DNA from: a virus
IMG/VR virus record: IMGVR_UViG_3300050821_001042
Span: 1 to 29,543 of that record
Strand: one strand, 5' to 3'
Length of the DNA stretch: 29,543 nt
In this document: in pieces, positions 1 through 29,543 of the stretch
How positions within the stretch are numbered: position 1 is the first letter of the stretch
How the letters are laid out: every line of letters begins with the position of its first letter
Position numbers and translations under genes: made by a program
Notes under the pieces: generated by a model
Seen by the model: only the letters and a program-made list of their open reading frames with translations
What the model was told of the DNA's origin: nothing
Databases searched by the model: none

Positions 1-387
1 AAGCCGATCCTTAGCCGTCCCTTTGAGGACAGAGGCCGCAGCACGAAAAGCAGTAGGGACTGAAGTCTGAATCGCCAGAGTGGCGCATTTCTGCGCGAAC
101 TTCTTTTCATCCAGATGACCGGCGCTCCCTAGCTGAGCGATGGCCAGTCGGCGCAAACCCTGCGTACGGGCGTGATCTGAGGACCACATTGCATCGTTCA
201 ACCGAATCTTTAGTCGCCGAAGCGAAGGAGCTACGCAGGCCGGCTGATCCCCGTGAGGCGCGCCGAGAGCGTAATTCACAGCAGCCTCTACGCACATCTT
301 CCCAGGCTCGGGCTGGCCTAAGCCTTTCACTAGGCCGGCATCCACGATGGAAAGAACCTTGCGGGCTAATTCAACGTCAATATTCAT
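1..387 (-). CDS. Conserved phage hypothetical protein, C-terminus cut by window edge
   Basis: I read this directly from the minus strand: ATG at 387-385, then 129 open codons to the left edge, so the 3' end is missing. An AGAGGG ribosome site lies about 8 nt upstream. The protein has a Cys/His patch (MCVEAAVNYALG, PHGD, residues 31-46; CVAP 51-54), a basic segment LRRLKIRLND (57-66), then WSSDHARTQGLRRLAIAQLG (68-87). From memory, proteins with this WSS...ARxxGLRRLA pattern recur in phages and plasmids, but I know no function for them. It overlaps the end of the upstream gene by 11 nt, so it is the fourth gene of a coupled minus-strand series. It is predicted to be soluble, with no membrane segment seen. 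Function unknown. Confidence 0.75.
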   Translation of the reverse strand, partial: MNIDVELARKVLSIVDAGLVKGLGQPEPGKMCVEAAVNYALGAPHGDQPACVAPSLRRLKIRLNDAMWSSDHARTQGLRRLAIAQLGSAGHLDEKKFAQKCATLAIQTSVPTAFRAAASVLKGTAKDRL

Positions 388-550
388 AGTCAAATCCCTC
401 TAAAGGCTTCGCGGGGAACGTGAGTCCGTGCTCCAGGCCTTTCTCGTATGCGAGGTTCAGGGCTCTCAGGATTTCTGCCGCTGTAGGAATTGGTTTATCG
501 GTGAGGGTGACGGCTATCTCGGCTATTGCCTTTGCGCTCTCAGTGCTCAT
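377..550 (-). CDS. Small hypothetical protein, 57 aa
   Basis: The ATG at 550-548 overlaps the stop of the 69-aa gene as ATGA, and the TGA at 379-377 lies inside the next gene. The protein begins MSTESAKAIAEIAVTLTDKP and continues as an amphipathic helical stretch with PTAAEILRALNLAYEKGLEHG (residues 22-42), then a short acidic tail ending DYEY. AGGAG lies 10 nt before the start. Overlaps on both sides and helix-like periodic hydrophobicity support a real gene, though it is short. It has no recognisable domain. It probably belongs to the same accessory operon as its neighbours and is made by coupled translation. Confidence 0.6.
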   Translation of the reverse strand: MSTESAKAIAEIAVTLTDKPIPTAAEILRALNLAYEKGLEHGLTFPAKPLEGFDYEY

Positions 551-756
551 ATGGGTCCACTCCTGGGTACACAGACGTTATAGGCGTACTCGCTCTGCCA
601 GCTTAAGAATCTCGGTGTACGCGGCCACTCTCTAGCCTCAATCTCGGTCCTACGGTAGCTCCGTCGGGACGGGGCATGATAACGAGGTTCTTTCGCAGCC
701 ACTTTCTGTGACGGCGGGTAAGCCATCGGGAGAACCATTTGTGGATGCTCATTCAC
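547..756 (-). CDS. Small basic hypothetical protein, 69 aa
   Basis: The ATG at 756-754 overlaps the stop of the 196-aa gene in an ATGA junction, and its own stop overlaps the ATG of the next gene in the same way, so translation is probably coupled through the series. The protein begins MNEHPQMVLPMAYPP and is rich in Arg, Pro, Ser and Tyr, with an Arg-dense centre (SRRSYRRTE, residues 30-38). No catalytic motif or membrane segment is visible. The composition is compatible with a nucleic-acid-binding or disordered protein, which is inference only. The main evidence that it is real is its exact fit between two coupled neighbours. Confidence 0.55.
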   Translation of the reverse strand: MNEHPQMVLPMAYPPSQKVAAKEPRYHAPSRRSYRRTEIEAREWPRTPRFLSWQSEYAYNVCVPRSGPI

Positions 757-1343
757 GCTACCGCCTCAAGCTGCGAGACTTCCTGCCACTTCGTCACTAC
801 GAACTTCCCGTAGGGGCCTTTGGTTGCCGGTCGGAAGTCTCCAAGACCGATGCGCTTGCCAGCATCATCTACCACCATGCGGAATACCTTGGCTCCCACA
901 ATGGAAGTATCAAGGTCTACGATGAATTCAAGCGCCCAGTCATCGAACATCGGACGGTGAGCCAGAATCCGTCCTCCAGTGGAAGGGATTCGCACTGCGC
1001 GGGTATCTACTTTCCAAGGCTGATCGTGAAGCAGCGGGATCTCGGCGCCAGCGATATCAACGCAGGCATACATGTGGCTCGACTTGCTGGTGGTCAGCTG
1101 AGTCTTTCCTGCCTTGTGAAACCGGCCACCCTCCATGATGCATCGCATGAGGTTGGGCTGAGGGATCATCGGCTTTCCATCGAGTCCCTTGTAGAGCTTG
1201 GATTCAGCGATCTCCAAGGGAGTCCCGCGATCCTGAGCGGCACCGGAGCCTCGGACGCCAGCAGAACTAGCTTCTGCAGCTGCATCCGTGAACCGATTGC
1301 AGATCAGGGGAGTCACGCCTTCAATTCTGATTGAGAGTTTCAT
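753..1343 (-). CDS. Phage accessory protein of unknown function, 196 aa
   Basis: The start ATG (1343-1341) has GAGG 5 nt upstream. The protein opens with a beta-like strand, MKLSIRIEGVTPLICNRF. It has a conserved-looking core with KPMIPQPNLMRCIMEGG (residues 57-73), W87 and DTRAVRIPSTGGRILAHRP (90-108). Near the C-terminus is a glycine-rich loop, GLGDFRPATKGPYGKF (167-182). From memory, proteins with this opening (I..TPL..) and GxGDxRP...YGxF ending occur in many phage accessory regions without an assigned function. The strand-plus-glycine-loop layout loosely recalls RAMP/Cas7-type RNA-binding folds, but that is speculation. It heads the coupled trio 753-387 and lies directly downstream of the 5-bp phased array, which would form its upstream untranslated region. 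Confidence 0.8.
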   Translation of the reverse strand: MKLSIRIEGVTPLICNRFTDAAAEASSAGVRGSGAAQDRGTPLEIAESKLYKGLDGKPMIPQPNLMRCIMEGGRFHKAGKTQLTTSKSSHMYACVDIAGAEIPLLHDQPWKVDTRAVRIPSTGGRILAHRPMFDDWALEFIVDLDTSIVGAKVFRMVVDDAGKRIGLGDFRPATKGPYGKFVVTKWQEVSQLEAVA

Positions 1344-1360
1344 AGTTCCTCGTTAATAAA

Positions 1361-1595
1361 CCTTGCCATGCCAGACCCGGCCTAGACAGGCATCGCGTTG
1401 CGCCACCACGCCCGGCAGTACGTTGCCAAACCTCGCTGTGCCGTTCCGCGCAGTTCCATGCCTGAGATTGCATTACCCCACCTTGCCCTGCCTGGGACGG
1501 CCTTGCTCCGGACGGCCCGGGTAAGCCCTGCCGCACCATGCATAGCAGCGCTCGGCTACGCCAGACATGGCACTACCTTGCACTACCGCGCCTCG
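1361..1595. repeat. Degenerate 5-bp phased array, about 47 units
   Basis: Cut into pentamers from 1361, the plus strand reads CCTTG CCATG CCAGA CCCGG and so on, staying in register for 47 units without an indel. By hand count, the first base is C in 42 of 47 units, the second is C in 27, and the last is G in 34 or A in 11. The two middle bases vary freely. On the minus strand the unit is roughly CNNGG. The array fills the gap between the minus-strand genes 1573-1743 and 753-1343, overlapping the last few codons of the former. Long open frames across it on both strands are a by-product of its composition. Confidence 0.85.
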
Positions 1596-1743
1596 AACCA
1601 TTTACCCGCCTCGCCCCAGCCCTAAACCCGGCTAGATATGCAGTTCGTAGCTGCTTCTGCGCCGCAGGCTGCATCGTGACCAGGAAACAGCCGTAGTTAC
1701 GGATGAGCCAGCTGTGAGCGGATTGGGTGGGGGTGAGTTTCAC
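1573..1743 (-). CDS. Small hypothetical protein, 56 aa
   Basis: Translation most likely starts at GTG 1743-1741, which overlaps the TGA of the upstream gene in a GTGA junction; a longer in-frame extension to 1836 would bury it in the neighbour. The protein begins MKLTPTQSAHSWLIRNYG and has a helix with QKQLRTAYLAGFRAGARR (residues 29-46), a pattern typical of small phage proteins. It ends in a basic tail, NGSRRGSAR. The last seven or so codons run into the 5-bp array, so the tail sequence may be imposed by the repeat. Function unknown. It is coupled to the HTPGPW-type gene before it. Confidence 0.55.
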   Translation of the reverse strand: MKLTPTQSAHSWLIRNYGCFLVTMQPAAQKQLRTAYLAGFRAGARRVNGSRRGSAR

Positions 1744-1988
1744 TTGCCTTCTGCCTTGTCCACGACCGCCATGGCTCGCTGAATCTGTGCGGGCGTGGGG
1801 TGATAGGCCGAGCCTACCTTGAGATACCATTCGCAAACTTCTTTAAGCGTTGCCAGAAGCTCAGGAGCTGCGGCGATGAGGCGAGCGTTGGCTAAGTTAA
1901 TTACTGGCACCAACTCTCCATCTTTGGTGATGATGGCATAATTCCCTCCTGAAAGTGTCCACGGTCCCGGTGTGTGCTGCGTATTCAT
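1740..1988 (-). CDS. HTPGPW-type small phage protein, 82 aa
   Basis: The start ATG at 1988-1986 is chosen over one 12 nt upstream because a strong GGAGG lies 5 nt before it. The protein begins MNTQHTPGPW and contains NARLIAAAPELLATLKEV (residues 35-52). These two signatures recur together in small proteins of many phages and prophages, but their function is not known. The middle holds two beta-like strands (YAIITKDGELVPVIN); the C-terminal third is helical. It is the first gene of the minus-strand operon, with a promoter-like sequence just upstream in the divergent region, and is coupled by GTGA to the next gene. Confidence 0.88.
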   Translation of the reverse strand: MNTQHTPGPWTLSGGNYAIITKDGELVPVINLANARLIAAAPELLATLKEVCEWYLKVGSAYHPTPAQIQRAMAVVDKAEGK

Positions 1989-2007
1989 GATTGCCTCCAT
2001 GTGAAGA

Positions 2008-2036
2008 AGCCTAACATGCCTTGACTAGCATGTCAA
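2008..2036 (-). promoter_or_regulatory. Candidate sigma70 promoter for the minus-strand operon
   Basis: On the minus strand, TTGACA (2036-2031) is followed after 17 nt by TAGGCT (2013-2008). The -35 matches the consensus perfectly, the spacing is ideal and the -10 matches three of six bases. Transcription would begin near 2001 and leave a leader of about a dozen nucleotides carrying the GGAGG of the HTPGPW gene. Assigned by eye. Confidence 0.45.
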
Positions 2037-2049
2037 CTAGTGATAAGGT
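2021..2049 (+). promoter_or_regulatory. Divergent operator/promoter: inverted repeat with rightward -35/-10
   Basis: TTGACTAGCATGTCAA (2021-2036) contains TTGAC and GTCAA as inverted arms around 6 bp. The left arm reads as a rightward -35 (TTGACT), with TAAGGT 17 nt later (2044-2049); the right arm is the leftward -35. The two divergent promoters would therefore share one palindrome, a natural site for a single regulator. The rightward start would fall near 2056, at the ATG itself, so the -10 may instead be the AAGG ribosome site. Weak to moderate support. Confidence 0.35.
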
Positions 2050-2055
2050 CAAATC

Positions 2056-2214
2056 ATGGAAAAGAATGTTTCCCCTGTGCATGGGCTCCGGAGCACCTAT
2101 ATCAATCACAGATGCCGGTGCGAGCTATGCAAAGGCGGAAATGCGGAGTACCAGCGGATCTACATGCGGAAGCACTCTAAGCTTCAGCGTAAGCGCAGGA
2201 ACGGTGGCAAGTGA
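2056..2214 (+). CDS. Small Cys/His-rich basic phage protein, 52 aa
   Basis: ATG at 2056 has AAGG 7 nt upstream and the frame ends with TGA at 2212-2214. The protein has HGLRSTYINHRCRCELCKGG (residues 9-28) followed by NAEYQRIYMRKHSKLQRKRR (29-48). The pattern HGxxxxYxxxxCRCxxCxxxxxxY is one I recognise from small phage proteins, usually unannotated. The His and three Cys could bind zinc, and the basic tail could contact nucleic acid; both are inference. A longer frame covering 2021-2416 overlaps this one, but its first half lacks any such pattern, so I take two separate small genes here. It is first in the rightward series. Confidence 0.7.
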   Translation: MEKNVSPVHGLRSTYINHRCRCELCKGGNAEYQRIYMRKHSKLQRKRRNGGK

Positions 2215-2233
2215 CCTTGTTTGGGGGAAGGCA

Positions 2234-2416
2234 GTGATTACCTTTGAGATATGGGTTCTTATCGACGAGCACGAGGATTTTTGGTGCTTCGTCGGTACCA
2301 GGCATCCCGTTTTCTGGTGGTCAAGGCGTGAGGCCCGAGAGATGAGCCATAGGCTTACCACCAAGGGCGGCGGAAGGTACCGAGTGCGCAAGATGGCCGT
2401 CTTCCCTGACGATTGA
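2234..2416 (+). CDS. Small hypothetical protein, 60 aa
   Basis: I place the start at GTG 2234, preceded by GGGGGAAG ending 3 nt before. The longer in-frame extension back to 2021 would lie across the better-supported 52-aa gene. The protein begins MITFEIWVLIDEHEDFWCFVG, two beta-like strands rich in aromatic residues, then WWSRREAREMSHRLTTKGGG and RYRVRKMAVFPDD. The second half is basic. No domain is recognised. It looks like a compact alpha/beta protein and lies 19 nt after the previous gene, probably in the same transcript. Function unknown. Confidence 0.55.
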   Translation: MITFEIWVLIDEHEDFWCFVGTRHPVFWWSRREAREMSHRLTTKGGGRYRVRKMAVFPDD

Positions 2417-2423
2417 GGAAAGA

Positions 2424-2482
2424 GGGAGCTATCTCGCCAGTAACAGGCCTAGGTTTACACGAGATAGCCCCCTCAGGAGGGG
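2424..2482 (+). other. Intergenic inverted repeats with competing stems
   Basis: The gap 2417-2611 has no gene I can support. GCTATCTCG (2428-2436) is an exact inverted match of CGAGATAGC (2460-2468). With one mismatch the pairing extends by GGG (2424-2426) and CCC (2470-2472). Those same C residues also pair as CCCCT (2469-2473) with AGGGG (2478-2482), so the two hairpins exclude each other. GGCCTAGGTT occurs at 2446-2455 and again at 2568-2577, and GGCCTAG at 2481-2487. There is no T-run, so this is not a classical terminator. Confidence 0.5.
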
Positions 2483-2611
2483 CCTAGAGTCAACTCAAAG
2501 GAGCTTCTAGGACTTAGAGGGAGATTGTAGAAGATAGGCGAAGATCGGTGCAAGTTTAGGGTAATTCGGCCTAGGTTCTAGTGGTTTCAGGGTGCGAGTA
2601 GAGGTGCAGAA

Positions 2612-3226
2612 GTGAGGGTGATAATTGCGTGTGAGTTTTCTGGTGTAGTGCGTGATGCATTTACTCGTCGCGGTCACTTTGCCATCAGTTGCGATCTGTT
2701 ACCTTCAGAGAAGCCCGGTCCGCATTTCATCGGATCTATCTGGGAGTTTCTGAGGCAGGATTGGGGACAACCATTCGATCTGATGATTGCCTTTCCGCCT
2801 TGCACGCATGTCGCTGTAAGCGGCGCTCGATGGTTCAAGAACAAAATTGGTCTACAAAGAGAAGCCTTGGATTTCATGCGGGATATCCTGGAGAGACCCA
2901 TCCCACGCATTGCAATGGAGAACCCCATAGGGGTTTTTTCGACGTACTGGCGTAAACCCGATCAGATTATTCAACCGTGGATGTTTGGACATGGCGAAAC
3001 CAAAGCGACTTGTCTCTGGCTCAAAAACCTCCCGAAACTCATTCCTCCGAATGTGGTTAAAGGGAGGAAACCCAGAGTTCACTATGCGAGTCCCGGACCA
3101 AATCGCTGGAAAGAACGCTCCAGGACGCTCCAAGGGATAGCGGATGCGATGGCCGATCAATGGGGATCATTAGTTGTGGAGAAAGCTGCACAGCCCCGAA
3201 CATCCTGGGAGGAGTCGGGGCCTTGA
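2612..3226 (+). CDS. C5-cytosine DNA methyltransferase-like protein
   Basis: This is a class I SAM-dependent methyltransferase-like protein of 204 aa. It opens with a Rossmann strand and glycine turn (VIIACEFSGVVRDAF, residues 3-17) and an acidic second strand end (SCDLLPSE, 26-33). The catalytic-type FPPCTHVAVSG motif is at 61-71, with the Pro-Cys expected of C5-cytosine enzymes, and a motif VI-like MENP is at 102-105. Later it has QPWMFGHGETKATCLWLKNL (121-140). It is shorter than typical Dcm-type enzymes and I see no clear target-recognition domain, as is common for compact phage versions. The likely role is modifying phage DNA against host restriction, which is inference. It starts with GTG, with GAGG 8 nt upstream. 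Confidence 0.8.
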   Translation: MRVIIACEFSGVVRDAFTRRGHFAISCDLLPSEKPGPHFIGSIWEFLRQDWGQPFDLMIAFPPCTHVAVSGARWFKNKIGLQREALDFMRDILERPIPRIAMENPIGVFSTYWRKPDQIIQPWMFGHGETKATCLWLKNLPKLIPPNVVKGRKPRVHYASPGPNRWKERSRTLQGIADAMADQWGSLVVEKAAQPRTSWEESGP

Positions 3227-3250
3227 ATCTGGAAACGAATAGCGTATGAT
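3223..3250 (+). promoter_or_regulatory. Candidate sigma70 promoter at the end of the methyltransferase gene
   Basis: TTGAAT (3223-3228), 16 nt, then TATGAT (3245-3250): four of six and five of six matches to consensus. The -35 overlaps the methyltransferase stop codon. Transcription would start near 3257, exactly where the first stem of the structured non-coding stretch begins. Confidence 0.45.
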
Positions 3251-3256
3251 TACTGC

Positions 3257-3540
3257 CGACGGCTTATCCGCACTGATCCTGCGGAGACAGCCCCTCCCCT
3301 AGTCCGGGTTGCCGTCATCTCTCTTCTAGGGGCGGACTGGGGGCAATCAAATGCCTCTTAAACCGCGAGATAACGGGTCATGAACTGTTATCCAAGGGAT
3401 TCATTTAACGCTGGCTCTACCGGTACAGGAGACCTATGCCTTGAAGACTGGCACTCTAACTAAGACTCAGAATCCTCTGTTTGTGGTTATCTGCCGTGTG
3501 TTACTCCTAGGCTTCGTTATTCCGAGTCAGGAGTGCCGCC
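3257..3540 (+). ncRNA. Putative structured non-coding RNA
   Basis: The 356 nt between 3227 and 3582 hold no reading frame I can support but carry a dense series of inverted repeats. Stem A: GACGGC (3258-3263) with GCCGTC (3311-3316). Stem B: TCCGCA (3267-3272) with TGCGGA (3280-3285). Stem C: CCCCTAGTCCG (3296-3306) with CGGACTGGGGG (3333-3343), 11 pairs including one G-U. The same left arm can instead pair as CCCCTAG with CTAGGGG (3326-3332). Stem D: GATAAC (3369-3374) with GTTATC (3387-3392). Stem E: GGCACTC (3450-3456) with GAGTGCC (3531-3537), enclosing GACTC/GAGTC and GAAT/ATTC. Stems A and C interleave, so they are either a pseudoknot or alternatives. No tRNA signature is present. The RNA assignment is inference. 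Confidence 0.4.
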
Positions 3541-3582
3541 CCAAGAAAGAAGAGTTTGGCGTGAGGAAGTGGTAAATCCAAG

Positions 3583-3705
3583 ATGAAGAACCACTGCACA
3601 GAACTGACCAAGAAGCATAGGTATTGCAGGAATAGGAAGGTTCCTGGCTACCAAAGATGCTACCTCCATCTAAGAGCGTATTGGAGTAGGCACGGATACT
3701 TCTGA
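3583..3705 (+). CDS. Small Cys/Arg-rich protein, 40 aa
   Basis: ATG at 3583 and TGA at 3703-3705; the stop shares its last base with the next ATG (TGATG), which suggests coupled translation. The protein begins MKNHCTELTKKHRYCRNRK and continues VPGYQRCYLHLRAYWSRHGYF. Cys5, Cys15 and Cys27, several His and many Arg/Lys/Tyr could form a metal-stabilised nucleic-acid-binding mini-protein, but the family is unknown to me. The ribosome site is weak. It is the first coding gene after the structured non-coding stretch, so that stretch could be its leader. Confidence 0.5.
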   Translation: MKNHCTELTKKHRYCRNRKVPGYQRCYLHLRAYWSRHGYF

Positions 3706-3908
3706 TGACCTTCAACCGTTACTGTGAAATCTGTAAGCAGATCCGATACGAAGTATGTCGGGATGTTAGATCGGGGAAGTTTGTCTGCTTGTACTGCTAT
3801 CTCCGGTATCAGGAACCACACGCAAAACCAGCTGAATCCTGCCACGGAGAGGATAGGACTGATACGCCTCCGTCTGGTGTGAGAGAGCCTGATGAGAAGA
3901 GCATCTAA
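3705..3908 (+). CDS. Zinc-ribbon-like small protein, 67 aa
   Basis: It starts at the TGATG junction with the 40-aa gene. The protein begins MTFNRYCEICKQIRYEVC and has two Cys pairs, C7-x2-C10 (CEIC) and C28-x2-C31 (CLYC), spaced as in a treble-clef or ribbon zinc site. The C-terminal half is Pro, Glu and Asp-rich and probably disordered. It lies directly before, and overlaps by 17 nt, the PD-(D/E)XK nuclease gene. A role in DNA or RNA contacts is plausible but not shown. Confidence 0.65.
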   Translation: MTFNRYCEICKQIRYEVCRDVRSGKFVCLYCYLRYQEPHAKPAESCHGEDRTDTPPSGVREPDEKSI

Positions 3909-4143
3909 GGTAGACAATACTCAGAAATCCATAGTGGAAGGATTAAGGAAATGTGGATACCGAGTTGAGATCATCAAGCAACCCGTAGACCTTTGTGTAA
4001 TGGTCGGTAAGAACTACTGGAGGTTACTTGAGGTCAAGAACAGGAAAAGAAATGACCAGCCGAAGCAACGGTTGTTCCTCTCAGAGACCGGAACTCCTGT
4101 GGTTTCTTCCGTGGAAGAAGCCCTCGAAGCGCTTATACGCTGA
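3892..4143 (+). CDS. Small PD-(D/E)XK (VRR-NUC-like) nuclease
   Basis: This 83-aa protein matches the compact VRR-NUC-like nucleases common in phages. A helix with TQKSIVEGLRKCGYRVEII (residues 10-28) leads to PVDLCVMVGKNYWRLLEVKN (31-50), where D33, E47 and K49 form the catalytic D...ExK signature. Then QPKQRLFLSETGTPVV (56-71) and a final helix, SVEEALEALIR, follow. Family members are usually about 90-110 aa; this one is slightly short but complete in motifs. Such enzymes are thought to cut branched or single-stranded DNA structures during replication or recombination. The start overlaps the upstream gene by 17 nt. Confidence 0.82.
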   Translation: MRRASKVDNTQKSIVEGLRKCGYRVEIIKQPVDLCVMVGKNYWRLLEVKNRKRNDQPKQRLFLSETGTPVVSSVEEALEALIR

Positions 4144-4156
4144 GATCCCGATCACA

Positions 4157-4231
4157 ATGGAGTGGGGAGAATGGACGATGGAGCAGTACAAGAACCTAAG
4201 ACACCACATCTACTGGAGAGACCGAAGATAA
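4157..4231 (+). CDS. Possible 24-aa coupled peptide
   Basis: ATG at 4157 opens a 24-codon frame, MEWGEWTMEQYKN and then LRHHIYWRDRR, whose TAA shares its last base with the ATG of the next gene (TAATG at 4229-4233). The aromatic-rich, charged sequence looks protein-like and the junction copies others in this window. There is no clear ribosome site and it is very short. The alternative is that the following gene starts earlier, at 4162 or 4171, across this stretch. Confidence 0.3.
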   Translation: MEWGEWTMEQYKNLRHHIYWRDRR

Positions 4232-4446
4232 TGCTAGATGACGAGTGGTACTTGAACTCTAAGCTCCGTCTCTTAGGACTCGGGGTAAACCTCTTTTCCG
4301 GTGTCACCGATTTCGAGCAAAGGAAAGAAAAAGCAAGAACAGCTATCAAGGATTCCGGTATTTCCGAGAAAGAGTGCTGGAAGCTCAAAGGGAAACCTCA
4401 GACGTTCAAAGAGGCTTTCAGAGCCGCATACAACGAGGAGCTGTAA
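4231..4446 (+). CDS. Small hypothetical protein, 71 aa
   Basis: I choose ATG 4231 because it sits in a TAATG junction with GGAGAG 10 nt upstream. Earlier in-frame starts (GTG 4162, ATG 4171) would add up to 23 residues with poor protein character. The protein begins MLDDEWYLNSKLRLLGLG, then NLFSGVTDFEQRKEKART, and is helical and charged, ending KEAFRAAYNEEL. No family is recognised. Its TAA overlaps the ATG of the following hydrophobic peptide. Function unknown. Confidence 0.6.
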   Translation: MLDDEWYLNSKLRLLGLGVNLFSGVTDFEQRKEKARTAIKDSGISEKECWKLKGKPQTFKEAFRAAYNEEL

Positions 4447-4559
4447 TGTTCTTTTTCTACTTCTGGATATTCCTGTTTCATTTCCATCATCAACCCACGT
4501 TTAATACAGGTACTCAGCACTCCCCGCTTAATCATATCGTGGTAAAGTATGACTCCTAG
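4446..4559 (+). CDS. Hydrophobic 37-aa peptide; possible leader peptide
   Basis: It starts in a TAATG junction (4444-4448) with the previous gene. Residues 2-13 are almost all aromatic or aliphatic (FFFYFWIFLFHF), which could span or enter the inner membrane. The rest is polar: HHQPTFNTGTQHS, then PLNHIVVKYDS. The stop codon (4557-4559) lies exactly at the turn of the hairpin that buries the ribosome site of the next gene. Ribosomes finishing this peptide would open that hairpin. It may therefore act as a leader peptide as much as a functional product. Both roles are inference. Confidence 0.5.
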   Translation: MFFFYFWIFLFHFHHQPTFNTGTQHSPLNHIVVKYDS

Positions 4560-4573
4560 TTGAGGAGTCGTAT
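4547..4573 (+). promoter_or_regulatory. Hairpin that buries the ribosome site of the tail-fibre gene
   Basis: GACTCCT (4551-4557), loop AGTTG, AGGAGTC (4563-4569): seven perfect pairs. The flanks GTAT/GTAT add four more, two of them G-U, reaching to the base before the ATG at 4574. AGGAG, the ribosome site 6 nt from the start, is wholly inside the 3' arm. Confidence 0.65.
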
Positions 4574-5386
4574 ATGCCTTGGAATTCAGGGGTTTACACG
4601 AGGGGCTATGCTTCCTGGGTCTCTGATGCCAATAACAGTCTTCCGATCTCTGCGACTAAATTCGATACCGAAGACAATGATTTTGCCGCTGGTTTAAACA
4701 ATTGCCTGACGATTGACGGGCTGAATAAGCCTAATGCCACGCTGAACTGGGCAGTCCAGATGAACTGGACCCGTGGGACCGATGGGAACCTTTGGTCCCT
4801 GGCCCGTACTGGAGGATCAAATAACCCGAGGATTCAAGCCTCGGTATTAGACGCTTCTGGAGTGACTCTGGCTGTTACTGGGGGTGGTTTAACGCTCAGC
4901 ACAACCGCAGCTCTACTTCTCACCTCCACCGGTTTCAATGTGGGTGCTACTACAGTGACCTATCTAGGTCCTGTGGCCGGTACCCAAGTGGATATGACAC
5001 CCGATAAGGGTTCGTGGACAACTACGCTCTCTGGACCTTGGCTAGTGGGGAATAATCCCACAGGGACATTGAAGTGGGAACGTCAAGGAACTCAGGTAAC
5101 GATCTGGTGTGATAGTGCAATCACACAGACCTCTATTGCCGGCACTGCATTGTCGGCGAGCGCACTCCCGGCTGCAATTACTCCTAGTTCTACGCGAGCT
5201 TGCGCATGTACGCAGATTGAGAACAACGGGTCCTTTGTGTTAGCCAGAGCTTTGGTAGAGACTAATAATACGATTGCCATTGATCCATTTGGCGTTTCCG
5301 GGTCTTTTATCGGGGTGGCTAATAGTTTCACTTCATCGGGGGCTGCTGGGATCGCCGCAGGCTGGTCGATTGTCTATTCCCTTTGA
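4574..5386 (+). CDS. Tail fibre / receptor-binding-like protein, 270 aa
   Basis: The N-terminus MPWNSGVYTRGYASWVSDANN and the following FDTEDNDFAAGLNNCLTIDG (residues 30-49) match the attachment region I recognise at the start of many podophage tail fibres and spikes, where it docks on the virion. Residues 100-165 are Thr/Ser/Gly-rich beta strands. The C-terminus (SFIGVANSFTSSG, then AAGWSIVYSL) looks like a compact beta tip. At 270 aa it is much shorter than typical fibres, so it may be a short fibre or a baseplate-type adapter. I see no enzymatic motif. Its ribosome site is locked in the hairpin just upstream, so its expression probably depends on translation of the preceding peptide. Confidence 0.75.
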   Translation: MPWNSGVYTRGYASWVSDANNSLPISATKFDTEDNDFAAGLNNCLTIDGLNKPNATLNWAVQMNWTRGTDGNLWSLARTGGSNNPRIQASVLDASGVTLAVTGGGLTLSTTAALLLTSTGFNVGATTVTYLGPVAGTQVDMTPDKGSWTTTLSGPWLVGNNPTGTLKWERQGTQVTIWCDSAITQTSIAGTALSASALPAAITPSSTRACACTQIENNGSFVLARALVETNNTIAIDPFGVSGSFIGVANSFTSSGAAGIAAGWSIVYSL

Positions 5387-5387
5387 A

Positions 5388-5588
5388 ATGATTGAAGCGC
5401 ACACTAGAGCTATGCGCATTCCTCTCGCTAGAGAGCCTGAATCCCCCTTCTACTGGGAAGATGAGCGTCTCTTATGGAATGATTCCTATCTCGCCTGGAT
5501 CGAACGAAAAGCTCCCAGAATCCCTGCAGAACCTCCTCCTCCCCTAGAGGACTCCGATACTTTCCTGAGGCGTATCCGTGCCGAGTAG
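5388..5588 (+). CDS. Small hypothetical protein, 66 aa
   Basis: I choose ATG 5388, two bases after the fibre stop; the in-frame extension upstream to 5274 lies inside the fibre gene. The protein begins MIEAHTRAMRIPLAREPE, with SPFYWEDERLLWNDSYLAWI (residues 18-37), an aromatic, acidic helix. It then has a proline run (AEPPPPLEDS) and DTFLRRIRAE. No clear ribosome site is present, so it probably depends on coupling. The end overlaps the GTG of the next gene by 11 nt. Function unknown. Confidence 0.6.
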   Translation: MIEAHTRAMRIPLAREPESPFYWEDERLLWNDSYLAWIERKAPRIPAEPPPPLEDSDTFLRRIRAE

Positions 5589-5814
5589 CACGAAGAAACA
5601 GGCTCATTTCATGAGTGCTGTCGCTCACGGATGGCATCCATCAGGAGAGAAGGGCCCCAGTCAGGCAGTGGCTGAGGAATTCCACCAAGCTGACAAGAAG
5701 GTTGGCAAATGGGAGCACGGATCAAAGGGGAAAATGGAGAGCTTGAAAGGTAAGGCTCACTCATCCGCTGAGAAATCTCATAAACACCGTCACGGCAAAG
5801 CCGGAAGGTATTGA
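5578..5814 (+). CDS. Lys/His-rich small phage protein, 78 aa
   Basis: It starts at GTG 5578, inside the end of the previous gene. The N-terminus MPSSTKKQAHFMSAVAHGWH and the following SQAVAEEFHQADKK (residues 28-41) match small proteins I recognise from many phage structural regions (KxxARFMxAVAHNP...VAxEFxxADK), which have no assigned function. The C-terminal half is Lys, Gly, Ser and His-rich and probably disordered. The basic composition could suit contact with DNA inside the head, but this is not shown. It is followed after one base by another basic protein. Confidence 0.75.
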   Translation: MPSSTKKQAHFMSAVAHGWHPSGEKGPSQAVAEEFHQADKKVGKWEHGSKGKMESLKGKAHSSAEKSHKHRHGKAGRY

Positions 5815-5815
5815 A

Positions 5816-6250
5816 ATGTCACGCAAAGACCTGGAAGCCGCGAATGTCCTCCCCGCCAAACAGGCGACGAGAGTTCCAAAAGAGAAGCAGTCGATGGAAG
5901 GAATGCCTGGCTATATCAAGACAGGACAAGGGAAGGACGGAGAATCTATTGCAAGGGGCCATTCCGGTATAGGGCCAAAGCGCGAAGGTCCTATCGGGCA
6001 CAAAGGACGTGCAAGGAATGAGGAGCATATCTACCGGGATGGTGCCGGTACGATGACGAAGAACTACAAGTCCGACTCCACAGGTAAACCAGGTCACTAC
6101 CATATGTCCGGGGAAGGGCAGCCAGCCTCAGAAGCTCATAAAGGCACAGCTCCTATTGGAAGCCGCCACGGCCATCCAGGACGAATGGAACACATGTCCG
6201 GCAGGGCAAGAACCTCAGCCGAGGGACGCAAGAAATCGAGGATGTACTAA
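5816..6250 (+). CDS. Gly/Lys/His-rich hypothetical protein, 144 aa
   Basis: The start at 5816 lies two bases after the previous stop, with GGAAGG about 9 nt upstream. The sequence is hydrophilic throughout, with repeated Gly, Lys, Arg, His and Ser. Examples are GYIKTGQGKDGES (residues 32-44), RGHSGIGPKREGP (47-59) and GHPGRMEHMSGRARTSAEG (118-136). No hydrophobic core, signal peptide or catalytic motif is visible. It is likely disordered and might be a minor internal or DNA-contacting protein. The TAA overlaps the next ATG (TAATG). Family not recognised. Confidence 0.65.
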   Translation: MSRKDLEAANVLPAKQATRVPKEKQSMEGMPGYIKTGQGKDGESIARGHSGIGPKREGPIGHKGRARNEEHIYRDGAGTMTKNYKSDSTGKPGHYHMSGEGQPASEAHKGTAPIGSRHGHPGRMEHMSGRARTSAEGRKKSRMY

Positions 6251-6642
6251 TGACACTCCAAGCGAATCTCTTAGGTACCGCGGAATACCTCCGTCAGGCC
6301 CAGGCAGGACTCCCATCGACAGGACTGACCGCCACGGGGAACAGTCTGGCAACAGCTTTACAGCTGCAGACCGATTTCTGCGTGTTTACCACCGTTGCAG
6401 CAAGTACAGGATGCACGCTTCTAGGCACAGTAGCGGCAGCTACAGGCCCCTGCCTGCCAGTAGACAGTATTATCGTGGTAAATCATGGAGCTAACACGCT
6501 CACTGTCTATCCCTTTGCTGCAACAGGGAAAATAGCCAATGGCAGTGCGGGGGCAGGCTTCAGCGTCTCAGCGACCAAGATGGCTACATTCGTACTGATA
6601 TCAGGTGGCCCCGATGTCTGGGCCGCTTCAGTCTCAGCTTAA
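6250..6642 (+). CDS. Small Ala/Thr-rich beta protein, possible virion component
   Basis: This 130-aa protein starts in a TAATG junction. It begins MTLQANLLGTAEYLRQAQAG and continues with Ala/Thr/Gly-rich strands: DFCVFTTVAASTGCTLLG (residues 42-59), SIIVVNHGANTLTVYPF (73-89) and KMATFVLISGGPDVWAAS (110-127). The strand-rich layout fits a small decoration or accessory head protein, and the composition resembles the proteins at 8576 and 14625, though I cannot show homology by eye. It lies just before the terminase genes. Function is inferred from context only. Confidence 0.65.
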   Translation: MTLQANLLGTAEYLRQAQAGLPSTGLTATGNSLATALQLQTDFCVFTTVAASTGCTLLGTVAAATGPCLPVDSIIVVNHGANTLTVYPFAATGKIANGSAGAGFSVSATKMATFVLISGGPDVWAASVSA

Positions 6643-6665
6643 GCTTCTTAGCCGGGAATTGAGAT

Positions 6666-7007
6666 ATGCCAAAGGGCTATAGGAAGGATGGCACGCCAAT
6701 CAGGCCACCAAAGGCCGGCATAGGCCCTGCACGCGGTACTCAGCCTAAGAGGATTACGGATGTAAAGGCCATGATCTACGAGGCACTGAGGGGCTTAGGC
6801 GGGGACGAATGGCTCAAGAAGCAGGCTAAGGAGTATCCGGCAGCATTCTTCGGACTCGTAGGACGATTAGTACCCATACAGTCAGACGTAACCCTAGGTG
6901 GACAGCTTGGAGTCATCTCAGACAAACCCATTACTGCAGAGGAGTGGGCAGCCCAAGCCCAGGCTGATCTGGGCACCACAGAAAGGCCCCCAGGCCCTGC
7001 TAATTAG
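6666..7007 (+). CDS. Terminase small subunit-like protein
   Basis: This 113-aa protein precedes and overlaps the large terminase gene, the usual place for the small subunit that recognises the packaging site. It begins MPKGYRKDGTPIRPPKAG, a basic tail like those of many small-terminase-like phage proteins. A helical segment, DVKAMIYEALRGLGGDEWLKKQA (residues 33-55), follows, then an oligomerisation-like stretch and an acidic/Pro-rich end (TTERPPGPAN). I see no clear helix-turn-helix, so the assignment rests mainly on position and composition. A poor GAGATAT ribosome site lies upstream. Confidence 0.6.
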   Translation: MPKGYRKDGTPIRPPKAGIGPARGTQPKRITDVKAMIYEALRGLGGDEWLKKQAKEYPAAFFGLVGRLVPIQSDVTLGGQLGVISDKPITAEEWAAQAQADLGTTERPPGPAN

Positions 7008-8388
7008 CTGTCCCGTATCGGAGATCTTCTATGGGGGAGCGAGAGGTGGGGGGAAGACTGACGGGGTATTGGGGAAATACGCTCTCAAGGCCCAGAGGTA
7101 TGGGAAGGCCTTCAATGCGGTCTTCTTCCGCAAGGAGATGCCTCAGCAGGATGATCTGATCGAGAGAGCGAAGGAGATCTACCAACCGATAGGGGGCCAT
7201 TTCAGTGACCAGAAGAAGCTCTTCGACATGCCCCGAGGAGGACGCATTCGCTTCCGTCCATTGGAGAACATTGCGGATGCTGAGAAGTATCAGGGGCAAT
7301 CCATTACAGACGCTGCAGTCGAAGAGGTCGGAAACTACGTTTCGCCTGCTCCAATCGACCGACTTAATGCTTGCCTACGTTCAGCCCACGGAGTGCCTAC
7401 TCAACTACTGCTCACAGGGAATCCAGGAGGAGCGGGACAGGGCTGGATCAAGCAGCGATACATAGATCCTGCTCCATTAGGACTTAAGATCCTGATCCGA
7501 GAACTCCCCAACGGTCAGAAGCATCAATACGTATTCATCCCCTCGAAGGTCTATAACAATCAGATCCTCTTGAGGAATGACCCCGACTACATCAATAGAC
7601 TTTACTTGGTCGGCTCTCCCCAGCTGGTCAAGGCATGGCTGGAGGGCGACTGGTCTGCAGTCGAGGGGGCGTACTTCCCTGAGTTCAGCTTAGAGAAGCA
7701 TGTGATTGCACCCAGGGCCTTACCCTCTACCTGGTTGCGGTTCAGGAGCATGGACTGGGGTTCTGCCAAACCGTTCTGTGTGGGCTGGTATGCAGTGGTT
7801 GGGGATCACGACGAGCTTCCCAGGGGATCTTTGGTCAAGTACCGGGAATGGTATGGCCAAGACCCCAAGCAGCATATGAATACGGGATTGAAGCTCACCG
7901 CTGAAGAGGTGGCGAGAGGGATCAATGAGCGTGAGAAGCCTGGAGAAGTGAATTACGGGGTGATTGACCCGAGTGCTGCTGCGACTAATGGGGGACCTTC
8001 GATTGTAGAGCGTATGGCAGCCGCAGGGGCTTTATTCACTCAACCCGGTGATAACAAGCGGGTAGCGACATTAGGCGCTCTCGGAGGCTGGGATCAGCTC
8101 AGGGCGCGATTAAAGGGTGATGGAGAGAAGCCTGCGATATACTTCTTCTCCACCTGTACTCATACGATCAGGACCCTCCCTGTGCTTCAGCACGACTCAG
8201 CGAGAGCCGAGGATGTGGATACGGATGGGGAGGATCATGCAGCGGATGAGACGAGATATGCCTGTATGAGCAGGCCCTACATCAAGAGCGAATCCCTCGC
8301 TAAACCCACTCCCATCTGGCCCCTCGGACAGCCCTCTGGAGAACTCTTCTTCCCCAAGCCCAAGCCCTTCAAGATCGAGCGCATATGA
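6898..8388 (+). CDS. terL: Terminase large subunit (packaging ATPase/nuclease)
   Basis: This is the motor that pumps DNA into the procapsid and cuts it. Numbered from GTG 6898 (496 aa), the adenine-binding PQKGPQ is at 27-32 and Walker A, GGARGGGKTDG, at 46-56. The Walker B/catalytic region TDAAVEEVGN is at 137-146 and the coupling motif LLTGNPGG at 171-178. The RNase H-like nuclease acidic residues are D286 (SMDWGS), D357 (VIDPS) and D446/D450 (EDHAADETRY). The full set is present. It overlaps the small subunit gene by 110 nt; TTG at 6907, with AGGTGG 5 nt before it, is an equally likely start. Product length is normal for compact podophage terminases. Confidence 0.95.
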   Translation: MDSLESSQTNPLLQRSGQPKPRLIWAPQKGPQALLISCPVSEIFYGGARGGGKTDGVLGKYALKAQRYGKAFNAVFFRKEMPQQDDLIERAKEIYQPIGGHFSDQKKLFDMPRGGRIRFRPLENIADAEKYQGQSITDAAVEEVGNYVSPAPIDRLNACLRSAHGVPTQLLLTGNPGGAGQGWIKQRYIDPAPLGLKILIRELPNGQKHQYVFIPSKVYNNQILLRNDPDYINRLYLVGSPQLVKAWLEGDWSAVEGAYFPEFSLEKHVIAPRALPSTWLRFRSMDWGSAKPFCVGWYAVVGDHDELPRGSLVKYREWYGQDPKQHMNTGLKLTAEEVARGINEREKPGEVNYGVIDPSAAATNGGPSIVERMAAAGALFTQPGDNKRVATLGALGGWDQLRARLKGDGEKPAIYFFSTCTHTIRTLPVLQHDSARAEDVDTDGEDHAADETRYACMSRPYIKSESLAKPTPIWPLGQPSGELFFPKPKPFKIERI

Positions 8389-8576
8389 GCGAGCTGGTGG
8401 AATGGCTGGTCGGATATGAGGATGAGAACGGTAAGGTCCATTTTATCACTGCCGGCGCCCAGAGGGTATTCAGTCGGTCTACGGGGGAGAAGCTCGCTAA
8501 GAAGCTGGGATCTGAATACGGATTATGGAACTGGCGTACTCTCAAGCCTTTGAATGAATCTCAGGAGAAAGTCTAA
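8385..8576 (+). CDS. Small hypothetical protein, 63 aa
   Basis: It begins at an ATGA overlap with the terminase stop and ends in a TAATG overlap with the next gene, so it is tightly coupled on both sides. The protein begins MSELVEWLVGYEDENGKVHF, then RSTGEKLAKKLGSEYGLWNW (residues 31-50). It looks like a small alpha/beta fold with several Trp, Lys and Glu. No family is recognised. Its place between terminase and portal suggests a packaging or head-related accessory role, by context only. Confidence 0.7.
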   Translation: MSELVEWLVGYEDENGKVHFITAGAQRVFSRSTGEKLAKKLGSEYGLWNWRTLKPLNESQEKV

Positions 8577-8860
8577 TGCCCACCCCTGGTGCAGTATCTG
8601 CCGGTACCCCAATCACTCCGGGGACAGGTTCAGCAAAGGTCGTTGTAGCACGGGATGGAGTCTTACTCGGCTGGTGGGCCGCGGCTACCGGGTCAGTAGT
8701 CTTGAATGACGTAGCGACCACGGCAGGAGTGGCTGCAGGAAACCAGATCCTGACCACCTCAGCCTGCGCGGTGGGGTGGAATCCATTCCCGGTAGTCTTT
8801 GTGAACGGGCTTGTGGTGAATGCTGCTGCAGCGACAACCATCTGCCTCGTAGTCATCTAG
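8576..8860 (+). CDS. Small Ala/Val-rich beta protein, possible virion component
   Basis: This 94-aa protein starts at a TAATG junction. It begins MPTPGAVSAGTPITPGTGSA, then alternating strands: KVVVARDGVLLGWWAAATG (residues 21-39), SVVLNDVATTAGVAAGNQIL (40-59) and a hydrophobic end, AAATTICLVVI. The late hydrophobic run is too short and strand-like to call a membrane segment. It may be a small head or decoration protein, as its place before the portal gene would allow. The stop TAG is directly followed by the GTG of the portal. Family not recognised. Confidence 0.65.
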   Translation: MPTPGAVSAGTPITPGTGSAKVVVARDGVLLGWWAAATGSVVLNDVATTAGVAAGNQILTTSACAVGWNPFPVVFVNGLVVNAAAATTICLVVI

Positions 8861-11509
8861 GTGGCTAAGACTCTCCTAGCTCCCGATGGGAGTCCTCTTA
8901 AGAAGAAGCTCAAGAATGAGGAGCCGGAACTCGCATTGACTGCCACCGTAGCGTGGCTGAAGGATGAGATAGATACCCATGAGCGAATCTTCGACAAGTT
9001 TCATCGTCGTGGACGTAAAATCATTAAGAAATACAGGGATGTGCGTAGTCCACGGGAAGACGCTATTACTCGATATAACATTTTCTGGGCAAACGTACAG
9101 ACGCGTTTGCCGGCACTGTATGCGAGAAACCCTAAGCCTCTGGTCGAACGACGATACAAAGACAGAGATCCCATCGGACGAACAGCTGCGGAGATCCTTG
9201 AGCGCAGCATCGAATATACCCTGGAGCATGTAAACGACTTCTTCTACACAATGAGGCTGGCGATCCTCGACTATGAGGGTCCGGGATTAGCGGCTGTATG
9301 GATTCGGTATGAGCCTCACTTCCACGATCCTGAGCTTCCTGGTGCGGTTGAAGAAGGGATGGAGCCTGAGAAGGAGAACCTGGAAACCGAGAGCGAAGGT
9401 AGTTCGACTACCAGTGCAGAAGAGGACGAGGTCCAGGAACTAGAGCTTAAGCACGAGGAGACGAAGATCGATTATGTCTCCTGGGAGGATGTGGGCTGGT
9501 CCTGGGCCAGAACTTGGCAGGAGGTGAGGCTACTCTGGAAGCGTGTTTTCATGGACAGGGACGAGCTTCGAGAGCGGTTTGGGGGGAAAGGAGGATTGAC
9601 CGAGGAGGAGATTCTTCAGATTCCCCTCGACTGGTCGCCTAAGAACCTCACGGATACCCAAATAAGAATCACTCGCAAGAAAGCCGTGGTTTATGAGGTT
9701 CACGACAAACACGAGAGGAAGCGATACTGGCTCGTCAAGAACTTCCCCAAAGTCCTCGATGAGCGAGATGACGATTTAGGCTTAACGAAGTTCTTCCCCG
9801 TTCCCCGTCCATTGATGGCTAATGCCTTATCTGACGAACTGATACCCACGCCAAACCTCTCTTTCTACCAGGACCAGGCGAATGAGATTGATGAACTTTC
9901 CACCAGAATCGTGGCTATCACAAAGGCACTTAAGGTGGCTGGCGTTAGAGATGCTAGCGCTGAGGCTTTGGACCGTCTGCTATCCGAGGGGGTTGAGAAC
10001 CAGCTCGTTCCTGTCTCTGGTTGGGCAGTACATGCGGATAAGGGAGGGCTTAAAGGCTCCTTCGAACTCCTGCCTATTGCTGAGATTGCGGAATGTCTCG
10101 GTTACCTCAGGGAACAGAGAAAGGAGTTGATCGAGGACGTCTACCAGCTCACAGGTATTGCAGACATCGTCAGGGGCTTTTCAGACCCCAATGAGACGGC
10201 TACCGCTCAACAGCTGAAGGGTGACTTCTCGATCATCCGTATCCAGGACGCTCAGACCGAGGTTCAGAGATTCGTTCGGGATATCGTCCGAATCGTGGGG
10301 GAGATCGTCGCGGGATACAGTATTGAGACGCTGAAGTGCATTTCCGGGGTGAAGCTTCTCACGAACTTGGAAAAGCAGCAGCTACAGTTCCAATTGGCTA
10401 TGCAGGCTGCTCAACAGCAGATGCAACAGCAGCCTCCGGCCCCTCAGGGTGGGCCTACTGGTTCTAGCGCTCCGCAATTGACGGGGCCGGGGGCCGCTCC
10501 ACAGCAAGCACAACAGGGGCAAATGCATCCCCAAGCGCCTCCCCAAGCGATGACTCCTGCATCCGGTCAAGCCACTCTCTCCCCAGACAAGATGAAGCTC
10601 CTAGAGCTTCCCACCTGGGAGGAGATCGAGGGGCTATTGAAGAACCCAGTATTGAGGGAGTTTCGGTTGGACATCGAGACCGATTCCACTATCCGCATGG
10701 ACGATGAGGTGGAACAGAAAGCGAGGATCGAGCTGATTGCTGCTGTGGGGGGATTCCTGGACAAAGCTATCCTTGCCGGCTCGCAGGCTCCTGAGATTGT
10801 TCCCATGCTGGGTGAACTCCTGATGTTCGGGGTACGGGCTTATCGGTCTGCGAGACCGATAGAGCAGGCTTTCGAGGATGCAATGGATGCTCTCCAGAAG
10901 GCGGCTAAACAACCAAAACCGAACCCCGAGATGATGAAAGCCCAACTGGAGGCTCAGACCAAGATCGCTATTGCTACTCAACAGGCTCAGCTCGATAAGC
11001 AGATTGCGGACGCCAAGCAGCAGGCTGAGAGCAAGCAGGATCAGATCGAGAACCAGCTGGAAGCTGCCAGGGCGCAGCAGGACGCAGAGCTACAGGCCAA
11101 GCTCCAGGCCCATAAGACTCAGATCGAGTTTGCCTCGAAGCGTGAGATCGAGCAGATGAAGCTCCAGTTCGAGGCGGAGAAGGTCCAGTACGAAGGCGAG
11201 ACGAAGATGAAGATCGAGCAGATGAAGGCCGGTCACCAGGTTCAAATAGAGCAGGTCAAGGCAGGCCATCAGCTGGAGGTGGAGAAAGTCAAAGGCGAGC
11301 ACGCCCAGAAGACTGAAGAGGTCAAAGCAGGGCATGCTTTGAAGCAGAAGCGCCTGGAGCTAAATCATGAGGCGGGAATGCACGAACGGGACCCGGATAA
11401 CGTGCGGGAGGACGAGGTTTCCAAAGCGGTGAAGGAGATGGTCGAGCACTTCAAGAAGCCCAGGAAGATCGTCAGGGACAAGGATGGGCGCATCTCTGAA
11501 CTTCACTGA
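8861..11509 (+). CDS. Portal protein with long coiled-coil C-terminal extension
   Basis: The 882-aa protein starts with GTG abutting the previous stop. Residues 1-500 have portal character: a helical N-terminus (ATVAWLKDEIDTHERIF, 28-44), the Asn/Trp-containing core YNIFWANVQTRLPALYARNP (70-89), a clip/stem-like middle and the helix GIADIVRGFSDPNETATAQQ. This layout matches large podophage portals of the P22/Bcep22 kind. A Pro/Gln-rich linker follows (about 514-575). After a second helical domain, a very long charged coiled coil runs from about 690 to 850, with Gln/Lys/Glu repeats. The ring is the DNA entry channel at one capsid vertex. The extension could form a barrel inside the head, as in P22, but is unusually long and repetitive. 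Confidence 0.85.
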   Translation: MAKTLLAPDGSPLKKKLKNEEPELALTATVAWLKDEIDTHERIFDKFHRRGRKIIKKYRDVRSPREDAITRYNIFWANVQTRLPALYARNPKPLVERRYKDRDPIGRTAAEILERSIEYTLEHVNDFFYTMRLAILDYEGPGLAAVWIRYEPHFHDPELPGAVEEGMEPEKENLETESEGSSTTSAEEDEVQELELKHEETKIDYVSWEDVGWSWARTWQEVRLLWKRVFMDRDELRERFGGKGGLTEEEILQIPLDWSPKNLTDTQIRITRKKAVVYEVHDKHERKRYWLVKNFPKVLDERDDDLGLTKFFPVPRPLMANALSDELIPTPNLSFYQDQANEIDELSTRIVAITKALKVAGVRDASAEALDRLLSEGVENQLVPVSGWAVHADKGGLKGSFELLPIAEIAECLGYLREQRKELIEDVYQLTGIADIVRGFSDPNETATAQQLKGDFSIIRIQDAQTEVQRFVRDIVRIVGEIVAGYSIETLKCISGVKLLTNLEKQQLQFQLAMQAAQQQMQQQPPAPQGGPTGSSAPQLTGPGAAPQQAQQGQMHPQAPPQAMTPASGQATLSPDKMKLLELPTWEEIEGLLKNPVLREFRLDIETDSTIRMDDEVEQKARIELIAAVGGFLDKAILAGSQAPEIVPMLGELLMFGVRAYRSARPIEQAFEDAMDALQKAAKQPKPNPEMMKAQLEAQTKIAIATQQAQLDKQIADAKQQAESKQDQIENQLEAARAQQDAELQAKLQAHKTQIEFASKREIEQMKLQFEAEKVQYEGETKMKIEQMKAGHQVQIEQVKAGHQLEVEKVKGEHAQKTEEVKAGHALKQKRLELNHEAGMHERDPDNVREDEVSKAVKEMVEHFKKPRKIVRDKDGRISELH
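11207..11371 (+). repeat. Five tandem 11-residue repeats in the portal C-terminus
   Basis: Portal residues 783-837 read as five consecutive 11-mers: MKIEQMKAGHQ, VQIEQVKAGHQ, LEVEKVKGEHA, QKTEEVKAGHA and LKQKRLELNHE. An 11-residue (hendecad) period with hydrophobic residues at fixed sites marks a straight or slightly right-handed coiled coil. The repeats are conserved in protein more than in DNA, so this is an old expansion. Confidence 0.8.
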
Positions 11510-13233
11510 TGTGGCGCACGATAGTCGTTCCGAATGCGCCGCCTGTGGTGCAGTCCTTTGACTTCTTCATCTCCACCACTGGGAGTGATTCGAATCCTGG
11601 GACTCTCGTCTCCCCCTGGGCTATCACCTCGATCAATACGAAGCAGGCTACCTATACAGGTAAACGGGTCGGAGTCCTCGCTGGGGTCTACAACGTGAAC
11701 TCCCTCATGGGCTCAGGGAATGCCGGTTCTTTGAATTTGGTGGCTTTGGCTGTCAATGGCGGGACGGTAAGCAATCAGACCTATATAGGGTCTTCCAATG
11801 CTTCCGGGGTCTATACGCCCAGAGTTTCGGTACTGGACGCTCACCCCATACAGAATCCGATCAGCGGGATTACCAATGCTGCCTCTGCGGTAGTGACGAT
11901 CAACTCTGCAGCAGCATCTAATCCTTATACCGGCTTAACACGTGTAGCCATCTACGGGGTGGTGGGGATGCCTCAGATCCAAAGTCCCGACACAGGAACC
12001 GGCTCAATCTGGATGTGGACGATTACCGCTACAGGGGGAGTGCAGAATGCCTGGACGATCACTCTCAATGCCAATAGCACTTCTTGGGGGACCTATGTGA
12101 GTGGTGGGACTGCTTCAGCAAACTTCCCTAGTGGGGAATGCGGGATCATCGGTCAAGGACTAGCAAATGGGGGCGGCTCTCTCCAGGCCAATCCAGGTTA
12201 CACCACGCTAGATGGTTTAGTGATCACTGGTAGCTATGAGATGGGAATCGGGTTCAGACCCGATACAGCGAGTGGTCAGGGAGGAGACAGTTTCGGGATC
12301 ATCATCCAGAACTGTGAGATTTGTGACATCGCAGGTTACGAGAACGACAATACCTCGGGTGTCCTTCTCTGGAACGTCACCGGAGCTACGGTTCACGGAA
12401 ACAAGATCCATCACATCATCTCGACCTCGGGGAATGTGAGCCAGCAGGACAATGCAGCGATCTTCTCATTCAACTGCAAGTCCAACGTCTATGAGTACAA
12501 CACCATATTCGCCTCCTCTGTCGGCATCTATGACAAGAACGCCACCAATGGGAATCACACTTATCGGTATAACTACATCGAGCAGACGACCGATACCTCT
12601 AGGGTGGCTTTCGGTCCCTATGCTTTGTACTGCATCAACGACAGTGCGGGGGGAAGCTCAACAGATGTAATGAACGTCCATCACAACGTCTTCATTGCAC
12701 CGGATACCTGGCAGGGATCGAATTCATTCAATGATCCCTCTTTGGCAGGACTGACCTTCTACAACAATACCTGTTACTGGACGGGGGCCTTCAATTCAGG
12801 TGGTTTGTGGTATCCCGCCAATGGTTCGGGAACCGCTGTGATCAACTCCTACAATAACATCTTCGATTGTGCGGGAGCGCCGAATTACCAGGGATTCGTC
12901 TATTACACGACGGGGAGTATTTCACTCTCTGATTACAATGCTTATTCAGGGAGTGGGGCTTCTTTCTGTATCGGTGCGATCAGTGGGGGTTTCACTCCCA
13001 CGAACACTTACACTTTCGCGAACTGGCAATCGACTATCGGTGTCGATGCTCATTCGGTCATAGGCAGTCCGACCTTCAATAGCACCTCATCGCTCAATAC
13101 CTCCGGTTTCAAGCTTACCAATGGGACGACCGGACAGGGGACCGGATCGAGCAATGGGACGAGTGGAGGAACGGCTTGTGATATGGGTGCGTGGGGCAAT
13201 AGTCCTCCCTCCACCATCGGGTGCAACTTTTGA
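11509..13233 (+). CDS. Parallel beta-helix tailspike-like adhesin
   Basis: This 574-aa protein starts in a TGATG overlap with the portal. The N-terminal block FDFFISTTGSDSNPGT (residues 17-32) is the opening seen in DUF1565/pectate-lyase-like right-handed beta-helix proteins. The centre is full of Asn/Gly-rich short strands typical of helix coils, such as GIIIQNCEICDIAGYEN, GATVHGNKIHHI and NVHHNVFIAP. The C-terminus is Gly/Ser/Thr-rich (TNGTTGQGTGSSNGTSGG). Such proteins bind or cleave surface polysaccharide; I cannot assign catalytic residues. It has no signal peptide, consistent with a virion protein. There is no obvious podophage head-binding domain, so it may attach through a partner. 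Confidence 0.8.
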   Translation: MWRTIVVPNAPPVVQSFDFFISTTGSDSNPGTLVSPWAITSINTKQATYTGKRVGVLAGVYNVNSLMGSGNAGSLNLVALAVNGGTVSNQTYIGSSNASGVYTPRVSVLDAHPIQNPISGITNAASAVVTINSAAASNPYTGLTRVAIYGVVGMPQIQSPDTGTGSIWMWTITATGGVQNAWTITLNANSTSWGTYVSGGTASANFPSGECGIIGQGLANGGGSLQANPGYTTLDGLVITGSYEMGIGFRPDTASGQGGDSFGIIIQNCEICDIAGYENDNTSGVLLWNVTGATVHGNKIHHIISTSGNVSQQDNAAIFSFNCKSNVYEYNTIFASSVGIYDKNATNGNHTYRYNYIEQTTDTSRVAFGPYALYCINDSAGGSSTDVMNVHHNVFIAPDTWQGSNSFNDPSLAGLTFYNNTCYWTGAFNSGGLWYPANGSGTAVINSYNNIFDCAGAPNYQGFVYYTTGSISLSDYNAYSGSGASFCIGAISGGFTPTNTYTFANWQSTIGVDAHSVIGSPTFNSTSSLNTSGFKLTNGTTGQGTGSSNGTSGGTACDMGAWGNSPPSTIGCNF

Positions 13234-13847
13234 CCACCAAGACCTCAAGCTTTCCCAATAGCCAGAACCCTCTCGCTTCCTCAGGAGCGGATGGGGCGTG
13301 GATCGCTTGGGGGACTACTAACCTCAAAGCCACTGCCGGAAGCGGGGTGAATGCGGTTTCAGGGTCTTTCGCCGCGATGGTCTGGAACACCTCCGATTAC
13401 ACTTTTCTCGCAGACGGGCAGACATCGAGCGCAACCATCGGAGCTAAGGGTAACTTCGACGATGTGGGGGCATCGGTTCTCTGTACAGGTTCTGGGGCTA
13501 CGGCAAACGGGTATTACGCCTCTACAGGTTTTAGCGGGAACTCCATTTTCATCAATCGTGTAGATAGTGGAACAGCAACCCAGCTGACCAGCGGCTCCCA
13601 CACCTGGGCACTGAATGATGTGCTGAAGCTCAGTTACACCCTGAGCACTCACACCCTCGCAGCAGCAGTAAACGGCTCGACGATCATCTCTACGACTGAT
13701 TCCACCTATACCTCAGGTCAACCAGGACTTTGGTATACGGACGGCAACGTGAACGCGAGTTTCATATCGGTTTTTACGGGAACCGATCCTTTCGTAGCTG
13801 CAACTTCCAGCGGTCCACTCCCACGCCAGATCTATGTAATGCCGTGA
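13221..13847 (+). CDS. LamG/concanavalin-like domain protein
   Basis: The start is GTG 13221 or, more economically, TTG 13230, which shares TTGA with the previous stop. The 208-aa protein is one jelly-roll-like domain. Its strand pattern includes GSFAAMVWNTSDYTFLADG (residues 48-66), GYYASTGFSGNSIFINRVDSG (97-117), DVLKLSYTLSTHTLAAAVNG and a final TSGQPGLWYTDG, the classic end of LamG-type folds. It probably binds carbohydrate on the cell surface, or decorates the virion. It lies directly after the beta-helix gene with overlapping ends, so the two may work as one adhesin complex. The function is inferred from the fold. Confidence 0.7.
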   Translation: MQLLTTKTSSFPNSQNPLASSGADGAWIAWGTTNLKATAGSGVNAVSGSFAAMVWNTSDYTFLADGQTSSATIGAKGNFDDVGASVLCTGSGATANGYYASTGFSGNSIFINRVDSGTATQLTSGSHTWALNDVLKLSYTLSTHTLAAAVNGSTIISTTDSTYTSGQPGLWYTDGNVNASFISVFTGTDPFVAATSSGPLPRQIYVMP

Positions 13848-13872
13848 CGGACATATTGAAGGATTCTCATAC

Positions 13873-14088
13873 ATGAGACATCTACAGCAAACATTGAGGT
13901 ATACGGACCGCTCAGATGAGATAGCGGCTATTACCCATATCCTTGACCTGATGAGGGAGAAGGACTTCGATGTTGCCGCGAGACTCCTGGTGATCTATCT
14001 CGATGCGCTCCAGGATGCCCAGAAGCCGAAGCTGGAGGACTACGATCCTCGTGCAGAGCTAGCCGCACTGGCTGAGAGACTGCGATGA
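13873..14088 (+). CDS. Small helical protein, 71 aa
   Basis: GAAGGA lies about 10 nt upstream of ATG 13873. The protein begins MRHLQQTLRYTDRSDEIAAI, then THILDLMREKDFDVAARLLVIYL (residues 22-44) and EDYDPRAELAALAERLR. It is all-helical by pattern, acidic and compact. The stop overlaps the next ATG as ATGA. No family is recognised, and its role in this adhesin block is unknown. Confidence 0.7.
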   Translation: MRHLQQTLRYTDRSDEIAAITHILDLMREKDFDVAARLLVIYLDALQDAQKPKLEDYDPRAELAALAERLR

Positions 14089-14291
14089 CAATTCCTGACT
14101 ACCCGCGAAGATGGATAGGTCTCCATTTAAGCCTTAAGGATTGGTCTTTAAGGTGGGGCTTTATACGTCACGGAGGAGATGGAGTTGGGGGGTTTTCAGT
14201 GTTTTGGCTGAATTTTGGTTTAACGGTGACATATCTGGAGAAGGGTGCTGTTCTTCGTAAGGTCGCGAGTCCTTATCAGAGAGGACCATGA
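14085..14291 (+). CDS. Small conserved phage protein, 68 aa
   Basis: It starts in an ATGA overlap and ends in another with the next gene. The protein begins MTIPDYPRRWIGLHLSLKDW and continues WGFIRHGGDGVGGFSVFWLNFG (residues 24-45), then TVTYLEKGAV. The GGxGGFSVFWxxFG pattern is one I have seen in small phage proteins, without a function. It is rich in Trp, Gly and Phe and could associate with a membrane, but no clean transmembrane helix is present. Confidence 0.7.
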   Translation: MTIPDYPRRWIGLHLSLKDWSLRWGFIRHGGDGVGGFSVFWLNFGLTVTYLEKGAVLRKVASPYQRGP

Positions 14292-14614
14292 AGGGCGAAG
14301 GCTATTTCATCAACCGCTTTACAGGTGATTCCCGCCCAGATGAAGCGGGAATAATGACCTGTGCGCATTGTAGTAAAGTCCTGTATCTGCATGACGTTCC
14401 CGGTCAACCGAACTGGAAGGAAGACGGCGGATGGTGCAGGAGCGAGCAGAAGCCTTTATGCGGGCCTTGTGCAGACAGGGCTTTGAAATACGGTTGTGAG
14501 CCTGCCCTTAAACGGATAGAGGCCCACGGCGAGGCATTAGTGAAGTACGAACAGTATTTGAAGGTTGCAGGGCTTGAACCGGCTAAGCCTGCAACTCTTA
14601 TCTTGCCGGACTGA
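14288..14614 (+). CDS. Zinc-finger-like phage protein, 108 aa
   Basis: This gene starts in an ATGA overlap. The N-terminus MKGEGYFINRFTGDSRPDEA leads to a Cys-rich site: CAHC (C25, C28), C50 in GGWCRSE, and CGPC (C58, C61). That gives two CxxC pairs plus one extra Cys, as in a treble-clef zinc finger. The C-terminal half is helical (ALKRIEAHGEALVKYEQYL). I recognise the opening and the CAHC motif from other phages but know no function. It may bind nucleic acid or serve as a structural zinc module. Confidence 0.78.
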   Translation: MKGEGYFINRFTGDSRPDEAGIMTCAHCSKVLYLHDVPGQPNWKEDGGWCRSEQKPLCGPCADRALKYGCEPALKRIEAHGEALVKYEQYLKVAGLEPAKPATLILPD

Positions 14615-14624
14615 AGAGGTTTTT

Positions 14625-15092
14625 ATGGCTCAATTTACAGGTGTACAGCGTGGGGTCGCCGGAACGGCTTCAGGCACGCAGTTGAACAACGGAACCCTTA
14701 CCGTGTTGACGGTCGGTATGCTCTCGAAGGTGAAGATGGTCTCGTGGGGTGGGTCGGATACCTCATTGGTGGCCTATGCCACTCGGTGGGCGAGGGTATC
14801 GAATACTCCTGCGACCCCAACAGCACTCACTATCCAGAACAGCAATCCCAATACAACCGCGATGGCGAGCTATAACACCTATAGCACGACTCCCACTTCT
14901 ACAGCCTCTCCTGCCGGACTTTTGTCGGTGGACTGGAACAGCCAGGGTGGGGGTGGAACGATTGTCCTCCCGATTGGTGGAGAGTGGTTCGTAGTCGGTG
15001 GGGCTTTGGGGACACTTTTTAACCAGATTGGATGCGGTAACGTGGTCGGGGCGAGCGCGAACACGTCGTTCAGCACGACGTGGGAGGAATAG
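14625..15092 (+). CDS. Hypothetical beta-rich protein, possible fibre or decoration component
   Basis: I choose ATG 14625 because GAAGAGG lies 5 nt before it; the in-frame extension back to 14565 lies within the zinc-finger gene. The 155-aa protein begins MAQFTGVQRGVAGTASGTQL, has strands NGTLTVLTVGMLSKVKMVSW (residues 22-41) and ends GGTIVLPIGGEWFVVGGALG, then NTSFSTTWEE. It has a Thr/Ser/Asn-rich middle. The composition suits a small virion beta protein. It is followed by a hairpin and an HNH gene that may be an insertion between it and the tailspike. Confidence 0.68.
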   Translation: MAQFTGVQRGVAGTASGTQLNNGTLTVLTVGMLSKVKMVSWGGSDTSLVAYATRWARVSNTPATPTALTIQNSNPNTTAMASYNTYSTTPTSTASPAGLLSVDWNSQGGGGTIVLPIGGEWFVVGGALGTLFNQIGCGNVVGASANTSFSTTWEE

Positions 15093-15123
15093 TCTTCCTA
15101 ATACTCAGTAGATGGAGTAATAT

Positions 15124-15149
15124 AAGACCTCCTGAAACGAGGAGGTTTT
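15124..15149 (+). promoter_or_regulatory. Terminator-like hairpin burying the HNH gene ribosome site
   Basis: AAGACCTCCT (15124-15133), loop GAAACG, AGGAGGTTTT (15140-15149): ten pairs with one G-U, ending at the base before ATG 15150. The perfect AGGAGG ribosome site is fully paired. The GC stem plus TTTT also has the outline of an intrinsic terminator, so the element could limit both read-through and translation. Confidence 0.7.
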
Positions 15150-15647
15150 ATGACTTCACATGCTGAGTACATGAGGAAATGGCGCACTGAGAATCCCGAA
15201 CGTTGGCGAGAGATTGCTCACAAGGCTCGTGCCAAGTGGAAGCTCAACAATCGCTCCGCTCACCGCGAAGCTCAAAGGAATCATCGTTACACGGTGCGTC
15301 GCGAGATTCTGGATCTTCTCGGTGGTCAGAGGTGTGTGCAGTGCGGATACGATAAAGACTGGCGCGCTTTGCAGATAGACCACATTCATTCTGATGGTCG
15401 TAATGACCGTAATACCCCAACTGGAACGGGTGTATGGGCATTTCGCAAGAAGTTGATGGATCCCACTCAATTAGAGTTCGCACGGACTCGTTATCAAGTT
15501 CTCTGTGCGAACTGTAATGTCGTAAAGAAGTATGAGAAGAATGAGTTTGGAGGACGCATGGCTAAAGTATCCCCGGATAAACTTCGCAGGCGTCGGACTC
15601 GTAAGCAGCGTGAGGAAATCCCCACTATAGAATCAGGATTTAGCTAA
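15150..15647 (+). CDS. HNH endonuclease, likely free-standing homing type
   Basis: This 165-aa protein has a helical, basic N-terminus (EYMRKWRTENPERWREIAHK, residues 6-25) of the kind that binds DNA. The HNH core follows: structural C62 and C65 (RCVQCG), LQIDHIHSDG (75-84) with catalytic-type D77-H78, and VLCANCN (117-123) with C119, C122 and metal-binding Asn. The tail is strongly basic (KLRRRRTRKQRE). The overall form matches phage HNH enzymes common as free-standing homing endonucleases. It fits exactly between the neighbouring genes: its TAA directly precedes the tailspike ATG. The buried ribosome site upstream recalls the regulation of phage T4 I-TevI. Confidence 0.88.
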   Translation: MTSHAEYMRKWRTENPERWREIAHKARAKWKLNNRSAHREAQRNHRYTVRREILDLLGGQRCVQCGYDKDWRALQIDHIHSDGRNDRNTPTGTGVWAFRKKLMDPTQLEFARTRYQVLCANCNVVKKYEKNEFGGRMAKVSPDKLRRRRTRKQREEIPTIESGFS

Positions 15648-18332
15648 ATGGCTATAGGCCCGGTTCCGCCTTACGTTACAGGCGGACCTCTTCAGTTAGA
15701 TTTCCTGCAGCCAGTCGGGGATCGGATTCAATTCCGGTCCCCGATTTCCTCTCCTGATCTCATTCAACTGATCAATGTCGGGTCTTCACCGGGGGATCAG
15801 ACGGGAGACCCTGGAAGATTAGCTTGGCAGAAAGCCAATCTTGATTTCACTATTCTCGATAAGCGGACCAATCTTTATGCGGGTCCTACAGCCAGTGAAC
15901 TGGCTGGAAATGTTCCCATCATCAATCCTCAATATGCCCCTGGGGATATCTTAAGGTATGGGGCTGATCTCACTGGAACTAACGATTCCAGCCAAGCAAT
16001 CATCAATGCGCTGAGGTCAATCCCTTCAGGTGGGGGGAACGAGGGTGGAAGGGTTTTCTGCAGTCAGGGCGGGATCATTACTGTAAACGCCTTGGTGCAA
16101 CTGGATGCTTATAGTGCTTACAGCGACTGGACTTTGGATTTTACCGGAGTAGAGATTCATACCACTCTCACCTCTGGCAATATCTTCCAGTTAGGTGATG
16201 CGACAGTTAAGGACCCTGCACAGAACTTCATCTGGAGAGGTGGGTATTTCCATCTTTCCGGCAATAACGTTACCGCGATAGCGGTCTACCGTTGCCAGAA
16301 CATCAAGTTTGAGAATGTATGGGTCTTCAACGCTCTCAACTCATTCAAGGTAGATGGAACCATCTGCGCTCCAAATGGGAGGATCATCTCTGTCAAATTT
16401 GATAACTGTTATTCCGGGCAAGCGACTATTGGTTACTACTTCAATGCCCAGAATCCTCAGACTGGTAGCTACACCGGCATCAAGATGGATACCTGTGCGT
16501 CGGAATCCGATGCGACTGGTATCAGTTATCAAGGATTCCCCAGTCAGTCCTTCGCGACACTGCACATGGATAACTGCGAGGTGCAGAACTCCACAGTTGC
16601 CGGGGTTATCGCTAATCAATGTTTGATAGAGATCAACTCCGGCTTCGCCCAAACTTCCAGCCCCACGACAGTTCCTTCGATCAACGCTCAGAACGGTGCC
16701 GTTGTCCATGTAAGGAACGGCGACTGGGGCTATCCGGTTATTGATGCCAGCTCGTTTGTCTGGTTCGACCAAGGAACCGCTAATGAGCTGATTAATACTT
16801 CTTCAACCTCTCGTCTTTCCGGTGGAGCGTTGGGAGACTTGGACTCTGTGGGGTGGGGGCCACCCAACTACCCCACCGGCAAGACCGGGCATCACGCTCT
16901 ACTCGGCTATCAGTGGCGCGACAGCATGGGGGTGGATTGGGTCTGTACCGTGGCGGGGCAGACAGGTGGCTCATCTCCTTTCGTCAAGTACATGCCGCTG
17001 AATGATCCGTGCGAGATCATCATCCCCTGTGCCATCGGAGGAAACATCGCGAACGGAGCGTTGCTCTGGTTTCCACAAATGGATTTTATAGTAGAGGAGG
17101 TTCTGTTCCTCGTCACTACAGCATTCACAGGTGCTAGTGGGGTTTTGAGTTTCAGTGCTGGGACGGTCAATCAACAGGGACTTATCTCTCAAGATGCCGA
17201 CCAGGGAGCTGTCGCTAATCTCACGCTCGGGAAACTCGTCACCAGCAGACGCAACAGGAACTCATTAGCACAGCTGACTGGCGGGAATACCCTCTTCTGG
17301 TCTGGCAACGAATACAACGCCACTTCCGGCACGGTCGGGGTGAATGGGATCTATAGCATCACAAGCTCCATGACCGCAGGAGCTGGCCGTCTCATCATCC
17401 GTGGCTATCGACCGAGAGTGACGACTGCGGGGGCCGCCCTCTCAGGTGCGGTTCTTCCGTCGTTCACGCAATCCCCTGGTTCCACCACGCAGGTTCTCTA
17501 TAACAACGGAGGAGCAGTAGCTGGAGCCTCGGGGCTTACTTATGGCGCAAATGGCAACGTTGCGATTGCTGACCCCTCATCCGGGAACTCACTAACTGTC
17601 AGTGCAACAGGCTCTCACGTTGGAGTCTTAGTACAGGCCGCTTCTGGCACTAACGCTATTCAAGGAGGGTCGTCCGGCAACAACATTGGCATAGGGACCA
17701 ATGTTGGTCTGAGTGGATCGGCTGAGAACATCTATGGACAATCAGCCGCGCCTTTGGCAATAGGGACCACTGGAGCACAGAGCCTCAACCTCTATACAAA
17801 TAGTGCCCTGCGCGTATCGATCAACAGCACTGGTGATATCACGGGCAGGGGTATTGCGGTTTGCAAACGTGCGACTGCTATCGAGACGCGCTCCTCTACC
17901 ACGACGCTCACGAATAGCACTCAGTTGACCTATGCCATCCCGGCGGCAGGCACGTATGCATTCGAGATCGTAGTCTTTTCCTACTTCACCACGGCCGTTA
18001 CGGATGGGATCACGGCCAATGTCAATTACAGTGGTACGTTCACAGCGGTCGGCTCCTACCTATATGGAGACCTGATGAATGGTACAACCACAACGTTAGG
18101 GATTCAGCCGGTAGAGATTTCAGCGACCGTGAACAATGCTCTGGCAGGTCTTACGATGGCGACTTATGGGGCTTCTGTGGCGGCTGCAACTCCAGCCGCG
18201 CATTTCATTAAAGGGAATCTCATTGCGACCGGGACTGGTACGTTGGCCTTTGCCTTTGCCCAGAGTACGTCAGGGGTCGATACGACTAATTTAGGCGTAG
18301 GCTCCTGGATGACGGTCACTCAGCTTAGCTAA
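15648..18332 (+). CDS. Tailspike with pectate-lyase-like beta-helix
   Basis: The 894-aa protein starts directly after the HNH stop. Residues 1-95 are an N-terminal module with GPVPPYVTGGPLQLDFLQPV (4-23), probably for attachment. Residues 101-122 (ILRYGADLTGTNDSSQAIIN and following) match the start of pectate-lyase-3-type right-handed beta-helices in phage spikes. Beta-helix coils continue to about 390, such as GYFHLSGNNVTAIAVYRCQN and IKMDTCASESDATGISYQG. Residues 395-620 form a beta domain including a WRDSMGVDWVCTVAGQTG block. The rest is Gly/Ser/Thr-rich strands ending in a compact C-terminal domain (about 745-894). It probably recognises or degrades surface glycans; catalytic residues cannot be read by eye. 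Confidence 0.82.
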   Translation: MAIGPVPPYVTGGPLQLDFLQPVGDRIQFRSPISSPDLIQLINVGSSPGDQTGDPGRLAWQKANLDFTILDKRTNLYAGPTASELAGNVPIINPQYAPGDILRYGADLTGTNDSSQAIINALRSIPSGGGNEGGRVFCSQGGIITVNALVQLDAYSAYSDWTLDFTGVEIHTTLTSGNIFQLGDATVKDPAQNFIWRGGYFHLSGNNVTAIAVYRCQNIKFENVWVFNALNSFKVDGTICAPNGRIISVKFDNCYSGQATIGYYFNAQNPQTGSYTGIKMDTCASESDATGISYQGFPSQSFATLHMDNCEVQNSTVAGVIANQCLIEINSGFAQTSSPTTVPSINAQNGAVVHVRNGDWGYPVIDASSFVWFDQGTANELINTSSTSRLSGGALGDLDSVGWGPPNYPTGKTGHHALLGYQWRDSMGVDWVCTVAGQTGGSSPFVKYMPLNDPCEIIIPCAIGGNIANGALLWFPQMDFIVEEVLFLVTTAFTGASGVLSFSAGTVNQQGLISQDADQGAVANLTLGKLVTSRRNRNSLAQLTGGNTLFWSGNEYNATSGTVGVNGIYSITSSMTAGAGRLIIRGYRPRVTTAGAALSGAVLPSFTQSPGSTTQVLYNNGGAVAGASGLTYGANGNVAIADPSSGNSLTVSATGSHVGVLVQAASGTNAIQGGSSGNNIGIGTNVGLSGSAENIYGQSAAPLAIGTTGAQSLNLYTNSALRVSINSTGDITGRGIAVCKRATAIETRSSTTTLTNSTQLTYAIPAAGTYAFEIVVFSYFTTAVTDGITANVNYSGTFTAVGSYLYGDLMNGTTTTLGIQPVEISATVNNALAGLTMATYGASVAAATPAAHFIKGNLIATGTGTLAFAFAQSTSGVDTTNLGVGSWMTVTQLS

Positions 18333-20020
18333 TGAACCTTTGGACCGCAGATGCCTCCGGCTTAACCAACGCTGCAGGTCCAGTCAATGCAGATGATGGG
18401 AATTGGACCGCAGATGGCTTCATAGCGGCTGGGGTCAGACAGAGGAACGTCACAAATCCTGAGTTCGATGCTCGGATGTCGGGTTATGCCGTCATCATTG
18501 CATCCGCCCTCGCCGCTCAATTTGTCCCCATAGCGGACATCCAGTTCGGTTCCCATGCGGAGGCGGTCTATAACCTGGAGGGGCAGAAGAGCCAGACCTG
18601 GAGTTCGGTCAGGGCCTCTCTCCCTCCAGTCACAATCCCGTATGTCGTCGTAGGTCAGCAGACCTATACAGATATCGGGTCGGTGTATGTAAAGCCTCTC
18701 ACAGGCCATACACCGCCGATCATCCCTTACCAATATGCGGCCCCGGAGCTAAGGGACCTCACCCAGCAGGCGGTATTGAGTCAGCCGTGGCACGGTCCAC
18801 AGGGACCTGTTCCGCCTTATATAACCGCTTACCCGGTCGATACCAGCCAGCTCCAGGCCCAGTACACCCCAGTACAACCGAAAGCGGGGGTAGGAGTTCT
18901 CGGGTCAGTCGTCATTACGACTCCTCAGATCGAGGATCGACCAAGCGAGGTTATTAGACCCTCACAAGTCTCCGGGAGCACTCCTGCCGTTCCCCCTTAT
19001 GTGCAGGCATCCCAGACCGATACCTCACAGCTACAGCCGCAATATAGCCCTGTAGCGACTCCTGCCGTTCTCCTCACGGGGATTCTCGGAAGGTATCAGG
19101 TCACTCTTCCTCAGATAGAGGATAGACCGGTTGAACAGACCTGGTTTGTCCAGTCCGGAATTGAAGCGGCTGGGGCTCTCTCAAGCTATCAGTTCGGGGT
19201 CCACGCCGAGGCTCTATACAACGCTGAAGCCCTAAAGAGTCAGGTCTGGCCGACTGTCAGTGCGCCAGCGCTTCTAACCGGAGCCATTGTCCAGTATCAG
19301 TCTGGCGAACCTCAGGATTGGCCTTGGCAGGAAAGGGAGCAGTTCTACCGAATCACGATAGCGGGGAGCCTGCCCAATATAGGTCCTGTCCCGCCTTACT
19401 CGTTTGTCACTCCCCAGATTGACCTTAACGTCAATGCCACGAGGGTTTCCAGCTCGGCTTTCCAGACGTTTACAGGGATAGTACTGCCTTATCTCTCCGT
19501 CCTCCCGCAGCCTGATATCAATATCAATTACTCGGTAACCTGGACGCCGAGTGTCTTCAGTCAGCCAGTAATAGCGCCTTCACTCGATCCGTGGCCGGTT
19601 CACTGGCCGATGCCGCCGGTCAGCCAGGCGCAGCTCAAGAAGTACATCGAACAGCAACGGAGAATGGCGAATCGTCGGGCCCGGCAGATAGCCGCTCAGG
19701 TCCGATATGACGAGGAGTTAAGGGAAGACCTTAGAAAGGCCTTGAGGCGGGAAATCCCGATAGAGGCCCTTAAAGTCACTGCTAAACCTCTCCCAAAGAG
19801 TGAAGTGAACTGGGAAGAGGTCAAATACATAGCGGCGAGACTTCTTGAGAAACCGCTTAAGACCGTTCAAGCACTCCAAGCTATTCAAATCGAGGCTCCG
19901 AAGATCGACCCGGATGAAGGTGATTTGGGCGAATTGAATGAGTTACAGTCGCTCTATGCTCATGACTTCTACGAGCGATTAGACGCTCTCAGGCGCCTGA
20001 TTAGAAAGAAGTTGAACTGA
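18332..20020 (+). CDS. Proline-rich repeat protein with basic helical C-terminus
   Basis: The ATG overlaps the tailspike TAA (TAATG). The 562-aa protein begins MNLWTADASGLTNAAGPVNA and has PPY-centred beta-like modules: IPYVV (102-106), IIPYQ (130-134), GPVPPY (158-163), AVPPY (219-223), GPVPPY (351-356) and VLPYLS (384-389). Two stretches, 158-217 and 218-277, are clear tandem copies. FGSHAEAVYNLEGQKSQTW (72-90) recurs as FGVHAEALYNAEALKSQVW (288-306). From about 432 it becomes a charged helical, coiled-coil-like domain (QLKKYIEQQRRMANRRARQI). I do not recognise the family. The GPVPPY motif shared with the spike N-terminus suggests a virion linker or spike-docking role. Confidence 0.7.
   Translation: MNLWTADASGLTNAAGPVNADDGNWTADGFIAAGVRQRNVTNPEFDARMSGYAVIIASALAAQFVPIADIQFGSHAEAVYNLEGQKSQTWSSVRASLPPVTIPYVVVGQQTYTDIGSVYVKPLTGHTPPIIPYQYAAPELRDLTQQAVLSQPWHGPQGPVPPYITAYPVDTSQLQAQYTPVQPKAGVGVLGSVVITTPQIEDRPSEVIRPSQVSGSTPAVPPYVQASQTDTSQLQPQYSPVATPAVLLTGILGRYQVTLPQIEDRPVEQTWFVQSGIEAAGALSSYQFGVHAEALYNAEALKSQVWPTVSAPALLTGAIVQYQSGEPQDWPWQEREQFYRITIAGSLPNIGPVPPYSFVTPQIDLNVNATRVSSSAFQTFTGIVLPYLSVLPQPDININYSVTWTPSVFSQPVIAPSLDPWPVHWPMPPVSQAQLKKYIEQQRRMANRRARQIAAQVRYDEELREDLRKALRREIPIEALKVTAKPLPKSEVNWEEVKYIAARLLEKPLKTVQALQAIQIEAPKIDPDEGDLGELNELQSLYAHDFYERLDALRRLIRKKLN
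18803..19162 (+). repeat. Two tandem 60-residue protein repeats
   Basis: Residues 158-217 and 218-277 of the 562-aa protein align without gaps. Shared elements are VPPY, DTSQLQxQYxPV, a G-rich strand turn, and TPQIEDRP versus LPQIEDRP. The DNA copies have diverged considerably, so the duplication is not recent. Confidence 0.8.
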
Positions 20021-20370
20021 TGCCTATCTACGAGTGGGAGTGCAGGAAATGCGGGAAGTTGGAGGTTTTTAGACCTTTCCATGAATGGCGTCTCCCTCCT
20101 AAACATCCCCATCCTGTCGTCCGGGTTCTTTCCGCTCCAATGGTCATCGTGGATATTGAGCCATATGTGGCTATGGCCGGTGATAAAGCCGGCCAGGTCA
20201 TCGGTTCAAGACAGGAGCATAGAGCCTTCCTCAAAAGGAATAAGCTGGTGGAGTTCGGTAACGACCCCCCGAAACCGAAGCCCATGAGGCCCACCGTCCG
20301 CCGGCAGGAGATGCTTAGGAGCATGAAAGACAGTGGGGTTTCGGAGATTATTAGACGTGGCAGCCGATAG
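20020..20370 (+). CDS. FmdB-like zinc-ribbon protein, degenerate second knuckle
   Basis: This 116-aa protein starts in a TGATG overlap. MPIYEWECRKCGKLEVFRPF is the hallmark opening of FmdB-type zinc ribbons (MPIYEYxCxxCG), with C8 and C11 present. The expected second CPxCG pair is absent; HPHPVVRVLSAP stands in its place, so a normal zinc site cannot form unless His residues substitute. The remainder is basic, ending RRQEMLRSMKDSGVSEIIRRGSR. Phage versions often lie near the head genes, as here just before the scaffold. Their role is unknown. Confidence 0.75.
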   Translation: MPIYEWECRKCGKLEVFRPFHEWRLPPKHPHPVVRVLSAPMVIVDIEPYVAMAGDKAGQVIGSRQEHRAFLKRNKLVEFGNDPPKPKPMRPTVRRQEMLRSMKDSGVSEIIRRGSR

Positions 20371-20386
20371 GAGTATGATTTAGACA

Positions 20387-21415
20387 ATGGCTAAAGAACC
20401 GGAAGAAGAAGTCGTAAAAGAACCTGAGGAGCTATCTCTCCGTGAGCAATTGATTTCCGCTCGGGATGAGTCCCAGGAACGTCAGGCTAAGGAGCTAGAG
20501 CCTGAGACGAAGGCAGAAGCTCCCATAGAGCCGATAGAGGACAAAACCTCTCCTGAAGCTCCTAAAGAGGTTAAGGAGCCTAAGTCCACTCCAATGCCAG
20601 CTCCCAGAAGCTGGTCTGATCAGGAAAAGCCCCTATGGGCTAAAGTCCCTCCAGAGGTTCAGGCGGTCATCAACCGCCGGGAAGCCGATATCCATCGTAA
20701 AGCCACTGAGCAGGATGAGATCCGCTCAGCCGGTACTCAATTCATGGCAGTGGCGAATAAGTACGCCCCTGTCATCAAGGCTAGAGGGACGACACCTACG
20801 GCCTATTTCGAACAGCTCCTAGGGATCGTCTCGCAGCTCGATTCTGCCAGGACTCCCCAGGAACGCGCCTCTGTCTTCGAGCAGATAGCGCGTCAGCAAG
20901 GTGTTGATTTAAGACAAGTTCTTGGTTCCGGCGGACCTTCACCTCAACCTCAAGCACAGCTCCAGACGTTAGTCGAGCAGACCGTCCAGCAACGCCTTGA
21001 GGCCTGGCAGGCCAGACAAGCACAGGAACAAGAACAAGCGGTGATGCAAGCGACGACGGGCGAGATTGAGGCCTTTCGCTCCAAAGTGAACGAGCAGGGA
21101 TTACCTGCTTATCCGTACTTCGACCACGTAGTCAACCTGATGGCAGGACTCGTCCAGTCAGGGAGCGCGGACACCTTGGAAAAAGCCTACGACCTTGCAG
21201 TTAGAGCACATCCCGAAACCTCCAAACTCCTGGCGGAAGCCGAACAGGCGGAAGCCAAGGCTAAGGAGGCTAAGCGTCTCGCCGCTGAAAAGGCGAAGCG
21301 CAAGGGCGGCTCGGTTCAGGGGAGTCCTGGGACACCAATTCCTGGAAATTCCAAGGATCGAACCATACGGGACGAGCTGAGATCGGCATTTGATGAGGTC
21401 CGGTCTCGGGTCTAA
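20387..21415 (+). CDS. Capsid scaffolding protein
   Basis: This 342-aa protein sits directly before the major capsid gene, the standard scaffold position. The N-terminal 75 residues are acidic, Pro/Glu/Lys-rich and disordered (EEEVVKEPEELSLREQL). The segment WSDQEKPLWAKVPPEVQAVINR (75-96) is a pattern I recognise in podophage scaffolds. The middle and C-terminus are helical and Gln/Ala/Glu/Lys-rich (EQAEAKAKEAKRLAAEKAKRKG), and the last helix is RTIRDELRSAFDEVRSRV. It would template procapsid assembly and leave before or during packaging. The only visible ribosome site, AGGAG, is 13 nt from the ATG, longer than usual. Confidence 0.88.
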   Translation: MAKEPEEEVVKEPEELSLREQLISARDESQERQAKELEPETKAEAPIEPIEDKTSPEAPKEVKEPKSTPMPAPRSWSDQEKPLWAKVPPEVQAVINRREADIHRKATEQDEIRSAGTQFMAVANKYAPVIKARGTTPTAYFEQLLGIVSQLDSARTPQERASVFEQIARQQGVDLRQVLGSGGPSPQPQAQLQTLVEQTVQQRLEAWQARQAQEQEQAVMQATTGEIEAFRSKVNEQGLPAYPYFDHVVNLMAGLVQSGSADTLEKAYDLAVRAHPETSKLLAEAEQAEAKAKEAKRLAAEKAKRKGGSVQGSPGTPIPGNSKDRTIRDELRSAFDEVRSRV

Positions 21416-21428
21416 CTGAAGGAACTTT

Positions 21429-22412
21429 ATGGCACTAATTAATCCTAGTGCCACGGTGACGGAAATCGTCACAACTACCCTCCGTAACAGAACGGGGAAG
21501 TTGGCCGATAACGTTACAAAGAACAACGCTCTCCTCTACAGGTTGAGAGCGCGTGGCCGTGTAAAGCCCGTTTCGGGCGGACGCACGATTGTTCAGGAGC
21601 TGAACTACCAGGAGAACCAGACCTATAAACGGTACTCCGGGTACGAAGCACTCGATATCAGCCCCTCGGATGTGTTCACTGGCGCGGAGTTCAACTACGC
21701 CCAGGCAGCCGTAGCGGTTTCCATCTCAGGTCTCGAAATGCTGCAGAACAGCGGCGAAGAGGCCATCATCGACCTGCTCGAAGGTCGCATCGAGAACGCC
21801 GAACAGACGCTCACAAACAATATCGCTCTCGATATCTATTCCACGGGACTTGCGGATGGCGGGCGGCAGATAGGAGGCATCCAGCTCCTGGTCTCCACCA
21901 CGCCAACCACAGGGGTTGTGGGAGGTATCGACTCTTCCGTTTGGAGTTTCTGGCGCAATGTCGCGTTCTCAGGTGTCACGAATGGCGGGGCCGCTGTCTC
22001 GACAGCTAACATCCAGTCCTATATGAACAGGGTCTGGGTGCAGTTGGTTCGCGGAGCGGATCACCCCGACCTGATCGTGGCGGATAACAACTACTATCGG
22101 TTCTTCTGGGAATCGATGCAGGCCCTGCAGAGGGTGGGAGACGAGGAGTTGGCAGACCTCGGCTTTACCACCTTGCAGTATGTGAATTCGGACGTAGTAC
22201 TGGACGGAGGGTTCGGTGGTGGAGCACCTGCGAACACCATGTATTTCCTCAATACCAAGTACCTCTTTTTCCGTCCGCATCAGGACCGTAACTTCGCCCC
22301 CTTGGGCGATGAGCGGTTCGCAGTCAACCAGGACGCTATGGTGAAATTGATCGGCTTTGCGGGTAATCTGACCTGCGCCAATCGGTTCCTCCAGGGCGTG
22401 CTGGCGGCATAA
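21429..22412 (+). CDS. Major capsid protein, HK97 fold
   Basis: This 327-aa protein matches a podophage capsid family I recognise by its N-terminal TTLRNRTGKLADNVTKNNAL (residues 16-35), then VKPVSGGRTIVQELNYQENQ and YSGYEALDISPSDVFTGAEF. QAAVAVSISGLEMLQNSGEE (97-116) and the spine-helix region with NAEQTLTNNIALDIYSTG (129-146) follow. IGGIQLLVSTTPTTGVVGG and the C-terminal VNQDAMVKLIGFAGNLTCANR complete the pattern. AAGGAAC lies 6 nt upstream. It forms the icosahedral shell with the scaffold encoded just before. Length is normal for this family. Confidence 0.94.
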   Translation: MALINPSATVTEIVTTTLRNRTGKLADNVTKNNALLYRLRARGRVKPVSGGRTIVQELNYQENQTYKRYSGYEALDISPSDVFTGAEFNYAQAAVAVSISGLEMLQNSGEEAIIDLLEGRIENAEQTLTNNIALDIYSTGLADGGRQIGGIQLLVSTTPTTGVVGGIDSSVWSFWRNVAFSGVTNGGAAVSTANIQSYMNRVWVQLVRGADHPDLIVADNNYYRFFWESMQALQRVGDEELADLGFTTLQYVNSDVVLDGGFGGGAPANTMYFLNTKYLFFRPHQDRNFAPLGDERFAVNQDAMVKLIGFAGNLTCANRFLQGVLAA

Positions 22413-22422
22413 GGAGAACGCC

Positions 22423-23133
22423 ATGGGTAAAATCTACGTTAAGGCGACTCCTTCCTCTGTATTTGCAGCGGTGCAGACCTATACGTGGTCTTCCATCGAT
22501 CCGCAGATCGGGGGTGTCTATGACATCGGAAACGTGTGGACGGATGCACCCGGCCCTTATGCCGGAATGCTCACAAATTTCACACTTCCCGATAAAACCC
22601 AGACCGGCACTCTGACCTCTGCCGTTCTTCCCAATCCCATTTATGCCCCACAACCGGGATACATCATCTCGGCGTGGGAGCCTTCTTTGGGGTGGGGAGA
22701 GTTCATCGAACTGGCGGTGCCTAAGTCTGCGGCTATCCCGGTGGGAACAATCGTTACGTGGGATGCGGCTTACAACGCCGTCGCTTATGGAACGACCAAA
22801 CTTCTGGGACAGCCGGTAGCGGTATCGGTGGCCTCGGCGACCATTTCCAGTGGTAACCCGGTCACTGATCCACTGGGTGGAGGATTGGCATCCAACTCGA
22901 CGAACGTCATGTATACGTGGTTCCAGCTGACAGGCAGAGCCTGGACGCTCAAGACCGCGGTGCAGGTCACGCCGAACGTGCCGATCTTCGTCTCAGGTAC
23001 TGCAGGACGATTCAAAGTCCTGACTTCCGTCGGTGCTCAGTTCCTCGGAGCGAGGGCCGCGACTGCTACGACTACCAGTACGCAGTCTCTCGGTATCGTG
23101 CTCTGGAACCGTTCAGTCTCGGAAGGCGCGTAA
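22423..23133 (+). CDS. Head accessory / decoration-like protein
   Basis: This 236-aa protein lies 10 nt after the capsid gene, with GGAG 8 nt before the ATG. It is strand-rich: QTYTWSSIDPQIGGVYDIGN (residues 18-37), GYIISAWEPSLGWGEFIELA, and AIPVGTIVTWDAAYNAVAYG, followed by LLGQPVAVSVAS. Proteins of this appearance often follow the major capsid gene in related podophages, where they are presumed head decoration or capsid-stabilising proteins. That role is from position and composition; I cannot name a proven homologue. Its TAA overlaps the ATG of the glycosyltransferase-type gene, so the two are probably translated together. Confidence 0.72.
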   Translation: MGKIYVKATPSSVFAAVQTYTWSSIDPQIGGVYDIGNVWTDAPGPYAGMLTNFTLPDKTQTGTLTSAVLPNPIYAPQPGYIISAWEPSLGWGEFIELAVPKSAAIPVGTIVTWDAAYNAVAYGTTKLLGQPVAVSVASATISSGNPVTDPLGGGLASNSTNVMYTWFQLTGRAWTLKTAVQVTPNVPIFVSGTAGRFKVLTSVGAQFLGARAATATTTSTQSLGIVLWNRSVSEGA

Positions 23134-25097
23134 TGCTGAACGTCGCTTGTGTTAAATGGGGGAAAATGTACTCCTCGGAGTACGTCAATATCCTATTTGA
23201 CTCAGTGCGACGGAACCTCGCCTACGGAGTGGTAGGGAGGTTTGTTTGCTTCACAGATGACCCTGAGGGGTTGGAGGCGGGGATTGAAACCCGCCTCCTC
23301 CCTGAAGGGCTGAAGGGTTGGTGGAATAAGCTCTATCTCTTCTCAGCGGAAGCTTTCTCTGATGGAGATCGGGTTCTTTACTTCGATCTAGATACGGTCA
23401 TTACTGGTCCGTTGGACGCAATAGCCGATTACCGCGGACCTTTCGCTATCCTAAGAGATGCTTATAGGCTTGATGGATTGCAGTCCTCTGTGCTGGCTTG
23501 GGAAGCAGGGAATTGGACTCGACTGCTCTGGGAGCGTTGGCCAGATTACAAACATCTTCCCTGGCCGGGTGGAGATCAGCAGTACATTGAGGTTCAGATT
23601 TTTGGTAGTTCTGGGCTATTTACTTATGAGAAGTGGCAGAACAGTTTCCCCGGTAGGTTCTGTTCGTACAAGGTACAGGCTAGGAATGAGATCCCTAAGG
23701 GGTGCTCGGTTGTATTCTTCCACGGGGACCCAAGACCTCATGAGGTGAAGGACGGCTGGGTTCCCCATGTATGGAAGGTAGGGGGGGGGTCGGGGGCAGA
23801 GTTTATCGTTCAGTCGAACGTGAGTAATGAGCGGCTGGAATGGAATGTCGCTCTTTCGTTGAAGTCCTGTAAAACCTGGCTCAAGAAAGAGCCCGGACAC
23901 TCAGGCGTTGCAGTGATTGTAGGCGGAGGACCCTCCTTAAAGGATCATCTCTTCCGTGTCCGCGGTCGGCAGATGGCGAAAGCCAAAGTCTTTGCCTGTG
24001 GCAACTCGGCGAACTACTTGCTTGAGAATCAGATTACCCCTGACTATCAGGTATTACTCGATGCCCGGGCAGAGAATGCCTCCTTTGTCGTGGGTGACCC
24101 CACGGTTAAGTTCATTGCTTCCCAGTGTGACCCGAGGACGTGGAAGAAAGGCGGAATTGGCTTTCACGCGATGCAGACTTCCTATATGCATCTCGTGGAG
24201 AATGAGGAGATGCTGGTCGGGGGAGGGTCCACGGTAGGTTTGAAGGCCATTGCGGTGGCTTATGCTTTGGGCTTCCGGAACTTTCATCTCTTTGGGTTAG
24301 ATTCCTCCTATTCCGAAGACTCTCATCATGCTTATCCTCAGTCCCTGAACGATAAGGAACGGCGGATGGAGGTGAAGTGTGGGGAGAAGACTTTCACCTG
24401 TGCACCTTGGATGGTGACACAGGCGGAGGAGTTCAAAGAGCTCGCCCGGGTCCTCGTTGAGATGGGCTGTACTTTCAGCATTCACGGGGAGGGGTTGATC
24501 CCGAGCATTGCATCAGCTTTAGAGGTTCCTTTGGTTGCTGCGGACACCCGTGCGCACGAGATCCTGAAGCATTTGAACGGCCAGAAGGATCCTGTAGGTG
24601 TAGAGGTAGGGGTATTCGCAGGAGCCCTCTCAGTCAGACTTCTCTCTCATCCTAAGTTGACCCTCCATATGGTGGACTCCTGGACGAGTGAGGGAGTCAC
24701 TCAAGAGCAAATCGACGCAGGAGACTTCCACGCCAAACTCTCCCAGGCTCAGCAGGATCACCTCTATAGCTCTACCAAGGAAACGATAGCTTTTGCTGGT
24801 GAACGGGCAAGAGTCATCCGTGCCGATAGTGTGAAGGCTGCGAGTGAGTTCGAGGACGAGTCAGTTGATTTCGTCTTCATCGATGCGAATCATCTCTATG
24901 AGGCGGTGAAAGAGGATATCGAGGCCTGGTGGCCGAAAGTGAGGCCGGGAGGCTTCCTCTCAGGTCACGATTATGAGAATCCCGAATACCCTCTCTGGGG
25001 GGTCAAACGCGCTGTAGATGAGCGATTCGGGAAGAAAGTCACGTTAGGTGAGAATTTTTGCTGGTTTGTCCACAAAGCAGGTAATTATGAACACTGA
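23133..25097 (+). CDS. Three-domain protein: glycosyltransferase, DUF115-like, SAM methyltransferase
   Basis: I choose ATG 23133 (TAATG junction); a 72-residue upstream extension is only a shadow of the previous gene. The product is 654 aa. Residues 1-205 look like a GT-A glycosyltransferase with the DxD motif VLYFDLDTVITG (81-92, D85 and D87) and VFFHGDPRPHEV. Residues 250-450 resemble DUF115 (MptE/6-hydroxymethylpterin pyrophosphokinase-like), with GVAVIVGGGPSLKDH (258-272) and HLFGLDSSYSEDSHHAYP. Residues 480-654 are a class I methyltransferase with VGVEVGVFAG (488-497), HMVDSW, and DFVFIDANHLYEAVKEDI (579-596), then PGGFLSGHDY. It sits inside the head operon, so transfer of sugar to virion proteins with methyl capping is a reasonable inference. 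Sugar and target are unknown. Confidence 0.85.
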   Translation: MLNVACVKWGKMYSSEYVNILFDSVRRNLAYGVVGRFVCFTDDPEGLEAGIETRLLPEGLKGWWNKLYLFSAEAFSDGDRVLYFDLDTVITGPLDAIADYRGPFAILRDAYRLDGLQSSVLAWEAGNWTRLLWERWPDYKHLPWPGGDQQYIEVQIFGSSGLFTYEKWQNSFPGRFCSYKVQARNEIPKGCSVVFFHGDPRPHEVKDGWVPHVWKVGGGSGAEFIVQSNVSNERLEWNVALSLKSCKTWLKKEPGHSGVAVIVGGGPSLKDHLFRVRGRQMAKAKVFACGNSANYLLENQITPDYQVLLDARAENASFVVGDPTVKFIASQCDPRTWKKGGIGFHAMQTSYMHLVENEEMLVGGGSTVGLKAIAVAYALGFRNFHLFGLDSSYSEDSHHAYPQSLNDKERRMEVKCGEKTFTCAPWMVTQAEEFKELARVLVEMGCTFSIHGEGLIPSIASALEVPLVAADTRAHEILKHLNGQKDPVGVEVGVFAGALSVRLLSHPKLTLHMVDSWTSEGVTQEQIDAGDFHAKLSQAQQDHLYSSTKETIAFAGERARVIRADSVKAASEFEDESVDFVFIDANHLYEAVKEDIEAWWPKVRPGGFLSGHDYENPEYPLWGVKRAVDERFGKKVTLGENFCWFVHKAGNYEH

Positions 25098-25914
25098 GCC
25101 AATCTCTGAGGGCCGCGCATTCGAGAACCCCTCCGCCATCCGTGCCGGGGGTTATTCCAAAGTCGTGTATGGAATGGATAAGGATCTCCTGGTGGAGTTC
25201 TTTGTGAAACCCGTCCATATGGAATATCTCTCCGAGACGATGGGCTTCCCGATCTTCCAGGATCGGGTATGGGTACGAATTGTCGTCCCAGGAAACAACA
25301 AGAACGTCTGGGAGACTCTTGCCGCTGGAATCGAATACGACACCGCGGTAGACCCGAAAAGCGGGGAATACCACACGACGTGGGCTATCCGGCAGGGGAT
25401 TCTCGCTAACGGTGAGAGACCGGACCCGGAGAAGTATCCCAATGCCTGGGAACGCTTCATAAAGCGTGGGGAGAAGTCGGAGATGGGTTGGCCGGTGGAA
25501 GAATGGGGAGTCATCACCCGCTCTTATGCCGAGACACTGAAGATGCTCAATATCCCCACTGTCGAAGCATTGGCTAATCTCACAGATGCGGCCTGTTCCG
25601 GATTCATGGGTGGGAGAAAATATAGGGATCTTGCAAAAGCCGCTTTGGATGAGCGAGCCCGAACCCAGTTGCTTTCCCAGGAACAAGCAAAAGCCTCTCG
25701 TGCGGAGGAGCGTAACAACCTTCAGGATGCAAAGATCAAGGAGCTGGAAGCTCTTATCACTGCGATGAAGAGCCAGTACGAAGGAAGTCTCGCCGCTCTT
25801 CAACCCGCTCCAGAACCGAAGCGCGGCCCCGGAAGACCTCCGAAGATGAAGGAAGTCTCGGTGAAGGTCTCCCAACACGCCCAGGCGGTCGCTGACAAAG
25901 CTGCGGGGCGCTGA
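25087..25914 (+). CDS. Head-operon protein with HhH-like segment and AT-hook-like motif
   Basis: I choose ATG 25087, which overlaps the previous gene by 11 nt; the extension to 25048 lies inside that gene. The 275-aa protein begins MNTEPISEGRAFENPSAIRA and has a conserved-looking core: YGMDKDLLVEFFVKP (residues 28-42) and VWVRIVVPGNNKNVWETLAA. The stretch NIPTVEALANLTDAACSG, then FMGGRKYRDLAKAAL, is helix-hairpin-helix-like. A coiled coil (QAKASRAEERNNLQDAKIKE) precedes KRGPGRPPKMKE, similar to an AT-hook. I recognise the core from other podophage head regions without a named function. DNA binding inside the virion or at the portal is inference. Confidence 0.72.
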   Translation: MNTEPISEGRAFENPSAIRAGGYSKVVYGMDKDLLVEFFVKPVHMEYLSETMGFPIFQDRVWVRIVVPGNNKNVWETLAAGIEYDTAVDPKSGEYHTTWAIRQGILANGERPDPEKYPNAWERFIKRGEKSEMGWPVEEWGVITRSYAETLKMLNIPTVEALANLTDAACSGFMGGRKYRDLAKAALDERARTQLLSQEQAKASRAEERNNLQDAKIKELEALITAMKSQYEGSLAALQPAPEPKRGPGRPPKMKEVSVKVSQHAQAVADKAAGR

Positions 25915-26880
25915 ATGTCTCTACTGTCTTTAGTACAGCAGGCCTTCGGGGAAATCGGGCTCACCCCTCCGACGAGCATTGTCAACAATACAGATTCCAA
26001 CGTCATCAAAGCTCTCTACCTAGCCAATCGGGCCGGAGTTGAGTTAAGAGACATCCCGGCGGCAGCGGATTACTGGCCGATTCTGAGAAAGCAGTTTCTC
26101 TTCAATCTAAATGGTATTGGTCCCTTCACGGGGACCTTCACTAAAGGCTCTCCCACCATTACTGGGATCACGGGAACCAATCTCGGTGGAGTATTGGCTA
26201 CCTGGCAGGTGAGTTCCCAGTTCGTGCTGAACGACACGATGGTGCAGAGCGTGAATGTGGGAGGTTCTCAAGTCACGATGACCCAGAACGCCAGTGGGTC
26301 TGGTACAGATACCTTGTTGGCTTTCGGGCAGGAGGCTTATCCCCTCCCCACTGACATCAACTACAACTTCTTCATTCCTCAAACCGGATGGGATAGGAAC
26401 TTTCGCTGGCAGCTCTTAGGTCCAGTAAACGCTCAGGAATGGCAGGTTCTGAAGTCGGGTATCTCTCCCGTAGGACCGAGACTCCGTTACCGGTTGATGG
26501 CGGGGCAGATCTATTTCAATCCAGCTCCCTATGTCCCTGCAGGACAAACTGCACCGATCTCGGACCTCATCGTCATGGAGTATCCGAGTGTCAATTGGGT
26601 AGCGGTAACAGGTGCTCCTACAGTCGGGGTACAGAGTTCATTCCAGCTCGATACCGATACCTCCATCATCCCCGAAGACCTCATTACCATGTCGTTGAAG
26701 TGGAGAGTATTGAAAGCGATTGGTATGGCATGGGCGGATGAATATACGGAGTACAACGATAAGGTTGATATGGTTGCTGGTCGGACCACAATGCCAAGGA
26801 GTCTCCCGCTCAACGCAAGAGCTTCTGGAATCCGACTGCTTAACTCCCAGAATGTGCCTGATACCGGCTTCGGGTCGTAA
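25915..26880 (+). CDS. Head-to-tail connector (P22 gp4-like) protein
   Basis: This 321-aa protein begins with the helical MSLLSLVQQAFGEIGLTPPT and SNVIKALYLANRAGVELRDI (residues 28-47), typical of the adaptor ring under podophage portals. An inserted beta domain (PFTGTFTKGSPTITGITGTN and following) interrupts it. It then returns to EAYPLPTDINYNFFIPQTGW and PRLRYRLMAGQIYFNPAPY, conserved in this family. The C-terminus is helical (MSLKWRVLKAIGMAWADEYTEY). It would close the portal after packaging and hold the tail hub encoded next, with which it shares a TAATG junction. The gp4 label is by layout and gene order. Confidence 0.72.
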   Translation: MSLLSLVQQAFGEIGLTPPTSIVNNTDSNVIKALYLANRAGVELRDIPAAADYWPILRKQFLFNLNGIGPFTGTFTKGSPTITGITGTNLGGVLATWQVSSQFVLNDTMVQSVNVGGSQVTMTQNASGSGTDTLLAFGQEAYPLPTDINYNFFIPQTGWDRNFRWQLLGPVNAQEWQVLKSGISPVGPRLRYRLMAGQIYFNPAPYVPAGQTAPISDLIVMEYPSVNWVAVTGAPTVGVQSSFQLDTDTSIIPEDLITMSLKWRVLKAIGMAWADEYTEYNDKVDMVAGRTTMPRSLPLNARASGIRLLNSQNVPDTGFGS

Positions 26881-28523
26881 TGCGTGCTTCTGCTTTACGT
26901 CAGTTAGCTAAGCAACAGGCCCAACTCCCGCAGGCTCAAGGCTATTCTGTCCCCGCTCCGGTTGGGGGTTTGAACGTTCGGGACGCTCTGGCAAATATGC
27001 CGGAGACAGATGCGATCATTCTCGATAACTGGTTCCCGCAACCCACTTGGGTGGAAGTGAGGGGAGGAACGAAGAAACTCGCCACCTTTACCGGGATTTC
27101 CCATACGGTGGCCTCTTACAACGCTCTCACTGGAACGAACCTCCTCTTTGCTGCTGCTATAAATGCCGGTACTGGCTCTCTCTACCGGGTAGACAATTCG
27201 GCCGGGGGGCCTGGCACATTAGTGGTCGGTGGTGCTGGGCCTCTCATTCAGGCCATTACCGGGGATCAGTACGACTGGTCACAGTTCGGGACCGGAGCGG
27301 CAGAAATCCTCTATCTCGTGAATGGTCTTGATAGCCCGCTTCTCTACGATGGGACCAATTGGCAGGGAGTCACCTCATCGAGTGCCCCTTATGCAATGAC
27401 TGGTGGACCTTCAGCGGATAATCATTCGCTCAACCAAGTCGTCCGCTATAAAAACCGTCTCTGGTTCGTGCAGGCGAACTCGTTCAACGTCTATTACCTC
27501 CCTCAAAACGTCTTTGCCGGGGCTCTGACCCTTCTCAATATGGGTCCTAATTTCAATCAGGGTGGATATCTCGCAGCCATAGCAACGAACTCCATCGACA
27601 ATGCGGCAGGATTCTCCGACTACATTGCCTTTATCTCCAACCAGGGAGAGGTGGTGATGTACCAGGGTTACGACCCTGGGAGTGTCTCGACCTGGTATGA
27701 AACCGGGCACTTCCAGATAGGTCGTCCTCTAGCAATAGGACGAAGGACTTGGACGAAGATCGGGACTGATGCGGTGGTCCTTTGTGTCGATGGAGCAGTC
27801 CCTCTCTCAAAGGCAATGGTGAGTGATCGCTCTCAACCATTGATCGCTTTGACAGACAAGATCCGCAAAGGGATCAAAGATGCCGCTTCTAACTATGGAA
27901 CTGTGTATGGCTGGCAGCTCCTTCTCTACCCTGGAGGGACTAAGCTGGTTGTTAACGTTCCCACCCAGGTGAATACAGCTAGCTTCCAGTATGTCCAGAA
28001 CACGATTTCCGGTGCCTGGTGCTCTTTTGGGCTCTACAACAGTCCGTGGAATGCCATTTGCTTCGAGAGGATGGGGGACAATCTCTACTACACGACCAGC
28101 GGAGCTGTTTTCCAGTGCGATACCGGACAATCTGATAACGGGTTGGGGATAACCATTCGTGCTAAACCGGCGTTCAGTTACCTGAACGACCGGGAACACC
28201 TGAAGATCTTCACCCAGTGTCAGCCCATCTTCCAGGTGACGGGAAGCGCGACGTTCTCGGTGAACCTCAATGTGGATTTCTCAAGCTCCGCCCCTACCAG
28301 CACGATTCCGGTCTCCTCAGGGAATGCTACTCAATGGGGTTCCCCTTGGGGGTCTCCGTGGGGAGATGCCACACAGATAGTAAAACCTTGGATCGGGTTA
28401 GACGACACGGGTTACTGCATGAGTATGCAGTTACAAACCTCCGTGCTTAATATCGGGATCGAATGGCAGGCGACCAATTACCTCTATAAGACAGGAGGTC
28501 TTTTCTACGGGATACGGGGATGA
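26880..28523 (+). CDS. Tail hub/stabilisation (P22 gp10-like) protein
   Basis: This 547-aa protein follows the connector gene as in P22-like tail machines. After a helical start (LRQLAKQQAQLPQAQ) come PAPVGGLNVRDALANMPETD (residues 26-45) and AIILDNWFPQPTWVEVRGG (46-64), a signature I recognise in podophage hub proteins. Then come repeated beta-propeller-like blades: LLFAAAINAGTGSLYRVD, EILYLVNGLDSPLLYDG, RLWFVQANSFNVYYLP, and VVMYQGYDPG with VLCVDGAVPLSKAM. The C-terminus is a beta domain ending YKTGGLFYGIRG. Its likely role is a hexameric nozzle that links connector and spikes. It overlaps the acetyltransferase gene by ATGA. Confidence 0.8.
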   Translation: MRASALRQLAKQQAQLPQAQGYSVPAPVGGLNVRDALANMPETDAIILDNWFPQPTWVEVRGGTKKLATFTGISHTVASYNALTGTNLLFAAAINAGTGSLYRVDNSAGGPGTLVVGGAGPLIQAITGDQYDWSQFGTGAAEILYLVNGLDSPLLYDGTNWQGVTSSSAPYAMTGGPSADNHSLNQVVRYKNRLWFVQANSFNVYYLPQNVFAGALTLLNMGPNFNQGGYLAAIATNSIDNAAGFSDYIAFISNQGEVVMYQGYDPGSVSTWYETGHFQIGRPLAIGRRTWTKIGTDAVVLCVDGAVPLSKAMVSDRSQPLIALTDKIRKGIKDAASNYGTVYGWQLLLYPGGTKLVVNVPTQVNTASFQYVQNTISGAWCSFGLYNSPWNAICFERMGDNLYYTTSGAVFQCDTGQSDNGLGITIRAKPAFSYLNDREHLKIFTQCQPIFQVTGSATFSVNLNVDFSSSAPTSTIPVSSGNATQWGSPWGSPWGDATQIVKPWIGLDDTGYCMSMQLQTSVLNIGIEWQATNYLYKTGGLFYGIRG

Positions 28524-29008
28524 GGAAGATTCTCGCCAATCAGGACGAAATGGTTGCCCAGTGGGTGGCATCCAGAATCCCCATCTTTGAATTCGGCTCC
28601 AGCCCCTATACGGCAATAGGCTTGATGAGTGACGGAGTCATGTTAGCCGGGGTGGTCTATCAGAACTACACCCGAATCGATATCCAAATGCATACTGCCG
28701 CTGTAGAGGGTTCTAAATGGCTCACGAGTAAGTTCCTCGGAGAGGTGTTCAGGTATCCTTTCGAGCAGTTGCAGGTTCATCGGGTGACGGCTTTGATCCC
28801 GGCTTTGAATACCCGGTCGGAGAAGTTTTGCAAGCACCTCGGCTTCAAGAAAGAGGGCCGGGTGAGAGAGATTCTCCCCCAAGGGGAAGATTTACTCGTT
28901 TACGGTATGCTTAAACGGGAATGCAGGTTCCTCAACATAGGACGGTTCAATGGGCTCGCCAACAGGTTTCCTGAGAAATCCCTCTCCAATACAGCAACAG
29001 CCCTATAG
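28520..29008 (+). CDS. GNAT-family N-acetyltransferase-like protein
   Basis: This 162-aa protein starts in an ATGA overlap with the tail hub. The best match is the GNAT C-terminal half: FEQLQVHRVTALIPALNTRS (residues 81-100), then EKFCKHLGFKKEGRVREILP (101-120) and DLLVYGMLKREC. This is the usual motif A/B arrangement with the conserved N-x-x-S and GF-x-x-EG. The Q/RxxGxA acetyl-CoA loop is not clear, so the enzyme may be divergent. GNAT-like genes often sit beside tail genes in podophages, where their substrate is unknown. The last 20 residues overlap the next gene. Confidence 0.8.
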   Translation: MRKILANQDEMVAQWVASRIPIFEFGSSPYTAIGLMSDGVMLAGVVYQNYTRIDIQMHTAAVEGSKWLTSKFLGEVFRYPFEQLQVHRVTALIPALNTRSEKFCKHLGFKKEGRVREILPQGEDLLVYGMLKRECRFLNIGRFNGLANRFPEKSLSNTATAL

Positions 29009-29297
29009 TGGAGTTCCACAGGGGATTGGAGGAGCGCCGGGTCCCACTGGAATCAGCGGCTCTGGTGGCATTACCCCTCCAGGAGTTACTAGTCCAATGA
29101 GTTCATATGGGCCGATCCCACAGGTTTCAGCCACTCACGGGCAGTCGAACATCATGCAGGCGTTGCCTTCCTCTTCTGCGGCAATGCCGATCAACAATTT
29201 GCAGTCGAGATATTCTCAACCAGCGATTCAACCTCAACAGCCTTTCAACTCTGGGATGATGGGGAACGCTTTAGGTAGGTTCGCCGGGAGATATTAA
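28950..29297 (+). CDS. Gly/Pro/Gln/Ser-rich low-complexity protein, 115 aa
   Basis: The start at 28950 overlaps the acetyltransferase gene by 59 nt; no strong ribosome site is present, but no later ATG gives a better one. The protein begins MGSPTGFLRNPSPIQQQP and runs through Gly/Pro/Ser/Gln/Asn-rich sequence, with GSGGITPPGVTSPMSSYG and QPQQPFNSGMMGNALGRF. It is probably disordered. Similar low-complexity small proteins lie before internal virion genes in related podophages. Its TAA overlaps the ATG of the next gene. Confidence 0.65.
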   Translation: MGSPTGFLRNPSPIQQQPYSGVPQGIGGAPGPTGISGSGGITPPGVTSPMSSYGPIPQVSATHGQSNIMQALPSSSAAMPINNLQSRYSQPAIQPQQPFNSGMMGNALGRFAGRY

Positions 29298-29543
29298 TGG
29301 GTAAGGGATCAGCTCCCAGCGCACCTGACCCATACGCGACTGCAGCCGCCCAGACGCAGGGCGCTGAGAGTGTGGCCGGGTACAACACGGCCTTACAGAG
29401 ACCGAATGTTGTGACCCCTTACGGCTCGACTACCTGGTCAACTTCTCCTGGATCTCCTTCCCCTTCTCAGGGTGGGTATGTCCCAGGGGGGCGCGGTGGA
29501 GGGGGAGTTGGATTTCCTACTCCTGGGGGATTCCAATCAGGTG
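29297..29543 (+). CDS. Virion-associated phage protein, N-terminal part, cut by window edge
   Basis: The ATG lies in a TAATG junction and 82 codons are open to the right edge. The protein begins MGKGSAPSAPDPYATAAAQTQ, then SVAGYNTALQRPNVVTPYGS (residues 26-45) and TTWSTSPGSPSPSQGG. The pattern DPxxTAxAQ...NxAL.RxNxxTPYGS is one I recognise from the N-termini of podophage virion proteins after the tail genes, often annotated as hypothetical. A Gly-rich linker follows. The full length and function cannot be judged here. Confidence 0.7.
   Translation, partial: MGKGSAPSAPDPYATAAAQTQGAESVAGYNTALQRPNVVTPYGSTTWSTSPGSPSPSQGGYVPGGRGGGGVGFPTPGGFQSG

Follow-up and report, generated by a model that had tools for sequence, protein, structure and literature searches.

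The locus lies on the minus strand of a window of 29,543 nucleotides (the whole stretch of viral DNA analysed here), which also encodes terminase, portal, major head and tail proteins. It comprises a gene for a 196-aa protein and, upstream of its ATG, a long array of degenerate pentamers. The features discussed below, in window coordinates, are:

753 to 1343, minus strand: vipr, encoding a 196-aa protein of predicted RAMP fold (phrog_4652), the presumed vrRNA-binding subunit, from profile matches and an AlphaFold2 model
1344 to 1360, minus strand: 17-nt gap between array and vipr, TTTATTAACGAGGAACT, holding a likely ribosome-binding site, from its sequence
1361 to 1595, minus strand: putative vrRNA guide array of 47 uninterrupted YNNGG units, from phase-5 information, an HMM and the identity of its repeat with the published vrRNA unit
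1361 to 1370, minus strand: possible constant 3′ handle, the final two units CATGG CAAGG, from the array ends of relatives
1371 to 1425, minus strand: predicted 3′-most guide, units 35–45 (NN letters AA AC CG GT GG AA GA CT TA CG CT), by analogy with relatives
1451 to 1510, minus strand: units 18–29, weakly resembling a vipr segment that relatives conserve (G-K-F-H-K-x-G-K-K-Q-I-T), no more than a lead, from the family-level search

Elsewhere in the window, a 726-aa ORF (22917–25097) carries glycosyltransferase-like (78–287) and DNA-methyltransferase-like (548–709) stretches, an unusual pairing.

The 235 bp of the array divide into 47 pentamers whose register never slips, running on the minus strand from CGAGG CGCGG TAGTG CAAGG (unit 1 at 1591–1595) to TCTGG CATGG CAAGG (unit 47 at 1361–1365). 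Phase-5 information amounts to 121.2 bits, compared with 9.1 ± 3.6 (maximum 31.0) in 2000 dinucleotide shuffles, which did not reproduce the 5-bp periodicity. The array is the strongest 5-bp signal of the window, and the top 200-bp segments all overlap it. An HMM detector of C-N-N-G-G units with slips permitted scored it at 115.9 bits with zero slips and found no second pentamer array in the window. Tandem Repeats Finder left it uncalled because its units are too degenerate. The 47 units and strict register described in an earlier note on this DNA are borne out by these scores, and the plus-strand column counts given there (C at position 1 in 42/47, C at position 2 in 27/47, G or A at position 5 in 45/47) were exact. 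It is barely conceivable that the region is coding sequence, as a 72-aa minus-strand ORF (1321–1539) or a 75-aa plus-strand ORF (1398–1625). Both frames are open, but a period of 5 is out of codon phase, and the 72-aa ORF lacks any PHROGs or Pfam match and leaves part of the array uncovered. A blastn search of the array region against phages gave zero matches, and Rfam, run on the window and 12 related loci, returned a single tRNA and no hammerhead ribozyme in that sample. Near the array we found no sigma-70-like promoter and recognised no structured 3′ tail.

The 196-aa gene is annotated as of unknown function (phrog_4652). A profile of 26 of its relatives, none of them an Ounavirinae sequence, matched PDB 36pp (36pp_D, ‘SUSP1 Vipr protein’) at E 1.6e-18 and the SUSP1 genome at E 1.4e-20; a profile restricted to the window clade still matched 36pp at E 3.1e-11. 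Identity between the window protein and its Ounavirinae homologues is about 27–28%. Its AlphaFold2 model has a mean pLDDT of 79, and the 50 best Foldseek matches in the PDB were all CRISPR RAMP backbone subunits of Csm3/Cas7 type (best E 3.8e-6). By profile and predicted fold, the gene product is a Vipr homologue of the RAMP family. It resembles the Csm3/Cas7 backbone of Class 1 CRISPR-Cas systems, a multimeric RNA-binding subunit, in this predicted fold. Unlike those systems, Vipr is smaller and the locus has no contiguous guide and no CRISPR-type identical repeats with unique spacers, Tandem Repeats Finder and the HMM indicating only degenerate pentamers at 1361–1595.

A preprint of 2026 describes VIPR (Viral Interference Programmable Repeat), which consists of the ~20-kDa RAMP protein Vipr and of vrRNAs of 9–16 YNNGG repeats that lie in the intergenic regions flanking vipr (PMC13142463). 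In a vrRNA the GGY is constant and the NN letters form the guide; target DNA is read as NN x NN x NN, one base being skipped, and this RNA-guided DNA recognition has been proposed to be older than CRISPR (PMC13142463). The window array has the same conserved GGY and hypervariable NN. Its minus-strand unit has Y in 96%, G at position 5 in 89% and GG in 55% of cases (complete GG in 26/47 units), against 94% Y, 93% final G and 70% GG in the other arrays of the clade. The earlier note had seen that the period is held while the middle bases are free, which is right and corresponds to the vrRNA signature of a GGY scaffold and an NN code, and it had correctly placed an RNA element upstream of the 196-aa gene. 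The roles it proposed fared worse, an attenuator among them being unsupported, and its remark that no function had been described has been overtaken by the VIPR preprint (PMC13142463). The array it singled out is real; the informative strand is the minus strand, where the units read YNNGG, and the array is not unique. A RecT-type annealing-protein footprint, entertained as the source of the 5-nt period, was dropped in favour of the published VIPR. The note had also pointed to minus-strand GG doublets recurring every 5 nt as a quadruplex pattern. We regard a G-quadruplex-forming RNA or DNA element as very improbable and unnecessary, since GG is complete in barely more than half of the units, the GGY/NN structure accounts for the spacing, and in relatives the NN letters correspond to sequences of real target genes, as described below.

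The pairing of array and gene is conserved. Relatives of the 196-aa gene were collected from 48 viral contigs and 28 bacterial-genome contigs, some of them duplicates of one another, and most of the ~45 distinct loci have pentamer arrays beside vipr, upstream, downstream or on both sides. Loss and random indels are not the rule: arrays went undetected in a few relatives (L138–L141), and those present are mostly in register, with breaks falling mostly at spacers between vrRNA-like blocks. Some arrays exceed 180 units, while other relatives (e.g. L121, L126 and L142–L144) carry vrRNA-sized blocks of ~11–20 units with short spacers between them. A Felixounavirus (Ounavirinae) homologue locus and the SUSP1 locus show T-rich YNNGG arrays where expected. 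Between the window and its close relative L001, vipr is 76% identical in nucleotides, yet the two arrays can hardly be aligned and no more than 7/28 NN units are identical, as would be expected of hypervariable guides. Arrays in relatives mostly end in CAAGG CAAGG, CGAGG CGAGG or CGTGG CAAGG, followed mostly by short A/T-rich sequence, and by analogy the last two window units (CATGG CAAGG) are possibly a constant 3′ handle. No conserved vap neighbour was recognised, the conserved adjacent genes of the clade being those of replication and recombination only.

Several related loci are of interest in their own right. L121:345–2233, on a contig of a deltaproteobacterial MAG, is a clean multi-guide VIPR array of at least about ten consecutive vrRNA-like blocks. 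Most blocks close with CAANG CGYGG CAAGG CAAGG, and between them lies a near-constant spacer of ~30 nt (TTTTTT-GAGGGG...ATATA). At L047:4668–6012, discrete arrays of 11–15 units are in most cases followed by a short inverted repeat, GCACTAA(A)GTGC, which may be the hairpin tail of another VIPR subtype. Three Chloroflexota MAG contigs (L142:10708–11543, L143:9576–10453 and L144:10711–11499) each hold six or seven vrRNA-like blocks. The blocks alternate with a conserved module of ~50 nt, ACTCCCTGACGGAGAG...CCAAAGGGCTTT, which contains strong inverted repeats and might be a tail or a processing element of the vrRNAs. Finally, most of the 56 viral contigs found by four exact CAAGG units (L050–L105) have at least one YNNGG array and may contain further VIPR diversity.

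To read the code, the NN letters were taken from 144 arrays of the clade, 3228 units in all, and searched against all fetched loci with skips of 0, 1, 2 or 3 bases, arrays and low-complexity stretches being masked (one such stretch, in L056, had dominated the first scan). At a score of at least 15 in the first database, skip 1 gave 66 matches versus 6.5 per shuffled control, and skips 0, 2 and 3 gave 6, 7 and 5 versus 4, 3.5 and 4. In a larger database, with each array counted once, 35, 27, 15, 12 and 5 arrays had best skip-1 scores of at least 15, 16, 17, 18 and 19, respectively; the means of four shuffles were 8.5, 4, 1, 0 and 0, and reversal of the unit order gave 9, 4, 2, 2 and 0. One of the 35 was the window array itself matched to L275, a match that was discarded because this contig had been fetched with that same pattern and was therefore biased, so that the fair skip-1 counts at 17, 18 and 19 are 14, 11 and 5. 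The 14 arrays at 17 or above compare with 1 in each of the four shuffles, 2 with reversed order and 1–2 at skips 0, 2 and 3. In 64/66 matches the skipped bases fall in the wobble register of a sense or antisense frame, the two not always being resolved because frames were taken as the longest open frame. The counts argue that the 1-nt skip rule of targeting holds in the window's clade.

These results also bear on the DNA-level roles proposed earlier, a packaging or recombination site and a half-helical-turn ruler for a protein, and on a passive degenerate microsatellite. A non-coding position and the recombination genes nearby in relatives would suit a DNA site. However, the arrays travel with vipr, flank it on both sides and recur along contigs, the order of their dinucleotides is informative under skip 1 only, and slippage of a microsatellite would not yield ordered matches to the genes of other phages. 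Taken together, readings of this kind have very little probability, and the guide-RNA reading is preferred.

The best targets of clade guides are genes for Sak4-like annealing ATPases (AAA_24), DUF669/SSB-like proteins, an exonuclease, an endonuclease-like protein, the terminase large subunit and Vipr itself. They are replication, recombination, packaging and vipr genes of related phages, with recombination genes over-represented because the database is mostly DNA around vipr. By these matches, the targets appear to lie in competing mobile elements. In all 11 of the cases that could be checked, the carrier's own copy of the target gene matches its guide worse, with 4–9 mismatches. A guide of L128 fits L127 at 22/22 letters and its own copy at 18/22, in a context that is 90% identical, and a guide of L002 fits the L181 terminase at 21/22 letters and its own terminase at 15/22. 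Part of this difference arises because best matches were selected; yet none of the best matches lay in the carrier's own locus. Of these cases, that of L002, whose Vipr is 77% identical to that of the window, stands nearest to our locus. The L002 guide (units 12–22) fits the terminases of the phages L181 and L179, and the major head proteins of these two phages share 85–88% identity with that of the window (L181, 85%). The array with the best target match, that of a relative, has GG in 14/24 units.

Three further observations concern individual target genes. The window terminase (6898–8388) is unlike that of L179 and L181 despite their similar major head proteins, and the L179/L181 type is the one matched by the L002 guide; that terminase exchange might serve as an escape route is only a thought. 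Units 20–27 of the array at L004:3650–3883 (AA AT AA AT ...) match the first codons of L002 vipr (MKIKIKI) at 16/16 letters, and would be a VIPR-versus-VIPR guide, the stretch being of low complexity. A second vipr-targeting guide, at L007:3371–3459, agrees at 19/20 letters with the antisense strand of a conserved vipr segment (IEGITPLICN) in L003, and over a shorter stretch with L028.

For the window array itself, no target was found in ~2.9 Mb of local sequence, and exact scans with five 8-unit stretches against 2.9 million viral contigs gave no credible one. Units 34–41, 26–33, 10–17, 36–43 and 38–45 had 4, 4, 3, 3 and 18 exact matches, which were treated as chance because none extends into adjoining units. 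Target-matching units in relatives stop 1–4 units before the array end, and the 3′-most guide of the window is predicted from this to span units 35–45; its target was not found in the viral-contig and local searches. Units 18–29 match the vipr of L007 at 19/24 letters, a post hoc result that 8/150 shuffles equalled (P about 0.05), so it is kept as a lead only. The failure to find a target would suit a decayed VIPR array, whose register survives while its GGY scaffold erodes and whose targeting is no longer programmed, and the lower share of intact GG relative to the other clade arrays would agree. We nevertheless consider decay unlikely: the register is perfect over 235 bp, vipr is intact, and the arrays of L001 and L002 are equally degenerate (50–54% GG), yet L002 has a good target.

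The position of the array raises another alternative, an autoregulatory leader: by binding to the array in the leader of its own mRNA, Vipr would control translation of that mRNA, whether or not it also acts on targets. The 17 nt between array and ATG place the array beside the likely ribosome-binding site, and similarly short gaps separate array and vipr in most close relatives. As an explanation of the array this is rather improbable, as many clade arrays sit downstream of vipr or at another place in the contig and match targets, and autoregulation does not require hypervariable NN letters.

A working VIPR guide region remains the reading that we favour, and the closest described system is that of Escherichia phage SUSP1 (type II of the preprint, PDB 36pp). 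Both are phage-encoded and share a homologous ~20-kDa Vipr RAMP protein, YNNGG arrays beside vipr and the NN x NN target rule, seen here at the level of the clade. They differ in that SUSP1 has a vap gene and discrete vrRNAs of about 13–16 units, each with a conserved flank or tail behind it, whereas the window has one block of 47 units, against the 9–16 of published vrRNAs; the 17 nt ahead of the vipr start codon are too few for a long 3′ tail of the SUSP1 kind. For some VIPR types the text of the preprint mentions staggered arrays, in which vrRNAs overlap (PMC13142463, fig. S18); as far as that mention goes, they would explain a single long uninterrupted array. The likeliest reading of the 47 units is several overlapping vrRNAs or a tail-less form.

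The array, the homology and fold of Vipr, the conserved pairing of the two and the clade-level skip rule with targets in related phages form the direct basis for assigning the locus to VIPR. We are highly confident that 1361–1595 serves a tailed phage as the guide-RNA region of its VIPR system, through which Vipr would bind and repress the genes of competitors. Transcription, assembly on RNA and repression are modelled on the preprint (PMC13142463). The array would be transcribed on the minus strand, as the vipr leader or upstream of vipr, and the regularly spaced GGY positions would give copies of the 20-kDa Vipr protein a scaffold to assemble on. Each free NN dinucleotide would pair with two bases of target DNA, one base being skipped between successive pairs, and the Vipr–RNA complex would then bind and repress genes of competing phages. 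Recognition of rival phages' DNA through the guide units is the most likely use that Vipr makes of them.

The window locus adds to VIPR, a known and recently described kind of system, in a clade far from the two bench-studied ones. That the skip rule could be recovered in this clade from sequence alone supports the published code independently. The guides of the clade are aimed at orthologues of the carrier's genes where its own copy differs, a pattern that bears on the origin of guides and on the avoidance of self-attack. It is possible, if doubtful, that in this clade a single uninterrupted array without a tail, situated in the vipr leader, supplies many overlapping guides, and that these guides originate from orthologues of the carrier's replication, recombination and packaging genes at sites of amino-acid-changing difference. 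Discrimination of self from non-self would then rest on non-wobble bases alone, and Vipr, with the array in its own leader, could also regulate its own synthesis.

What the first reader, a model, noticed from the sequence alone, without database searches (positions are those of the whole stretch)
23133..25097. Glycosyltransferase, DUF115-like and methyltransferase domains fused in the head operon
Three domains normally found in surface-glycan or flagellin-glycan pathways are joined in one 654-aa protein. The gene overlaps that of a head accessory protein and sits between capsid and connector. Some phages are known to glycosylate their virions with enzymes encoded near structural genes. A fusion that adds and caps a sugar on capsid or decoration proteins would be a self-contained virion-modification system and could hide particles from antibodies or host defences.
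Basis: partly seen in the sequence, partly recalled or inferred. Interest (0 to 1): 0.75.

Follow-up and report, generated by a model that had tools for sequence, protein, structure and literature searches.

The report
Phage capsid-decoration glycosylating fusion enzyme
This virus of bacteria carries one enzyme made of two sugar-attaching parts and a methyl-adding part, encoded right beside the knob protein that studs its shell; relatives keep enzyme and knob protein together, so the virus probably sugar-coats its own particles, which is known in only a few phages and by other enzymes.

Summary
Window 23133-25097 encodes a 654-aa protein with three domains: a GT8-type glycosyltransferase (residues 1-219), a DUF115/Maf central domain (231-462; best solved match is the flagellin glycosyltransferase Maf, Z 22.7) and a sugar-O-methyltransferase-like domain (about 466-650). 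Catalytic motifs are kept in 37 diverged relatives. The window is an Mx8-like podophage. The gene is an insertion between the capsid decoration gene (22423-23133, homologous to Mx8 p49; cement-protein fold, Z about 10) and the neck genes. All 79 further IMG/VR loci found by the protein have it in this slot. Domains are reshuffled there: FkbM instead of the MT, separate MT genes, hexapeptide transferases, or TPR-glycosyltransferases. No phage among 50,697 GenBank records covers 80% of it. New here: at equal capsid distance, the decoration protein tracks presence of the enzyme (effect 0.104, z 9.6; other neighbours 0.001-0.021) and is richer in Ser/Thr (+4.7 points after GC correction; other proteins show no significant change). 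Best reading: cytoplasmic O-glycosylation plus methyl-capping of the decoration protein (0.68). Donor sugar, order of steps and any protective role are unknown; 'self-contained' is not supported. New variant of a known kind (virion glycosylation).

The parts
23133..25097 (+). GT8 - Maf/DUF115 - methyltransferase fusion, 654 aa
23133..23789 (+). domain 1 (residues 1-219): GT8-type GT-A glycosyltransferase
   Evidence: phrog_1962 E 4e-28; LgtC 1g9r Z 17.7, rmsd 3.0, 204 aligned; glycogenin and GlyE about Z 17
23385..23393 (+). DxD motif (Asp85-Leu86-Asp87)
   Evidence: D85 and L86 invariant, D87 in 34 of 37
23823..24518 (+). domain 2 (residues 231-462): DUF115 / Maf central domain
   Evidence: PF01973 E 1.3e-20; 5mu5 Maf Z 22.7, rmsd 3.2, 219 aligned; profile E 4e-11
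24528..25082 (+). domain 3 (about residues 466-650): SAM methyltransferase resembling sugar O-methyltransferases
   Evidence: PF13578 E 8.6e-20; MeT1 6g80 Z 17.0; Foldseek MeT1 8e-8, CalS11 3e-7, MycF 3e-6
22423..23133 (+). capsid decoration (cement) protein, 236 aa; proposed acceptor
   Evidence: homologue of Mx8 p49, 'major virion structural protein'; phrog_29386 in 45 of 52 relatives; cement fold, Z about 10
21429..22412 (+). major capsid protein
   Evidence: phrog_9953 E 9e-129; 61% identity to Bradyrhizobium phage ppBjS10J-1
25087..25914 (+). p50 homologue; flanks the slot downstream (ORF listed from 25048, probable start ATG 25087)
25915..26880 (+). p51 homologue: adaptor / tail-tube-like protein
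   Evidence: PF24175 E 1.7e-4; phrog_6013 E 5e-36

Best explanation
The gene encodes a soluble three-domain enzyme, made with the head proteins, that O-glycosylates Ser/Thr of the newly made capsid decoration protein encoded directly upstream, before or during assembly, so mature heads carry a short methylated glycan. Most likely order: (1) the Maf-like domain links a first sugar to Ser/Thr, possibly a CMP-activated acidic sugar such as CMP-Kdo, which Gram-negative hosts make; (2) the GT8 domain adds a hexose from a UDP-sugar; (3) the methyltransferase caps the glycan from SAM. Shown: domains, kept catalytic motifs, fixed slot, co-inheritance with and Ser/Thr enrichment of the decoration protein. 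Inferred: activity, acceptor, donor, order, benefit.
For: Domains. Motifs kept in 37 relatives: D85-L-D87, GGDQ, FHGxP, GGGPS, HAY, E491-x-G493, D515, D584, H587, HD613. Slot: MCP, decoration, [fusion], p50, p51 in all 79 new IMG/VR loci, while seven GenBank Mx8-like records have no DUF115 gene anywhere. Co-inheritance at equal capsid distance: decoration protein 0.104 (z 9.6) versus p50 0.004, scaffold 0.001, p51 0.017, p52 0.021. Ser+Thr 21.1% versus 14.9% (P 4e-10); +4.7 points, t 7.3 after GC correction, with MCP, p50, p51, p52 at t 1.4 or less. The slot changes state at least 8 times on the capsid tree, and in 7 independent pairs the Ser/Thr-dense trait went the same way 4.5 times, the opposite way 0. 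Other phages put unrelated protein-glycosyltransferase architectures there: TPR-GT resembling OGT/FlmG. Related MT or GT+MT genes lie in head operons of phages with other capsid families. No membrane helix predicted. Maf enzymes glycosylate Ser/Thr of flagellin and can use CMP-Kdo (PMC11339370).
Against: No biochemistry or mass data. Co-inheritance of adjacent genes can also come from exchange as one block. p51 and p52 show small effects too. The tree-based test is underpowered (P 0.06), and in it MCP Ser/Thr also leaned the same way (3.9 to 0.1). The C-terminal Ser/Thr cluster first seen is not exclusive to enzyme-bearing phages. Some enzyme-free relatives have Ser/Thr-rich decoration-position proteins (L084, L088). 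pTM is 0.57, so domain packing is uncertain.
Confidence: 0.68

Rival explanations
1. The enzyme glycosylates another virion protein (capsid, adaptor, tail or spike), or several; the decoration protein is only a neighbour.
For: p51 and p52 co-inheritance is small but above zero; repetitive spike/fibre-like proteins occur in the same operon.
Against: Effects are five-fold or more smaller than for the decoration protein; no GC-corrected Ser/Thr shift in MCP, p50, p51 or p52; the gene always follows the decoration gene, not the spikes.
Confidence: 0.14
2. It alters host surface glycans (receptor change or superinfection exclusion) like classic lysogenic-conversion glycosyltransferases.
For: Conversion glycosyltransferases are a known phage strategy (cited in PMC12619734); GT8 enzymes such as LgtC act on LPS (established knowledge).
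Against: Fixed place inside the head operon, coupled to the decoration gene; no membrane helix and no flippase partner recognised; co-inheritance with a capsid protein.
Confidence: 0.1
3. Enzyme and decoration gene move as one recombination block by chance of adjacency, with no enzyme-substrate relation.
For: They are adjacent and translationally coupled; label permutation does not fully remove phylogeny.
Against: The equally adjacent downstream gene p50 shows almost no co-inheritance (0.004); Ser/Thr enrichment is not predicted by linkage alone.
Confidence: 0.15
4. The middle domain is a pterin pyrophosphokinase (MptE), as the Pfam name suggests, and the protein is metabolic.
For: Pfam name of PF01973; weak match to solved MptE 8sd5, E 0.0097.
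Against: Maf is the far better match (E 4e-11; Z 22.7); fused to GT8 and a sugar-type MT, in a head operon.
Confidence: 0.03

Closest known systems
Maf flagellin O-glycosyltransferases (PF01973; 5mu5, CbMaf)
   Same: central domain fold and conserved motifs; cytoplasmic Ser/Thr O-glycosylation of a self-assembling surface protein
   Different: Maf's own N- and C-terminal domains are replaced by GT8 and methyltransferase domains; phage head operon; no flagellar context
Virion glycosylation of mycobacteriophages (Freeman et al. 2023, cited in PMC12619734)
   Same: phage-encoded glycosyltransferases acting on the phage's own particles
   Different: there glycans are reported on capsid and tail-tube C-termini; here a different phage group, a Maf-type domain, and a decoration protein as likely acceptor
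GT8 family (LgtC, glycogenin, GlyE)
   Same: GT-A fold, DxD, GGDQ and FHGxP motifs
   Different: one module of a three-domain fusion; donor and acceptor unknown
Sugar O-methyltransferases MeT1, CalS11, MycF
   Same: fold; Asp, His and HD residues aligned with MeT1
   Different: fused to glycosyltransferases; substrate unknown
FlmG (TPR + GT flagellin glycosyltransferase) and OGT
   Same: a similar TPR-GT architecture occupies the same slot in relatives L045 and L049
   Different: not the window's enzyme; shows functional replacement in the slot
Phage P1 PmgQ
   Same: its GT domain is related (28% identity to relative L052)
   Different: only about 35% of the fusion is covered; a P1 gene of untested function

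Membership tests
Maf/DUF115 flagellin glycosyltransferase | PF01973 domain above curated cut-off | tested here: met
   74.3 bits versus 34.6
Maf/DUF115 flagellin glycosyltransferase | Maf central-domain fold | tested here: met
   5mu5 Z 22.7, 219 aligned
Maf/DUF115 flagellin glycosyltransferase | Maf N-terminal domain and FliS-like C-terminal helical domain | tested here: not met
   the 5mu5 alignment covers only 231-462; the rest is GT8 and MT. So it carries a Maf core but is not filed as a Maf
Maf/DUF115 flagellin glycosyltransferase | transfer of a nonulosonic acid or Kdo to Ser/Thr | not testable with these tools
   needs biochemistry
GT8 glycosyltransferase | GT-A fold with DxD, GGDQ and HG motifs | tested here: met
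   Z 17.7 to LgtC; motifs
Sugar O-methyltransferase (Methyltransf_24) | PF13578 with SAM motif and conserved Asp/His | tested here: met
   72 bits versus 26.3; E491, G493, D515, D584, H587, D613 invariant; aligned with MeT1
Sugar O-methyltransferase (Methyltransf_24) | methylates a sugar hydroxyl | not testable with these tools
   fold neighbours only
MptE pterin pyrophosphokinase | closest to solved MptE and in a pterin pathway context | tested here: not met
   Maf match far stronger; no pathway genes recognised in the window
Phage virion glycosylation system | glycosyltransferase gene in the structural region | tested here: met
Phage virion glycosylation system | glycan demonstrated on a virion protein | not testable with these tools
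   sequence record only, no particles
Capsid decoration protein (gene 22423) | cement-protein fold, directly after MCP, virion component in a relative | tested here: met
   Z 10.8 FCWL1, 10.3 TW1; Mx8 p49 homologue

The most novel reading that the evidence does not exclude
A widespread 'capsid glycosylation slot' in Mx8-like podophages: an exchangeable cassette of protein O-glycosyltransferases (Maf-core or TPR-GT) with sugar-capping enzymes, coevolving with the decoration protein it modifies. It would be the first phage use of a Maf-type domain to glycosylate a virion.
Probability: 0.45. Interest if true: 0.8.

Novelty: new variant of a known kind. Interest (0 to 1): 0.64.

Why it matters
Virion glycosylation is documented in few phages and enzyme-target pairs are rarely known. 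Here comparative data name the enzyme, its likely acceptor and a fixed genomic slot across hundreds of uncultivated podophages, and the enzyme resembles flagellin glycosyltransferases. That makes the question directly testable in a two-gene E. coli experiment and offers a compact protein-glycosylation module.

Tried and rejected
A C-terminal Ser/Thr cluster of the decoration protein looked diagnostic of enzyme-bearing phages, but counting it in aligned segments showed enzyme-free relatives with similar counts; the enrichment is protein-wide, so the claim was dropped. S+T differences in MCP and p51 vanished after GC correction. The pterin reading of PF01973 was rejected. A relative elsewhere in enzyme-free phages was sought in 34 records with PF01973: none, but many records are fragments. 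L045, L047 and L049, counted as 'none' by the DUF115 search, in fact carry TPR-GT or TPR genes in the slot; they were not in the homologue-only test. No paper held links DUF115 to phages. The main mycobacteriophage paper (PMC10527164) is not held. Foldseek's viral library was not used.

Full report
What is there. Window 23133-25097 (+) encodes a 654-residue protein. Pfam finds PF01973 (MptE-like/DUF115; 74.3 bits, cut-off 34.6) and PF13578 (Methyltransf_24; 72 bits, cut-off 26.3); PHROGs finds a glycosyltransferase at residues 6-215 (E 4e-28). Its start codon shares one base with the stop of the upstream gene (TAATG). An AlphaFold2 model from 37 relatives has mean pLDDT 89.3, pTM 0.57. Structure comparison assigns residues 1-219 to GT8 enzymes (LgtC Z 17.7), 231-462 to the central domain of the flagellin glycosyltransferase Maf (5mu5, Z 22.7, rmsd 3.2, 219 aligned) and about 441-650 to SAM-dependent O-methyltransferases. 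Foldseek's nearest methyltransferases include the sugar enzymes MeT1, CalS11 and MycF; MeT1 is a 1-O-methyltransferase of methylmannose polysaccharide (PMC9883506).

Catalytic motifs. Across 37 sequences, at 41-57% identity to the window protein, D85, L86, G147-D148-Q149, F196-H197-G198, G265, P267-S268, D310, D390, H399, Y401, E491, G493, D515, D584, H587 and G611-H612-D613 are invariant; D87 is kept in 34 of 37.

The phage. The record is a 29,543-base virus contig. Its capsid protein is 61% identical to that of Bradyrhizobium phage ppBjS10J-1 and about 50% to Myxococcus phages Mx8 and Mx9. In Mx8 the order is MCP, p49 ('major virion structural protein'), p50, p51, p52, p53; in all seven GenBank relatives examined there is no DUF115 gene anywhere in the record. 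The gene is thus an insertion between the p49 and p50 homologues.

The neighbour is a decoration protein. Gene 22423-23133 is homologous to Mx8 p49; 45 of 52 relatives match phrog_29386, a virion structural protein. Its model (pLDDT 79) matches capsid cement proteins of phages FCWL1 (Z 10.8), TW1 (10.3), XM1, T1, Sf11 and Pam3.

A conserved slot with exchangeable enzymes. A profile of the fusion found at least 581 IMG/VR contigs encoding relatives, of which the best 80 were kept. All 79 newly fetched loci have it beside MCP, decoration, p50 or p51 genes in this order. The third domain varies: Methyltransf_24 (window, L008, L038, L052), FkbM methyltransferase (L010, L026, L143, L156), or FkbM as a separate gene (L031). 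Other relatives have MT-DUF115 (L063), DUF115 with a weak glycosyltransferase match plus separate MT and DUF115 genes (L080), hexapeptide acyltransferases beside DUF115 genes (L039, L048, L055), or TPR-glycosyltransferase proteins resembling OGT or the flagellin glycosyltransferase FlmG (L045, L049) (FlmG architecture from PMC7591256). Outside this phage group, a relative of the MT lies after a different type of capsid gene (L004) and a GT+MT gene pair lies between portal and scaffold in a Shinella prophage (L178).

Co-inheritance test. For 85 loci with a homologous decoration protein (59 with the enzyme, 26 without), similarity of each neighbour was regressed on capsid similarity. Same-status pairs exceed different-status pairs by 0.104 for the decoration protein (z 9.6), against 0.004 for p50, 0.001 for scaffold, 0.017 for p51 and 0.021 for p52. 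p50 is the key control, because it is adjacent on the other side. Decoration proteins of enzyme-bearing phages have 21.1% Ser+Thr against 14.9% (P 4e-10); corrected for GC the difference is 4.7 points (t 7.3), with no significant effect in MCP, p50, p51 or p52. On the capsid tree the slot needs at least 14 changes (8 forced by well-supported branches). Seven independent pairs give 4.5 in the expected direction, 0 opposite (P 0.06, underpowered); uncorrected MCP Ser/Thr leans the same way in that test. Sampling caveat: enzyme-bearing loci came mostly from the enzyme search, enzyme-free ones from the capsid search.

Mechanism. The most economical reading is cytoplasmic O-glycosylation of the decoration protein before or during assembly, extension by the GT8 domain and capping by the methyltransferase. 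Maf enzymes attach nonulosonic acids to Ser/Thr and can use CMP-Kdo (PMC11339370). The order of steps and the donors are inference. No sugar-nucleotide gene was recognised in the window, so the system is not self-contained. A role against antibodies or host defences is untested, and nothing here speaks for an animal immune role.

Known versus new. Virion glycosylation is known in mycobacteriophages, with glycans reported on capsid and tail-tube C-termini (Freeman et al. 2023 as cited in PMC12619734). No GenBank phage record covers 80% of this fusion or of a diverged relative, and no held paper joins DUF115, glycosyltransferase and phage. I rate it a new variant of a known kind.

Noticed in passing
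window 11509-20017: About 8.5 kb sits between portal and the zinc-ribbon gene that is absent from close relative L001: two repetitive spike/fibre-like proteins (574 and 894 aa), an HNH/endonuclease VII-like gene (15150-15647) and a 562-aa protein. Other relatives also have extra DNA there (L009, L010).
   Followed up: partly
L045:7055-8446, L047:3440-4879, L049:7873-9327: TPR proteins, two with a weak GT9-like match, resembling OGT or FlmG, occupy the same slot after the capsid/decoration genes.
   Followed up: partly
L178:8001-9208 and L179: Shinella prophages carry GT and MT relatives as separate adjacent genes between portal and scaffold, with an unrelated capsid type.
   Followed up: partly
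L004:6101-8591: A phage with a different capsid family has a TPR protein and an MT 48% identical to the window's MT right after the capsid gene.
   Followed up: partly
L158:5200-8202: A 1000-aa slot protein with two DUF115 stretches.
   Followed up: no
window 28520-29008: A GNAT acetyltransferase (phrog_4470) is kept at the end of the neck cluster in most relatives; its Mx8 homologue by position (p53) is annotated 'potential holin'. A structural or virion-acetylation role is open.
   Followed up: no
window 26880-28523: PHROGs names this family 'amidase', while Mx9 calls the syntenic gene head closure and another relative calls it phage stabilization protein; the PHROG label looks wrong.
   Followed up: no
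window 2612-3226: DNA methyltransferase (phrog_757, E 5e-66) upstream of the packaging genes.
   Followed up: no
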